56,461 nucleotides of DNA, taken from the NCBI GenBank assembly GCA_030680855.1, contig JAUXUN010000014.1:1-56461 (forward strand), in the 5' to 3' direction. A program made the translations under genes and the position numbers. Below the pieces are notes generated by a model, which saw nothing but the letters and a program-made list of their open reading frames with translations, was not told the DNA's origin and made no database searches. Source of the DNA: Aestuariivirga sp. Lineage in GTDB: Bacteria > Pseudomonadota > Alphaproteobacteria > Rhizobiales > Aestuariivirgaceae. Within the stretch, counting starts at the first letter, position 1, and each line of letters begins with the position of its first letter. Positions 1-56,461 of the stretch are shown piece after piece.

Positions 1-1223
1 TTCTGAATTTCGAAACTGTGAAGTATTTCGGCAATGAGGAGCACGAAGCCGCCCGCTTTGACGTGTCCATGCTGCAGTATGAAAAAGCCGCGGTGAAGAC
101 CTGGGTGTCGCTCGCGGTCCTGAACGCCGGTCAGACCGTGATCTTCGCCTCGGGCCTGACGATTGTCATGGCCATGTCGGCTTACGCCATCACCAAGGGC
201 CAGGCCACCATCGGCGACTTCGTGATGATTAACGCGCTGATGGTGCAGCTCTACATGCCGCTGAATTTCATCGGCTCATCCTACCGTGAAATCAAGCAGG
301 GACTGATTGACGTGGAGGGCATGTTCTCGTTGCTTTCGGTGAACGCCGAGATCGAGGACAAGCCGGGGGCAGCCCCCCTTAAGGCATCCAGGGGCGAACT
401 CGCTTTCGAGAATGTGAGCTTTGCCTATGAGCACGAAAGGCCAATCATCCGTGGTCTCACCTTTACGGTGCCGGCGGGCCATACGGTGGCTATTGTTGGT
501 CCCTCGGGGGCGGGCAAATCAACCATTTCCCGTTTGCTCTACCGCTTCTATGAACTGACTGCCGGCCGCATCACCATCGATGGGCAGGATATTTCCGGGG
601 TTACGCAAAAATCCCTGCGCGCCGCCATTGGCATGGTGCCGCAGGATACGGTGCTGTTCAATGATACCATCCGCTACAACATCCGCTATGGCAGGCCCGA
701 CGCCAGCGATGCCGAAGTCGAAGCCGCCGCCAAGATGGCGCAAATTCATAAATTCGTTTTGAGCCTGCCCAAGGGCTATGACTCCATGGTAGGCGAGCGC
801 GGCTTGAAACTGTCCGGTGGCGAGAAGCAGCGCGTCTCGATCGCCCGGACCATTTTAAAAGGCCCGCCCATCCTGGTTCTGGACGAGGCAACCTCGGCCC
901 TTGATAGCTTCACCGAACAGGAGATCCAGGCGGCGCTGCGCAAGGTTTCGAAAGGCCGCACCACGCTGGTGATTGCCCACCGCCTGTCCACGGTTGTCGA
1001 TGCCGATGAAATCATTGTGCTCGATGGCGGCAAGATCGCCGAGCGCGGGACCCACGACAAGCTGCTGCGCAAGAAGGGCATTTATGCCGCCATGTGGAAC
1101 CGTCAGCGCGAGGCCGATCAGGCGCGCCGCATTCTCACCCAGGCTGAGGCCGACAAGCTTAACAATCCCGGGGATACCCCGGCCAACCGGCTCACGCCTC
1201 CAGAAAACGTTTACACACCATGA
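1..1223 (+). CDS. ATM1/HMT1-type ABC exporter, fused membrane domain and ATPase (5' truncated)
   Basis: The reading frame is open from base 3 and runs in from outside the window, so only about the last 407 residues are present. The first visible residues (LNFETVKYFGNEEHE) are the family hallmark of ATM1/HMT1 exporters, followed by the last membrane helices. The nucleotide-binding domain carries Walker A (GPSGAGKST), signature (LSGGEKQRV) and Walker B (ILVLDEATSALD). ATM1 relatives export glutathione-linked sulfur or metal compounds from the cytoplasm; the substrate here cannot be read from sequence. psd and pssA follow on the same strand after 39 bp, an order common in Hyphomicrobiales. The C-terminal tail after the ATPase (about 40 polar residues) is ordinary for the family. 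Confidence 0.85.
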   Translation, partial: LNFETVKYFGNEEHEAARFDVSMLQYEKAAVKTWVSLAVLNAGQTVIFASGLTIVMAMSAYAITKGQATIGDFVMINALMVQLYMPLNFIGSSYREIKQGLIDVEGMFSLLSVNAEIEDKPGAAPLKASRGELAFENVSFAYEHERPIIRGLTFTVPAGHTVAIVGPSGAGKSTISRLLYRFYELTAGRITIDGQDISGVTQKSLRAAIGMVPQDTVLFNDTIRYNIRYGRPDASDAEVEAAAKMAQIHKFVLSLPKGYDSMVGERGLKLSGGEKQRVSIARTILKGPPILVLDEATSALDSFTEQEIQAALRKVSKGRTTLVIAHRLSTVVDADEIIVLDGGKIAERGTHDKLLRKKGIYAAMWNRQREADQARRILTQAEADKLNNPGDTPANRLTPPENVYTP

Positions 1224-1262
1224 TGCCCTGTTCACTTTGCCAAAAGGCGAAATCCACGCTAG

Positions 1263-1976
1263 ATGAGCCCCATGTCAATCGTTAACAGCATAACTTCGGC
1301 ATTTGTGCCCATCCACCGCGAGGGTTACCGCTTTATCGCCATTTTTGCCGGCGTCACGCTCGTCCTGTTCTGGATGGACATGCAAGCCCTGGCTTGGCTG
1401 GGTGTTGTCGCCACGGCCTGGTGCGCCTATTTTTTCCGCGACCCGGAACGGGTGACGCCGCAGCGGGCAGGGCTGGTGATTTCGCCAGCCGATGGCTGCA
1501 TCAGCGCCATCGAAAAAGTCATCCCGCCGCCTGAGCTCGATCTTGAGCGTGAGCCCACGACCCGCATTTCGGTCTTCATGAATGTCTTTGATGTCCATGT
1601 GAACCGCTCGCCGCTGGATGCGAAGATTGCCAAGATCACTTACATCTCGGGCGTGTTCCTGAATGCCGAGTTGGACAAGGCAAGCGAAGACAATGAGCGC
1701 CAGGCTTTTACGCTCGAACTTCCCGATGGCGGCAAGCTTGGCGTTGTGCAGATTGCCGGATTGGTCGCGCGGCGGATTGTAAAATTCGTGAGCGAAGGAG
1801 AGCGGCTGGCCGCGGGCCAAAGGCTTGGCCTCATCCGTTTCGGCAGCCGCGTCGATGTGTATTTGCCCAAAGGCGCGAACCCGCTGGTTGCTGTTGGCCA
1901 GTGCGCCATTGCCGGTGAAACCGTCTTGGCCGACCTCACCTCGCCCGAGGGTGAACGTCTGGCGCGGAAAAGCTGA
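1263..1976 (+). CDS. psd: Phosphatidylserine decarboxylase proenzyme
   Basis: Makes phosphatidylethanolamine from phosphatidylserine at the inner membrane. It is a short-type proenzyme of 237 residues. It should self-cleave before Ser195 in the sequence RFGSRVDV, leaving a pyruvoyl group on the small C-terminal subunit. Other family motifs are [10 protein letters not shown] near residue 58, SPADG near 74 and DVHVNRSP near 110. An N-terminal hydrophobic hairpin (about residues 22-55) suits membrane association. A second ATG nine bases downstream (1272) is an equally possible start, since neither has a strong ribosome binding site. pssA starts 2 bp after the stop, so the two steps of PE synthesis are cotranscribed. 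Confidence 0.93.
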
Positions 1977-1978
1977 GC

Positions 1979-2788
1979 ATGGCCGCAGATCTTGAACTTG
2001 ACGTTCCGAAAAAGCCAGGGAGCGGCAGGCGTTTCAAGCAGGTGCCCGTGCGCTTCCTCCTGCCCAATCTCATCACCTTGCTGGCGCTGTGCAGCGGCAT
2101 AACGGCCATAAGGCTCGGCATCGAAGGCCGCTATGAGCTGGCCGTTGGTGCGGTAATCATTTCAATCGTGCTCGATGCGGTTGACGGCAGGCTCGCGCGC
2201 TTTCTCAAGGGCACCTCGCGCTTTGGCGCGGAACTTGATTCACTTGCCGACTTTGTGAACTTCGGCGTGGCCCCCGCAATCCTGATCTATCTCTGGTCGC
2301 TCAATGACATGCGGACCATGGGCTGGGTTGTAGTGCTGATCCTCGCAGTCTGCTGCGCCTTGCGCCTGGCCCGCTTCAATGTGGCTCTCGACGATGCGGA
2401 CAAACCCGAATGGTCCACAAGTTTCTTCAGCGGCGCTCCGGCGCCGGCAGGCGCTGGGCTTGCCATGCTGCCAATGTATATTGGCTTTCTGGGTATTGTA
2501 AACGATGGCCATATCTATTCCGAATTCATCGCGCCCTATGTGGTGGCGGTCGCGTTGCTGATGGTGAGCCGCGTGCCGACCTATTCTGGCAAAACCCTGC
2601 GCCCGCGCGTACCGCGCGACCTGGTGCTTCCCATTCTTGGCGGCGGCGCCTTGGCCATCGTCTGCCTCATTGCCTTCCCGTGGCATTCGCTGACATTCAT
2701 GGCCTTGGCCTATCTTGCCCTCATTCCTTTCAGTATCCGGTCCTACCGCCGGTTTAAGGCCAAGGACCTGCAGGCTAAAGACACTTGA
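1979..2788 (+). CDS. pssA: CDP-diacylglycerol-serine O-phosphatidyltransferase
   Basis: Condenses CDP-diacylglycerol with serine to give phosphatidylserine, the substrate of the upstream Psd. The CDP-alcohol phosphotransferase signature DG-x2-AR-x8-G-x3-D-x3-D is complete at residues 69-91. The rest is a multi-helix membrane protein of about eight segments, 269 residues, with a basic cytoplasmic N-terminus (KKPGSGRRFK). This is the integral-membrane pssA type rather than the peripheral E. coli type. The last 14 bp overlap tail-to-tail with the Cys/Met PLP gene on the other strand. Confidence 0.92.
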   Translation: MAADLELDVPKKPGSGRRFKQVPVRFLLPNLITLLALCSGITAIRLGIEGRYELAVGAVIISIVLDAVDGRLARFLKGTSRFGAELDSLADFVNFGVAPAILIYLWSLNDMRTMGWVVVLILAVCCALRLARFNVALDDADKPEWSTSFFSGAPAPAGAGLAMLPMYIGFLGIVNDGHIYSEFIAPYVVAVALLMVSRVPTYSGKTLRPRVPRDLVLPILGGGALAIVCLIAFPWHSLTFMALAYLALIPFSIRSYRRFKAKDLQAKDT

Positions 2789-3992
2789 CCAGATCGGCCC
2801 AGAGATCATTGCCGTCTTCGATGCCAACTGACAGGCGGAACACGCCGTCGCCCATGTAGTCACGGAACCGTGCGGCAGCTTCCGGGCCATGGCGGAAGGT
2901 GGACTGTTCGATATCATCAGTTCCGATCCAGTAGATGAGACTGCGGAGATGGCCCAGCGATACCGCGTAGTGGATGATTTCGAGCTGCTTCACCATGCGC
3001 CGGGCAACCGCCATGCCGGCCTCATGGGTTTGAAACGTCATCATGCCGGAGAAATTTTTCATTTGCGCATTGGCCAGTCCGTGCTGCGGATGAGAGGCAA
3101 GGCCCGGATAGAACACCCGCTTGATGGCCGGGTGGCCTTCCAGGCGCGTGGCTAGCTTCATGGCCGCCTCCTGATGCGCTTTCATGCGAAGCGGCAGCGT
3201 GGCCGCACCGCGCATGATGAGCCAGGCATTGAAAGGCGAGAGCACGCCGCCGAAATGCACCGTTGCCTCCAAGTTGAGGGCATCGAGATCAGCCTTGCGC
3301 CCAAGGACCGATCCGCCCATGGCATCGCCATGGCCGCCGATGTATTTGGTGAGTGAGTGAATCACGAAATCCGCGCCAAGGCTCAAGGGTTTTGTGGCAA
3401 TGGGAGTTGCATAGGTTGAGTCAACCACAATATCTCGAACCCCCTTTTCATGGGCCAGTGCCGCCAATGTCCTGACGTCGGAAATCTGCATAGTGGGATT
3501 GCTCGGTGTCTCCAGCCACAGCATGCGGGTGTTCGGCTTGATTTCTGCTGCAACAGCCTTCGGGTCCGTTGTATCCACGAAGGAGGTTTCAATGCCGAAG
3601 CGGGGCAGGGTATCGCGCGTCAGTTCGGCAACGCCCACATAATTGGAATCAGGCATCAGCAGGTGGTCGCCCTTGCTCAAGCGTCCGGCAATTAGGGCAT
3701 GGCTTGCGGCAACGCCCGAGGCATAGGCCAGCGCTGCTTCGGCCCCCTCGAGGGCAGCCAGCTTCTGTTCCAGCTGGCGCACTGTGGGGCTGGCGACCCG
3801 GCCATAGACGAAGCCCCCGTAGTCCTTCTCGTCACGGGCCGAAAATCCGGTGACGTCGGTGGGCGCGAAAGTGGCGGACATCACCAGATTGGGCGACGAG
3901 GCCCGCGTTGCTGGATCAACAAACTCTCCGCCGTGAACCGCAACCGTCGATTCATGCAAAGGGTTACTGTTCTTACCTGTATTAACCGTCAT
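2775..3992 (-). CDS. Cys/Met metabolism PLP enzyme (cystathionine gamma-synthase/beta-lyase type)
   Basis: A fold-type I PLP enzyme of about 405 residues. The Schiff-base lysine is Lys216 in HSLTKYIGGHGD. Other family motifs are YGRVASPT, which binds the phosphate across the dimer, and ETPSNPT. The family includes cystathionine gamma-synthase, beta-lyase, gamma-lyase and O-acetylhomoserine sulfhydrylase, and sequence reading alone does not decide between them. I chose the ATG at 3992 because AGGAAGAG stands just before it. The upstream ATG at 4007 would place the start within or before that ribosome binding site. It stands alone on its strand, with 84 bp to the divergent RND gene. Confidence 0.85.
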   Translation of the reverse strand: MTVNTGKNSNPLHESTVAVHGGEFVDPATRASSPNLVMSATFAPTDVTGFSARDEKDYGGFVYGRVASPTVRQLEQKLAALEGAEAALAYASGVAASHALIAGRLSKGDHLLMPDSNYVGVAELTRDTLPRFGIETSFVDTTDPKAVAAEIKPNTRMLWLETPSNPTMQISDVRTLAALAHEKGVRDIVVDSTYATPIATKPLSLGADFVIHSLTKYIGGHGDAMGGSVLGRKADLDALNLEATVHFGGVLSPFNAWLIMRGAATLPLRMKAHQEAAMKLATRLEGHPAIKRVFYPGLASHPQHGLANAQMKNFSGMMTFQTHEAGMAVARRMVKQLEIIHYAVSLGHLRSLIYWIGTDDIEQSTFRHGPEAAARFRDYMGDGVFRLSVGIEDGNDLWADLVKCL

Positions 3993-4076
3993 GATCTCTT
4001 CCTGCATTTCGCCAAATTATGCTTTATGTTGGCCGCCATTGGGCGAATCTGCAACTGACTAGAGGCGGCATCTACT

Positions 4077-6725
4077 ATGCAGGATTGGGAGGAACAGCGA
4101 GAGTTGTTTCCAACGCGGCTGCGGTCGGCGGGCAGGCCGCCGGCCCGGCCACGCCTGCGGCCCAATCTCTTTGCAAGATTGGCCCGCTACTGCGTTGCAA
4201 GGTCCATGGCAATTCTCCTGATCGCGGCATTTCTGATGACCGCCGCGGCCACCCTCGCAGCGCTTGGCACGCGTTTTGATTTCGACCGCCCCATTGCAAT
4301 CCCCATTGACCGGGCCACCCAAGCAGCGCAGTTGCGCTACCAGGCCGAATTTCCCACCGTTGCTTCGCTCATGGTCGTGCGGGTTTCCGCCGAGAACTCC
4401 ACCCTGTCCCAGAATGCGGCGCAATTCATTGCCTGGAAACTGCAAGCGGATAAAGCCAATATCGGCCAGGTGTTCATTCCCGGGCTCGGCGCCTTCTACG
4501 ACCGTTTTGGATTTCTCTATCTCCCGCCAGATGACATCAATGCCCGGGTGGAGCGCGTCAAGCGCCTGAAGCCGCTGTTTCAGGCCATTGCCGCCGCTCC
4601 AAATCTTGCCGGGCTTTCGACCCTGGTGAATGAGGTGGCCGACGCCGTTCAAAAGGGCCGTTCGCCGCAAGGCCTTGAAAGCCTGTTCGTGCAAATCTCG
4701 GGCACCATCAAAAAACAAGCATCGAACAAGCCCGCGCCGTTGGATTGGGCGCGCGTGGCGGGGCTGCGGATCGAATCAAAAAACAAGGAATGGGTGGCCG
4801 TCGTTCAACCAAAGGCCGGCAGGCTGCAGGAAGCCAGGATTGCCATTGAGGCGCTCACGGCGTCCGTGCTGAAATCCCGGCCCACGTTGAAAATAACCAG
4901 CGACTTTCCACCAGAGGCAAAAGCAAACACCGCCGGCAGCAGCGGGCGCCAGATTGTTGTGTGCCTGCTCTTGTCCCTTTTGCTTTTTCTTCCCCCAGTC
5001 ATTGCCTCGCTGCGCAACGTGTATTCCATCGTGCTTTTCCTCGTGCCGCCTGTCGCCGCAATCGCCGCCGCATTTGCACTGGCTTCCTTTGCCGCGCCCG
5101 TGCTGGATCAGACCGTGGCAACCCTGCCGTTCGCGGTGCTCCTGCCGGTCATGGGGCTCTCCATCGCAATGGCATCTGCCTTGCGAAAACCGGGAAAAGC
5201 CGGTTCCGGCACGTCGCTTATCATGCTGGCTGCCCATGAAATGGGGCCGCTCCTGCTGACTTTGACAGGAATGGTCTGCACGACATGGGGGCTCTGGTCC
5301 ATTATGGGCTTTTCCAGCATTGCCCGGCTTTCAGTCATTGTCATGTTGGCCGCCTTCACCGGGTTGGCGGCAGCGCTAATGCTGGTTCCAGCTCTTGCCT
5401 CGCTTATTTCAAAACCGGAAGGAGAGCCGCCGGCGGACTTTTACGATCAGGCGACGGCCCAAAACCTGCGCGCCATCTGGCACAAGCTGCGGCCGCCTCT
5501 TACGGCCCTGCTTATGGCCACCTCGCTCTTCTGCGTCGTGTTTTTCTCGTCCCTGAATTTTAACGCATCGCGCAGCCCAGGCGTTGAGGCTTCCAGTGCA
5601 TCGCGGGGGTTGCAGTTCACTGTTGAAGGGGAGGCCGCGGCGGCAAAGCTGGTGGCTGACCTCCAGCAAGTCCCGGAAGTGGGAACGGTTCGCTGGATGG
5701 GAACTTTTCTGCCGCAACAAGTGGAGCCGAAACGCAAAATACTTCAGGACCTCGCCGGAACGATTCCGGGCGTGAGCGTTGGCGGTGCCGTCGGCCCCCA
5801 CGACCTGCTCGAGAATCTCCGTGGCATTGAAGTGGGTCTGCGCGTCATTTCAGATGGGGCGGGGACAGATGACGGCCTGCGCGCCAGCGCCCACGAACTG
5901 CGCCGCTCTCTCGCCGTGCTGGCCAGTACCAGCGAGAAACCCGAATCGACCGCCGCGGAGCTCGAGCGGCTCCTGTTCTCAGACTTCGGTGAACTGACGA
6001 AAGCCGCCGACGGACTTTCCCGCCTGACGGCTCCGAAACTCCCGGATCTTGATCAAAATCTGCGTACGCTTTACGTGGCGGCTGGCGACAGGTGGCGGGT
6101 CGAGGCCCTGCCCAAACGCCTGATATCGGCTGCGGCCTTTATCGGTGCTACGAAAAGGGTGGACGCCAAACCTCTTGGCCCCCTGATGACCGAGCAGGCG
6201 GAATTGCGATCCCTGGCATCGGCCTCCAAATCAGCGCTTGCGTTTGGATTTATATTTACGTTGCTCATCACGCTCGCCTATTTGCGCAATATTGTGGATT
6301 GGCTGATCGTCGTGGCGTCTTCATTCCTGCTCTTGCCGCTCTACGCGGCTTTTATCGTGACAACCGCGACGGCAATCAGCCCGGCAACACTTCCCGCCCT
6401 GGTCATGACCTCACTGTTCGGCGTCACGACGGCGCTGCTTTTGGTGACCCGGAGGCGGCAGCCGCAAATTGCCGGGCTCGGCATTCTGCTGCCGGTGGCG
6501 GTGATTGTTGCGATTGTCCTGCCAATCCGGTTGCTGCACCTGCAGGAGTTTGAGGTCTTCAGCGGCGCGCTCATCATGCTCTTGGCCGTAGCGACCGCCT
6601 TTAATCTGACGGTTGTGCCGCAGATTTGCGCCTGGACCGATCGCTGGCGCTCGTCAGGCCCGGGATCGGACAAGTCGGGCCGTGCTGCCCAGCCCCGCGA
6701 AGATTTCGGCGATGATATCTTTTGA
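4077..6725 (+). CDS. HpnN-like RND/MMPL family membrane transporter
   Basis: An 882-residue RND-superfamily protein. It has a basic N-terminus, one helix (about 43-63), a large periplasmic loop (about 65-290), a helix bundle (about 295-440), a second loop (about 490-715) and a final helix bundle (about 720-860). This two-repeat layout is that of MMPL proteins. The first loop follows the HpnN pattern: a FDFDRPI/P-type entry, a segment on vector norms of the loop, then [14 protein letters not shown] and a run about ten residues later ending [11 protein letters not shown]. HpnN moves hopanoids toward the outer membrane. The neighbour is dxs, which supplies isoprenoid precursor, but no hpn or shc gene is visible, so the substrate is inferred. 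The 3' end overlaps dxs by 72 bp tail-to-tail. Confidence 0.65.
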
Positions 6726-8570
6726 GGTCAAGGCAGCATCTTCATATTGCTCGGCGGGACTCGCGTGACCGACAAACCGGTCGGGCAGGAACATGGCGCG
6801 GATTTTGCAGGCCCCGGAGAACAGGTTGTTGCGGGCGGCAAAATGCAGAACCTGCGTGCCGAAACCGCCAATGGCGCCTTCTTCAATCGTGATGAGCACC
6901 TCATGCTCGCGGATGAGTTTCCGGATGAGCCCCTCATCCAAAGGCTTGGCAAATCTCGCATCCGCCACGGTGATCGAAAGGCCACGGGTGGCGAGTTCAT
7001 CGGCTGCCTTCAGGCATTCCTGCAGGCGCGCGCCAAGTGAAAGCAGGGCTACCCTTGATCCTTCGCGGATGATGCGGCCCCGGCCAATTTCCAGCGGAAT
7101 GCCGACGTCCGGGAGGTCCACGCCCACGCCTTCGCCGCGCGGATAGCGGAAGGCGCAGGGCCCGTCATTTATCGATGCCGCCGTTGCCACCATGTGCACA
7201 AGTTCCGCTTCATCGGACGCGGCCATCACAACCATGCCCGGCAGGGATGAGAGATAGGATATGTCATAACTCCCCGCGTGGGTGGCGCCATCCTGGCCCA
7301 CCAGCCCCGCTCGGTCGATGGCAAAGCGCACCGGCAGCTTTTGCAGCGCCACATCATGGACGATCTGGTCATAGGCCCGTTGCAGGAAGGTGGAATAGAT
7401 TGCACAGAAGGGCTTGAAGCCCTCCGCGGCAAGGCCAGCGGCAAATGTCACCGCATGCTGTTCGGCAATGCCCACATCAAACATCCGCTCAGGAAAATGC
7501 TTGGAGAATTTATCAAGGCCGGTGCCCGATGCCATGGCCGCCGTGATGGCGACAATCTTCTCGTCCTTTTCCGCCTCGGCAATCAGCGCCTTGGCAAAGA
7601 CACTAGTATAGGTTGGGGCATTGGTTTTGGCTTGCCTGAGCTCCAGGGTTTCCGGATCAAACCCTGAAATCGCATGGTAGTTTTCCTTGTCGGGTTTTGA
7701 AAAAGGATGGCCCTTGCCCTTTTCGGTGACCACATGAACCAGCACCGGCCCCAATTGCTTGGCATCCCGGACATTCTGCAGGATGGGCACCATTGTTTTG
7801 AGATCATGGCCATCAACCGGGCCCACGTAATAAAAGCCTAGCTCCTCAAACAGGGTGCCGCCGGTCAGCATGCCGCGCGCGTATTCATCGGCCCGCCGTG
7901 CCGCGGTCTGCATGGTCTTTGGAAATTTCTTCGCCATCTGCTTGGCGATATCGCGCAGCGACAGGAAGGGCCGAGATGACACCAGCCACGAAAGATAATT
8001 GGTCAGCGCCCCAACCGCCGGCGAAATCGACATGCCATTGTCATTCAGGATCACGATAAGGCGCGTGTCCAGCGCCCCGGCATTGTTCATCGCTTCATAG
8101 GCCATGCCGGCACTCATCGACCCGTCACCAATCACGCAAACCACGTGGTTGCCATCGCCGCGCAAATCGCGCGCCACCGCCATGCCCAGCCCCGCCGAAA
8201 TCGAGGTTGAACTGTGGGCCGCCCCGAAACTGTCGAAATTGCTTTCGCCCCGCTTGGCAAAGCCGTAGAGCCCGTCGCGCTGCCGGATTTTCCGGATGCG
8301 GTCCCGGCGGCCGGTAAGAATCTTGTGCGGGTAGGTTTGGTGGCTGACGTCCCAAATCACCCGGTCTTCCGGCGTATTGAAGACATAATGCAGGGCAACC
8401 GTGAGCTCGACAACGCCAAGCCCCGCGCCAAAATGCCCGCCTGTCATTGCCGCCGCATCAATGGTTTCCGCCCGCAGTTCGGCAGCCACCTGGGCGAGAT
8501 CGCTTTGCGGCAACTTGCGCAGATCGGCAGGCAGGTTAATGGTGTCCAGAAGGGGGGTGGAAACAGACAT
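6654..8570 (-). CDS. dxs: 1-deoxy-D-xylulose-5-phosphate synthase
   Basis: First enzyme of the MEP isoprenoid pathway: joins pyruvate and glyceraldehyde 3-phosphate using thiamine diphosphate. Visible motifs are [14 protein letters not shown] at the N-terminus, the ThDP/Mg site [28 protein letters not shown], and [15 protein letters not shown]. At 638 residues it has the usual length. The start is set at 8570 ([14 protein letters not shown]), since the family begins with this TPLLD segment; a longer reading to 8603 adds eleven unconserved residues. ispG and ispA of the same pathway lie 36 kb away in this window. Its 3' end is antisense to the last 24 codons of the RND gene. Confidence 0.95.
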
Positions 8571-8779
8571 GCAAACTCGCAATTTCAGTGCCGGAATATA
8601 CATTTAGGCACTTGAAACCCAATCGGCAATGCCCTTTCAAATCAGCCGTTTGCAAACGGTTACGACGAAAGTCAAGGGCGACAATCGCAAAAACTGGTGC
8701 TAGCATTTAACACATGAGCCCAAAATTTTTTGGTACTCGGGACCGTAAAATAGAATCGTAAATGAGGGAGTAAGCAATC
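8571..8779. promoter_or_regulatory. Divergent dxs/opp intergenic region with a perfect 14-bp palindrome
   Basis: A 209-bp region between the divergent dxs and peptide-transporter genes. It contains CCGTTTGCAAACGG at 8646-8659, its own exact reverse complement and so operator-like. A weak promoter candidate for the transporter is TTTGGT at 8729-8734, 16 bp, then TAGAAT at 8751-8756. The ribosome binding site GAGGGAG is near 8763. Which protein binds the palindrome is unknown. Confidence 0.4.
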
Positions 8780-10360
8780 ATGAACATGAACTTCAAATCA
8801 TGGCTTGTCGGCACCACCATGCTGGTCATGGGCGCCACCGGCGCCTTCGCGGAAGTGGTTTTCAACCGCGGCAACTCGGCCGATCCGGAATCGCTCGATC
8901 CGCACAAGACCTCAACCATTTACGAAGCAGACATCTTGCGCGATCTGTTTCTTGGCCTGACCACGGAAGACGCCAAATCCGAGATTATCCCGGGCGCCGC
9001 CGAAAGCTGGACCATAAGCCCGGATGGCAAGGTTTACACCTTCAAGCTCCGTGCCGGCGCGTTGTGGTCGGATGGTTCGCCGGTCACCGCCCATGACTTC
9101 GTGTTTGCCTGGCAGCGCGTGGTAGATCCCGCAACGGCCGGCGAGTACGCCTATATGCTCGCCCCGGTCGTGAATGCCGAAGACATCACGGCGGGCAAGA
9201 AAAAGCCTGCTGAAATGGGCGTAAAGGCAGTCGATGATTCCACCTTTGAAGTCATCTTGAATGCACCAACTCCTTATTTTCTCGAGATGCTGACCCACCA
9301 GGCGACCTATCCGGTGAGCAAGGCAAATGTCGAAGCAAAGGGCGCGGACTTCGTCAAACCGGGCAATCTCGTGTCAAATGGCGCTTACACGCTCGCCGAG
9401 TTTGTTCCCAATGACCACATCAAGGTGGTGAAGAATCCCAAGTTCTATGATGCGGCCAACGTGAAAATCGACACCGTCAATTTCATTCCGACGGAAGACC
9501 GCTCCACCGCCATGAAACGTTTCGAAGCCGGTGAAATCGATTCAAACAATGATATACCTACTGAACAACTGTCCGATCTAAAGGCAAAGTTCGGCGACCA
9601 GATCAATATTGGTCCGTATCTCGGAACTTTCTATTTCGCTTTCAAGATTCCAAAGGCACCATGGGACAATGTCAAACTGCGCCAAGCTGTATCCATGGCC
9701 ATTGACCGCGATTACCTGGCGGAAAAAGTCTGGCAGAACTCCATGATCCCGGCTTACTCATTCGTGCCGCCGGGCATCAGCGGTTACGAAACCAGAACCA
9801 CCGACTATGCGGAAATGTCCCAGATTGACCGCGAGGATGCAGCCAAGAAAGTTCTGGATGATTTGGGGTACGGCCCGGATAAGCCGCTGAAAATGGAAAT
9901 TCGCTACAACACTTCCGAGAACAACAAAAACACTGCAGTAGCCATTCAGGAACAATTGAAACCTCTGGGCATTGAGGTCACCCTTCTCAACACGGATACC
10001 AAGACGCACTATGGTCATCTTGAGCAACATGGCGATTTTGATGTCGCCCGCGCTGGTTGGATTGCTGATTACAAGGATCCGGAAAATTTTCTGGCCCTTT
10101 GCAAGTCTGGCACCGGCAACAACTACGCAGAATACACTGACAAGGAGTATGATGATCTTCTCGCAAAGGCGGCAGCTTCAGCCGATCCATCCGAGCGGAT
10201 GAAGGCATTGTCCGACGCTGAAGCCATAGGGGTGGCGCGTGATCTTTGTGTCATGCCGTTGCTTTACTACGGCTACAAGAACGTTGTTTCAAGCAAACTG
10301 AAAGGCTGGGAATACAATGTGATGGACCGTCACCCCAGCCGCTTCCTCAGCAAGGAATAA
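8780..10360 (+). CDS. oppA: Oligopeptide ABC transporter, periplasmic binding protein
   Basis: Family 5 extracellular solute-binding protein of 526 residues. A Sec signal peptide (about residues 1-24, ending ATGAFA) has no lipobox cysteine, so the product is a soluble periplasmic protein. OppA-type signatures include NSADPESLDPHK, LWSDGSPVTAHDFVFAW, and DNVKLRQAVSMAIDR. It delivers oligopeptides to the permease encoded downstream. A good ribosome binding site (GAGGGAG) precedes the ATG. It is the first gene of a four-gene operon and is followed by a stable hairpin at 10376-10403, which would let it be expressed above the membrane genes. The cargo could also be another peptide-like compound. 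Confidence 0.88.
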   Translation: MNMNFKSWLVGTTMLVMGATGAFAEVVFNRGNSADPESLDPHKTSTIYEADILRDLFLGLTTEDAKSEIIPGAAESWTISPDGKVYTFKLRAGALWSDGSPVTAHDFVFAWQRVVDPATAGEYAYMLAPVVNAEDITAGKKKPAEMGVKAVDDSTFEVILNAPTPYFLEMLTHQATYPVSKANVEAKGADFVKPGNLVSNGAYTLAEFVPNDHIKVVKNPKFYDAANVKIDTVNFIPTEDRSTAMKRFEAGEIDSNNDIPTEQLSDLKAKFGDQINIGPYLGTFYFAFKIPKAPWDNVKLRQAVSMAIDRDYLAEKVWQNSMIPAYSFVPPGISGYETRTTDYAEMSQIDREDAAKKVLDDLGYGPDKPLKMEIRYNTSENNKNTAVAIQEQLKPLGIEVTLLNTDTKTHYGHLEQHGDFDVARAGWIADYKDPENFLALCKSGTGNNYAEYTDKEYDDLLAKAAASADPSERMKALSDAEAIGVARDLCVMPLLYYGYKNVVSSKLKGWEYNVMDRHPSRFLSKE

Positions 10361-10375
10361 TCTTTCCGGAATCGC

Positions 10376-10403
10376 GCCGCCCGGCCTGTGAAGGCGTGGC
10401 GGC
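10376..10403 (+). terminator. Intercistronic hairpin between oppA and oppB
   Basis: Nested stem: GCCGCC (10376-10381) pairs with GGCGGC (10398-10403). An inner stem GCCT/AGGC (10384-10387 and 10392-10395) is closed by the loop GTGA, a GNRA-type tetraloop. Only a short pyrimidine stretch (CGTTTCCTCC) follows, so it is better read as an mRNA-stabilising or attenuating hairpin than as a full terminator. Confidence 0.55.
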
Positions 10404-10428
10404 CGTTTCCTCCCGTTAGGGGATTTCC

Positions 10429-11352
10429 ATGCTGCGATATGTCCTTCGGCGGTTGCTGACCGCTATTCCAACCCTCTTCGTGATCGTGACGCTTGCGTTT
10501 TTCCTGATGCGTGTGGCCCCTGGCGGCCCTTTCAACCAGGAGAAGGGGCTTAACCCCGTCATCAAGGCCAACCTTGAGCGGGTTTTTCACCTCGATGAAC
10601 CCCTTTGGAAGCAGTTCCTGTTTTATCTGCAGAACCTGCTGCGCGGAGACTTCGGCCCCAGTTACAATTTGCCGGATTTTACCGTAGGAGAAATGCTGTA
10701 CGACGGCCTGAAGGTTTCGGCGCAAATCGGTGGCTATGCGCTTTTGTTGGCATTGATTTTTGGAACCGCGCTTGGCGTTGTGGCCGCTCTCAATCAAAAT
10801 CGGGGAAGTGATTACGCCGTTGTCGCACTCGCCACAGCAGGAAGTACCATTCCGACATTTGTCATAGCGCCTCTGTTCCAGCTTTTCTTCGCTTTAACCC
10901 TTCACTGGTTTCCTGTTGGTGGCTGGGGCGGGGGAGCTTTTGTCAACAAGGTAGGCCCGGTCCTTACTCTTATGCTGCCGCAGCTTGCAATCGTCGCCCG
11001 CCTCATGCGCGGCAGCATGATTGAATCATTGCACGCCCATCACATACGAACAGCGCGGGCTTTGGGCCTTTCTGACTTTGCAGTCGTTGTTAAACACGCA
11101 ATGCGCGGAGCCATGCTGCCGATTGTGTCCTATGCGGGCCCGGCTGCGGCTGCACTTATGACAGGTTCGGTCATTGTTGAAACGATATTCCAAATTCCCG
11201 GCATTGGGCGCTATTTTGTCGACGGAGCCCTGAATCGCGACTACACGCTGGTGATGGGAACCGTGGTGCTTATCGCCATCTTCACCGTCCTGTTCAACCT
11301 CATCGTCGACATTCTCTACGCCGTCATTGACCCGCGGGTGCGTTATGACTGA
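10429..11352 (+). CDS. oppB: Oligopeptide ABC transporter permease OppB
   Basis: Inner-membrane permease of 307 residues with six predicted helices and the classic N-terminus MLRYVLRRLLTAIPTLFVIV. The EAA coupling loop that contacts the ATPase is around HHIRTARALGLSDFAVVVKH, and the conserved IFQIPGIGRYFVDGAL lies near the C-terminus. AGGGGA precedes the ATG. The stop overlaps the start of the next permease gene by eight bases (ATGACTGA), implying translational coupling. Confidence 0.92.
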   Translation: MLRYVLRRLLTAIPTLFVIVTLAFFLMRVAPGGPFNQEKGLNPVIKANLERVFHLDEPLWKQFLFYLQNLLRGDFGPSYNLPDFTVGEMLYDGLKVSAQIGGYALLLALIFGTALGVVAALNQNRGSDYAVVALATAGSTIPTFVIAPLFQLFFALTLHWFPVGGWGGGAFVNKVGPVLTLMLPQLAIVARLMRGSMIESLHAHHIRTARALGLSDFAVVVKHAMRGAMLPIVSYAGPAAAALMTGSVIVETIFQIPGIGRYFVDGALNRDYTLVMGTVVLIAIFTVLFNLIVDILYAVIDPRVRYD

Positions 11353-12469
11353 TGTCCCGATGAGCCCTGTGCCCGCCGAAAAAGGCCGCTCGCTCTGGGC
11401 CGATGCCTGGGCCCGGCTGAAGGCCAACCGTGCCGCCCTGTGGAGCGCCTGGTATCTTGTCTTCATGGCCTTGCTCTGCGTCTTCGGCCCTTGGTTCACC
11501 CCGCACCAGTTCACCACCATCTACCAGGACTATAACCGTGTTCCGCCAAGCTTTTCCGCCTATCCAAAGCCGGGCATGATTGACCTGGCGGTCAGGGACG
11601 CCGTGCAGCGGGCGCGGGTGCAGCTTGCCGGATGGGAGGAGAAAGACGGGAAAATTCTCATTACCATCACTTCCGCCAAGCCCATCGACGAGCGCATGAC
11701 CCGCTACATCGACCGTTCGAGCGTGTTCGAGGAAACGCAAGTCGTTCAAAAATCCGCTGACAGCCTGAAGCTTGTGATGAGCACCTCGTTGGAAAAGCAG
11801 TATTTCTTCTTCGGCACCGATAATTCCGGCCGTGACATGCTCACCCGCACCCTGATGGCCGGGCGGGTTTCCCTGGCCATTGGCCTTCTCGCGGGACTTG
11901 TGGCCGTGGTGATTGGCGTTCTCTATGGCGCCTCCGCCGGCTTCATCGGCGGCAAGACCGATGAAGTCATGATGCGCATTGTGGATATACTGTACGCGCT
12001 GCCCTTCATCTTCTTCGTCATCATGCTGGTGGTTTTCTTTGGCCGGAATTTCGTCCTGATGTTTCTGGCGGTCGGCGCCGTGCTCTGGCTTGATATGGCT
12101 CGAATCGTGCGCGGCCAGGCCCTCTCCATCAAGCGCCAGGAATACGTCCAGGCCGCCGAAGCGCTTGGCGTAAACCATTGGGGCATCCTGATCCGCCATA
12201 TCGTTCCAAACCTTCTAGGGCCAGTGGTCATTTACATGACCTTGCTGGTGCCCCAGGTGATCATTCTCGAAAGCTTCCTGTCCTATCTCGGCCTTGGCGT
12301 ACAGGAGCCCATGTCGAGCTGGGGCGTGATGATCTCGCAGGGCGCCAAGAACATGCCGTCCGCCAACTGGCTGATTGCCATTCCCTCCTTCTTTCTCACC
12401 ACCACGCTCTTTGCCCTGAACTTCATCGGCGATGGCCTGCGTGATGCGCTTGACCCGAAGGACCGCTGA
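11345..12469 (+). CDS. oppC: Oligopeptide ABC transporter permease OppC, with enlarged periplasmic segment
   Basis: Second permease subunit, 374 residues from the ATG at 11345, chosen because it overlaps the oppB stop. Membrane helix 1 (about 30-48) is followed by about 100 residues outside the membrane before the conserved FFGTDNSGRDMLTR motif and the five remaining helices. The EAA loop is around QEYVQAAEALGVNHWGILIR. E. coli OppC is about 300 residues, so the extra length lies in this periplasmic segment, which would face the binding protein. The next gene follows after one base. Confidence 0.9.
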   Translation: MTDVPMSPVPAEKGRSLWADAWARLKANRAALWSAWYLVFMALLCVFGPWFTPHQFTTIYQDYNRVPPSFSAYPKPGMIDLAVRDAVQRARVQLAGWEEKDGKILITITSAKPIDERMTRYIDRSSVFEETQVVQKSADSLKLVMSTSLEKQYFFFGTDNSGRDMLTRTLMAGRVSLAIGLLAGLVAVVIGVLYGASAGFIGGKTDEVMMRIVDILYALPFIFFVIMLVVFFGRNFVLMFLAVGAVLWLDMARIVRGQALSIKRQEYVQAAEALGVNHWGILIRHIVPNLLGPVVIYMTLLVPQVIILESFLSYLGLGVQEPMSSWGVMISQGAKNMPSANWLIAIPSFFLTTTLFALNFIGDGLRDALDPKDR

Positions 12470-12470
12470 G

Positions 12471-14060
12471 ATGAAAGACAGCATCCTCACCCTCAAGAAC
12501 ATCAAGGTGAATTTCAGAACCCTGGATGGCATCGTCGAGGCGGTCAAAGGCGTGAACCTTGATGTGAAAGCCGGCGAAACCGTCGCCATCGTGGGCGAGT
12601 CCGGCTCCGGCAAAAGCCAGCTGATGATGGGAACCATGGGGCTTCTGGCCTCAAACGGCACGATCACCGGCGAGGCAAGTTACCGGGGCACAAATCTCAT
12701 AGGCTTGCCCAAGCAGGAGCTTAACACCATTCGCGGGCGGAAGATTGCGATGATCTTCCAGGAGCCCATGACCTCGCTCGATCCGCTCTATACCATCGGC
12801 AATCAGCTCATCGAACCCATCATGCATCACCAGAAAATCGGTTGGGATGCCGCCAATGCCCACGCCATCGAAATGCTGAACCTGGTCAAGATTACCGAAC
12901 CCAAACGGCGCATGGAGTCCTACCCCCATGAAATGTCCGGCGGCCAGCGTCAGCGGGTGATGAACGCCATGGCGCTTGCCAACGGCCCCGATCTTCTCAT
13001 TGCCGACGAGCCCACAACGGCGCTTGACGTCACCATCCAGCTCGAAATTCTTGAACTCATGGTTGGGCTGCAACTGCGCCTCGGCATGAGCATGATCTTC
13101 ATCACCCATAACCTCAATATCCTGCGCCTTGTCGCCGACCGCATCATGGTGATGCGCTATGGCGAAGTGGTGGAAGAGGGCGAGTTAAAGAAAGTTTTGA
13201 AGCATCCCAGTCACCCCTACACCAAGGCGCTGATTGATGCGGAACCCTCGGGCCGCAAGGCACCGCCCGCCGCCAAGGCGCCAAAAATCCTCGACGGCAC
13301 CAATGTCTCGGTGACCTTCGGAATCGGCGGCGGATTTCTCGCAGGACCGCCCCTGCTGCTCAAGGCCGTTGACCGGGTTTCCGTAGTCCTGAAACAGGGG
13401 CAGACCATTGGCATCGTGGGCGAATCTGGTTCCGGAAAATCGACTCTCGCCCGCGCCCTGCTGCGCCTCCTGCCCAGTGAAGGGGCAATCACCTTTGAAG
13501 GCCGGGACATCGCAAGGCTGAGCAAGGAAGAAATGCGCCCATTGCGAAAGCAAATCCAGATTGTGCTGCAGGATCCGTTTGGTTCCCTCTCGCCGCGCCT
13601 GACCGCGGGACAGATTGTCACCGAAGGCCTGCTGGTGCATGAGCCTTCGATCACGGCAAGGGAGCGCGACGCCCGGGCGGTACAGGCGCTGGAAGAAGTG
13701 CAACTCGATCCAAAGCTGCGCAATCGCTACCCCCATGAATTTTCCGGTGGCCAGCGCCAGCGCATCGCCATTGCCCGCGCCATTATCTTGAAGCCGCGGC
13801 TCATCGTCTTGGACGAGCCGACCTCAGCCCTTGATCGCCAGGTGCAGGGCCAGATCATCGAGCTCCTGCGCGACCTGCAGATCAGGAACAATCTGTCCTA
13901 TCTCTTCATCAGCCATGACCTTGCTGTCGTGCGCGCCATGGCCGACCACATCATGGTCATGAAGGATGGCCGCCTGGTGGAGCAGGGCACCCCTGACGAA
14001 ATTCTGGAAAACCCGCGCGAGGACTACACCAAGCGCCTGATGGCCGCGGCCTTTGCGTAG
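12471..14060 (+). CDS. Fused OppD-OppF dual ATPase of the peptide ABC transporter
   Basis: Two nucleotide-binding domains in one chain of 529 residues. Domain 1 (about 1-265) has Walker A GESGSGKS, signature MSGGQRQRV and Walker [13 protein letters not shown]. Domain 2 (about 275-529) has [18 protein letters not shown] and [12 protein letters not shown]. The oligopeptide-transporter C-terminal extension of domain 1 ([10 protein letters not shown], near residue 244) is retained, but I see no clear iron-sulfur cysteine cluster there. The start is the ATG at 12471, one base after the oppC stop. Fused OppDF proteins are common in alphaproteobacteria. With the three genes before it this completes an importer. 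Confidence 0.92.
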
Positions 14061-14186
14061 AAGTTGCAAATCGATCACGACAGCATCGTAACTGCCACTA
14101 TTCCCATTGAGAAATTGAATCCACTTTTCTGTTCTGGTGATACGGGGATTAGAATCGGGGAATGTTAGTATTGAAAGGAATGCCAA

Positions 14187-14480
14187 GTGAATTATCCAAC
14201 AGTTACCGTAAGTGTTCATTTTCTTACGAGTGAGGAAGGGGGACGGACTTCTGCAACCCCTCCGGATAAGTTGCACTGCATGTTTGATTTGCAGGGCAAA
14301 TATTATGATTGTCGTATTCTCCTTGATTCCGTAGGTTCGGTTTTGCCAGGTCAAACGGTTACAGCTCCATTGATTTTTATTGACCCCGAGACGATCATTC
14401 CCAAGCTTGTAGTAGGCTTGAAATTCAATCTTCATGATCCTCGGCTCATTGCGACAGGCACTGTCATGAAGATTGCATAA
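14187..14480 (+). CDS. Small orphan protein resembling elongation factor Tu domain 3
   Basis: A 97-residue protein starting at GTG, with AAAGGA seven bases upstream. It lines up by eye with the beta-barrel domain 3 of EF-Tu: VSVHFLTSEEGGR matches the EVYILSKDEGGR region, VLPGQTVTAPLIFIDP matches the VMPGDNIKMVVTLIHP region, and GLKFNLHDPRLIATGTVMKI matches the end of the domain. There is no GTPase domain and none is encoded nearby. Its base composition is visibly poorer in G and C than its neighbours, suggesting acquisition from elsewhere. It stands alone between the opp operon and a repeat element. A role in translation is not implied; barrel-only relatives are uncharacterised as far as I know. 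Confidence 0.6.
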   Translation: MNYPTVTVSVHFLTSEEGGRTSATPPDKLHCMFDLQGKYYDCRILLDSVGSVLPGQTVTAPLIFIDPETIIPKLVVGLKFNLHDPRLIATGTVMKIA

Positions 14481-14552
14481 CCCCGGTCAAAGCATGACAC
14501 TGCAGTCCGGTGAGGAACTTAGCGGCAGTGACCGTTTTTAACTCTTGCTCAC

Positions 14553-14648
14553 ACTCTCCATGGTCGGGCTTGACCCGACCACCCAGACTTTCAACATCCG
14601 TTGTGGCTGAATAACTGGTTGGTCGGGTCGAGCCCGACCATGGAGAGT
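14553..14648. repeat. 28-bp inverted repeat pair, each arm itself a hairpin
   Basis: Arms at 14553-14580 and 14621-14648 are reverse complements with one mismatch, 40 bp apart. Each arm contains a smaller palindrome, GGTCGGG-N5-CCCGACC. The inner flank begins ACCCAGACTT, recalling ACCCAGACTC in the element at 15505. It lies in the 281-bp gap between two small genes. Confidence 0.75.
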
Positions 14649-14761
14649 GGGGGAGGCGGCAGTCAGTACGATGAACAAATATCCGATATGCCCACTTGAC
14701 ACTATATTCCTAGCATGTCATATGTGTTCCTGTTTTGTTCTCTGTGCAGGATAGGAACCGC

Positions 14762-15460
14762 ATGAACTGGAAGAGGGACTTCAACTGGGCCGGGGCCGTC
14801 GAGCTTAACCGGGAAGCGCTCAATCGCATCGTTGCAGCCCTGTTCGCCATGCTGGGGCTTGACGGCACGGATAAGGTTTCGCGGATTCCTCCCAAACTCC
14901 ACCGGGCGGTGCTGCAGGTGCTCCGTCCCGCCGAATCCGCCGTGCGCCGCCTGATTGTCATTGCGGCCCGGGGTATCGTGGTGAAGCTTGTGCCTTCACG
15001 ACCGATGCCCAAGGGGCACAGGATCGTAAAAGGTGGCGCAAGCAGGCTCCCCGCCTTCCGGCTCTTTGATCCCCGGAAAAGCTTCCCGGAGCTGCGCCAG
15101 CGCCGAGTCACGTACGCGAAGAATCCCCCGCGCATCCATGTCTTCCCTTATGATTCCATGGTGGCGGTCCCACAGCCTGCCGCTGTTCCCCCGGCGCCGC
15201 CCGATGGCCTTGTCAATGGCGCGCGAATTACCCGGAGGCTCCAGGCCCTCAAATCCGCCCTTGACGACCTGCCGCGCCAGGCCAAGCGTCTGGTGCGGGC
15301 AACGGCCAGGCGGGAAAAGGTGCCACGCCTGAGGTTCCAGTCGCCGCTCCGGCCCGGCCAACCTCCCGGCCACCGGAAGAAACCCATTCACGAGATCGAT
15401 GAAATCCTCGCCGAATGCCATGGCCTTGCCCGCTGGGCCATGGAGCCCGACACAAGCTGA
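14762..15460 (+). CDS. Conserved basic protein of unknown function (Hyphomicrobiales type)
   Basis: 232 residues, rich in Arg and Pro, with no signal peptide or membrane segment. Recognisable blocks are RAVLQVLRPAESAVRRLIVI, KLVPSRPMPKG, PPRIHVFP and the C-terminal HEIDEILAECHGLARWAM. I recall similar proteins in several Rhizobiales genomes, all unassigned; that is memory, not a search. The start at 14762 (MNWKRDFNW) is preferred over 14735, which would add nine residues. It sits between two repeat elements and has no operon partner. The basic character would suit nucleic acid binding, but nothing shows this directly. Confidence 0.6.
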   Translation: MNWKRDFNWAGAVELNREALNRIVAALFAMLGLDGTDKVSRIPPKLHRAVLQVLRPAESAVRRLIVIAARGIVVKLVPSRPMPKGHRIVKGGASRLPAFRLFDPRKSFPELRQRRVTYAKNPPRIHVFPYDSMVAVPQPAAVPPAPPDGLVNGARITRRLQALKSALDDLPRQAKRLVRATARREKVPRLRFQSPLRPGQPPGHRKKPIHEIDEILAECHGLARWAMEPDTS

Positions 15461-15504
15461 GGCATAAATCATCCGTAGACGGATGAATATGGCTGCCACC
15501 CACT

Positions 15505-15619
15505 TCTGTCATCCCGGCGAAAGCCGGGACCCAGACTCATGACCAATGCACATTTTGAAAGCCTGGGCCCCGACTTGCGTCGGGGTGACAGAAATTAAGA
15601 GAGCTTTCGCCGGAATGAC
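15505..15619. repeat. Intergenic inverted-repeat element plus a partial third copy
   Basis: Arms at about 15505-15536 and 15561-15592 are imperfect reverse complements, both reading TCTGTCA(T/C)CCCG(G/A)CG from the outside. Each arm holds a small hairpin (CCCGGC-GAAA-GCCGGG in the first). A further partial copy (GCTTTCGCCGGAATGAC) is at 15603-15619. Short palindromic elements of this kind are frequent between alphaproteobacterial genes. It lies between the convergent basic-protein gene and the Anbu operon end, so it may also act as a bidirectional terminator. Confidence 0.7.
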
Positions 15620-15631
15620 GGAACTGGGATT

Positions 15632-16369
15632 TTAAATATCAAACGCCTCAATATTTTGAAACGCCGCCCGCAAGGCTTTCGACCATTCCGATGACAGCAT
15701 TTTGAAATAGGGATCATCCTGCCCAATGCGCTTGGTGTGCTCCAGCTTCAGCGTGTTGATTTCATAGGTCAGCATGTCGATGGGCAGCCCCACGCTCAGA
15801 TTCGACCGCAGGGTTGAGTCAAACGACAGGAGAACCAGTTTCGCCGCATCGCCGAGCTTCATCGATGTCTGGGCCACGCGGTCAAGGATGGGTTTGCCAT
15901 ACTTGTGCTCGCCGATCTGGAAGAACGGCGTATCCGTGGATGCTTCAATGAAGTTGCCCTCCGCATAGAGCTGGAACAATCTCGGGCGTTCCCGCCCGAT
16001 TTGTCCGCCAAAGATATAGCTCGAAGCAAACGCATCACTCGTCGGCGAAAGCGCCTCGCCTTCGATTTTTTTGACCTCGCGGATGGCGCGCCCCACAATC
16101 CGCACCGCCTGGAACATGGTCTTGGCGGCGAAGAGGTTTTCGTCTGCGGATTTGTTCTTTTTGGACTTGGTGCCTTCGGTGAGAAGGCTGACAACGGCTT
16201 GCGTCACCGCGAGATTGCCGGCGGTCAACAACACAAACAGGCTTTCACCAGGCTTCTGCCAGGTATGGAGCTTCTTGAACTTGCCGACATTATCGACCCC
16301 CGCATTGGTGCGGGTATCGGCGGCCATCACCAGGCCTTCGTCAAGCAGCATTCCCACGCAATAGGTCAT
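15632..16369 (-). CDS. Anbu proteasome-like peptidase
   Basis: 245 residues of the proteasome beta-subunit fold, Anbu family (ancestral beta subunit). After removal of Met the protein begins TYCVGMLLDEGLVMAADTR, giving the N-terminal nucleophile Thr1 and the catalytic Asp17 at the expected spacing; a lysine at 31-32 would supply the third residue. Anbu proteins assemble into open helical or ring oligomers, and their substrates are not established. It is the last gene of a four-gene operon with transglutaminase-like, alpha-E and ATP-grasp proteins, the standard Anbu neighbourhood. The longer tail compared with HslV also fits Anbu. Confidence 0.9.
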   Translation of the reverse strand: MTYCVGMLLDEGLVMAADTRTNAGVDNVGKFKKLHTWQKPGESLFVLLTAGNLAVTQAVVSLLTEGTKSKKNKSADENLFAAKTMFQAVRIVGRAIREVKKIEGEALSPTSDAFASSYIFGGQIGRERPRLFQLYAEGNFIEASTDTPFFQIGEHKYGKPILDRVAQTSMKLGDAAKLVLLSFDSTLRSNLSVGLPIDMLTYEINTLKLEHTKRIGQDDPYFKMLSSEWSKALRAAFQNIEAFDI

Positions 16370-16396
16370 TGACTATCCCAGCCGATTCTCTTTTTC

Positions 16397-17206
16397 TTAT
16401 TGTTGCGCAATTTCGACATTGACTTCCACTCTCATTTCTTCAGCACTTCCGCCCTTGCGGCTGCCCCGGATGGGGGTAATGCCGTGGGCGTCAATGCCGC
16501 CGGCAACCCTTACATAATGGTCCGTGGGGCATTTGCCGTTCGCCGGATCAAATCCCACCCAGCCCAAGTCCGGCAAAAGCGCCTCGGCCCAGGCATGGCT
16601 GGCCGTGGCCGATTCCCCGCCCTCAAGGGCCAGATAGCCCGTCACGTAGCGCGCAGGAATGCCCAGATGCCGCACTGCGCCACTGAAAATATGCGCATGG
16701 TCCTGGCACACGCCTTGCCCCGCCGCAAAAGCTTCCGCCGCCGTTGTATCCGCGTCGGTAACGCCAATCCTGTAGGAGACCGCGTTTCTGATTTCCGTCA
16801 TGAGGCCATGCAGCAGGTCCAGCTTGTCCCGGCCCTTTACATCAATCTTTTCCAGCATCGCCAGAATGGCGGGGCTAGGCCGTGTTGCCGCTGTCTGGCG
16901 CAGGAATACGGCATCGGGGGCAGGGCAGCGAAGGCCTTTCACGACCCCGGCGGCATCCTCCACGTCCACGACGCCTTCAGCGATGACGCTCATCGGGCCG
17001 TCAATGTTCTGCATTGTGACGAGATGAATGCGGTTTCCGAAGCCGTCAAGATAGGTGAGCGCGCCCTCAATTCCGGGAGCGGTGATTTTCCAGTCCACAA
17101 TCTTCTGCGCCGCGAAATTTTGCGGCGTCAGATAGAGCCGCTGCACCGAATAGCTGAGCGGCGTTTCATAGGCGTAGAATGTTTCATGGCGGATGTGAAT
17201 GCGCAT
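16397..17206 (-). CDS. Transglutaminase-like cysteine peptidase family protein (Anbu operon)
   Basis: 269 residues. An N-terminal beta domain (MRIHIRHETFYAYETPLSYS onward) precedes the transglutaminase core with a complete Cys-His-Asp triad: Cys167 in GQGVCQDHAH, His204 in ASHAWAE and Asp220 in GFDPANG. No signal peptide, so cytoplasmic. Proteins of this type could cleave or form isopeptide or amide bonds. They sit with an ATP-grasp ligase and the Anbu peptidase, which fits a cycle of peptide tagging and removal, but the reaction is unknown. It lies 27 bp from the Anbu gene and 4 bp after the alpha-E gene. Confidence 0.88.
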   Translation of the reverse strand: MRIHIRHETFYAYETPLSYSVQRLYLTPQNFAAQKIVDWKITAPGIEGALTYLDGFGNRIHLVTMQNIDGPMSVIAEGVVDVEDAAGVVKGLRCPAPDAVFLRQTAATRPSPAILAMLEKIDVKGRDKLDLLHGLMTEIRNAVSYRIGVTDADTTAAEAFAAGQGVCQDHAHIFSGAVRHLGIPARYVTGYLALEGGESATASHAWAEALLPDLGWVGFDPANGKCPTDHYVRVAGGIDAHGITPIRGSRKGGSAEEMRVEVNVEIAQQ

Positions 17207-17210
17207 CAGG

Positions 17211-18158
17211 TCACGGAAAATTATAGGTTGTTGCTATGCTTTGCGACAGGTTGTTGTTGGCCGCCATGAACTCCTGCAGGAATTCATGCAAGCCGTCCTG
17301 GAAGATCTGCTCCATGTCGCCATTTTTCAGCCGCCGATGGGTTTCCCTGGCAATCTCGTGGCAGGCATAGCGGCTGCCATAAAGTTCGCCTAATCCATCC
17401 AGCGCCAGGTTTATCCAGTTATAGGTGAAGAGCAGGGAACGCGGCATTTCCTCCTTGAGGATGAGGAACTCGGAAACCAGCCACGGCTTGTAGTGGCTGT
17501 CCTTGTAGAACCAGCGATAGGCCCGGTGGGCAGAGACCGAGCGCAGCACTTGCGCCCATTGCTGCATGTCGAGGTCGCTGCCCACATCGCTTGGCCGCGG
17601 CAGGAGTATGAAATATTTCACGTCAAGGATGCGCGCCGTGTTGTCGGCCCGTTCGATGAAATTGCCGAGCTGGCTGAAATAGTAATTGTCGGTGCGCAGC
17701 ATGGTGCCGAGCAGGGCGCCGCGAAACCCCATGGCGTGCTGCTTGATCCATTCGAGGAATTCCGGAAGCCGGTCGGAAGTAATATTTTCTGGTTCAATAT
17801 GCGCAAGCTCATTCCAGGTGGAATTGAGGCTTTCCCACACGTCGCGGGTCAGCGCGGTGCGCACCGCCCGGGCATTGTTGCGCGCCGTCTTCAGGCAGGA
17901 TTTCACGCTCGAGGAATTGCTCTCATCAAACAGCAGGAAATGAATGACCTTCGCCCCATCGATGTCCCCATGTTTTTCAGTATAGCTGTGTTCGCAGGCC
18001 GCGCTGGTAAGCGTCGAACGCCACTCGTCCCTGTGGCCTTCGATTGCCCCTGGCATCAGCGAAATGCGGTAGCCCACCTCGAGAAGCCGCGCCATGTTTT
18101 CCGCCCGCTCCACGTAGCGTGACATCCAGTAGAGCGATGCGGCGGTGCGTCCCAGCAT
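17211..18158 (-). CDS. Alpha-E domain protein (DUF403)
   Basis: 315 residues, mostly helical, beginning MLGRTAASLYWMSRYVERAENMARLLEVG, the signature opening of the alpha-E family (quoted here by its key features: R-T-A-x3-YW-x2-RYVERAEN). Further motifs are NFIERADNTARILDVKY and RWFYKDSHYKPW. The family has no proven activity and always travels with circularly permuted ATP-grasp proteins, so it probably forms a complex with that partner or shapes its substrate. Three bases separate it from the ATP-grasp gene, and four from the transglutaminase gene. Confidence 0.88.
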   Translation of the reverse strand: MLGRTAASLYWMSRYVERAENMARLLEVGYRISLMPGAIEGHRDEWRSTLTSAACEHSYTEKHGDIDGAKVIHFLLFDESNSSSVKSCLKTARNNARAVRTALTRDVWESLNSTWNELAHIEPENITSDRLPEFLEWIKQHAMGFRGALLGTMLRTDNYYFSQLGNFIERADNTARILDVKYFILLPRPSDVGSDLDMQQWAQVLRSVSAHRAYRWFYKDSHYKPWLVSEFLILKEEMPRSLLFTYNWINLALDGLGELYGSRYACHEIARETHRRLKNGDMEQIFQDGLHEFLQEFMAANNNLSQSIATTYNFP

Positions 18159-18161
18159 GCC

Positions 18162-19571
18162 CTAATCCTCCAGAACCCAGGTGTCTTTGGTGCCGCCGCC
18201 CTGGCTGGAGTTGACCACCAGCGAGCCTTCCTTGAGCGCAACCCGTGTAAGGCCGCCAGGCGTGATGCGGATCCGGTCTCCCGACAGGACGAAGGGCCGC
18301 AAATCCACATGGCGCGCCGCAATGCCCGATTGGGTGAACGTGGGAACCGCCGATAGGGCGAGGGTGGGCTGGGCAATGTAGTTTGTGGGCCGCGCCTTGA
18401 TCTTGGCGCGGAATGATTCAATCTCTGCCTTGGAGGAGGTGGGCCCCACCAGCATGCCATAGCCGCCGGAGCCATGAACCTCCTTCACCACCAGTTCCGC
18501 CAAGTGCTCAAGCACATACTTGAGATCGCTCGCGTCTGAGCAGCGCCAGGTCGGGACATTGTTGAGCAGCGGCTTTTCACCAGTATAAAACCGGATGATG
18601 TCCGGCATATAGGTGTAAATCGATTTGTCATCGGCAACACCCGTGCCCGGCGCATTGACCAGGGTCACATGGCCCGCCCGGTAAACGTCGAAAATCCCGG
18701 GAACCCCGAGGTTCGAATCCGGGCGGAAAGCCAGGGGATCAAGATAGGCATCATCAATGCGCCGGTAAACCACATCCACCCTCCGCGGCATCTGCGTCGT
18801 GCGCATGTAGAGCCAGCCATCGGAGACGAAAAGATCATCGCCTTCACAGAGTTCAACTCCCATCTCGTCGGCCAGAAAGGCGTGTTCGAAAAACGCCGAG
18901 TTGTGAATGCCCGGCGTCAGCAGCACAACGGTGGGTTCGTTCTTCGTGGTGGACGGCGCCACACTGTCCAGGGTCTTGCGCAGCATGGCCGGATAATTTT
19001 CGACCGGCGCTACTCGCTGCTGGGCGAAAAGCTCCGGGAAAAGGAACATCATCGCTTCCCGGTCTTCCAGCATGTAGGAAACACCCGATGGCGTGCGGCA
19101 ATTGTCTTCCAGGACGTAAAATTCATTCTCGTTCACGCGCACGATATCGATGCCCATGACATGGGCGTAAATGCCCTTCACCGGGTTGACGCCCACCATT
19201 TCCGGCACGAACGCCTCGTTTTGGATAATCACGTCATAGGGAATGCGCCCCGCCCGGAGAATTTCCTGACGGTGGTAGAGATCATGCAGGAACGCGTTCA
19301 TCGCGCGCACCCGCTGTTCAATGCCCGCCGAAAGCCTGCGCCATTCGGTGGCCGAAAAAATCCGCGGCACAATGTCAAAGGGGATCAGCCGCTCCGAGGC
19401 CTTGTCATCGCCGTAAACGGCAAAGGTAATGCCCTGCCTGCGGAACCTCGCTTCGGACTCCCGCAGGGCCCGTTCTATGACTTCATTACCCAGATTTTCG
19501 AGCCATTTTTCCACGCGGGCGTAAGGAGCACGCACGCTGCCATTTGGCGCAAACATCTCGTTGAAGCTCAT
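18162..19571 (-). CDS. Circularly permuted type 2 ATP-grasp protein
   Basis: 469 residues of the DUF404/DUF407 ATP-grasp family, a predicted carboxylate-amine ligase. Visible family blocks are YDVIIQNEAFVPEMVGV, EDNCRTPSGVSYMLEDR, VKEVHGSGGYGMLVGP (nucleotide-binding region) and the C-terminal NSSQGGGTKDTWVLED. The start at 19571 (MSFNEMFAPNGSVR) is where family homology begins; the open frame extends 22 codons further without conserved residues. It is the first gene of the Anbu operon, which reads leftward from here. Amide ligation to a peptide or small molecule is the predicted chemistry; the substrate is unknown. Confidence 0.9.
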   Translation of the reverse strand: MSFNEMFAPNGSVRAPYARVEKWLENLGNEVIERALRESEARFRRQGITFAVYGDDKASERLIPFDIVPRIFSATEWRRLSAGIEQRVRAMNAFLHDLYHRQEILRAGRIPYDVIIQNEAFVPEMVGVNPVKGIYAHVMGIDIVRVNENEFYVLEDNCRTPSGVSYMLEDREAMMFLFPELFAQQRVAPVENYPAMLRKTLDSVAPSTTKNEPTVVLLTPGIHNSAFFEHAFLADEMGVELCEGDDLFVSDGWLYMRTTQMPRRVDVVYRRIDDAYLDPLAFRPDSNLGVPGIFDVYRAGHVTLVNAPGTGVADDKSIYTYMPDIIRFYTGEKPLLNNVPTWRCSDASDLKYVLEHLAELVVKEVHGSGGYGMLVGPTSSKAEIESFRAKIKARPTNYIAQPTLALSAVPTFTQSGIAARHVDLRPFVLSGDRIRITPGGLTRVALKEGSLVVNSSQGGGTKDTWVLED

Positions 19572-19851
19572 CGTCCTGCCGGTTCCCCCTGCTGTTGCGC
19601 TGCAATATGAACGCAATAATTGAACTTCTGCAAGCAATTCATCGGGATCCGGAGGTCATGTTGCAAAAAATGGCCATTGACTGTAGGGTTGGGCCATGTG
19701 CTGCCATATGACATCCTCCGGCCAAGTCCTGCCCGTCTGGACCCGGAACCGGCACGACGAAGTCATGGTCAATTGCGCCCGCATCGGGTTCAAGCCTTAG
19801 TATTCCTCCAGATTGCAATTCTGATCCCGCATTCAATTTTGGAGAAAACCT
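19572..19851. other. 280-bp divergent intergenic region, no gene seen
   Basis: Lies between the Anbu operon and the polyamine cluster and must hold promoters for both. I see no convincing ORF, tRNA or riboswitch. The 8-bp palindrome ATTGCAAT is at 19812-19819 and a lone CTGGACCC at 19737-19744 has no partner at 22 bp. The only clear signal is the ribosome binding site TTGGAG ahead of the GTG at 19852. Confidence 0.4.
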
Positions 19852-21234
19852 GTGTCCGCACATCAAAAGAACATCAATATCGCTGAGGTCGTCCAGCACG
19901 ACATCGACCACCATTTTCACCCCTTTACCGACCACAAGGCCTTTCACGCCGCCGGCGGCCCCCGGGTCATCACCCATGCCGATGGCGTCTATATCTGGGA
20001 TGGCAAGGGCAACAAGATTCTCGATGGCTTTTCCGGCTTGTGGTGCGTGAATGTGGGCTATGGCCGCAAGGAACTGGCCGAAGTTGCCTACCGCCAGATG
20101 CTCGATCTGCCCTATTACAACACCTTCTTCAAAACCACGACGGTGCCTACAACCGAACTCGCGGCCAAGATTTCGTCCGTGCTGCCCAAGCGCTTCCAGC
20201 ACATTTTCTTCACCAATTCCGGCTCCGAATCCAACGACACCATCGTCCGTTTCGTGCGCCACTACTGGAAGCTGAAGGGCAAGCCCTACCGCCAGCATTT
20301 CATTGGCCGGGTGCGGGGTTATCATGGCTCCACCATGGTGGCCGCCAATCTCGGCGGCATGGCCGGTATGCATGAGCAGGTGGGAACCGAATTCCCGGGC
20401 TTCCACCATGTCCAGCAGCCCTATTGGTATGATTTCGGCGGCGATAAGACGCCCGAGGAATTTGGTCTTGAAGCTGCCGCCGCCGTGGAAAAGAAAATCC
20501 TTGAAGTGGGGCCGGAAAATGTAGCCGCCTTTATTGGCGAACCGATCCAGGGGGCGGCCGGCGTTCTCATCCCGCCCACAACCTATTGGCCAGAAGTGCA
20601 GCGCATTTGCCGCAAGTATGGCGTTCTGATCATATCCGACGAAGTGATCTGCGGCTTTGGCCGCACCGGCAAGTGGTGGGGCTTCCAGTCCCTTGGCTTC
20701 GAACCGGACATCGTCACCATGGCCAAGGGCCTGTCGTCGGGCTACCAGCCCATTGGCGCCGTGGCCTTTGCCGATACGCTGATCAAGGACTTTTTCGCCC
20801 TAGGCGGTGAATTTTACCATGGCATGACCTATGCCGGCCATCCCGTGGCCGCAGCCGTTGCCCTGAAAAACATCGAGATCATCGAGGACGAAAAGCTGGT
20901 GCAACGGGTGGCTGAACTCGCACCTTATTTCGCCAAGGCCCTGGCCAGCCTGAATGACCATCCCATCGTGGGTGAAACCCGTAGCCTTGGCCTGCTCGGT
21001 GCGATTGAATTGTCCAATGACAAGGCCAAGCGCGGGCGGTTCAAGGAGTCTGGCCGGGTTGGCACGATCTGCCGCGACCACTGCTTCAAGAACAATCTGA
21101 TCATGCGGGCCTGCTGGGACACCATGGTGCTGGCGCCCCCCTTCATCATCACCAAAAAGGAGATCGATGACATGGTTAACCTGGCGCGCCTGGCGCTTGA
21201 TGCCACCTATGCGGACGTTAAGGCTGAGATGTAA
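19852..21234 (+). CDS. Class III omega-aminotransferase, likely putrescine-pyruvate type
   Basis: 460 residues, fold-type I PLP enzyme. The Schiff-base lysine is Lys292 in MAKGLSSGYQPIGA. Other class III motifs are NSGSESNDT, RGYHGSTM, GEPIQGAAG, and ISDEVICGFGRTG. The sequence style (DGFSGLWCVNVGYGR, LPYYNTFFKT) is that of the SpuC/putrescine-pyruvate and beta-alanine-pyruvate group. The position directly before a polyamine ABC transporter favours putrescine or another polyamine as amino donor. The start is GTG at 19852 with GGAG six bases upstream. Product would be 4-aminobutanal from putrescine; its dehydrogenase is not in this window. Confidence 0.85.
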   Translation: MSAHQKNINIAEVVQHDIDHHFHPFTDHKAFHAAGGPRVITHADGVYIWDGKGNKILDGFSGLWCVNVGYGRKELAEVAYRQMLDLPYYNTFFKTTTVPTTELAAKISSVLPKRFQHIFFTNSGSESNDTIVRFVRHYWKLKGKPYRQHFIGRVRGYHGSTMVAANLGGMAGMHEQVGTEFPGFHHVQQPYWYDFGGDKTPEEFGLEAAAAVEKKILEVGPENVAAFIGEPIQGAAGVLIPPTTYWPEVQRICRKYGVLIISDEVICGFGRTGKWWGFQSLGFEPDIVTMAKGLSSGYQPIGAVAFADTLIKDFFALGGEFYHGMTYAGHPVAAAVALKNIEIIEDEKLVQRVAELAPYFAKALASLNDHPIVGETRSLGLLGAIELSNDKAKRGRFKESGRVGTICRDHCFKNNLIMRACWDTMVLAPPFIITKKEIDDMVNLARLALDATYADVKAEM

Positions 21235-21314
21235 TTGAACCAGAATTTAGTTGAATTTACGAAGAAAAGCGACAAGCTTACAACAGGATTGCCCCGTAAT
21301 TGAAAGGAACTTCC

Positions 21315-22397
21315 ATGACAACTTTTCATCCAAAATTTTCACCTAGCCGCCGCACTCTTTTAAAGGGCACCGGCGCCATGTTCGCCGGCTTGACCCTGCT
21401 GCCGCGCTTCTCGCTTGCCGCGGAAGAGAAAAAACTGAACTTCTATAACTGGGACACCTATATCGGCGAAACAACTTTGGCCGATTTTACCAAGGCCACC
21501 GGCATTGAAGCCAAGCTTGACCTTTTCGCCGACAATGACGAGCTTTTCGCCAAGCTCAAGGGCGGCAACCCCGGTTATGACGTGATCGTTCCCACCAATG
21601 ACATGCTCGAACGCATGATCAAGGCGAACATGGTGATCCCGCTGGATCATTCGAAAATTCCCAACATGGCCAACATCGACAAGCCATTTCAGGACGCGAC
21701 CTTCGATCCGGGCCGCAAGCATTCCATACCCTACATGTGGGGCACCTTGGGCGTAGGTTACCGCAAGTCCAAGGTCGAGGGCGGCCTGGTCGACAGCTGG
21801 AAGATCGTACTCGACAGCGACACGCACGCGGGCCGCATCTCGCTTCTCGGCGACGCCCAGAACGTGATCGGCGTGGCCCTCAAGTATCTTGGTCATTCCT
21901 TCAATTCGGTTGAAGCCGCCGAACTCAAGAAAGCCGAGGATCTGCTGATCGCCCAGAAGAAGCATGTCAAGGTATTCGCCGATGACAACGGCCAGGACTT
22001 GCTCGCCTCTGGCGAAGTCGACGTCTGCCAGGAATGGAATGGTGACATCATCCAGGTCATGGCCGAGGACGAGGGTATTGCCTATGCGGTGCCGACTGAA
22101 GGCTCTCTGGTTTGGCAGGATACAATGGCGATCCCCACCGGTGCTCCCCACCCGGAGAACGCCCATGCCTTCCTGAACTTCGTTCTTGACGCCGAGGCCG
22201 GCATGCACATTGCCGACACCATCAAGTACGCCACTGCAAATGCGGCGGCGAAGGCCGTAATGGACAAGTCCTATACGGAAAACCCTTCAATCTTCCCGCC
22301 TGCGGAAATCGTGGCGAAATGCGAACCCGGCCTCTATCTCGGCGAAGAGGCAACCAAGGTGCGCGACGAAATCTGGACGCGCATTCAGGCGGCCTGA
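21315..22397 (+). CDS. Polyamine ABC transporter, periplasmic binding protein (PotD/PotF type)
   Basis: 360 residues from the ATG at 21315, which has AAAGGAAC upstream. A twin-arginine type leader (SRRTLLKGTGAMFAGLTLL) ends near AAEE, suggesting Tat export of the folded protein, less usual for this family than Sec. NFYNWDTYIGETTLADF is the conserved opening of PotD/PotF; the binding pocket also includes the WGTLGVGY and CQEWNGDI stretches. Context (aminotransferase, agmatinase, amine oxidase) supports putrescine or spermidine as ligand. Followed by a perfect hairpin at 22418-22440. Confidence 0.9.
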   Translation: MTTFHPKFSPSRRTLLKGTGAMFAGLTLLPRFSLAAEEKKLNFYNWDTYIGETTLADFTKATGIEAKLDLFADNDELFAKLKGGNPGYDVIVPTNDMLERMIKANMVIPLDHSKIPNMANIDKPFQDATFDPGRKHSIPYMWGTLGVGYRKSKVEGGLVDSWKIVLDSDTHAGRISLLGDAQNVIGVALKYLGHSFNSVEAAELKKAEDLLIAQKKHVKVFADDNGQDLLASGEVDVCQEWNGDIIQVMAEDEGIAYAVPTEGSLVWQDTMAIPTGAPHPENAHAFLNFVLDAEAGMHIADTIKYATANAAAKAVMDKSYTENPSIFPPAEIVAKCEPGLYLGEEATKVRDEIWTRIQAA

Positions 22398-22417
22398 TTA
22401 CGTCCTGAACAATTGCA

Positions 22418-22440
22418 GGGGACGGCAGCTTGCCGTCCCC
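22418..22440 (+). terminator. Perfect hairpin after the polyamine binding-protein gene
   Basis: GGGGACGGCA (22418-22427) and TGCCGTCCCC (22431-22440) pair over ten bases around a three-base loop, 21 bp after the stop codon. A short GTTCTTATT follows, so termination would be partial. As at oppA-oppB it separates a binding-protein gene from its permease genes, which fits higher expression of the binding protein. Confidence 0.7.
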
Positions 22441-22495
22441 GTTCTTATTGGCTAGCATTCAGGGATCGCAGGAGCAGGGGGAGAGCGGGCGCGTC

Positions 22496-23368
22496 TTGGA
22501 TAACTGGAAAGACAACAAGAATGTCTTTTGGACCCTTGCCGGGCCCGGCACGTTCTGGCTTCTCGTGTTCTTCATTCTTCCTTTGGGTTTCCTCTTTGTC
22601 ATGTCCTTCAGCGACAAGGCGGTGATCGACGGTGAAATCTCCATCACCGAGTACGATTACCTGACAGGCATTTCGAATTATATCCGCAGTGTTGATGCGC
22701 TCTACCTCACGATCATATGGAAATCGATCTGGGTGAGTGCGCTGGCCACGGTGCTGTGCCTGCTGACGGCCTATCCCATCGCTTTCGGCATTTGCTTTGC
22801 CTCCGAACGCTGGAAACCGTTGCTTCTGTTGCTTGTGGTCCTGCCGTTCTGGATCAATCTCCTCATCCGCACCTATGCGCTAATCGCCGTCTTTCGTTCC
22901 CAAGGCTATGTAAATTTGGCTTTGGGCACGGTGGGTCTCGGGCCCTTCGATATGCTCTACAACAATTTTGCCGTCATCTTTGGCCTCGTCTACGTTTATA
23001 TGCCCTTCATGGTGCTGCCGCTTTACGCCACCATCGAACGCCTCGACAAATCATTCCTAGAAGCAAGCCTTGATCTCGGCGCATCGCAATTCACGACCTT
23101 CCTGAAAGTCACTGTACCGCTCACCATGCCAGGCATCATAACCGGGGTTATCCTTGTCTTTATTCCCTGCCTCGGCTCGTTCCTGACTCCGGACCTCCTC
23201 GGCGGGGCCAATGCCATAATGATCGGCAACGTCATTGAGCGCCAGTTCAAGGCGGCCAATGACTGGCCCTTTGGCGCGGCACTTTCCTTCATGCTGATGT
23301 ATGCCACCTTTGCCGCATTGATGCTGCGGGCCTTTTTGGCCAAACGCAGCGCTGGAGTTGATGTGTAA
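22496..23368 (+). CDS. Polyamine ABC transporter permease (PotB/PotH type)
   Basis: About 290 residues with six predicted helices and the EAA-type loop around EASLDLGASQFTTFLKVTVP. No ATG is available near the start. TTG at 22496 (MDNWKDNKNVFW) is chosen because it begins just before the cytoplasmic N-terminus and follows a purine-rich stretch (GCAGGAGCAGGGGGA). Another TTG at 22430 lies inside the hairpin and is unlikely. The last base of the stop codon is the first base of the next gene's ATG. Confidence 0.85.
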   Translation: MDNWKDNKNVFWTLAGPGTFWLLVFFILPLGFLFVMSFSDKAVIDGEISITEYDYLTGISNYIRSVDALYLTIIWKSIWVSALATVLCLLTAYPIAFGICFASERWKPLLLLLVVLPFWINLLIRTYALIAVFRSQGYVNLALGTVGLGPFDMLYNNFAVIFGLVYVYMPFMVLPLYATIERLDKSFLEASLDLGASQFTTFLKVTVPLTMPGIITGVILVFIPCLGSFLTPDLLGGANAIMIGNVIERQFKAANDWPFGAALSFMLMYATFAALMLRAFLAKRSAGVDV

Positions 23369-24216
23369 TGGCCGACCAATTGAAACCCGGCTCCGGCCCG
23401 CTCGATTACGGCAACAGGCTGTGGCTGAAAATTCTCTTCGGCGTGATCTTTTTCATGCTCTATGTCCCCATCATCACTTTGGTTGCCTTTTCCTTCAATA
23501 CGGACAGGCGCGGCATTGTCTGGCGGGGTTTCACCTTCGACAACTACGTCAAGGCCTGGAACAATAGCGCCCTTATCGAGGCCATGGTCAATTCCCTGAT
23601 GATCGCCTTTATAACCACTATTATTGCCACGGTATTGGGTGCCATGGTGGCGCTCATGCTGTGGCGCTTCCGCTTTCCCTTCAAAGGCGCCTATGAGGCG
23701 TTCATGGGGCTGCCCATTGTCATCCCCGAGATCTGCATGGGCGTGGCGCTGCTTCTGTTCTTCAACGAGACCGGCATGATGGGTGCGATAGTTGCTTTGC
23801 CATGGCCGCTCAACCTTTCCAATATAATCATCGCCCATGTGGCTTTCTGCTTCCCCTTCGTAGCCATCGTCGTGCGCTCACGCCTTGTAGGCTTCAACCG
23901 GCAACTGGAGGAAGCGTCAAAGGATCTGGGCGCCAGCGAGTGGCAGACCTTCTGGAAGGTGATCGTGCCCTTCATGATGCCGGGCCTGGTGGCCGGCGCG
24001 CTGCTTGCCTTTACGCTGTCCCTCGACGACTTCGTGATCACCTTCTTTACCTCGGGGCCCGAAACCGTGACCTTCCCGGTCAAGGTCTATTCTCTCGTCC
24101 GCCGCGGCGTATCCCCCGAAATCAACGCGGCCTCCACCGTCCTCATCGTGATTACCGTGGTGGCAACTGTTCTCGCCATGAAACTCCAGGCTCCACAGAA
24201 ATCCGGCAAAGGTTGA
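23368..24216 (+). CDS. Polyamine ABC transporter permease (PotC/PotI type)
   Basis: 282 residues, second permease subunit with six predicted helices. The opening helix is followed by FSFNTDRRGIVWRGFTFDNY, typical of PotC/PotI; the EAA loop is around EASKDLGASEWQTFWKVIVP. Its TAA/ATG one-base overlap with the preceding permease gene implies coupled translation, and the ATPase gene begins 2 bp after the stop. Confidence 0.92.
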   Translation: MADQLKPGSGPLDYGNRLWLKILFGVIFFMLYVPIITLVAFSFNTDRRGIVWRGFTFDNYVKAWNNSALIEAMVNSLMIAFITTIIATVLGAMVALMLWRFRFPFKGAYEAFMGLPIVIPEICMGVALLLFFNETGMMGAIVALPWPLNLSNIIIAHVAFCFPFVAIVVRSRLVGFNRQLEEASKDLGASEWQTFWKVIVPFMMPGLVAGALLAFTLSLDDFVITFFTSGPETVTFPVKVYSLVRRGVSPEINAASTVLIVITVVATVLAMKLQAPQKSGKG

Positions 24217-24218
24217 AA

Positions 24219-25307
24219 ATGACAGACCCAATTGTATCCATTCGCGGCGTCAGCAAGAGATTTCCAGGGGGCGTCATTGCCGTTGACAACATCGATATCG
24301 ACATCGCCCAGAATGAATTCTTCGCGCTGCTCGGCCCTTCGGGCTGCGGCAAGACGACCTTGCTGCGCATGATCTCAGGCCTGGAAACGCCGACTGAGGG
24401 TCAGATCATCATTGCCGGCCAGGACATGGCGCTCACGCCCCCCAACAAGCGCCCGACGAACATGGTGTTCCAGTCCTATGCGGTGTTTCCGCATATGACG
24501 GTTGAAGACAATGTGGCCTATGGCCTGCGGGTGACGGGGGTTCCAGCGGATGAAACCACGCGCCGCACGGCGGAAGCCCTCGAGATGGTGAAACTCTCGC
24601 ACCTTGCAAAGCGCAAGCCCGACCAGATGTCCGGCGGCCAGCGCCAGCGCGTGGCTCTGGCCCGCGCCCTCGTGAAGCGTCCCAAGGTCCTGCTGCTGGA
24701 TGAGCCGCTTTCCGCGCTGGACGCAAAGCTGCGCGATGACATGCGCATGGAACTGACCAGGCTCCAGGAAACCGTAGGCATCACCTTCATCATCGTCACC
24801 CATGACCAGGATGAAGCCCTGTCCATGGCCAGCCGCATTGCCGTGATCGACAAAGGCGCGGTCCAGCAAATTGCAGCTCCTTCGGAACTTTATGAACAGC
24901 CCGCTACCCGCTTTGTGGCGGACTTTATCGGCAAGGTGAACCTGATTGATGCCAAGGTTTTGAGCCGCTCGGGTAAGTCCATATCCTGCGAAGCCAAGGG
25001 ACTGGGCAAACTGAAATTTGACACGGACAAGACCTGTGGCGACAGTGTCGCTGTTGCCGTGCGGCCGGAGAAGCTGAAGATTTCAAAGGCCGAGCCAAAG
25101 GCCGCAGGCCTGATCAAGGTCCAGGGCAAGGTGCGTGATGTGGCCTATTACGGCGACACCAGCCACATCGTCGTTTCCATCAAGGGCGGGCCGGACCTGC
25201 AGGTCAATGTGCAGAACGACTCGCGGACCGGCGGCTCGGGCGTTGAGCGCGGCCAGGCGATTTGGGTGTCCTGGATGCCCGACGATTCCCTTGTGCTTAC
25301 GGAGTAG
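24219..25307 (+). CDS. potA: Polyamine ABC transporter ATPase (PotA/PotG type)
   Basis: 362 residues. The ATPase domain (about 1-240) has Walker A GPSGCGKTT, signature MSGGQRQRV and Walker B VLLLDEPLSALD; H in the switch is at FIIVTHDQDEA. The C-terminal part (about 275-362) is a TOBE domain, common in transporters of this group and often regulatory. The open frame extends far upstream of 24219 but that part overlaps the permease gene and is not coding. Two bases follow the permease stop. Agmatinase begins 3 bp after its own stop, so uptake and catabolism share a transcript. Confidence 0.93.
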   Translation: MTDPIVSIRGVSKRFPGGVIAVDNIDIDIAQNEFFALLGPSGCGKTTLLRMISGLETPTEGQIIIAGQDMALTPPNKRPTNMVFQSYAVFPHMTVEDNVAYGLRVTGVPADETTRRTAEALEMVKLSHLAKRKPDQMSGGQRQRVALARALVKRPKVLLLDEPLSALDAKLRDDMRMELTRLQETVGITFIIVTHDQDEALSMASRIAVIDKGAVQQIAAPSELYEQPATRFVADFIGKVNLIDAKVLSRSGKSISCEAKGLGKLKFDTDKTCGDSVAVAVRPEKLKISKAEPKAAGLIKVQGKVRDVAYYGDTSHIVVSIKGGPDLQVNVQNDSRTGGSGVERGQAIWVSWMPDDSLVLTE

Positions 25308-25310
25308 ATC

Positions 25311-26306
25311 ATGGCCCTCGAACTCGACAAGATGACCCGGCTTCCGGGTGACGAAGCTTTTCGCCGCGAAAGCATCAAGGGCACCCAATGGGAGGCAACC
25401 TATGCCGGCGCACTCTCCTTCATGCGCCGAAAATACACCCGCGATCTCACGGGCGCGGACATAGCTGTCACCGGGATTCCCTTCGACCAGGCCGTGTCCC
25501 ACAGGCCCGGCACCCGCTTTGGGCCCGAGGGCATACGCAAGGCTTCGGCGGAAAACGCCTGGGGTCCGTTCTGGCCCTGGATGTTCGATCCCTTCAATAC
25601 CCTGGCCGTTATCGACTATGGCGATTGCTTCTTCGATTGGGGCCGCAAGGAAAACTTCCCCGATGCCCTCGAGCGCCACGCCACCGAAATCATCAATTCC
25701 GGCGCCGAAATGGTCGCGCTCGGCGGCGATCACTATATTACCTATCCCTTGCTGAAGGCCCATTTCAAAAAGCATGGCCCTTTGGCGCTGGTGGATTTCG
25801 ATGCCCACCGCGACGTGGAAGTCGATGATGGCGGCCGCATCGATCACGGCACCATGTTTGGCTACGCGGTACGCGAAGGCCTCATTGATCCGCGCAAATC
25901 CGTGCAGATGGGCATCCGCACCACCTTCACCGGTGAAACCACCATGGGCTTCCGCATTGTGTACGCGGATGAGGTCCATGACTCGAGCAGTGATCAGTTG
26001 GCCGCCATCATCAGGAAGCAGGTAGGCAAGTCAAAAGCCTATCTCACTTTTGATATTGATTGCCTCGATCCTTCCGTGGCGCCGGGGACAGGAACGCCAA
26101 TCCCCGGTGGAATGAGTTATCACCAGGTCGCGAGCGTCATTCGCAAATTGACGGACGTGAACTTTGTCGCCATGGACGTTGTCGAAGTGTCGCCGCCCTA
26201 TGATCACGCCGAAATAACCGCCGGTGCCGGTGCCTCCCTGGTAATGGAGTATCTCTGCCTCAAGGCCTGGCAGCGCGGGGCGCGCGCAACGCCAATGCCG
26301 GAATGA
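25311..26306 (+). CDS. speB: Agmatinase / ureohydrolase
   Basis: 331 residues of the arginase-agmatinase superfamily. The dimanganese site is intact: GGDHYIT, DFDAHRDVE and FDIDCLDPSVAPGTGTPIPG supply the His and Asp ligands. Agmatinase hydrolyses agmatine to putrescine and urea, which would feed the putrescine enzymes around it. Guanidinobutyrase or guanidinopropionase are close relatives and cannot be excluded. It is joined to the ABC transporter genes by a 3-bp gap and overlaps the next gene by the ATGA of its stop. Confidence 0.88.
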   Translation: MALELDKMTRLPGDEAFRRESIKGTQWEATYAGALSFMRRKYTRDLTGADIAVTGIPFDQAVSHRPGTRFGPEGIRKASAENAWGPFWPWMFDPFNTLAVIDYGDCFFDWGRKENFPDALERHATEIINSGAEMVALGGDHYITYPLLKAHFKKHGPLALVDFDAHRDVEVDDGGRIDHGTMFGYAVREGLIDPRKSVQMGIRTTFTGETTMGFRIVYADEVHDSSSDQLAAIIRKQVGKSKAYLTFDIDCLDPSVAPGTGTPIPGGMSYHQVASVIRKLTDVNFVAMDVVEVSPPYDHAEITAGAGASLVMEYLCLKAWQRGARATPMPE

Positions 26307-26800
26307 ACATCAGCCCCGAACTGCCTGTCCACCGGCCCGCTGTTCTGGAACTCAATCGCCTTGCCTTCAAGGGCGACGAAGAGTCCCGGCTGATCAAGAA
26401 CCTGGCGCGTGACAACAGCATTCTTGCCTCCTTCGTCGCGCTCGACGGCGGTGAGGTCGTCGGCCATATTTTGTTTAGCCCGCTCCATCTGACCGTCAAC
26501 GGAAAGCGGATTGATGCGGTCGCCCTGGCGCCCATGTGCGTCGTCCCTTCCCGTCAAAAACAAGGTATCGGTACTTTGTTGGTCGAGCATGGCATCGAAG
26601 CCATGAAGTCCGCCGCGCATGATGCAATCATCGTCCTGGGTCATGTGGACTTCTATCCCCGTTTTGGCTTCCGGCACGACCTTGCCAGGAACCTCGCCTG
26701 CGCATTCAATCAATATGAAGCCTTCATGGGCCTGGAATTGCGCGCCGGGTCCCTTGGCGGAAAGCCGGGGACGTGCACTTACGCCCGCGCCTTTGCTTGA
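26303..26800 (+). CDS. GNAT family N-acetyltransferase (YhbS-like)
   Basis: 165 residues. The acetyl-CoA pyrophosphate loop is RQKQGIGTLLVEHG, preceded by the beta-strand VALAPMCVVPS; HVDFYPRFGF near residue 112 is typical of the YhbS-like subgroup. Placed between agmatinase (4-bp overlap) and copper amine oxidase, so polyamine or amine acetylation is plausible, but YhbS-like proteins have varied substrates and this is an inference from context only. Confidence 0.8.
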   Translation: MNISPELPVHRPAVLELNRLAFKGDEESRLIKNLARDNSILASFVALDGGEVVGHILFSPLHLTVNGKRIDAVALAPMCVVPSRQKQGIGTLLVEHGIEAMKSAAHDAIIVLGHVDFYPRFGFRHDLARNLACAFNQYEAFMGLELRAGSLGGKPGTCTYARAFA

Positions 26801-26836
26801 TCCCAATGGAAAATCGGCCACAGGAACTACAGTGAA

Positions 26837-28702
26837 ATGAAACATCCCCTTGATCCGCTGTCGGAGACTGAAATAGCCAATGCCGCCGCCCTTGTGCGCG
26901 GGAAAGGTGGCTTGAGCGGCCAGGCCTGGTTTGAGACAATTGCGCTGCATGAACCCGAAAAGACGGAGTTGGCTCGGGGAAATCCGCCGCGCCTTGCTTT
27001 TGTCTGTTGTTACGACCCCGGCTCGGGCCAGACATGGGACGGCATCGCCGATCTTGAAATGGGCGCACTTCGGAACTGGCGGCATGTCGTTGGTGCCCAG
27101 GCGCGCATCGTAGCCGGTGAATTTGCCATGGGCGGAGAAATCGCGAAGGCGGACCCGCGTGTCGTGGCGGCCCTGGCGCTTCGAGGCATCATCGATCTGG
27201 GGGACGTCCTGATTGAAGCCTGGTCGGCGGGCAATTTTGGCGTGGCATCGGAGGAGGGCGAGCGCATCGCCTATTGCCATTGTTTCCTTCGCAACACGGC
27301 GGGCGACAACCCTTATGCGCGACCCATTGCCAATCTTCATCCGGTTGTTGATCTTCGCCGCCGCTTGGTGATCCGGGTGGATGATTTCGGCGTGGTTCCA
27401 CTGCCCGCGGAGGGTGCATCCATCAATGTCAGCGCCACCCGCAATGACCTGAAACCGCTTGTCATTACCCAGCCCGACGGGCCAAGTTTCACCGTTGAGG
27501 GAAACCTGGTCCGCTGGCAGAAGTGGCAATTCCGCGTCGGCTTCCATGTCCGCGATGGCTTGATCCTCCACATGATTGGTTACGAAGATGAAGGGCGCCT
27601 GCGCCCCATCATCCATCGTGCTTCGATGGCCGAAATGGTGGTGCCTTACGGCGATCCGCGCGGCGGGGCCTTCCGGCGCAATGCCTTCGATACGGGCGAG
27701 TATGGCGTCGGGCAATTTCTCGATTCGCTGACGCTGGGCTGCGACTGCCTGGGCCACATTCACTATTTTGACTGCTGGCATCACGACTGGCTGGGCGCCC
27801 CGAAGAAGATCGAAAATGCCATCTGCATGCATGAGGAGGACTTCGGCATCCTTTGGAAGTTCACTGATACCGTGCGCGGCGGTGTCACGGTGAAGCGCTC
27901 GCGCCGCCTTGTGGTTTCAAGCCTCTCAACGATCGGGAATTATGTCTATGGCTTCTTCTGGTACTTTTATCAGGACGGCACCATAGGCATAGAGGTGAAG
28001 GCAACGGGAATTCCGCTGGGCACCGGCGCGAAAGATAATGACCTGGCGCGTTACGGCACGCGCGTCGCCCCCGGCATTGACGCCCATGTCCATCAGCATG
28101 TCTTTTCATTCCGCTTCGATATGTGCGTCGATGGACCGCGCAATGCAGTCACGGAAGTAAATTTTGCTGCCGTGCCGGTTGGCCCCGACAACCCTCATGG
28201 CAACGCCATACGAACTGACGAACGCAAACTCACCCGCGAAAAGGAGGCGCAGCGTGTCATGGATCTGGCTGCGGCGCGCTACTGGCGGGTCATCAATCCG
28301 AATAAGCTCAATGCTTATGGTGAGCCGGTAGGTTACAAGCTGGTGCCTGGGAGCAACGCCTTGCCGTTTTCCGATCCCAATTCACCCGTGGGCCGGCGCG
28401 CAGGCTTCATGTACAAGCATTTCTGGGCAACGCAGTATGCCGCTGACGAACTTTATCCCGCCGGTTGGTATCCCAACCTGCACGAAGGCGGCGATGGCCT
28501 GCCGCGCTGGTCAGAGAAGAACCGCTCACTTGACAATGAAAATGTCGTGGTCTGGTACACCCTCAATTATCACCATCTGCCGCGCCCGGAGGATTGGCCC
28601 GTGCAGCCCTGCGTCTATGCGTCATTTCACTGGATGCCATCAGGGTTCTTTGCGAGTAATCCGGCCCTTGATGTTCCATCGCCGTCGGCGGCCTGTTGCT
28701 GA
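26837..28702 (+). CDS. Copper-containing primary amine oxidase
   Basis: 621 residues, close to the length of the Arthrobacter enzyme. Oxidises primary amines to aldehyde, ammonia and hydrogen peroxide using copper and a self-made topaquinone. The catalytic base is Asp285 in AFDTGEYGVG. The cofactor tyrosine is Tyr369 in TIGNYVYGFFWY. Copper ligands His419 and His421 are in HVHQHVFSF and the third His is in YHHLPRPEDW. The residue after the cofactor tyrosine is Asp or Glu in the family consensus (NYD/E) but Val here. No signal peptide, so apparently cytoplasmic. In the polyamine operon it would act on putrescine, agmatine or a monoamine. Confidence 0.9.
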   Translation: MKHPLDPLSETEIANAAALVRGKGGLSGQAWFETIALHEPEKTELARGNPPRLAFVCCYDPGSGQTWDGIADLEMGALRNWRHVVGAQARIVAGEFAMGGEIAKADPRVVAALALRGIIDLGDVLIEAWSAGNFGVASEEGERIAYCHCFLRNTAGDNPYARPIANLHPVVDLRRRLVIRVDDFGVVPLPAEGASINVSATRNDLKPLVITQPDGPSFTVEGNLVRWQKWQFRVGFHVRDGLILHMIGYEDEGRLRPIIHRASMAEMVVPYGDPRGGAFRRNAFDTGEYGVGQFLDSLTLGCDCLGHIHYFDCWHHDWLGAPKKIENAICMHEEDFGILWKFTDTVRGGVTVKRSRRLVVSSLSTIGNYVYGFFWYFYQDGTIGIEVKATGIPLGTGAKDNDLARYGTRVAPGIDAHVHQHVFSFRFDMCVDGPRNAVTEVNFAAVPVGPDNPHGNAIRTDERKLTREKEAQRVMDLAAARYWRVINPNKLNAYGEPVGYKLVPGSNALPFSDPNSPVGRRAGFMYKHFWATQYAADELYPAGWYPNLHEGGDGLPRWSEKNRSLDNENVVVWYTLNYHHLPRPEDWPVQPCVYASFHWMPSGFFASNPALDVPSPSAACC

Positions 28703-28708
28703 CCGGCT

Positions 28709-29986
28709 TTAACTGAGCGCGTCCCTGATCCGGTAATACATCATCGCCGCCACCAGCATCGGTGTGCGCATGGGGCCGCCGGGGAAGGGCAGGTGCTTGA
28801 TCTTTGCCAGCAGATCAAATCTTTCGGCGGTGCCCCGAATGGCTTCCGCCATCAGCTTTCCATAAAGGCCCGCAAGCGCCACACCCTGGCCCGAATAGCC
28901 ATGGGCATAATAAACTGTTGGCGAAAGCCGCCCGCAATCCGGAATCCGGTTTGAGGTAATGGCGATATAGCCGCCCCAGGCATGGTCGATTTTCACATCC
29001 TTCAACTGCGGAAAAACATGGGTCATGCGCGGCCGCATGTATTCTCCAAGATTGGACGGCTCAAAGGTTGAATAGCTCGCCCGCCCGCCAAACAGCATGC
29101 GGTGGTCATTGGACCGCCGGAAATAATCCACGATAAAGTTGGTGTTGGCCACCGCCTCATTATTGGCGATGAGGGACTTTGCCCGGTTCTCGCCAAGCGG
29201 CTCGGTGGCAATGATATAGCTCGCTACCGGCATTACCCGGCCATAGAGGGACTTCACGGTGCGCCCCAGATAGGCATTGCCGGCAATGATCATGAACTTG
29301 GCCTTGACCATTCCATGTTCGGTCCGGGCCCATGGATTGGAGCCCGTATTCACCTCCGTCACCTGCGAGTTCTCGTAAATAACAGTCCCGCTTTTGATCG
29401 TGGCGCGGGCGAGGCCAAGGCAATAATTCAGGGGATGCAAATGCCCCGCTTCGCTTTCGCGCAGCGCCCCGTGATAGATCGTCGTGCCCAGCCGCTGTTC
29501 CAACTCGGACTTGGTGAACAGGCTCAGGCCCTTCACCCCAAGCCCTTCATATTCATCGCGCCAGGCCTTGAGCTCCTCCATCTGGTGGGCTTTCGGAATG
29601 GCATGCATATATCCCCAGGTGAGATCACAATCTATCTTGTGCTGCTTGATGCGCTGTCGCATCAGGGCCTTGGACTCTTCGGCGAGCGCAAAGCATTTCA
29701 GCGCATCAGCCTTCCCAAGCTGATTTTCGATCTTTTGCTGCCCGGAGGAGTATCCGGTGCAAACCTGCCCGCCGTTGCGCCCCGAGGCTCCGTATCCGAT
29801 CCGTTCCGCTTCAAGCACCACGACCTTGTAGCCGGCGTCCGCCATCTCCAGGGCCGCTGAAAGGCCGGTATAGCCCGCGCCAATCACGCAAACATCGGCG
29901 GAAATCTCCCCTTTGAGGCTTTCGCATTCCAGTTGAAGGTTCGCGGTTGCTTGATAATAGGAGCGGGCATCGATTGATTTAACCAT
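28709..29986 (-). CDS. FAD-dependent oxidoreductase, gamma-glutamylputrescine oxidase (PuuB) type
   Basis: 425 residues of the DAO/OrdL family. The dinucleotide-binding motif GAGYTGLSAALEMADAGYKV and the flavin loop GYGASGRNGGQ are near the N-terminus; the C-terminal GYSGQGVALAGLYGKLMAEA closes the FAD site. PuuB oxidises gamma-glutamylputrescine to the aldehyde. A PuuA-like ligase gene stands divergently 81 bp away, which supports this assignment. It is convergent with the amine oxidase gene (6 bp apart). Confidence 0.85.
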   Translation of the reverse strand: MVKSIDARSYYQATANLQLECESLKGEISADVCVIGAGYTGLSAALEMADAGYKVVVLEAERIGYGASGRNGGQVCTGYSSGQQKIENQLGKADALKCFALAEESKALMRQRIKQHKIDCDLTWGYMHAIPKAHQMEELKAWRDEYEGLGVKGLSLFTKSELEQRLGTTIYHGALRESEAGHLHPLNYCLGLARATIKSGTVIYENSQVTEVNTGSNPWARTEHGMVKAKFMIIAGNAYLGRTVKSLYGRVMPVASYIIATEPLGENRAKSLIANNEAVANTNFIVDYFRRSNDHRMLFGGRASYSTFEPSNLGEYMRPRMTHVFPQLKDVKIDHAWGGYIAITSNRIPDCGRLSPTVYYAHGYSGQGVALAGLYGKLMAEAIRGTAERFDLLAKIKHLPFPGGPMRTPMLVAAMMYYRIRDALS

Positions 29987-30011
29987 GCCAAAAGCTTTAG
30001 CTGACCCCCTT

Positions 30012-30039
30012 TTGCTTGGTCAAGAAGGCGCGCTACAAT
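30012..30039 (+). promoter_or_regulatory. Candidate sigma-70-type promoter of the glutamine synthetase-like gene
   Basis: TTGCTT at 30012-30017, a 16-bp spacer and TACAAT at 30034-30039, 28 bp before the start codon at 30068. It lies in the 81-bp region shared with the divergent oxidase gene. Confidence 0.4.
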
Positions 30040-30067
30040 GGCCTGAATCAACAATTCATGGATTGTC

Positions 30068-31417
30068 ATGGCCCGTTCGACATTTGAGGAATTCATCACC
30101 GACAACAAGATCAGTGAGGTGGAATGCCTGGTAGCCGACATGTCGGGAACGGCGCGGGGAAAAATCCTGCCGCCGAAGAAATTCATGCAGGGGCAACGGT
30201 CGCGCGGGCTGCGGGTACCCGAGGAGGTCTTTACGCTGACCATCAATGGCCGCTTCGTCTCGGAGACCACGGCGGTGAGCGACAGCGCCATCGACATCTA
30301 TATGGAGCCGGACCCCGAAACCACACGCATGGTGCCCTGGTATACCGAGCCCACAGCCCAGGTGATCTGCGATGCCTTTCACTTGAACGATGAGCCCGTC
30401 GAGATTTCGCCGCGCCACGTGCTGAAGCGGGTGCTCGGCTTTTACAAGGCCAAGGGCTGGCGTCCCGTTGTGGCGCCTGAACTGGAATTTTATCTCTGCA
30501 AGAAAAACCTCGATCCCGATTATCCGATTGAAGCCGCTATTGGCCGCTCCGGCCGCAAGGAATCAGGCGGCCAGGCCTATGGCATCGATGCCGCCAATGA
30601 CTTCGACCCCGTTGTCGAGGATATCTTCGATTACTGCGAAGCCCAGGAACTGGATGTTGATACGCTGTCCCATGAAAGTGGGCCCGCCCAGCTCGAGATC
30701 AATTTCAATCACGGCGATCCGCTGGAGCTTGCCGATCAGGTGTTCCTGTTCAAGCGCACTGTCAGGCAGGCGGCCCTTAAACATGACATGTATGCAACCT
30801 TCATGGCCAAGCCCCATGAAAATGAGCCGGGCTCGTCCATGCATATTCACCAATCGGTATTGGACAACAAAACGGGGAAGAATATTTTTGCCGGCAAGGA
30901 CGGCAAGCCTTCCAAGCTTTTCCTCAATCACATCGGCGGTTTGCAGCGCTATCTTGCGGCGGCTTTGCCCTTCTGTGCGCCAAATGTGAACTCCTACCGC
31001 CGTCTGGTTCCAGAGTCAGATGCGCCGACCAACGTCCATTGGGCCATTGATAACCGCACCGTAAGCCTGCGCGTTCCCAGTTCAAGCCCGGCAAACCTGC
31101 GCGTGGAAAACCGCGTTCCTGGTGCCGATGCAAATCCCTACCTTGCTTTTGCGGCGTCTCTTGCTTGCGGTTACCTGGGAATGGTTGAGCGCATTAAGCC
31201 ATCGGAGCCCGTCACCGGTTCTGCCTATCGCTATGCCCACACCTTGCCCATCAATCTCGACGAGGCGCTTGATAAATTGAACTACACCAAGTCGCTGAAA
31301 CAGGTTTTGGGCGAGAAATTCGTCACCGCCTATCAGGATGTGAAATTCGAGGAAATGCAGCACTTCCGCAAAGTCATCAGCTCATGGGAGCGGGAATTCC
31401 TGCTGCTTAATGTTTAA
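30068..31417 (+). CDS. puuA: Glutamine synthetase family protein, gamma-glutamylputrescine synthetase (PuuA) type
   Basis: 449 residues of the GS fold. Metal and ATP site motifs are APELEFYLCKK, GSSMHIHQS (GSGMHVHQS in classical GS) and NRTVSLRVPSS. Classical GSI regulation motifs such as the adenylylation tyrosine are not evident, and the neighbours are polyamine genes. PuuA ligates glutamate to putrescine using ATP, the first step of the Puu pathway; PuuB-like oxidase is divergent next door. PuuC and PuuD homologues are not in the window. Other amine-glutamate ligases of this family remain possible. Confidence 0.8.
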   Translation: MARSTFEEFITDNKISEVECLVADMSGTARGKILPPKKFMQGQRSRGLRVPEEVFTLTINGRFVSETTAVSDSAIDIYMEPDPETTRMVPWYTEPTAQVICDAFHLNDEPVEISPRHVLKRVLGFYKAKGWRPVVAPELEFYLCKKNLDPDYPIEAAIGRSGRKESGGQAYGIDAANDFDPVVEDIFDYCEAQELDVDTLSHESGPAQLEINFNHGDPLELADQVFLFKRTVRQAALKHDMYATFMAKPHENEPGSSMHIHQSVLDNKTGKNIFAGKDGKPSKLFLNHIGGLQRYLAAALPFCAPNVNSYRRLVPESDAPTNVHWAIDNRTVSLRVPSSSPANLRVENRVPGADANPYLAFAASLACGYLGMVERIKPSEPVTGSAYRYAHTLPINLDEALDKLNYTKSLKQVLGEKFVTAYQDVKFEEMQHFRKVISSWEREFLLLNV

Positions 31418-31438
31418 CTGCAAGGCAGTGGAGATTTC

Positions 31439-33049
31439 ATGCGCTTGATTGCACGTGTTTTGGTAACAGTGTTCTTCCTGTGCGCCGGTCACGAAGCTTA
31501 TGCCAGAAAAGGCGACCGGGTTCCAAGCCGTGAAGGCGTCTCCGCGGCCTTGACTGAAATTTTGAACTCGCCAGAACGCCAGCCCTTGCCAATTGAGCGC
31601 ATAAGGGAGGCGCTCAAGGCGCATTATCTGGGCAATGGTGGCTCCATCTATTGGGTGGGCACGGGGCGCATGACGCCATTCATACAACGCCTGGAAGACG
31701 CCCAGTTTGACGGTCTTAATTCTGAAGATTACCCCGTCGACACGCTCATTGATGTGCGCGACAGCGTTGATCCCGATGATCCCCATTCCGCCGCCAAGGC
31801 AGAACTCTATTATTCAGCCTTCTTCGTGGCCTATGCCGCCGATCTAAAAATCGGGCGCGTGGCGCCGCAGAAAGTTGATCCCCGCCTGTTTCGCGGCCGC
31901 AAGTCCATCGATGTGCTGCGTGTCCTCACCGAGCTCAACAAGCAGCGGAATCCCGGCACGTTCCTATCAAGCTTTGAGCCGCAAAACGAACACTACCAGG
32001 CACTGAAAAGAATGATGCGCATCTATTCGACCCAGGCTGATGAGGGCGGCTGGCCGCTCATCGAACAGGGGGCCGCGCTGAAGCCGGGCATGAGCGACCT
32101 GCGCGTTCCGAAAATCCGGTCATTGCTGGCCCTCACGGGTGATTATGAGTGGCAGGTCACAAACTCACCGGTATACGACGAGCAGCTTGCAATTGCCGTG
32201 CGAAGGTTTCAGCAGCGTCATGGCCTTGAGGCAAAGGGGCTTATCGGCAAGCAGTCCATCATTGCCATGGGTATGAAGCCGGAAGAACGCATTGGCCAGA
32301 TCATGCTGAATATGGAACGCTGGCGCTGGATGCCGGACAATCTTGGGCAGGATCATTTTCTGGTGAACCTCGCGGCCTTTGAGCTGCAGCGCGTGCAATC
32401 CTCAGTCATCGTCGAGCGCATGGATGTGGTCGTGGGCGCCGTTGCCACCCAGACGCCGGAATTTTCCGACGAGATGGAATATGTCGAACTCAATCCAACC
32501 TGGACCGTGCCTTATTCCATTGCCACCCAGGAAATGCTCCCGAAGCTGCGCTCAAATCGCTTTGCCTATGCGGAAGACTTTGATGTCTTTGTAAACGGCG
32601 CGCTGTCCTCCTGGGACTCCGTCAATTGGGACGCCTACGGCCCCGGAAAATTTCCCTTCACCTTCCGGCAAAGGCCCGGGCCGAGGAACGCGCTGGGCAA
32701 GGTGAAGTTCATGTTGCCAAACAAGCACAACATCTATCTGCATGACACGCCCTCCAAGGACAAGTTTGCCTCCACCTCGCGGGCCTTCAGCCACGGCTGC
32801 ATCAGGCTTTCACGGCCGCTCGAACTCGCCCACAGGCTTATTGGCGAGATCCCGGGTTGGAGCAGTGCACTTGTGGATGGCGTTCTGGCCAGCGGCAAGC
32901 AGACCCGCGTCAGCCTGCCCACTCACATACCGGTGCACCTCGTCTATTCCACCGCATTCAAGGGTGAAAACGGCATCGAGTTCCGCCCCGATGTCTACGG
33001 CCGCGACCGCAAGCTCTATAATGCCCTGTTTGGCCGCTCGTCGTCCTAG
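31439..33049 (+). CDS. L,D-transpeptidase of the YcbB (LdtD) type
   Basis: 536 residues. A signal peptide (about 1-22, ending HEAYA) exports it to the periplasm. After a scaffold domain, a peptidoglycan-binding repeat (DEQLAIAVRRFQQRHGLEAK, about 242-275) precedes the YkuD catalytic domain, whose active-site motif is SHGCIRLSRP with the nucleophile Cys near residue 457. It would form 3-3 crosslinks in peptidoglycan or attach outer-membrane proteins. GGAG stands before the ATG; the gene is 21 bp after the PuuA-like gene and overlaps the convergent ThDP gene by 4 bp. Confidence 0.9.
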   Translation: MRLIARVLVTVFFLCAGHEAYARKGDRVPSREGVSAALTEILNSPERQPLPIERIREALKAHYLGNGGSIYWVGTGRMTPFIQRLEDAQFDGLNSEDYPVDTLIDVRDSVDPDDPHSAAKAELYYSAFFVAYAADLKIGRVAPQKVDPRLFRGRKSIDVLRVLTELNKQRNPGTFLSSFEPQNEHYQALKRMMRIYSTQADEGGWPLIEQGAALKPGMSDLRVPKIRSLLALTGDYEWQVTNSPVYDEQLAIAVRRFQQRHGLEAKGLIGKQSIIAMGMKPEERIGQIMLNMERWRWMPDNLGQDHFLVNLAAFELQRVQSSVIVERMDVVVGAVATQTPEFSDEMEYVELNPTWTVPYSIATQEMLPKLRSNRFAYAEDFDVFVNGALSSWDSVNWDAYGPGKFPFTFRQRPGPRNALGKVKFMLPNKHNIYLHDTPSKDKFASTSRAFSHGCIRLSRPLELAHRLIGEIPGWSSALVDGVLASGKQTRVSLPTHIPVHLVYSTAFKGENGIEFRPDVYGRDRKLYNALFGRSSS

Positions 33050-34686
33050 TTTAGTGCGCTCAGTGTTGTAAACGCCGATAGGGCTTCCTTGCTGGATTTG
33101 ACGTGCAGCACGGCGGCGCCGTCATGGGCCAGGAATTCCTTGACCTTCGCGTCTATATCATCGCCCAGGGTAATGGTGGTGGTAAAAACGCCGAATGATT
33201 TGGCCCAGAGGGTGAAATCCGGATTGACCAGATCAGTGCCCGACACCCGGTTCGGGAAGTGCCGTTCCTGATGGGTGCGGATCGTGCCGTAAATTCCATT
33301 GTCGGAAATGACGATCTTTGGTTTCGCCCCATACTGAACCGCCGTTGCCAGTTCCTGGCCCGTCATCAGCATGCCGCCATCGCCCACAAAGGTGATCGCC
33401 ATCCGCGTGGGGTCCACAATTGCGGCGGCCACGCCCGTGGGAACGCCAAAGCCCATGGCCCCGGCAATTGCCCCGAGCAAGGTATTCTTGGGCGTCATCA
33501 CCCAATGCCGGTGGACCCAGGTGGACATGTTGCCCGCATCCGTCGTGATCACCGCGTTGTCCGGTGCTTGAGCCGCAAGGGACACCACCACCTTGCCGAA
33601 ATCCACCGCATCATTGGGCTCCGGCGAGGTAAAGCGCTGGAACTCGCGCACGAACTCATTGATCGATGAACGCCAGGATTCACGTGCTGAGGAAACCACC
33701 CGGGGATGCGCCGCAAGATCAGTGAGGACCGCCGCAGGATCGGCGACCAGGCCAAAATCGGTCCTGAATATTTTTCCGATTGCTTCGCCATCTGGGTAGA
33801 TGTGGATGAGCTTTTGCTTGGGCTGCGGGGCCGTTGGAAAGCTGTAGTTGAGGCTGGCGACATCGCCGAGCCGCGTTCCCACCGCAATGATGAGATCAGA
33901 ATTGGCCAGCACCTGCCGGTGCTTCGGCGGATTTCCGAAGCCCAAGTGCCCCGCGTAGAGCGGCGAGCCGTTGTCAAAAATGTCCTGGTTTTTCCAGGTG
34001 ACGGCAACCGGGATCCGCAAGGCTTCGGCAAACCGTTGCAAGGCTGCAGCCCCCCTGGCGCCGCGCAGCATGGCGCCAGCAACAATGATGGGATGATCGG
34101 CCTCGTCAATCATCGCCTGAATGGCGGCGATGTCCTGCGGGCCGTGGTGGGCCGTGGCGAGCGGGAAGGGGGAGGGGACGGTTTCGCCGGCCTCGTCGCT
34201 CAGAACGTCTTCAGGCAGGGAAATAATAACCGGGCCGGGCGTACCTTCGCTGGCCAGGCGCAGCGAGCGGGTGACGATCTCGCCGATCTTGCCGCCTTCA
34301 TGGACTTCATAAATTCCCTTGGCCATGCCGCCAAAGAATTGCCGGTAATCGACTTCCTGAAAGGCCCCGCGGCTAAGCTCAATCCGCGAAACCTGGCCGA
34401 TGAACAGCAGCACCGGCGTTGCATCCTGTTCGGCCACATGGACGGCAATGGAGCCATTGGTGGCCCCAGGACCGCGGCTGACCAGGAAGACCGCAGGCTT
34501 TCCCGTCAGGCGCGCCTCGGCAATGGCCATGAAGCCGGCGCCTGACTCGTGCCTGCAAATGATGATTTCTATGGAGCTGCCGTAAAGCGCGTCAAGCAGG
34601 GTCAGGTAGCTTTCACCCGGCACGCAATAGACCCTTTCAATGCCGTGGGCTTCCAAGCATTTGACGATCAGGTCTGCGGCACGCAT
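33046..34686 (-). CDS. Thiamine diphosphate enzyme of the acetolactate synthase-like family
   Basis: 546 residues with the three-domain layout of this family. The ThDP-activating glutamate is Glu47 in CRHESGAGFMA. The cofactor motif begins GDGGMLMTGQELATAVQ and ends VISDNGIYG. RGPGATNG is conserved near residue 70. Acetolactate synthase-like, oxalyl-CoA decarboxylase-like and glyoxylate carboligase-like members share these features, and no small regulatory subunit gene accompanies it, so biosynthetic acetolactate synthase is unlikely. Reaction not assigned. It reads leftward after the Sel1-like gene (77-bp gap). Confidence 0.75.
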   Translation of the reverse strand: MRAADLIVKCLEAHGIERVYCVPGESYLTLLDALYGSSIEIIICRHESGAGFMAIAEARLTGKPAVFLVSRGPGATNGSIAVHVAEQDATPVLLFIGQVSRIELSRGAFQEVDYRQFFGGMAKGIYEVHEGGKIGEIVTRSLRLASEGTPGPVIISLPEDVLSDEAGETVPSPFPLATAHHGPQDIAAIQAMIDEADHPIIVAGAMLRGARGAAALQRFAEALRIPVAVTWKNQDIFDNGSPLYAGHLGFGNPPKHRQVLANSDLIIAVGTRLGDVASLNYSFPTAPQPKQKLIHIYPDGEAIGKIFRTDFGLVADPAAVLTDLAAHPRVVSSARESWRSSINEFVREFQRFTSPEPNDAVDFGKVVVSLAAQAPDNAVITTDAGNMSTWVHRHWVMTPKNTLLGAIAGAMGFGVPTGVAAAIVDPTRMAITFVGDGGMLMTGQELATAVQYGAKPKIVISDNGIYGTIRTHQERHFPNRVSGTDLVNPDFTLWAKSFGVFTTTITLGDDIDAKVKEFLAHDGAAVLHVKSSKEALSAFTTLSALN

Positions 34687-34763
34687 GGCTCAACTCCGGC
34701 AGGGTTCAGAACATCCCGATAGATGCCTTGAACGAGCCGGGAAGTCGAGCCTGTTTCAGCAGG

Positions 34764-36092
34764 TTATGGCTGGGCTGCGGCAGACAGGGTGGTGAGTGCC
34801 GCTTCGGCCTCGGCAACGCCTGCCTGTTTGGCCTTTTCATACCATTCCGCCGCCTTTACCGCGTCAGGCGTAATGCCCTGCACCTTCATTTCCGCAAAGA
34901 CCGTGGGATCATAGGTCTTGGCAACGCCCATGGCGCCCTCGGCGGCTCCCATCTGGAAGGCACGGTTGTAGAACTGCCGGGCAATGATCAGATCACCGGT
35001 TTTCATCAGCATGTCGCCCTTGCCCAGAAGCCCTGTCACCTCAGCCGAAAGCGCCGGCTTGATGGGGGTAAAGGAAGCCGTAGGAGCTGGCGCAGACTCA
35101 ATGGTTTCCTGCTGGGTTGCCTTGGCCGGAATGACGGTTTCGGGCGGAGCGCTAGCAGGGGTTATCTGCAATACCGTTTCGTCTTCAACTTTCACATCGT
35201 CAATGGCAACGGTCATTTCCTTGACTGGCGCGGCCAGTTCACCCGTGTTGGTCTCGATGGCTGAAACAGAGATGTCGAACTTTGGCGTATTGGACTGCGG
35301 CACGAAAAGATTGATGCCGTCTTCCTCGCCATCCTTCAGGATCCAGGTATTGTCTGAAATCTTCTTTCCCGCCGTCAGGTAGGCCGATGCGGGAAGCCCG
35401 GTGATCTTGATGGCCAATTCCTGGTTCTCAAAAGCCGGTTCGGCGTTGAGCGCCAGGGGAATCATGCTGTTCAACGTGCCGGTCACATCTGAAACCGCAA
35501 GGGATGCGATGGCGATGGGCTTTTTCGAAATTGTCGTTTGCCCGGTTGAATTGAACATGGTCTCCGAATCGCCCGGCAGAAAGCCTGCCGCGAAGGCGTA
35601 GAGCTCATTGGCCGAGTTCGAAATCTGGTCGTATTTCGTGACCGCGAATCCGACAGCGCCCCCGGCGACAGCGGCAAATACGCCGGCAAACAGCAAGCTC
35701 TTCTTGAGCCGCGGCCGGTCATTAGATGATGAATAGGAAACAGGCTGTTCATCCCGCTCCCGGTCATAGTGGCGGTACTGCACTTCAAGTTCACCCACGG
35801 GAATTGTCGGCCGGGAAGGAACCCGCGGCATCGGGGCACGTTCCATTTGCTGGTCGAGCTGCTCACGCTGCCGTTCCATGATCCTGCGCCGGTAATACTC
35901 ATAGGTCCGGTTTTCCGGTGGCTGAGAAGCTGCTGGCTCCTCTTCCTGCTTGCGCCGGTACTGATTGACCAGAAACTCCGCGTCATCATCCCGGTAATGC
36001 TGTGTCAGCCATGATGGAACCGGTGTTTCTTCCTGGCTTTCAGGTTCATTGCTGGCGCCGCTGAGTTCATTCCTTGAAAGGGGATGGTTCAT
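34764..36092 (-). CDS. Membrane-anchored protein with C-terminal Sel1-like repeats, unknown function
   Basis: 442 residues. The cytoplasmic N-terminal 130 residues are charged, rich in Arg, Gln and Glu, with YEYYRRRIMERQREQLDQQM. One membrane helix follows (about 132-155, KKSLLFAGVFAAVAGGAVG). The outer part has a beta-type middle region (about 190-310), a Pro/Ala/Thr-rich linker, and Sel1-like helices at the C-terminus (ARQFYNRAFQMGAAEGAMGVA and AAEWYEKAKQAGVAEAEAAL). GGAGGATTCGACC precedes the ATG. It follows the TAXI-type receptor gene by 12 bp, so the two are probably one transcript. No known function recognised. Confidence 0.7.
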   Translation of the reverse strand: MNHPLSRNELSGASNEPESQEETPVPSWLTQHYRDDDAEFLVNQYRRKQEEEPAASQPPENRTYEYYRRRIMERQREQLDQQMERAPMPRVPSRPTIPVGELEVQYRHYDRERDEQPVSYSSSNDRPRLKKSLLFAGVFAAVAGGAVGFAVTKYDQISNSANELYAFAAGFLPGDSETMFNSTGQTTISKKPIAIASLAVSDVTGTLNSMIPLALNAEPAFENQELAIKITGLPASAYLTAGKKISDNTWILKDGEEDGINLFVPQSNTPKFDISVSAIETNTGELAAPVKEMTVAIDDVKVEDETVLQITPASAPPETVIPAKATQQETIESAPAPTASFTPIKPALSAEVTGLLGKGDMLMKTGDLIIARQFYNRAFQMGAAEGAMGVAKTYDPTVFAEMKVQGITPDAVKAAEWYEKAKQAGVAEAEAALTTLSAAAQP

Positions 36093-36104
36093 GGTCGAAT
36101 CCTC

Positions 36105-37073
36105 CTACTGAAGCGTCGTAATTGTGAGCGGTTGTTGGGGCGGTTTGATGGTGCCCATGAGGTCTTTTGCAGTCAGGTATTGTTTCCACCCCGGAACCGC
36201 GGCGGAGAAGTTGGTGCCTTGCTCGGCTGTGCGGGCGGCGAGATAAGTTGAGAGCAGGGCCTTGTTGAATTTTTTCAGCTTGTAGAAACGTTCGCTGCGC
36301 TCTGGCCAGTCGAAGACTGCAAGGATCAAAGCTGCCGCGACCGTTTCCACCGCGGTGCCTTCGGCAATCAGGTTCGGAAAGTCCGAACTCTCAAGAATTG
36401 CCGGTGAATAGGTTTCCGCCAAACTCTCGGGCAGCGAGAGGGGCAGGATATGCAGGCCGCTTTTGGCCTTGATTGAATTCAGCAGGCGGTAGGAGGGCGT
36501 GCCGACAAACACCGCCGCATCAATGCGGCCATCGAGCAGGGCCGCCACAGAGTTTTTGCCCGTGGTGGGGACCCGCTCGAATTTCGTTCCAAGCGCATCA
36601 AAAATTAGTTCAGCCGCCACGAACTCGTCGCTGTTTGCGGGTCCTGTGGCAATTCTCATGTCTTCCAGACTGTTAACGCCGGCAATATCCTTGCGCGCTA
36701 CCACCACGACATTGAGCGTGGCTAGTTTTGCAAGATAAGCGAGCTTGCCGGTCTCGTCCTTGTAGAGGTTATGCTTTTTGACAAAGGCAAGGCTGTCGGA
36801 TGAAAGGAGCGCCACATCGACGCCGCGCAGGAAGAGCAGATCATTGATGGATTGGAGGCTGCCACGGCCAAGCATGGGAAGAACCCGCAAACCATCCGTA
36901 TGGTCCATGGCATTGGCCATCTCGAGTACATTTTCAGAAAGGCCGGGTTGGCTCGCAAGCAAACCCACGGTGCTCTGGTTGAGCTTAAGGCTGCGCTGGT
37001 CCTCTGACCGCACCCCTGTACTCAAAACCACGGCCAACAACGCGGCCACAAACATTACAAAGGCATTTTTCAA
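36105..37073 (-). CDS. TAXI-type TRAP solute receptor-like periplasmic protein (orphan)
   Basis: 322 residues. The signal peptide (MKNAFVMFVAALLAVVLST) is followed by a periplasmic-binding fold with TAXI-like stretches such as NSLEDMRIATGPANSDEF and RIDAAVFVGTPSYRLLNSI. TTG at 37073 is the start, supported by GAGGGG nine bases upstream; the first ATG is six codons in and would trim the signal peptide. No TRAP permease is encoded nearby. Instead a membrane-anchored Sel1-like protein follows 12 bp later, so a sensory or non-transport role is possible. Confidence 0.7.
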   Translation of the reverse strand: MKNAFVMFVAALLAVVLSTGVRSEDQRSLKLNQSTVGLLASQPGLSENVLEMANAMDHTDGLRVLPMLGRGSLQSINDLLFLRGVDVALLSSDSLAFVKKHNLYKDETGKLAYLAKLATLNVVVVARKDIAGVNSLEDMRIATGPANSDEFVAAELIFDALGTKFERVPTTGKNSVAALLDGRIDAAVFVGTPSYRLLNSIKAKSGLHILPLSLPESLAETYSPAILESSDFPNLIAEGTAVETVAAALILAVFDWPERSERFYKLKKFNKALLSTYLAARTAEQGTNFSAAVPGWKQYLTAKDLMGTIKPPQQPLTITTLQ

Positions 37074-37161
37074 TACCCAGATCCCCTCACTCGGTCACCG
37101 ACCCGCCAAAACACATGTAATTTCCGCCCATGTGTTAACTAATTTGAGGCGCGGAATGCCG

Positions 37162-37193
37162 CCAGAATGTGGCAAAGTACAGACCAGAATGTG
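37162..37193 (+). repeat. Direct repeat CCAGAATGTG, 22-bp period, upstream of pta
   Basis: Identical 10-mers at 37162-37171 and 37184-37193, two helical turns apart, 41 bp before the likely pta start. Position and spacing suit a regulator binding site. Confidence 0.45.
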
Positions 37194-37233
37194 ATATTTG
37201 GCGTCGGTTAGCGGGTTTTATGGGGAATCAGGC

Positions 37234-38148
37234 GTGCAGGCAATCGATTATGCAAAGGCTCTAATTAAGGGTAAATTTTTACGAATTGTCATGCCGGAGG
37301 CAGGCGATGAGCGCATTCGTGCCGCTGCCTCAATTCTCAGGACCCAGGAGCTGGCCGTTCCAGTATTGTTCGGTCCAGATGTGCCCGCGCCAACCCAAGA
37401 GCAGCTGGGCCTCGTTCAGGCTAGGCGGCCAAAAATGACCGAGGCCATGGCCTCCCGCCTTCTCCGGAAACCGCTTTATCTCGCAGCAGGCATGGTGGCG
37501 ACAGGCGATGCGGCGGCCATGGTGGCGGGCGCCATGAACCCCACCGCCCGGGTGATCGAGGCGGGAGAAATGATGATCGGGCTGGCGGCGGGCACAACCA
37601 CGCCCTCCAGCTATTTTCTCATGCAATGGCCCGAACGCCGCCTGATCTTTGCCGATTGCGCCGTGAACGTGCAGCCCACGGCCGAGCAACTGGCCGACAT
37701 CGCCATTGCCTCTGCTGCAAGTGCCGCCAGAATACTGGGCGAGGTGCCGCGCCTGGCCCTGCTGTCATTTTCGACCAAGGGCAGCGGCACTCATCCCGAT
37801 GCGGACAAGGTCGTGACCGCCCTGCAGATCGTCCGCCGGCGTCATCCCGAAATCCTGATCGATGGCGAGTTGCAGGGGGACGCCGCGCTTTCCCCTGGAG
37901 TTGCGCAACGCAAAATGGCGGAGGTGGGAAACGTCGCGGGCCGCGCCAACGTTCTCATATTTCCCGACCTCGACGCCGGCAACATCGCCTACAAGCTCAC
38001 CCAGCAACTCTCCGGCTGCCGCGCCATTGGCCCCATACTGCAGGGCTTTGCCAAACCGATCTCTGACCTGTCGCGTGGTGCTACTGTAGATGATATCGTC
38101 GATACCGCAGCGCTGCTTCTGGCAATGTCATTGCCCCAACAGGGCTGA
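37234..38148 (+). CDS. pta: Phosphate acetyltransferase
   Basis: About 304 residues, the single-domain PTA/PTB type without the large N-terminal domain of E. coli Pta. Motifs are [34 protein letters not shown] and [18 protein letters not shown]. It converts acetyl phosphate from Xsc to acetyl-CoA. GTG at 37234 is chosen because GGGGAATCAGGC stands just before it; TTG at 37198 is a longer alternative. It faces ackA tail-to-tail with a 21-bp overlap, so in this locus Pta and AckA are convergent, not cotranscribed. Confidence 0.85.
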
Positions 38149-39162
38149 GACATGCCGGGCGATGGTGAGCTCCTCGTTAGCCTTCACCACATGCACGTTC
38201 TGCGCTGAGAGTCCGAGGAACGAAAGCTGCGCCAGTATTTTCTGGCGCACCGGTTCGGCATTTTCGCCAATGCCGCCTGTGAAGACAATCGCATCAAGGC
38301 CGCCGACGGCCACGGCCAGCGACCCGGCATAGCGCGCCGCCTGGTAGCAATAGGCGTTGACGGCCTCTGCCGCCTCCGCCGCGGGACTTGCCAGCAGTTC
38401 CCGCATGTCCGACGAGAGCCCCGAGATTCCCAAAAGGCCGCTGCGCCGGTAGAGCAGGTCTTCAAGCCCTTCCGCCTCTAGGCCCTCATCGCGCATCAGG
38501 GCAATCAAGACGCCGGGATCAATGGCGCCGGTGCGTGTGCCCATGAGCAGCCCATCCGCCGTGGAATATCCCATGGTGGTTTCAACGCTTCTGCCGTCAA
38601 GAATGGCGCACATGCTGGAGCCATTGCCGAGATGGGCCACAAGCAGGCGCTGCGGCAGCGGCCTTCCGGTTTGCAGCGGCAGTTCCCGCACCACATGTTC
38701 GTAATTCAGGCCGTGAAAGCCGTAACGCCGGTAACCCCGCTCATGATAGGCGCGCGGCAGCGGCAACCGCGTATGAAGATCGTCACGGCCCGCATGGAAC
38801 GCCGTATCGAAACAGGCGATATGCGGCACGTCGGGCGCCAGCTTTCGCAACGCCGCCAATGCTCCAAGCCCATGGGGCAGGTGCAGGGGTGCAAGTTTGC
38901 GCAAGGCTTCAAGATCATCCTGGATCTTCTGGTCAACCCGAACCGGTGCCGTGTAGCGCGTGCCGCCATGTACAATGCGGTGGCCAACGCCGCCACAGCG
39001 TTGCAACAAAATGCCCTTGCTTTCGATTTGCGCCAGCGCCACTTGCAGTGCCGCGGGCCCATAGCCCGCTACCTGTCCGGCCAAGAGCTGGGCTAGCCCA
39101 TCATCGAAAACCGCAAACTTCAGCGAGGAGGAACCGGCATTGAATGTGATGATGGGCTTCAT
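38128..39162 (-). CDS. ackA: Acetate kinase (short form)
   Basis: 344 residues, about 50 shorter than E. coli AckA. Core motifs are all present: [72 protein letters not shown] and [11 protein letters not shown]. It makes ATP and acetate from acetyl phosphate. It follows xsc by 19 bp on the same strand, so acetyl phosphate made by Xsc can yield ATP directly. The missing length is spread through the mid-region and no frameshift is seen. Confidence 0.88.
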
Positions 39163-39181
39163 CCTGCCGGTTCCTTAAGTA

Positions 39182-40960
39182 TCAGGCCGCACCCTTTTGC
39201 GGACGCATGTCCGCCTTGCTGATATGTGCAACAGGCACCGGCTTTTTCATCGCATCCCGGCGAAAGGGCTCGCCGAGCTCCTGGTTGAGAATGACTTCGA
39301 TGAAAGTGGTGATACCCTTCGCCTGGTCCTCCGCCGCTTTCTTCAATGCGGCGGTTGTTTCGCTTTGCGTGCGAACCGTCACACCCTTGAACCCGCAGGC
39401 TTCCGCAATTTTTGCGTAGCTGAGTTTCGGATCAAGCTCCGTGCCCACGAAGTTGTTGTCATACCAGAGGATGGAGTTGCGCTTTTCCGCGCCCCATTGA
39501 TAGTTGCGGAAAATCACCATGGTGATGGCGGGCCACTGCTCGCGGCAGATGGAAGTCATTTCATTGATCGAAATGCCGAAGGCACCATCGCCTGCAAAGC
39601 CGAAGACCGGAATTTCAGGCTTGCCGATTTTCGCACCAATGATGGACGGGAATCCGTAACCGCAGGGGCCGAACAGGCCCGGCGCCAGATATTTGCGCCC
39701 CTCTTCAAAGGTTGGATAGGCATTGCCGATGGCGCAGTTGTTGCCGATGTCCGATGAGATCGTGGCGTTTGTCGGCAATCCCGCCTGAATGGCGCGCCAG
39801 GCCTGACGCGGCGACATGCGCTCCTTGTCGCGAACCCGCGCATCGGCATTCCATGTCGTGCCCGGATCATCATCCTCATGGTCCATAGAAGAGAGCTTCT
39901 GCAGCCAAGCCGACTTGGTCTGGTGGATGGTGGCCTTGCGGTCGGCGCGCCCGGCATCGCCTGCCTTGGGTGAAAGGCCCGCCAGAATCTGCTGCGCCAC
40001 CTGCCTGGCATCACCGCAAATGCCGACTGTGACTTTCTTGGTGAGGCCAATCCGGTCCGCATTGATATCCACCTGGATGATCTTGGCGTTCTTCGGCCAG
40101 TAATCGATGCCATAGCCCGGCAGCGTCGAAAATGGATTGAGCCGCGTGCCAAGGGCCAAAACAACGTCAGCCTTGGAAATCAATTCCATCGCCGCCTTCG
40201 AGCCATTGTAGCCGAGCGGCCCAACCGACAGGTAGTGGCTGCCGGGAAACGCATCATTGTGTTGGTAGCCGCAGCACACAGCGGCATCCAGCCGCTCGGC
40301 CAACATGATTGAATCCTTGATCGCACCACCGGTGACCACGCCGGCACCATTCACGATCACCGGGAACTTGGCGTCCGAGAGCAGGGCCGCGGCTTGCGCA
40401 ATCGCCTCCTTGCCGCCTGACGCGCGCTCGAACTTCACGATCTGCGGCAACTCGATATCGATGACATGCGTCCAGTAATCACGCGGCACATTGATCTGTG
40501 CGGGGCCACATCCACGCCATGCCTTTTCGATCACGCGGTTCAGGACTTCGGCAACGCGTGAGGGATCGCGCACTTCTTCCTGATAGCAGACCATGTCCTG
40601 GAACAACGCCATCTGCGGCACTTCCTGAAAGCCGCCCTGGCCCATCGTCTTGTTGGCCGCCTGCGGGGTGACAAGCAGCATCGGCGTGTGGTTCCAATAG
40701 GCCGTCTTCACGGCGGTTACAAAGCCGGTGACCCCCGGGCCATTCTGCGCAATCGCCATGCCCATTTTGCCGGTGACGCGGGAATAGCCATCGCAGATCA
40801 GCCCCGCATTGGTCTCATGCGCGCAATCCCAGAAGGTGATGCCCGCCTTGGGAAACAGGTCGGACACCGGCATCATCGCCGATCCGATAATGCCAAAGGC
40901 ATGTTCAATCCCGTGCATTTGCAGCACCTTTACAAATGCTTCCTCGGTGGTCATTTTCAT
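39182..40960 (-). CDS. xsc: Sulfoacetaldehyde acetyltransferase
   Basis: 592 residues, ThDP enzyme that converts sulfoacetaldehyde and phosphate to acetyl phosphate and sulfite. The opening MKMTTEEAFVKVLQMHGIEH and the stretch FGIIGSAMMPVSDLFPKAG are diagnostic of Xsc among ThDP enzymes; the cofactor motif begins GDGAFGISINEMTS. ATG at 40960 follows TGAAAGG by nine bases; an upstream TTG at 40966 is a weaker start. It is the key enzyme of taurine and isethionate dissimilation. It heads an operon with ackA and has paired CTGGACCT repeats upstream. Confidence 0.93.
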   Translation of the reverse strand: MKMTTEEAFVKVLQMHGIEHAFGIIGSAMMPVSDLFPKAGITFWDCAHETNAGLICDGYSRVTGKMGMAIAQNGPGVTGFVTAVKTAYWNHTPMLLVTPQAANKTMGQGGFQEVPQMALFQDMVCYQEEVRDPSRVAEVLNRVIEKAWRGCGPAQINVPRDYWTHVIDIELPQIVKFERASGGKEAIAQAAALLSDAKFPVIVNGAGVVTGGAIKDSIMLAERLDAAVCCGYQHNDAFPGSHYLSVGPLGYNGSKAAMELISKADVVLALGTRLNPFSTLPGYGIDYWPKNAKIIQVDINADRIGLTKKVTVGICGDARQVAQQILAGLSPKAGDAGRADRKATIHQTKSAWLQKLSSMDHEDDDPGTTWNADARVRDKERMSPRQAWRAIQAGLPTNATISSDIGNNCAIGNAYPTFEEGRKYLAPGLFGPCGYGFPSIIGAKIGKPEIPVFGFAGDGAFGISINEMTSICREQWPAITMVIFRNYQWGAEKRNSILWYDNNFVGTELDPKLSYAKIAEACGFKGVTVRTQSETTAALKKAAEDQAKGITTFIEVILNQELGEPFRRDAMKKPVPVAHISKADMRPQKGAA

Positions 40961-41015
40961 GGGCAAATTCCTTTCAGGGCAGGGCGCTCTTCTAGCAGGA
41001 ATCTGGCACCATGAC

Positions 41016-41045
41016 AGGTCCAGAAAACGGCGGTTTCAGGTCCAG
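41016..41045 (-). promoter_or_regulatory. Paired CTGGACCT direct repeats upstream of xsc (TauR-type site)
   Basis: On the minus strand CTGGACCT occurs at 41045-41038 and 41023-41016, exactly 22 bp apart, 56-85 bp before the xsc start codon. From memory, the MocR-family regulator TauR of Rhodobacter binds direct repeats of the form CTGGACYTAA. The distal copy overlaps the final codons of the oxygenase gene. The same word occurs between the MocR-type gene and soeA. Confidence 0.6.
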
Positions 41046-41704
41046 AGTGAACGCAGGCCGAAAAAGGCCGTGTCTTTCACCCGGCGCGCCACGCCCTGAA
41101 TGGTGGAATTCCGCGGATCCGTGCAATAGGTCATGCTCCACACGGCGCGGCGCTCGCCTTCGCTGATGGGGGTCACCTTGTGCCGGACCTTGGCGCCCTC
41201 AAAGAGAATGAGCCGGTTGGGCGGTGTTGCCACTTCCATATCGCGCCCGCCTTGCTTGGCCAGCAAATGCGCTGCCGAAAGACCGCCATCGCGGCCCCGG
41301 TTCACCACCGGAATGAGCACCGTGAAATGACGGCCCCGATAGAAGTTGTGATCATAGTGCCAGTTGATATGGTCGCCGGGCTTTTCATAAAAAAGCACCG
41401 AGCACGAACTCTCGTCGTGCAAAGGCGTAGGCTGCACCTCCACGCCGACGATGCGCGACACGATGCGGCGCATGGTGGCAGAACGATAGTGATTCACCAG
41501 GGTGGGCGCCTTCTCGCGAAGAACCGAATAGGCCACCGTGCTGCCCTTCTTGTGGGTTGGCAAATAGCTGCGCTCGGTTTCGATGAGCGCATTCACTTCC
41601 TCGGCCACGCGGGCAAAGAGATCAGCCGTCAGCACACTATCCAGCGTGGCGAGCTTTCCGGCGAATGACGGCGTTTCAAATGCATCAAGTGTCGTGACAA
41701 ACAT
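41036..41704 (-). CDS. Fe(II)/2-oxoglutarate dioxygenase (prolyl hydroxylase-like)
   Basis: 222 residues with the double-stranded beta-helix pattern of the P4Hc/2OG-FeII superfamily. The iron triad is visible as HYDHNFY (His-x-Asp, about residues 119-121) and the distal His in GAKVRHKVTPI, with Arg in SEGERRAVW likely binding 2-oxoglutarate. No signal peptide. Substrate unknown. It is 75 bp upstream of xsc on the same strand; taurine dioxygenase (TauD) belongs to a different 2OG subgroup, so I do not call it that despite the neighbourhood. Confidence 0.7.
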   Translation of the reverse strand: MFVTTLDAFETPSFAGKLATLDSVLTADLFARVAEEVNALIETERSYLPTHKKGSTVAYSVLREKAPTLVNHYRSATMRRIVSRIVGVEVQPTPLHDESSCSVLFYEKPGDHINWHYDHNFYRGRHFTVLIPVVNRGRDGGLSAAHLLAKQGGRDMEVATPPNRLILFEGAKVRHKVTPISEGERRAVWSMTYCTDPRNSTIQGVARRVKDTAFFGLRSLWT

Positions 41705-41824
41705 GTGTCAGCGGATAGGCGAGGATTTTGAATATCCGATGACGGATTTCACACTCATCCTTTCCCGTCCTCGAAAGAACGAGGCCGGAGAAGGAAGAAA
41801 TTGCGTAAGTCCTGTAGCCGCCGA

Positions 41825-42244
41825 TCAGTAAACCTTCACAGCCTTCCGGCTCATCGAAAAGCCGTGGGTGCCGCGCGTGCAGGTAAGCCCCGTGGTAGAG
41901 GAGATGCAACTGAAGGGGCCTTCCGACCACACTTCGCCATACTCGAATATGTTGTCACCCCCGCAGCAGGAAGGATCGCCCACATTGGTGATGCGTTCGG
42001 CCTTGCCCGAATCTCCCAGCATCACGCGCACATAGGAGGGCTCAACCCTGTCGCATGAGAGTTCTGCTCCGCCATCGGACGTTTTGTAAACGTCGGTGCC
42101 GCCGGCGGGCACGTAGAAGCAGCCGATGTTGCCGGAGGGCATGTTGAATTCCGTGAAGCCCTGGTCGTTCGGCTCGAATTCAACGGCGAGCGCTGGGGCG
42201 GCCAGCGCAAATATTGCAAAGGCTGATGCAGCGATGCGGATCAT
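41825..42244 (-). CDS. Secreted small protein with conserved Cys (DUF6636-like)
   Basis: 139 residues with a Sec signal peptide (about 1-20, ending PALAVEFE). The mature part has MPSGNIGCFYVP near residue 35, then C in LSCDR, a CC pair in DPSCCGG, and C in FSCISSTTGLTCTRGTHGF, six cysteines that could form disulfides in the periplasm. The order of blocks recalls the DUF6636 family; function unknown. AAAGGACTC precedes the ATG. It stands alone on the minus strand between the oxygenase and cupin genes. Confidence 0.65.
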   Translation of the reverse strand: MIRIAASAFAIFALAAPALAVEFEPNDQGFTEFNMPSGNIGCFYVPAGGTDVYKTSDGGAELSCDRVEPSYVRVMLGDSGKAERITNVGDPSCCGGDNIFEYGEVWSEGPFSCISSTTGLTCTRGTHGFSMSRKAVKVY

Positions 42245-42268
42245 TATCAGAGTCCTTTCAAAGCAATA

Positions 42269-42314
42269 AACTTGAAAGCAACTCTATCAAGTTCAACATG
42301 AATGCTGCTTGAAC
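42269..42314. repeat. CTTGAA/TTCAAG half-site cluster between the secreted protein and cupin genes
   Basis: AACTTGA (42269-42275) and TCAAGTT (42287-42293) form an inverted repeat around 11 bp. TTGAAC at 42309-42314 adds a third half-site opposite GTTCAA at 42291-42296. It is in the promoter region of the secreted-protein gene and could equally act as a cupin-gene terminator stem. Confidence 0.35.
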
Positions 42315-42315
42315 G

Positions 42316-42597
42316 CTATTTCAGCTCAATCTCGATGAAAGCATAATCTGTGTCATTGGCGTTGATCACATCATGCTCAACGCCTTCGCTGCGGAAATAG
42401 GGAACCCCCTTTTTCATCTCGGCAAAGCCTGTGCCATCCTTGGTTTCAAGCTTCACTTTTCCGTCCATCAGCGGCACGATCACATAGTCATGGCCATGCC
42501 GGTGCCAGCCCGTATTGGCCCCGGGCGCAAAGCGGTATTCGGTGACAATCACCTTGGCATTATCGATATGGACGATGGTTTTGGCACTTCCGGTCAT
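42316..42597 (-). CDS. Small cupin domain protein
   Basis: 93 residues, a single cupin barrel. Motif 1 is GWHRHGHDYVIVPLMDGKVK, with the metal-binding HxH-type histidines; motif 2 (PYFRSEGVEHDVINAND) supplies a further His. GAGGAG stands before the ATG. It is divergent from zur across 72 bp that hold the Zur box, the slot znuA occupies in many alphaproteobacteria, so zinc-dependent control is possible. Confidence 0.8.
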   Translation of the reverse strand: MTGSAKTIVHIDNAKVIVTEYRFAPGANTGWHRHGHDYVIVPLMDGKVKLETKDGTGFAEMKKGVPYFRSEGVEHDVINANDTDYAFIEIELK

Positions 42598-42652
42598 GGG
42601 GACTCCTCAAGTTTGCCCCATGTAGACGGGGAACTAGCAATTCCCGCAAGTA

Positions 42653-42667
42653 TGTTATATTATAACA
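42653..42667. promoter_or_regulatory. Zur box abutting the zur start codon
   Basis: TGTTATATTATAACA is an exact 7-1-7 palindrome (TGTTATA-T-TATAACA) matching the alphaproteobacterial Zur motif as I recall it. It ends 2 bp before the zur ATG at 42670 and lies 56 bp from the divergent cupin start. It would give zinc-dependent repression of zur-znuC-znuB, and possibly of the cupin gene. The site leaves no room for a ribosome binding site before the ATG at 42670. Confidence 0.8.
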
Positions 42668-42669
42668 AT

Positions 42670-43143
42670 ATGACCTTCCTTGACCCCCACCACGACCATG
42701 CCCATTGCACCGCTGACCTGATCGCCCGGGCCGAGCGCACCTGCGAGCGGCGCGGCAGCAAATTGACTGGCCAGCGCCGTGAAATCCTGAGCTCCGTGGC
42801 CCAAAGCCACTCCGCCGTTGGCGCCTATGACATCATTGAACGCATGGCCGAGCATGGCCCGCGCCCGGCCCCCATCACGGTTTACCGCGCCTTGGATTTT
42901 CTCCTCGCCCACGGCCTTGTCCACAAAATCGAAAGCCGCAATGCCTTCGTGGCCTGTTCCCATTCCCATGAGGGCCAGCCCGCGGCGCTTCTGATTTGTG
43001 AAACCTGCGGCACCGTGTCGGAGCTTGATGCGCCCGAGATCTTTGAGCGCATCACCGAGAAGGCAAAGGCGCGGAAATTTTCACCGGCCCATACCATGAT
43101 AGAAATGTCGGGCACCTGCGGCTCCTGCGCGAGGGCCGCCTGA
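42670..43143 (+). CDS. zur: Zinc uptake regulator, Fur family
   Basis: 157 residues. The N-terminus is His-rich (DPHHDHAHC), followed by the winged helix (KLTGQRREILSSVAQSHSAVGAYDIIERM) whose recognition region is APITVYRALDFLLAHGLVHKIES (quoted in part: TVYRALDFL). C-terminal metal motifs are CETCGTVSEL and CGSCARAA, the structural zinc site. The start at 42670 is preferred; an in-frame ATG at 42652 inside the operator would add six residues. It represses zinc import when zinc is sufficient and is the first gene of zur-znuC-znuB. Confidence 0.9.
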   Translation: MTFLDPHHDHAHCTADLIARAERTCERRGSKLTGQRREILSSVAQSHSAVGAYDIIERMAEHGPRPAPITVYRALDFLLAHGLVHKIESRNAFVACSHSHEGQPAALLICETCGTVSELDAPEIFERITEKAKARKFSPAHTMIEMSGTCGSCARAA

Positions 43144-43144
43144 C

Positions 43145-43903
43145 ATGCTGAAAGCCAATGACGCGTTGTTGAGCGCCCGCGATGTGACGCTCAATCTCAA
43201 CGGCCGCCTGATCCTTGACCGCGTGAACCTGGATGTGCGCCGGGGCGAGATCGTGACCGTGATCGGCCCCAATGGCGCGGGCAAATCAACGCTGGTGCGC
43301 GTCATGCTCGGCCTTCGCCCCCTGACCTCGGGCCGCATTGAACGGCTGGCCAATCTGAGTGTCGGCTATGTGCCGCAGAAGTTCCCGCAAACCGCCAATG
43401 TACCGATGGATGTGAAGCGGCTCCTGTCGCTCACCTTGAAACCGAGTGACAAGGATATTGACCGGGCCCTGGATGAAACCGGAATTTTGCATTTGAAGGA
43501 GGCCCGCGTTCCTTCCCTTTCTGGTGGCGAATTGCAGCGCGCCCTGCTGGCCCGCGCCCTGCTGCGCAAGCCTGATCTGCTGGTTCTCGATGAGCCGGTT
43601 CAATCCGTGGACTTCATCGGTGAAATGAAACTATACGAATTGATTTCCGGAATTCGCAAAACCCATGGCTGCGGCATTCTCATGGTAAGCCATGACCTGC
43701 ACATGGTGATGGCCGAAAGCGATCATGTGGTCTGTCTCAATGGCCATGTCTGCTGTGAGGGGGGCCCGGAAAAGGTGCAGCAGGACCCGGAATTCGCCAA
43801 GCTCTTTGGCCCTTCGGCGGCGCGCATGATCGCGGCCTACGCCCATCACCATGACCATGATCACGAGCCACATGACCACCATCATCATGACCACAGGCAC
43901 TGA
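43145..43903 (+). CDS. znuC: Zinc ABC transporter ATPase ZnuC
   Basis: 252 residues. Walker A GPNGAGKST, signature LSGGELQRA and Walker B LLVLDEPVQSVD are present. The C-terminus is a His/Asp run (HHHDHDHEPHDHHHHDHRH), a likely zinc-binding tail on the cytoplasmic side. It begins one base after the zur stop. The binding protein ZnuA is not adjacent; it must be encoded elsewhere for a working importer. Confidence 0.92.
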   Translation: MLKANDALLSARDVTLNLNGRLILDRVNLDVRRGEIVTVIGPNGAGKSTLVRVMLGLRPLTSGRIERLANLSVGYVPQKFPQTANVPMDVKRLLSLTLKPSDKDIDRALDETGILHLKEARVPSLSGGELQRALLARALLRKPDLLVLDEPVQSVDFIGEMKLYELISGIRKTHGCGILMVSHDLHMVMAESDHVVCLNGHVCCEGGPEKVQQDPEFAKLFGPSAARMIAAYAHHHDHDHEPHDHHHHDHRH

Positions 43904-43909
43904 CCGGAC

Positions 43910-44710
43910 ATGACCTCCATCCTTTTTGAACCCTTCTTCCAGCGCGCCATGCTTGCGGGCCTTGCGGTGGCCCTCGTGTCCGGCCCCGTCGGCTCTTTCA
44001 TTGTCTGGCGGCGTATGGCCTACTTCGGCGAAAGCCTCGCGCATTCCGGCCTGCTCGGCGTCGGGCTTGGATTGCTCTTCAGCTTCAACATAACGCTTGG
44101 CGCTGTGGTCACGGCCATTGTCTTCGCACTGCTTCTTCTCGCTCTGCGCCGCCAGCAGGGCCTGGCCACCGACACGCTGCTTGGCATTTTGTCTTATACG
44201 TCCCTGGCACTTGGCCTGATCGTGGTTGGCCTTGCCACCGGCGCTGCCTCCGATCACATGGACATCCTGTTTGGCGACGTGCTGACGGTTTCCACCCATG
44301 ATGTTTGGGCCGTCTGGATCGGTGCCGGTGTGGTGCTGGCGAGCCTGGCGTTCCTGTGGCGCGATCTGATCGCAAGCTCCGTGCACGAGGAATTGGCCCG
44401 CGCCGAAGGCGTGAAGGTGGAGCGGGTGGAACTCGGCTTCATCCTGCTCATCGCCGTGATGACCGCCATCGCCATGAAAATCGTTGGCCTCCTGCTCATC
44501 ACCGCCCTCATGGTCATCCCCGCCGCCGCCGCCCGCCGCCTGGCCAAAACGCCGGAGAGTATGGCTTTCATCGCCGCGGCGATCGCCGGCCTTTCGGTCA
44601 TCGCCGGGCTTCTCGCCTCCGCCTTTATCGGCGGCGCTTCCGGCCCCTGCGTGGTTCTGGCGGCAAGCTGTTTCTTCGCCTTGACCTTGGCTGTCCCGCA
44701 GGCCAGTTAG
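43910..44710 (+). CDS. znuB: Zinc ABC transporter permease ZnuB
   Basis: 266 residues with about eight predicted membrane helices of the ABC-3 family. [26 protein letters not shown] at the start is the conserved first loop (R-M-A-Y-F-G-E-x-L-A-H-S core); the family motif [11 protein letters not shown] ([14 protein letters not shown]) is near residue 118. It is 6 bp after znuC and 16 bp before ispG, which may read through from the zinc operon. Confidence 0.9.
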
Positions 44711-44726
44711 GGGGCAGGGAGTAACG

Positions 44727-45950
44727 ATGTCCTATTCGGCTAGAGAAACGCGGCGAAAAGCCCATGCTGTGATGGTGGGCCAGGTCCAGGTGGGCGGCGG
44801 CGCCCCCATCGTCGTGCAGTCCATGACCAATACCGACACCGCCGATATCGAAGGCACCGCCCGCCAGACGGCAGACCTCGCCAAGGCCGGCTCCGAGCTT
44901 GTCCGCATCACCGTGGACCGCGATGAATCGGCCAAAGCCGTGCCCCATATCCGCGACCGGCTGGACCAGATGGGCGTCTCCGTGCCGCTGGTGGGTGACT
45001 TCCATTACAACGGCCACACGCTGCTCAATGACCATCCGGCTTGCGCCGAGGCGCTGGCGAAATACCGCATCAACCCCGGCAACGTGGGCTTCAAGGAGAA
45101 GAAGGACCGCAACTTCTCCAGCATGATTGAAACCGCGCTGAGGTTCCGCCGCCCGGTGCGCATCGGGGTGAATTGGGGATCGCTCGATCAGGTGCTGTTG
45201 ACCCAGTTGATGGATGAAAACCACCGTTCTGGAAATCCCATCGACGCGCGCGCCGTCATGCATGAAGCCTTGGTACAATCCGGCATCCTGTCCGCCGCCC
45301 GCGCCGGCGAACTGGGCATGCCAGCAAACCAGATCGTGATATCGGCCAAGTGTTCGGAAGTCCAGGACCTGATCGCCGTCTACCGCATGCTTGCCACGCG
45401 CTGCGAACACGCCTTGCATTTGGGCCTCACCGAAGCGGGCATGGGATCGAAAGGCATCGTGGCCTCAACCGCGGCCCTTGGGGTTTTGTTGCAAGAAGGC
45501 ATTGGCGATACCATCCGCATTTCGCTCACCCCGGAACCCGGTGGCGACCGCACCCGCGAAGTGCTTGTCTCCCAGGAAATTCTGCAAACCATGGGGCTCC
45601 GCGCTTTCGCCCCCATGGTCATCGCCTGTCCCGGCTGCGGCCGCACCACCTCAACCGTGTTCCAGGAACTGGCCCAGGACATCCAGTTCTATGTGCGTGA
45701 CCGCATGGTGGACTGGCGGAAAGCTTATCCCGGTTTTGAAAACCTGTCGCTCGCCGTCATGGGCTGCATCGTGAACGGTCCCGGCGAATCCAAACATGCC
45801 GACATTGGAATTTCGCTGCCCGGCACCGGCGAACTGCCATCCGCCCCCGTCTACATTGACGGCAAGAAAACCACGACGCTGCGCGGCGAAAACATTTCGC
45901 AGCAGTTCAAGGACATTGTCGAGAATTACGTCAAGGGGCGCTGGGGCTAG
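44727..45950 (+). CDS. ispG: 4-hydroxy-3-methylbut-2-enyl diphosphate synthase (GcpE)
   Basis: 407 residues. Reduces the cyclic diphosphate MEcPP in the penultimate step of the MEP pathway, using a [4Fe-4S] cluster whose ligands are in [12 protein letters not shown] and [16 protein letters not shown]. The opening [20 protein letters not shown] and [13 protein letters not shown] are typical. dxs of the same pathway is in this window but not adjacent. Stop is 2 bp from the end of convergent ispA. Confidence 0.95.
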
Positions 45951-45952
45951 AA

Positions 45953-46843
45953 CTATTTTTTCCGCGAAACGATGAAGCGCGCGGCCTCGCGCAGCGTGTC
46001 GGCTTTTCCGCCATAGGGTGTTAACGCCGCAATGGCCGAAGCAACCAGGTTTTCTGCCTTTTCGGCCGCTGCCGTTCGTCCCATCAGCGAAGCAATGGTG
46101 GCTTTGCCTCTTTGCAAATCCTTTTGCGTGGCTTTGCCAAGTGCCTGTGGTGAAGACTCCATGTCAAGCAGGTCGTCGGTAATTTGAAAGGCAAGCCCGA
46201 TATCATCGGCGTAACGGCGAAGGGGAGCGCGATCAGCGCCCGCCATGATGGCTCCAGCCTCGCAGGCAAAACGGAAGAGGGCGCCCGTCTTGTGCGTTTG
46301 AATGCGGATGATGCTGTCCAGCGTTTGCGCAGCGCCTGCCTCGGCCTCAATATCAAGCATCTGTCCTCCCGCCATGCCGTTCACGCCCGAGGCTTTGGCC
46401 AATTCGAATACGAGAGCGCTGCGCACCGCCGCATCTGGATGCGTATCTGCGCCTGCCAAAATCTCAAATGCGAGAGTGAGCAGCGAGTCTCCCGCAAGAA
46501 TCGCCGTCGCCTCATCAAATTTCTTGTGCGCCGTAGGTTTGCCGCGCCGCAGGTCATCATCATCCATCGCCGGCAAATCATCATGCACCAGCGAATAGCA
46601 ATGCACGCATTCGAGTGCTGCCCCCACCCGCAAGGCGTTTGCCGCAGGCACATTGAACAGGCGCGCCGATTCAATCACCAGGAATGGCCGCAGGCGTTTT
46701 CCCGCTCCCAGCGCCGCATAGCGCATGGCGCCCAGCAAGCGCGGCGATGCGCTTTCGGAAAGCAACTGCTCCAGCATGGCATCAGTTGCCGCTGCCGCTT
46801 CTCTTAAGGCTGCTTCAAATTGTGTTTCGGATGTTGACGCCAA
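45953..46843 (-). CDS. ispA: Farnesyl/geranyl diphosphate synthase (polyprenyl synthetase)
   Basis: 296 residues. The first Asp-rich motif is HDDLPAMDDDDLRRGKPT with the two-residue insertion of bacterial farnesyl diphosphate synthases; the second is QITDDLLDME. It condenses IPP with DMAPP and GPP. The only start in frame is TTG at 46843, because a stop codon lies just upstream; it has only a weak ribosome binding site. It is divergent from mtgA with 37 bp between starts, and convergent with ispG. Confidence 0.92.
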   Translation of the reverse strand: MASTSETQFEAALREAAAATDAMLEQLLSESASPRLLGAMRYAALGAGKRLRPFLVIESARLFNVPAANALRVGAALECVHCYSLVHDDLPAMDDDDLRRGKPTAHKKFDEATAILAGDSLLTLAFEILAGADTHPDAAVRSALVFELAKASGVNGMAGGQMLDIEAEAGAAQTLDSIIRIQTHKTGALFRFACEAGAIMAGADRAPLRRYADDIGLAFQITDDLLDMESSPQALGKATQKDLQRGKATIASLMGRTAAAEKAENLVASAIAALTPYGGKADTLREAARFIVSRKK

Positions 46844-46880
46844 GGCCTGACCTGTGTGTTAAGACCTCCTGTGTACTGTT

Positions 46881-47615
46881 ATGACCATTGAAACTCAATC
46901 AGGCATGGTTGCATCGTCCAGGCGCTATCTCGACCAGTTGAAGGCGTGGCAGAGACGGTTTGTCTATGCCCTTGCCTTTATCATCGCCTGGCCCATCGTC
47001 ATGACGCTGGTTTACACCGCCGTGCCACCGCCGTTTTCGAATCTGATGATTCTCCGTCTTTTCACGGGAAACGGTGTCAACAAGGATTGGGTGAGCCTCA
47101 GCCAAATTTCGCCGCAGCTCGCCAATGCCGTCATCACGGCGGAGGACGCCCGCTTTTGCGAGCATAACGGGGTGGATTGGGTCGAATTTCAGGGTGTAGT
47201 GAACGACGTCTTTGGCGACGACGAAGGGCCAATTCGCGGCGCCAGCACCATTTCGATGCAAACCGCCAAGAACCTGTTTCTCTGGGATGGCCGCAGCTTC
47301 ATTAGAAAAGGCCTCGAGATTCCAATAGCTTACTGGATGAATTTGGTTCTCTCAAAGCGCCGCATGATTGAGATTTACCTCAACATCGTTGAATGGGCGC
47401 CCGGCGTCTATGGCGCCGAGGCCGCCTCCCAGTTCCATTTCAGGAAGCCCGCCGCCAAGCTGACCAGGCGCGAGGCCGCCCTTCTTGCGGCCGTTCTGCC
47501 TAATCCCATCAAACGCAAGGCCGGAAAGCCCTCAAGTCGCGTTTCCGCCATTGCCAACCGCATTATGTCGCGGATGAATAGCATGGGCTCGTATCTCGCT
47601 TGTCTTGGGCCATAA
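46881..47615 (+). CDS. mtgA: Monofunctional peptidoglycan glycosyltransferase
   Basis: 244 residues of glycosyltransferase family 51. One N-terminal membrane anchor (about 28-50) precedes the catalytic domain. Motifs are ITAEDARFCEHNGVDW (catalytic Glu), RGASTISMQTAKNLFLW, and RRMIEIYLNIVEWAPGVYGA. It polymerises glycan strands from lipid II in the periplasm. No transpeptidase domain. It is divergent from ispA. Confidence 0.93.
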   Translation: MTIETQSGMVASSRRYLDQLKAWQRRFVYALAFIIAWPIVMTLVYTAVPPPFSNLMILRLFTGNGVNKDWVSLSQISPQLANAVITAEDARFCEHNGVDWVEFQGVVNDVFGDDEGPIRGASTISMQTAKNLFLWDGRSFIRKGLEIPIAYWMNLVLSKRRMIEIYLNIVEWAPGVYGAEAASQFHFRKPAAKLTRREAALLAAVLPNPIKRKAGKPSSRVSAIANRIMSRMNSMGSYLACLGP

Positions 47616-47628
47616 GCTTCGCTATAAG
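47600..47628 (+). promoter_or_regulatory. Candidate promoter of rpmF
   Basis: TTGTCT at 47600-47605, a 17-bp spacer and TATAAG at 47623-47628, overlapping the 3' end of mtgA and 46 bp before the rpmF start. A stem GGTGGGC-TTAA-GCCCGCC at 47641-47658 would lie in the leader. Confidence 0.45.
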
Positions 47629-47674
47629 CCGCCCAACCGCGGTGGGCTTAAGCCCGCCTGATATGGAGTAGATT

Positions 47675-47860
47675 ATGGCCGTTCCACGCAGAAAAATGTC
47701 AAAAAGCCGTATCGGCATGCGCCGTTCAGGCCAGAAGATGCAGACGATTACCTGGATTGAGGACAAAAAGTCCGGCGAATTGCGCCGGCCTCACCACATT
47801 GACCTGAAGACCGGCATGTATCGTGGCCGCCAGGTTCTGGCCGTCAAGGCCGACGCTTAA
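47675..47860 (+). CDS. rpmF: 50S ribosomal protein L32
   Basis: 61 residues. [19 protein letters not shown] and the C-terminal [20 protein letters not shown] are those of bacterial L32. The zinc-ribbon cysteines found in some L32 proteins are absent (C-minus form). TGGAGT precedes the ATG. A strong terminator follows at 47884. Confidence 0.95.
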
Positions 47861-47883
47861 TCATCGCCTTTTGAAGCTTTGGG

Positions 47884-47907
47884 ACCGGTCGTATGACCGG
47901 TTTTTTT
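47884..47907 (+). terminator. Intrinsic terminator after rpmF
   Basis: ACCGGTC (47884-47890) pairs with GACCGGT (47895-47901) around GTAT, followed by a run of T (TTTTTTC). It stands 24 bp after the rpmF stop codon. Confidence 0.9.
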
Positions 47908-47959
47908 CTTTATATATCAACGCTTGACGGTCTGGCCCATGTCTTGCAGCGGGAGCCCT

Positions 47960-49072
47960 ATGTTGGCAGGAAACTGGCGGATGGTAACGGCGGCTAATCT
48001 GCGTGGAAGCGCGGAAATGGATGCCGTTTTGCCTGCCTGGAGGCGCCTTGCGGACCACAGTCTGGCGCCCGCGGGGCTTAACGCCCCGGAGCTGGTCATG
48101 CCTCTTTTGAGGGGCCTGGCGGGTGCCGAACTTGCCGTGGTGAAACAGGGCAATGACCTGCTCTTTGCCCTTCCCATAAAGAAGCGCCGCTTCATGCCCG
48201 CCCTCTTTACCAATTGGATGACTGACCTCACCATTATAGGCGAACCCCACCTCGACCGGGAGTTTCCGGCAGCGGGCTTAACCTCATTCATTAATCATCT
48301 GAAAAGTCCCATTCTGCTGCACTCCCTGAAGGTAAACGGTCCATTTTGGAACCAGCTCGCCAGGCAGGATGCCCAGGTTTCCATTCTCAAGTCCTGGGAA
48401 CGCGCCGCACTGAATCTGACTGGAACCTACGAGGCTTGGGCCGAATCCAATTTCGGAGCCAAGCGCCGCAAGGAATATCGCCGCCTGACAAACCGGCTGT
48501 CCGAATTGGGCAACTTCGAGTCCGTAAGCCTCGAAGCCGGGCGCGATTGCAAGCCATGGGTGGCGGATCTGCTGGCCCTTGAGGCAGCCGGCTGGAAGGG
48601 CAAGCGCGGCACTGCCATCGCCGCAAACCCCGCGTTGCAGGCAGCCTTCACGGACTCCTGTCAGTTCCTCGCCGCCGCCGGAAAACTCCGCTTCTGGAAG
48701 CTCGCCCTTGATGGCAAAACCATCGCCATCACCTACGCCATTGTGGAAGGCGACCAGGCGTGGCTCCACAAGATTGCCCATGACGAGGCTTACGCGAAAT
48801 ATTCGCCCGGCGTCCTGCTCGTGCTTTACGCCACCGAAAGACTTTTCGCCGAAAGCGGCATCACCCTTGTTGATAGCTGCGCCATTCCCGGCCACCCGAT
48901 GATTGAGAACATCTGGCGTGACCGGATCAAGGTGGCTGACGTGATGATTGCCCCAAATTCAATTGGCGTAAAGCGCTTCGCAATGACGCTGAAGGCCGAA
49001 CGGTTGCGCCGTGCAATGCGGACATTTGCCAGTGACGCCTACAATTCTGTGAGGGGAAGGAAGAGATCATGA
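47960..49072 (+). CDS. BioF2-like (CelD/PF13480) acetyltransferase family protein
   Basis: About 370 residues with an N-terminal region and a C-terminal GNAT-like BioF2 domain. Typical blocks are FGAKRRKEYRRLTNRLSE, LRFWKLALDGKTIAITYAI and YAKYSPGVLLVLYATERLFA. Relatives take part in exopolysaccharide or amino-sugar modification, but this one is alone and its substrate is open. The start at 47960 is supported by GGGAG six bases before it; an ATG at 47939 is possible. It lies between the rpmF terminator and a repeat element. Confidence 0.7.
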   Translation: MLAGNWRMVTAANLRGSAEMDAVLPAWRRLADHSLAPAGLNAPELVMPLLRGLAGAELAVVKQGNDLLFALPIKKRRFMPALFTNWMTDLTIIGEPHLDREFPAAGLTSFINHLKSPILLHSLKVNGPFWNQLARQDAQVSILKSWERAALNLTGTYEAWAESNFGAKRRKEYRRLTNRLSELGNFESVSLEAGRDCKPWVADLLALEAAGWKGKRGTAIAANPALQAAFTDSCQFLAAAGKLRFWKLALDGKTIAITYAIVEGDQAWLHKIAHDEAYAKYSPGVLLVLYATERLFAESGITLVDSCAIPGHPMIENIWRDRIKVADVMIAPNSIGVKRFAMTLKAERLRRAMRTFASDAYNSVRGRKRS

Positions 49073-49128
49073 GCATCAATGCCACCCTTGCAACTCGTCG
49101 CAGGTTTCTTCTTGCACCCAAAAGAAGA

Positions 49129-49149
49129 TGGCCGGGTCAAGCCCGGCCA
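49129..49149. repeat. GGCCGGG palindromic element, relative of the 14.6-kb repeat
   Basis: TGGCCGGG (49129-49136) and CCCGGCCA (49142-49149) pair around TCAAG, in the 106-bp gap between convergent genes. The design (GG-Y-CGGG, five-base loop, CCCG-R-CC) matches the hairpins at 14561-14580 and 14621-14640, as a third single copy. Confidence 0.65.
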
Positions 49150-49178
49150 CGATGAGGTTGTAGAGTATAAGGGGTCGC

Positions 49179-50297
49179 TTACCCCGCAGTAACCTTGTCA
49201 GCCGCCACATAGGCATAGCCCAGGTCATCAGCCACGGCCTTGTAGGTCACTTTGCCAAGGGCAACGTTCAGGCCGTTCTTCAAATGCACGTCATCGGCAA
49301 GCGCCTTCTTCCAGCCCTTGTTGGCAATGGCCAAGGCGAAGGGCAGGGTGACGTTGTTCAAGGCGAAAGTGGAGGTGCGCGCCACGCCGCCCGGCATGTT
49401 GGCCACGCAGTAGTGGATGACGCCGTCCACAATATAGGTGGGATCCGCATGGGTCGTGGCCTTCGAGGTTTCAGCACAGCCACCCTGGTCGATAGCCACG
49501 TCAACGAACACAGAGCCGGGCTTCCAGTCCTTCAGCATCTTCCTGGTCACAAGCTTTGGCGCTGCGGCGCCGGGAATGAGCACACCGCCGATGACGAGGT
49601 CGGCGGTGGCGCATTCATCTTCAATGGCGCCCTGGGTGGAGTAAAGCGTCTTGGTGCTGATGCCAAAGCGGGCCACCAGTTCTTCCATACGGTCCGTGCT
49701 GCGCTCGATGATGGTGACATCCGCGCCCATGCCAATGGCTATCGCCGCCGCATTTGTGCCGACAACACCGCCGCCAAGGATGACGACCTTGGCCGGAGAA
49801 ACTCCGGGAACGCCCCCCAGCAGCATGCCGCGTCCGCCCTGGGCTTTTTCAAGACAATGCGCGCCGGACTGAACCGACATGCGGCCCGCGACCTGGCTCA
49901 TGGGGGCGAGCAGCGGAAGCCCGCCACGCGCTGCAGTTACGGTTTCATAGGCAATGCACACGGCCCCGGACTTTACGAGGTCCTTTGTCTGCTCCGGATC
50001 CGGAGCAAGGTGGAGATAGGTGTAAAGGATCTGGCCTTCGCGCAGCATGGCGCGTTCGCCCGCCTGTGGCTCCTTGACCTTCACGATCATGTCGGCCTTG
50101 GCGAAAATGTCTTCGGCGGATTTGACGATCTCGCCGCCAGCCGCCGTGTAATCGGCATCTGATGCGCCGATACCACCGCCGGCATTGGATTGCACCCAAA
50201 CCTTGTGGCCGTTGCGCACCGCTTCGCGCACCGAAATTGGCGTTAAACCGACGCGGTATTCATGATTTTTGATTTCCTTGGGTACGCCGATGAGCAT
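49179..50297 (-). CDS. ald: Alanine dehydrogenase
   Basis: 372 residues. [20 protein letters not shown] is the conserved opening (substrate-binding Arg and the Lys region follow), and the NAD-binding fold contains [22 protein letters not shown] (core GGGVVGTNA). It interconverts alanine and pyruvate plus ammonia with NADH. ATG at 50297 follows GGAGGAAC; the longer open frame to 50372 lacks conserved residues. It is divergent from an Lrp-type regulator gene, a common arrangement (AldR), so alanine-responsive control is likely. Confidence 0.94.
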
Positions 50298-50340
50298 TGC
50301 CGTTCCTCCAGTTGAGTGCCGACAAAATATCCCATTTCCA

Positions 50341-50399
50341 TTCGAAAGAATTGCCAAAAACAAGCAAAGCAAAGGCCGGGTTGATATAAAATTCGAATT
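50341..50399. promoter_or_regulatory. Paired TTCGAA motifs between ald and its Lrp-type regulator
   Basis: TTCGAA at 50341-50346 and, within the palindrome AATTCGAATT, at 50390-50399 (TTCGAA 50392-50397). Centres are 51 bp apart, about five helical turns, which fits an Lrp-type octamer wrapping DNA. The region is AT-rich compared with its surroundings. Confidence 0.45.
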
Positions 50400-50416
50400 A
50401 TTATAAGAATAGTGGA

Positions 50417-50884
50417 ATGAAATACGAAGAATTGGACAAGACCGATAAGATCATTCTGACCGAGCTGCAAAAAAATGCCCGGCAGTCAATCAATGAGCTC
50501 GCCGCAAAGGCGGGCCTTTCCGCCTCGTCATGCCATCGCCGCGTGAAGCTTCTTGAAGAGGCGGGAACCATTACCCGCTACACCGCAACGCTTGACCGTA
50601 GGGCGCTGGGGCTGGCCAATGAATTCTTTGTTGAAGTGTCGCTATCGGCGCAAACCGAAGAGGCCTTTGAAAAATTCGAAAAGGCGGTTCAGCGCGTGCC
50701 CGAGATTCTCGAATGCCATTTGATGAGCGGCCAGTTCGACTATCTCCTCCGCGTCGTCGCCAGCGATGCGGCAGACTACGAGCGTATCCACCGCTCGCGC
50801 ATTTCGCGCCTGCCCGGCATCCAGCGCATTCAATCCTCACTGGCGCTGCGCACCGTGAAAGCCTGGGCCGGCTATCCCGTTTGA
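50417..50884 (+). CDS. Lrp/AsnC family transcriptional regulator
   Basis: 155 residues. The helix-turn-helix (DKIILTELQKNARQSINELA, then SASSCHRRVKLLEE) is followed by the RAM ligand-binding domain (FFVEVSLSAQTEEAFEKFE onward, with HLMSGQFDYLLRVVA). Divergent from ald, with 119 bp between starts, it probably senses alanine and controls ald and itself. The last 13 bp overlap tail-to-tail with the DMT exporter gene. Confidence 0.9.
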   Translation: MKYEELDKTDKIILTELQKNARQSINELAAKAGLSASSCHRRVKLLEEAGTITRYTATLDRRALGLANEFFVEVSLSAQTEEAFEKFEKAVQRVPEILECHLMSGQFDYLLRVVASDAADYERIHRSRISRLPGIQRIQSSLALRTVKAWAGYPV

Positions 50885-51816
50885 AACCGGGCGCGGCGAT
50901 CCATGATCAGCATGAAGAAACCTGCGCCTGCGACAATCGCCATGCCGCTCCAGGTCCAGAAATCCGGAAAGTCGTTGAAGAACATAAGTCCGAATAAAAC
51001 CGCCCAGATCATGCCTGAATACTCAAAGGGGGCGACGAAATTTGATTCAGCCAGCTTGTAGGCGGAAATGAAACTCATCATGGCGAAGGCCGCCAACGCC
51101 CCCACCGCGCTCAGCAGCAGAAAGTCCGGCGGGGTGGGCCAGACAAATGGCCGTGTAAGAAAGGCAAGACTCTTGTGGCTCTCGCCTGCAAATCCGCTGG
51201 CCTGTGCGATAAGACCGACAACCGCCGCAAAGACAAAATAGACCGCGTTCTGCCAGTTGGCGATGACCAACGGTTCCACCCGTTGCGCCAGATCGCGCCC
51301 CATCATTTGCCCGATGGCATAACCAAAGGCCGAATAGAGTGCGAGCAGTGACGCGGGCTCAAAGGCCTGCACGCCGGGCCGCACCATGACGATCACCCCG
51401 GCAAAGCCTGCAACAATGGCAATCCAGCGGTAATAGGGAACACGCTCGCCGAGGAAAGGCCCGGCAAGGCCCGCCACAAAAAACGGCATGGTGAAATAAA
51501 TCGCCACCATGTTGGCTATCGGCATTGCCGCTATTGCGAGAATAAAGGCGAGGTAGGCCGTACACAGGATAAGGGCGCGCACCAGCATACGTGGCCAGAG
51601 CGGCGTGAAGAGCGTCTGAAGCCCGTGAGTATATGCCAGCCAGACGCCGAGTATCGGCAAGGAGGTGAGGCCGCGGATCAGCATGGTCTCATACACCGGA
51701 TAGGTGCCGGACATGGCCTTGATAATCGCATCCTGCGTTGACGCCAATCCGATGGCCAGAAGCACAAGCACGGCCGCCCGCGCCTTGTTATCGCCCGGAC
51801 TATGAGTTGGCATCAT
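50872..51816 (-). CDS. DMT superfamily (EamA) transporter
   Basis: 314 residues, ten predicted helices in two EamA repeats. The first repeat includes GLTSLPILGVWLAY and ILCTAYLAFILAIAAMPIAN, and the second YSGMIWAVLFGLMFFNDFPDFW. These are usually exporters of amino acids or metabolites. It overlaps the start of its upstream MocR-type regulator gene's 3' end by 17 bp on the same strand, so the two are cotranscribed; the ligand may be the regulator's effector, for example a sulfonate or an amino acid. Confidence 0.85.
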   Translation of the reverse strand: MMPTHSPGDNKARAAVLVLLAIGLASTQDAIIKAMSGTYPVYETMLIRGLTSLPILGVWLAYTHGLQTLFTPLWPRMLVRALILCTAYLAFILAIAAMPIANMVAIYFTMPFFVAGLAGPFLGERVPYYRWIAIVAGFAGVIVMVRPGVQAFEPASLLALYSAFGYAIGQMMGRDLAQRVEPLVIANWQNAVYFVFAAVVGLIAQASGFAGESHKSLAFLTRPFVWPTPPDFLLLSAVGALAAFAMMSFISAYKLAESNFVAPFEYSGMIWAVLFGLMFFNDFPDFWTWSGMAIVAGAGFFMLIMDRRARFQTG

Positions 51817-53278
51817 GGATCGTTTCGGCCAGCAGTTTCACGCCCGGGGCAATTTTCTTTTCGTCGATGGAGGAGAAGGCCAGGCGGAAATAGTTCTTCG
51901 GCGGGTTCCGCCTGCCGAAATTTATCCGTCCCGGTTCAATGAGAATGCTCTTGGCCGCCGCAGCCTTCGCCAATACTTCGCTGTCGAGCTCGGCCGGACC
52001 CTTCACCCAGAAACTCGTGCCGCCAAAGCTTGGCAGGCGCGACGAGGCGGGAAAGTGCTGCTCCAGCGCCTTGCCCATGATTTCCCAGCGTGTGCGGTAA
52101 GCCCGGTGCAGGCGGCGGATCAGGGTGTCATGATGGCCAAGCGAGAGAAACAGGGCAGCGGTACGCTGGTTGTTGTTGGGCGCATGGCGCACCATAAGGC
52201 GGCGCAGCGCCCGCGCTTCCGCAATGAGCTTCTTCGGCCCCACCATGAAGCCAAGCCGCAGGCCGGGGAACAGCGATTTGGACAATGAGCCCACGTAGAT
52301 CACATGGCCCTTGTCATCGAGTGATTTAAGCGCCGGGCAGGGCTCGTTCACGTAATTTGTTTCAAACTCGTAGTCATCCTCGATGATGATGAAATCGCGC
52401 GCCGCCGCAAGTTTCAATAAAGCCATGCGCCGCTCAATGGGCATGGTGGCGGTGGTCGGGAATTGGTGGCTGGGCGTGGTGAAAACAATTTGCGCATTGC
52501 TGAGATCGGCATTGAGCGTCAGGCCGTGGTCATCAACCGGTACCAGCGCCACATGCTTTGATTTCAATTGGAAGATATTGCGCATATCGGGATAACCCGG
52601 CTCTTCCATTGCCACGCGGGTATCCTCATCAACCAGAAGGCTCGTCAGCAGGTAAAGCGCGTTCTGCGCCCCCAGGGTGATGAGAATTTCATCGTCGGTG
52701 GCCATGATGCCACGGCGCGGCAATATTCGCCGCCGGATATGCTCAACCAGCATGGGGTCGTCATGGGCCCAGGTATCATTGGTCCAGGTGCCGAGCCATT
52801 TCTTTCCCAGCGCCTGCCGTGTGCAGTCGCGCCATTCGGCCACCGGAAACAGCGTATGGTCAACCTGCCCATAGATGAAGGGATAGGTGTAGCTCTGCCA
52901 GTTCAGGGCCTTTGAGATGTTTTCCTGGGCAGCCGGATTTTTCTTGAAGCGGCTTGCCCAGTCGATCTCTGTAGCGGTGCCATTGGCCTTTGCCGCAGGG
53001 CTGCGTTTCGGCAGAACCGTATCAAGCCCGGCTTTCTCCGCCACATAATATCCGGAGCGCTCCTTTGCCACCAGGAAACCGTCATCGAGCAGTCCCTGAT
53101 AGGCCAGAACCACCGTATTGCGCGAGACACTGAGAGACTTTGCCATTTTGCGGGTGGAGGGAATGGGCTCCTCGCGCGCCAGCTGCTGGTCAAGAATGGC
53201 CGAAACCAGGGCCTCGCGGATTTGCATCTGCAGGCTTGAGTTTTCTGAACGCTTGATATGAACGAGCCAGTCGCGCAA
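51800..53278 (-). CDS. MocR-family regulator (GntR helix-turn-helix fused to PLP aminotransferase domain), TauR-like
   Basis: 492 residues. The GntR winged helix (about 15-85, PSTRKMAKSLSVSRNTVVLAY) is joined by a linker to a fold-type I aminotransferase domain with the PLP lysine in GSLSKSLFPGLRLGFMVG. The start is TTG at 53278, the only one at the family's natural beginning (RDWLVHIKR). Members sense PLP-bound amines; TauR activates taurine catabolism genes. The divergent soeA and the motif CTGGACCT upstream, also before xsc, point to a TauR-like role, by inference. It overlaps the EamA gene by 17 bp. Confidence 0.85.
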   Translation of the reverse strand: MRDWLVHIKRSENSSLQMQIREALVSAILDQQLAREEPIPSTRKMAKSLSVSRNTVVLAYQGLLDDGFLVAKERSGYYVAEKAGLDTVLPKRSPAAKANGTATEIDWASRFKKNPAAQENISKALNWQSYTYPFIYGQVDHTLFPVAEWRDCTRQALGKKWLGTWTNDTWAHDDPMLVEHIRRRILPRRGIMATDDEILITLGAQNALYLLTSLLVDEDTRVAMEEPGYPDMRNIFQLKSKHVALVPVDDHGLTLNADLSNAQIVFTTPSHQFPTTATMPIERRMALLKLAAARDFIIIEDDYEFETNYVNEPCPALKSLDDKGHVIYVGSLSKSLFPGLRLGFMVGPKKLIAEARALRRLMVRHAPNNNQRTAALFLSLGHHDTLIRRLHRAYRTRWEIMGKALEQHFPASSRLPSFGGTSFWVKGPAELDSEVLAKAAAAKSILIEPGRINFGRRNPPKNYFRLAFSSIDEKKIAPGVKLLAETIHDANS

Positions 53279-53283
53279 TTGAT

Positions 53284-53313
53284 TTGGTCCCCAGGAAATA
53301 ACCGTCTGGACCT
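53284..53313. promoter_or_regulatory. CTGGACCT with a degenerate 22-bp partner between the MocR-type gene and soeA
   Basis: CTGGACCT at 53306-53313 and TTGGTCCC (five of eight match) at 53284-53291, exactly 22 bp apart, in the 92-bp divergent region. The pair CCAG/CTGG at 53290-53293 and 53306-53309 also forms an inverted repeat. Same spacing as the xsc site. Confidence 0.5.
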
Positions 53314-53370
53314 ATCATAGTACCAACCCGCGCCCTAATGTAGGCCGGAATCGTCGCATCCTGGAACCCA

Positions 53371-56178
53371 ATGACCGAACCCGTTATCGAGACATCGCCA
53401 AAAACCTGGGACGAGGTGAAAACCACCACCTGCTACATGTGCGCCTGCCGCTGCGGAATTAAGGTTTACCTCAAGGATGGCACCGTCAAATATATCGAGG
53501 GAAACCGCGACCATCCGGTGAACAAGGGGGTGATCTGCGGCAAGGGCGCTTCGGGAATCAAGCAGCACTATTCGCCTGCCCGCCTGTCGAAACCTCTGAT
53601 GCGTGTGGGCGAACGCGGCTCCGGCGAATTCCGCGAGGTTGAGTGGGAAGAAGCGCTCCGCACCGCCACCCTGTGGCTTTCGGAAATCCGCAACAAGGAT
53701 CCACGCAAGCTCGCATTCTTTACGGGCCGCGACCAGTCCCAGGGCCTCACTGGGTGGTGGGCCACGCAATTCGGCACCCCCAACTATGCCGCCCATGGCG
53801 GCTTCTGTTCGGTGAACATGGCCGCCGCCGGGCTCTACACTTTCGGCGGCTCCTTCTGGGAATTCGGCGAACCCGACTGGAAACACACCAAATACTTTCT
53901 GCTCTTTGGCGTGGCCGAAGACCATGCCTCAAACCCGATCAAGACCGGCCTTGGCAAATTGAAAGCCAGGGGTGCCAAATTCGTTTCCATCAATCCGGTG
54001 AAAACGGGCTACTCGGCAATCGCCGATGAATGGGTGGGGCTCAAACCCGGCACTGATGGCCTGTTTGTTGGTGCCCTCATCCATGAATTGCTGGGCGCGC
54101 AGAAAATTGATGGCGAATATCTGCAGCGCTACACCAACGCCCCGTGGCTGGTGATTGAAAATCCCGGCGGCGCCGATGACGGCCTTTTCCTGCGCGAAGT
54201 ATCCGGCACAGCCCAGGTCTGGGATTCACACACAAATTCGCCCATGTCTGCATCTTCCAGCGATGCCTCGCCAAAGCTCATGGGGCGCTTTGTCTTGCCT
54301 GATGGCCGCAAGGTTGTGACCAGTTTCACCCTGATTGCCGAACGTTTCCTCTCCAATGACTACGCGCCGGAAACCGTGGCGGAGCGCTGCGCCATTCCCG
54401 CCAGCACCATACGGCGTATCGCCGCCGAAATTGCTGAAGTGGCCTTTGAGCAGCAGATCGAGCTTGATGTTCCGTGGACGGATTATACCGGCAGGCGCCA
54501 TGAAAAAATGATTGGCCGCCCCGTGTCCATGCATGCCATGCGGGGCATCTCGGCTCACGCCAATGGTTTCCAGACCTGCCGCATCTTGCACATCCTGCAA
54601 ATCATTCTTGGCACCATCGATGTGCCCGGAGGTTTCCGCTACAAGCCGCCGTTTCCAAAACCAATTCCACCGCCCATCAGGCCTGCAGGCAAGCTGGGGC
54701 AGGTCAGGCCCAACACGCCCATGCCCGGCCCGCCGCTGGGTTTCGTCGTCAGTCCCAATGACCTGCTGGTGGATGATGATGGAACCCCCTTGCGCATCGA
54801 CAAGGCTTATTCCTGGGATGCGCCGCTCGCCGCCCACGGCCTCATGCACATGGTGATCAACAACGCGGCCAAGGGCGATCCCTACACCATCGACTTGCTC
54901 TTCATGTACATGGCCAACATGAGCTGGAATTCGGCCATGAACGTGCCCGATACCTTGGAGGCCCTCACCGCAAAGCGCGACGATGGCGAATATGTCATCC
55001 CGCGTATCATCTATTCCGATGCCTATGACTCGGAAATGGTGCACTACGCCGATCTCATCCTGCCCGACACAACCTATCTCGAACGCTGGGATTGCATTTC
55101 GATGCTCGACCGGCCCATTTCCGAAGCCGATGGCCCCGCCGACTCCATCCGCCAGCCCGTGGTTGAACCGGACCGCGACGTGCGGGCCTTCCAATCTGTG
55201 CTGCTGGACCTGGGCGCAAGGCTTGGCCTTCCCGGCATGACGCTGCCCGATGGCGCGGCGCGCTATCCCGGCGGCTATCCCGACTACATGGTGAACCACG
55301 AACGTGCCCCGGGCTTGGGTCCGCTGGCCGGCTTTCGGGGGCGGGATGGCAAGGCCAAGGGCAGGGGTGCGCCCAACCCCGATCAGCTCAAGGCCTATAT
55401 CGATAACGGCTGCCACTGGTTTTACGAACTGCCGAACCACATGAAGTATTATCGCCATGTGAATTGGGACTATCTCGACTGGTCCACTTTCATGGGCTTC
55501 ATGGGAAAGCCCGAGCCTATCATTCACCAGCTCTATTGCGAACCGCTGCAGAAGTTCCGCCTTGCCGCCCAGGGTCACGGAAAAGTCCTGCCCCCCGCCG
55601 GCCATGCCAGGCGCATCACCACTTATTTCGATCCCGTGCCTTTCTGGTATCCGCCCTTTGAAGGTGACATGGTTTCCGACACGGAATTTCCCATGCACGC
55701 CATCACCCAGCGCCCGATGGCCATGTATCATTCATGGGGCTCGCAGAATGCCTGGCTCCGTCAAATCCTCGGGCGCAACTGGCTCTACATGAACAAGGAC
55801 CGCGCCGCCACGCTCGGCATCGCCGAAGGCGATTGGGTGACGGTCACCTCCCACCACGGCCAGATCAAGTCGCAGGTGAAGCTTATGAGCGGCGTGAATG
55901 CCGATACGGTCTGGACCTGGAATGCCATCGGTAAAAGATCCGGGACCTGGGGGCTCTCCACCGATGCGCCGGAAGCCAAAAAAGGATTCCTGCTCAATCA
56001 CTTGATCTCCGATCTTCTCCCAGAACGCGAGGGCGGCTACCGCTTCTCCAATAGTGACCCCATCACCGGGCAGGCGGCGTGGTACGATCTCAAGGTGCGC
56101 GTCGAAAGAGCGGCGGACCAGTCGGCGGAAAGCCAGCCGCAGTTCCCGGTCTTGAAAAAACTGCGGGGGCAGAAATGA
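53371..56178 (+). CDS. soeA: Sulfite dehydrogenase (SoeA-type) molybdopterin subunit
   Basis: 935 residues of the DMSO reductase family. The N-terminal iron-sulfur site is C21-x2-C24-x3-C28-x27-C56 (CYMCACRCGIKV and VICGKGASG). Further signatures are HGGFCSVNMAAAG, near residue 148, a candidate molybdenum ligand region, and MHAITQRPMAMYHSWGSQNA toward the C-terminus. No Tat signal, so cytoplasmic, as known for SoeA. SoeABC oxidises sulfite to sulfate and feeds electrons to the quinone pool. The overlapping downstream gene is a SoeB-like ferredoxin, and Xsc makes sulfite in the same window. Other DMSO-family enzymes are possible. Confidence 0.7.
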   Translation: MTEPVIETSPKTWDEVKTTTCYMCACRCGIKVYLKDGTVKYIEGNRDHPVNKGVICGKGASGIKQHYSPARLSKPLMRVGERGSGEFREVEWEEALRTATLWLSEIRNKDPRKLAFFTGRDQSQGLTGWWATQFGTPNYAAHGGFCSVNMAAAGLYTFGGSFWEFGEPDWKHTKYFLLFGVAEDHASNPIKTGLGKLKARGAKFVSINPVKTGYSAIADEWVGLKPGTDGLFVGALIHELLGAQKIDGEYLQRYTNAPWLVIENPGGADDGLFLREVSGTAQVWDSHTNSPMSASSSDASPKLMGRFVLPDGRKVVTSFTLIAERFLSNDYAPETVAERCAIPASTIRRIAAEIAEVAFEQQIELDVPWTDYTGRRHEKMIGRPVSMHAMRGISAHANGFQTCRILHILQIILGTIDVPGGFRYKPPFPKPIPPPIRPAGKLGQVRPNTPMPGPPLGFVVSPNDLLVDDDGTPLRIDKAYSWDAPLAAHGLMHMVINNAAKGDPYTIDLLFMYMANMSWNSAMNVPDTLEALTAKRDDGEYVIPRIIYSDAYDSEMVHYADLILPDTTYLERWDCISMLDRPISEADGPADSIRQPVVEPDRDVRAFQSVLLDLGARLGLPGMTLPDGAARYPGGYPDYMVNHERAPGLGPLAGFRGRDGKAKGRGAPNPDQLKAYIDNGCHWFYELPNHMKYYRHVNWDYLDWSTFMGFMGKPEPIIHQLYCEPLQKFRLAAQGHGKVLPPAGHARRITTYFDPVPFWYPPFEGDMVSDTEFPMHAITQRPMAMYHSWGSQNAWLRQILGRNWLYMNKDRAATLGIAEGDWVTVTSHHGQIKSQVKLMSGVNADTVWTWNAIGKRSGTWGLSTDAPEAKKGFLLNHLISDLLPEREGGYRFSNSDPITGQAAWYDLKVRVERAADQSAESQPQFPVLKKLRGQK

Positions 56179-56461
56179 CCTCGCTGCCCATTCCGCAACC
56201 CAACCAAAAGAAGCTTGGCCTCGTCATCGATCTTGATACCTGCGTCGGCTGCCAGGCCTGTGTCACCTCCTGCAAGGAATGGAACACGCAAGGGTACTCG
56301 GCCCCGCTGAATGACAGCGACTCCTATGGCGCTGATCCCTTCGGCGTGTGGCTGAACCGCGTCCACGGTTATGAGGTGAACGAAGAGGGCAGGGACGATA
56401 CCCGCGTGGTGCATTTCCCGCGCTCCTGCCTGCACTGCGAAACCCCGGCCTGCGTCACCGT
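56175..56461 (+). CDS. soeB: Sulfite dehydrogenase iron-sulfur subunit SoeB (3' truncated)
   Basis: The window ends 95 codons in. The start ATG at 56175 overlaps the soeA stop (ATGA). The first ferredoxin-type cluster site is C23-V-G-C26-Q-A-C29-V-T-S-C33 in LDTCVGCQACVTSCKEW, and a second begins CLHCETPACVT at the end. The insertion between them (SYGADPFGVWLNRVHGYEVN) is of the SoeB/NrfC-like type. It would carry electrons from SoeA to a membrane subunit (SoeC) expected downstream. Confidence 0.75.
   Translation, partial: MTSLPIPQPNQKKLGLVIDLDTCVGCQACVTSCKEWNTQGYSAPLNDSDSYGADPFGVWLNRVHGYEVNEEGRDDTRVVHFPRSCLHCETPACVT

Follow-up and report, generated by a model that had tools for sequence, protein, structure and literature searches.

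Two sites, one upstream of xsc and one between a regulator gene and soeA, appear to be operators of a single TauR-like activator (51800–53278) that would switch on xsc and soeA(BC) jointly in a feed-forward manner; the probability of this reading is estimated at about 0.79. Both lie in the window, the whole 56,461-nt stretch of an Aestuariivirga sp. contig that was analysed. The sites, their rarity, their conservation, the box geometry and the gene context were read directly from the sequence. The original prediction of one regulon joining Xsc and Soe is supported at this level, because the operator is conserved at both promoters, 53 of 64 matches to a site model are located at tauR or xsc, and gene order links tauR with xsc and, by way of an aminotransferase gene, with soeA.

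Table 1. Genes and predicted regulatory elements of the xsc and tauR–soeA regions in the window
Feature	Position	Strand	Sequence and evidence
ackA-like acetate kinase gene	38128..39162	minus	19 bp past xsc; TIGR00016, 277 bits, slightly below the cut-off of 293
xsc, sulfoacetaldehyde acetyltransferase	39182..40966	minus	ATG at 40960; NCBIfam NF005713, 1025 bits, and TIGR03457, 967 bits, both over cut-off
-10-like hexamer TAGAAG at xsc	40989..40994	minus	8 bp past the palindrome; sequence
xsc operator palindrome (predicted; box 2 + inverted box 3)	41003..41023	minus	CTGGACCTGTCATGGTGCCAG; pattern, matrix and model matches
xsc operator box 1 (predicted)	41038..41045	minus	CTGGACCT; sequence
tauR-like MocR/GntR regulator gene	51800..53278	minus	Pfam GntR and Aminotran_1_2; NCBIfam; synteny
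soeA/tauR operator box 1 (predicted)	53284..53291	plus	TTGGTCCC
soeA/tauR operator palindrome (predicted)	53306..53326	plus	CTGGACCTATCATAGTACCAA; pattern, matrix and model matches
-10-like hexamer TAATGT facing soeA	53336..53341	plus	9 bp past the palindrome
soeA, molybdoprotein subunit, putative cytoplasmic sulfite dehydrogenase	53371..56178	plus	Pfam Molybdop_Fe4S4, Molybdopterin, Molydop_binding

The ackA-like gene is possibly on the xsc transcript. The Pfam domains of SoeA are those of a molybdopterin subunit with an N-terminal Fe4S4 site. In the NCBIfam search 25 models matched, all under cut-off and none named for SoeA. In Aestuariivirga litoralis L067, soeA is followed by soeB- and soeC-type genes, for a ferredoxin-type (PF13247) and a DmsC/NrfD-type (PF04976) subunit, and in the window genome these would fall beyond the window end. 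A cytoplasmic location is a defining trait of SoeABC. The N terminus of SoeA starts with MTEPVIETSPKTW, in which a twin-arginine (RR) motif was not seen by inspection, and SoeA is termed cytosolic in PMC4334477.

As noted originally, CTGGACCT occurs twice upstream of xsc on the minus strand (41038–41045 and 41016–41023) with a spacing of exactly 22 bp. In the gap between tauR and soeA, TTGGTCCC (53284–53291), which differs from this octamer in three of eight bases, is followed 22 bp on by CTGGACCT (53306–53313), both on the plus strand. The direct repeats are therefore present, but they describe only half of the site, omitting the palindrome and a third box: both sites share the continuation CTGGACCTRTCATRGTRCCA, absent from the earlier description, and the full order is box 1, a 22-bp step, a 21-bp imperfect palindrome composed of box 2 and an inverted box 3, 8–9 bp, and a -10-like hexamer. 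On sequence evidence, the palindrome is the best-conserved part of this three-box element. The CTGGAC boxes of both sites resemble CTGGACYTAA-type TauR direct repeats, with a partial match at the YTAA end and a degenerate box 1 at soeA. The latter box lies 5 nt from the tauR start codon, at the expected tauR ribosome-binding site. Box 1 at xsc also encodes the C-terminal residues of the upstream oxygenase ORF.

The octamer CTGGACCT by itself carries little weight, since it was counted nine times in the window against 1.08 expected. Exact CTGGACY-N15-CTGGACY is found only at xsc in the 3.73-Mb genome. The proposed genome scan for the box pair with up to two mismatches turned out unfavourably, returning 82 places where the reversed control had 84, so that the soeA pair, although present at the spacing originally noted, is not significant alone, and the 22-bp direct repeat was rejected as sufficient evidence. 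Two further patterns were both composed after the sites had been seen. The 20-mer CTGGACCTRTCATRGTRCCA, composed from the two sites so that both fit by construction, has no further place in the 3.73-Mb genome with up to three mismatches (three places for the reversed control), and a looser palindrome pattern derived from family sites is matched perfectly in 3.73 Mb at just two places, the xsc and soeA sites. A site model (R1) applied to the window genome returned the two sites with E-values of 3e-4 and 5e-4, the next place having 0.33.

The decisive evidence from sequence for the site being real is its conservation among relatives, the intergenic regions of which bear out the original prediction. 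The palindrome is kept in all 27 tauR–soeA divergent intergenic regions from 32 family loci, matching 14–20 of the 21 bases of a consensus picked after the regions had been seen. In a scan at p<0.01 with a matrix trained on tauR–soeA sites, 19 of the 41 family genomes had the palindrome 41–85 bp ahead of the xsc start, against about 0.4 expected, and the other 22 family promoters had no site at this threshold; among named loci, the site was found at only 7 of 20 xsc promoters.

Of the 64 site-model matches in 69 genomes, 39 lie no more than 400 bp upstream of tauR and 14 no more than 400 bp upstream of xsc, 53 in all. Among the 11 remaining matches, six precede a divergent Xsc (46–47% identity), one represents a tauR–soeA divergon broken by a contig end, two lie near contig ends in a way consistent with a cut-off xsc, and two family matches (G049:C459 and G014:C3) are without explanation. 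Because family sites served to train both the model and the matrix, this survey speaks for specificity; near-independent evidence comes only from the 38 more distant named loci (tauR below 66% identity), at least one of which (L095) looks like a family genome. In 24 of these 38 the palindrome was found upstream of tauR (p<0.01). Spacing is also near-fixed for two elements that the palindrome score does not cover, box 1 and the -10-like hexamer. Of 19 distinct soeA regions, 18 have box 1 at 22 bp, whereas only 10 of the 19 xsc sites have it at 22 or 23 bp; the TA of the hexamer has the 9-bp offset in 19 of the 26 distinct soeA regions, and is at offsets of 8, 9 and 10 in 7, 8 and 3 of the 19 distinct xsc sites.

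By synteny, the regulator is TauR-like. It combines a GntR-type DNA-binding domain (PF00392) with a class I aminotransferase-like domain (PF00155), both over the gathering score; its best solved relative is GabR, and its top NCBIfam model is PdxR (362 bits, over cut-off), not TauR. The start codon is TTG; at this residue several kin carry ATG. In 14 of the 80 named loci a kin of tauR stands directly before xsc, with xsc no more than 400 bp downstream, and a class III aminotransferase gene lies between tauR and soeA in four loci. Identity to Sinorhizobium meliloti homologues is about 45%. On the phylogenetic tree, Sinorhizobium TauR has a long branch and groups with a 13-row xsc-linked set (support 89/97, unstarred). 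Two MocR paralogues of the window genome, likewise on a long branch, share an unresolved fork with the window protein. In S. meliloti, the tauA promoter region, TauR-dependent according to PMC4254191, carries CTGGACT and CTGGATA at 22 bp.

In the mechanism that we infer, which extends to binding by the regulator, activation, its ligand and the activity of Soe, a head-to-tail MocR dimer would occupy box 1 and box 2, 22 bp being two helical turns, and the inverted box 3 would complete a palindrome lying over each promoter's -35 region. Once loaded with PLP and its ligand, the regulator would activate soeA(BC) together with xsc (and ackA); given such joint induction, sulfite-oxidising capacity would go up as sulfite is released. 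Since box 1 at soeA overlaps the expected tauR ribosome-binding site, the same site could also permit TauR to limit its own synthesis.

It is improbable, though worth weighing, that the tauR–soeA site serves autoregulation of tauR only, with an independent soeA promoter and xsc as the only other gene under TauR control. The site does stay with tauR where soeA is elsewhere, and a strong site within 250 bp of soeA was then found in none of six loci, counting soeA genes located near tauR; the idea that soeA always bears its own operator was thereby rejected, and soeA seems to be wired via the tauR divergon or a common operon. However, the -10-like hexamer 9 bp past the palindrome faces soeA and is conserved in 19 of 26 divergent regions, and in four of the six separated loci soeA is preceded by an aminotransferase gene that points away from tauR, in one by tauR plus another gene on the same strand, so that a tauR-linked transcript is still possible there.

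Binding of the palindrome by another regulator, a second MocR or an unrelated factor to which the TauR-like gene is merely a neighbour, is considerably less probable: four weaker MocR-like or aminotransferase-like matches (27–37% identity) exist in the genome, and TGG/TGT groups are common to MocR boxes (PMC5320631, section 9), but 39 of the 64 model matches lie immediately upstream of the TauR-like gene, a position that the site also takes in 24 of the 38 more distant loci. Chance, with CTGGAC common in the window and the 22-bp spacing coincidental, would fit the octamer count, the control-level number of two-mismatch pairs and the location of xsc box 1 within an ORF, but is scarcely credible given the palindrome, which is rare in the genome and conserved at both promoters.

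A search of the window genome found nothing close to the tauR-linked aminotransferase (best 47%), called missing at a strict threshold of E 1e-160 that 2 of 69 genomes pass, or to TauY (best 31%), which makes taurine doubtful as inducer of the proposed TauR-like activator. The 'Tpa' between tauR and soeA was named from context, its NCBIfam name being omega-aminotransferase AptA; since the 47% relative outscores the tauR-linked aminotransferase on the AptA model (695 versus 593 bits), loss of taurine transamination is not proven. One could tentatively speculate that the Aestuariivirga TauR regulon has been cut to its sulfite half, Xsc and SoeABC on one three-box operator without close Tpa or TauY, and that another C2 sulfonate or sulfoacetaldehyde, in place of taurine, is the signal of a dedicated feed-forward switch building sulfite disposal before sulfite appears.

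In Ruegeria pomeroyi, SPO3561 is presumably xsc. For strain DSS-3, PMC4334477 (2014) lists soeC (SPO3557), soeB (SPO3558), soeA (SPO3559), pta (SPO3560) and tauR (SPO3562), and, as with tauR–soeA in the window, tauR and soeABC fall within six consecutive locus tags; unlike in that cluster, xsc of the window is 12 kb away with its own predicted operator copy. The TauR regulon of alphaproteobacteria (Rhodobacter capsulatus, S. meliloti) was reconstructed in PMC5320631, which in 2016 predicted TauR control of 'bisC/hybA/dmsC' in some Rhodobacterales; by subunit type, bisC, dmsC and hybA are probably soeA, soeC and soeB. That work agrees with our data in the MocR-type regulator, the CTGGACY-type boxes, xsc as a target and, in some genomes, ackA. 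It reads bisC/dmsC/hybA as possibly accepting electrons from TauXY, whereas close TauY and tauR-linked aminotransferase were not found here, and its quoted consensus is the direct repeat CTGGACYTAA (its figure 1 may show a third box), whereas here the palindromic third box is best conserved. The TauR–Soe link has precedents of its kind in these two sources; newer, on our predictions, are the Aestuariivirga members, the palindromic operator and the TauR/Xsc/Soe set without close Tpa or TauY.

How sulfite poisoning is avoided during bacterial sulfonate degradation is a partly open question, and the placing of sulfite release and disposal on one predicted operator predicts their joint induction. 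It also offers a sequence-based ground for reading the 'bisC/dmsC/hybA' genes in published TauR regulons anew, as sulfite dehydrogenase, and the motif is short and specific enough to be used to find such regulons in uncultured alphaproteobacteria. SorT/SorA under ECF sigma factors (PMC6527743) are likewise sulfite-oxidising enzymes regulated during sulfur compound use; the signal there is sulfite, and in S. meliloti it takes more than 120 min after taurine before sorT rises. From the layout in the window, by contrast, the sulfite-oxidising enzyme would be induced along with Xsc.

The gene upstream of xsc in the window encodes an Fe(II)/2-oxoglutarate oxygenase, which was considered as a regular xsc partner but adjoins xsc in only 4 of 40 loci tested. 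It was matched beside all six divergent-Xsc genes, once only as a short piece.

The sites predicted upstream of xsc and soeA are both present in the window, at the positions stated: at xsc, CTGGACCT is repeated exactly with a spacing of 22 bp, and at soeA, TTGGTCCC and CTGGACCT lie at the same spacing. CTGGACCT is over-represented in the window, with 9 occurrences versus 1.08 expected. Taken alone, the 22-bp pair at soeA is not unusual: a genome scan with the two-box pattern, allowing up to two mismatches, returned 82 places versus 84 for the reversed control. The likeness of the two sites extends past the originally described boxes, CTGGACCT being followed by RTCATRGTRCCA at both. The resulting 20-mer, which is derived from the two sites themselves, has no further places within three mismatches in the 3.73-Mb genome, versus three for the reversed control. 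Box 2 and the tail RTCATRGTRCCA form a 21-bp imperfect palindrome. When the genome was scanned with a degenerate pattern of this palindrome, drawn from the family sites, only the xsc and soeA sites fitted without mismatch and 10 further places fitted with one; the reversed control gave 32 places altogether. Likewise, R1, a profile of the operator built from 38 sites, reached E < 0.01 in the genome only at these two sites. Reading towards the gene, the order is box 1, 22 bp, the palindrome (box 2 and inverted box 3), 8–9 bp and a -10-like hexamer, with the start codon about 28–29 bp further on. In the survey by Suvorova and Rodionov (PMC5320631), MocR operators most often have this combination of two direct boxes and one inverted box.

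Among the 69 family genomes searched, the regulator was found in 55 (E ≤ 1e-120) and xsc in 46 (E ≤ 1e-200). In 27 of the 32 loci from regulator-bearing genomes examined for soeA, tauR and soeA are divergent within 600 bp. The palindrome is kept in all 27 of these regions, with 14–20 of the 21 bases of our own consensus. Two elements outside the scored palindrome also keep their place: the TGG of box 1 has the exact 22-bp spacing in 18 of the 19 distinct regions long enough for the test, and in 19 of 26 distinct regions the TA of the -10-like hexamer shares a single offset. Among named loci with tauR kin, a site precedes tauR (p < 0.01) in 38 of 41 with tauR identity of at least 66% and in 24 of 38 below this value.

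For xsc, a matrix trained solely on soeA sites was run over the 150 bp upstream of the gene, with p calculated against 6000 random windows. Of the 46 genomes with xsc, 41 were scored, one was skipped because its locus had too little upstream DNA and 4 were not retrieved; 6 duplicate loci were removed. A site was detected in 19 of the 41 genomes at p < 0.01 (10 at p < 0.001), 41–85 bp from the start. The remaining 22 promoters, including those of other genera and of several Aestuariivirga with a half-degenerate site, failed at p < 0.01, and only 7 of 20 xsc promoters of the named loci passed. In the 19 distinct xsc sites that match the consensus at 13 or more of its 21 bases, the -10-like TA lies at offset 8 in 7, 9 in 8 and 10 in 3; the TGG of box 1 has a spacing of 22 bp in 3 sites and of 23 bp in 7 others. 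Thus, an exact direct repeat at 22 bp is not what is generally conserved at xsc.

In a census of the 69 genomes, R1 (E ≤ 0.1) marked 64 distinct places, of which 39 precede tauR, 14 precede xsc and 11 lie elsewhere; since the training sites come from the same genomes, these figures show specificity rather than independent discovery. Six of the 11 precede an Xsc only 46–47% identical to that of the window, at 58–59 bp from the start in the five with the start read. These divergent genes occur in G004 and G053–G057 (loci L231 and L233–L237), where xsc looks as if it had been replaced under the same control; the operator thus appears to track Xsc even where the gene is a distant homologue. Another place is a tauR–soeA divergon at a contig end (G016). 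Two near contig ends fit a cut-off xsc: that in G015 shares a contig with the xsc-linked oxygenase, and in G003 the xsc of the genome begins at the end of another contig. The last two, in G049 and G014, have no tauR or xsc start alongside (table). The G049 place lies upstream of a gene judged by eye to be class V aminotransferase-like, on a contig that also bears a cut xsc.

The regulator is a MocR protein whose best NCBIfam model is PdxR, while synteny argues for TauR. In 14 of the 80 named loci, the genes of its kin share the xsc strand and stop no more than 400 bp from xsc. In four loci (L077, L084, L085 and L086) the gene between tauR and soeA encodes a class III aminotransferase, which from its context is probably Tpa. 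In S. medicae, the homologue and tauA are transcribed divergently. The S. meliloti homologue, about 45% identical to the window regulator, matches TauR, which, according to PMC4254191, activates the tauA promoter with taurine; the tauR–tauA region there contains CTGGACT and CTGGATA 22 bp apart. On the tree, S. meliloti TauR joins xsc-linked kin (support 89/97), but two MocR paralogues of the window genome, on a long branch, share an unresolved fork with the window regulator; such a topology does not settle the identity of the regulator.

SoeA has the domains of the molybdoprotein family, and inspection revealed no twin-arginine signal in it. In A. litoralis, soeA is followed by genes for a 4Fe-4S ferredoxin-type subunit and a DmsC-type anchor; the window counterparts, soeB and soeC, would lie past its end. 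None of the six loci with soeA away from tauR (L056, L076, L077, L084, L085 and L086) has a strong soeA site of its own. In four of them soeA is preceded by an aminotransferase gene that points away from tauR, and in L056 soeA comes after tauR and one further gene, all three in the same direction. Passages of PMC5320631 place xsc and ackA in TauR regulons and, in some Rhodobacterales, also bisC, dmsC and hybA, with the suggestion that the products of these three may be electron acceptors for TauXY; judged by subunit type, the three probably correspond to soeA, soeC and soeB, respectively. An excerpt of PMC4334477 lists soeC, soeB, soeA, pta and tauR within SPO3557–3562 of Ruegeria pomeroyi. 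The TauR–Soe link is therefore known in substance, and no title or abstract opening found in the literature searched names SoeABC as a TauR target.

The palindrome covers the expected place of the -35 element, which would be consistent with an activator-dependent promoter, and box 1 at soeA, separated by 5 nt from the start codon of tauR, would be consistent with autorepression of tauR, both judged from site geometry. If Xsc and Soe were induced jointly, the control would be feed-forward; SorT of S. meliloti differs in that, according to PMC6527743, it responds to sulfite via an ECF sigma factor and is delayed after taurine.

Features of the window and two isolated R1 places in other family genomes
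Feature	Position	Strand	Remarks
Downstream genes	33046–37073	-	shortly downstream of the xsc region; encode a second TPP enzyme (PRK08199 family), a 442-aa product with no Pfam match and a protein weakly resembling TAXI-type TRAP binding proteins
pta, ackA	37198–39162	+, -	convergent, 21-bp overlap; ackA 19 bp after xsc
xsc	39182–40966	-	
HalD-like Fe(II)/2-oxoglutarate oxygenase ORF	41036–41704	-	ends inside the xsc operator; last codons form box 1
tauR-like MocR gene	51800–53278	-	
soeA	53371–56178	+	
R1 place, G049	C459:8347–8369		
R1 place, G014	C3:64326–64343		

As to what feeds Xsc, only two of the 69 genomes yielded a protein closely related to the tauR-linked class III aminotransferase at a strict threshold (E ≤ 1e-160), in contrast to the 55 with the regulator and 46 with xsc. 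The best match in the window genome is 47% identical and could still act on taurine. For the Sinorhizobium TauY-like oxidoreductase, a query taken as TauY because of where it sits among the S. medicae tau genes, the best window-genome match has 31% identity.

In 4 of 40 close xsc loci the oxygenase ORF is the neighbour of xsc, and it was matched beside all six divergent Xsc genes, in one case as no more than a short piece. Its substrate could be a sulfonate. The window contains both pta and ackA; PMC5320631 describes them as never together in a TauR regulon. The genes further downstream may belong to sulfonate uptake.
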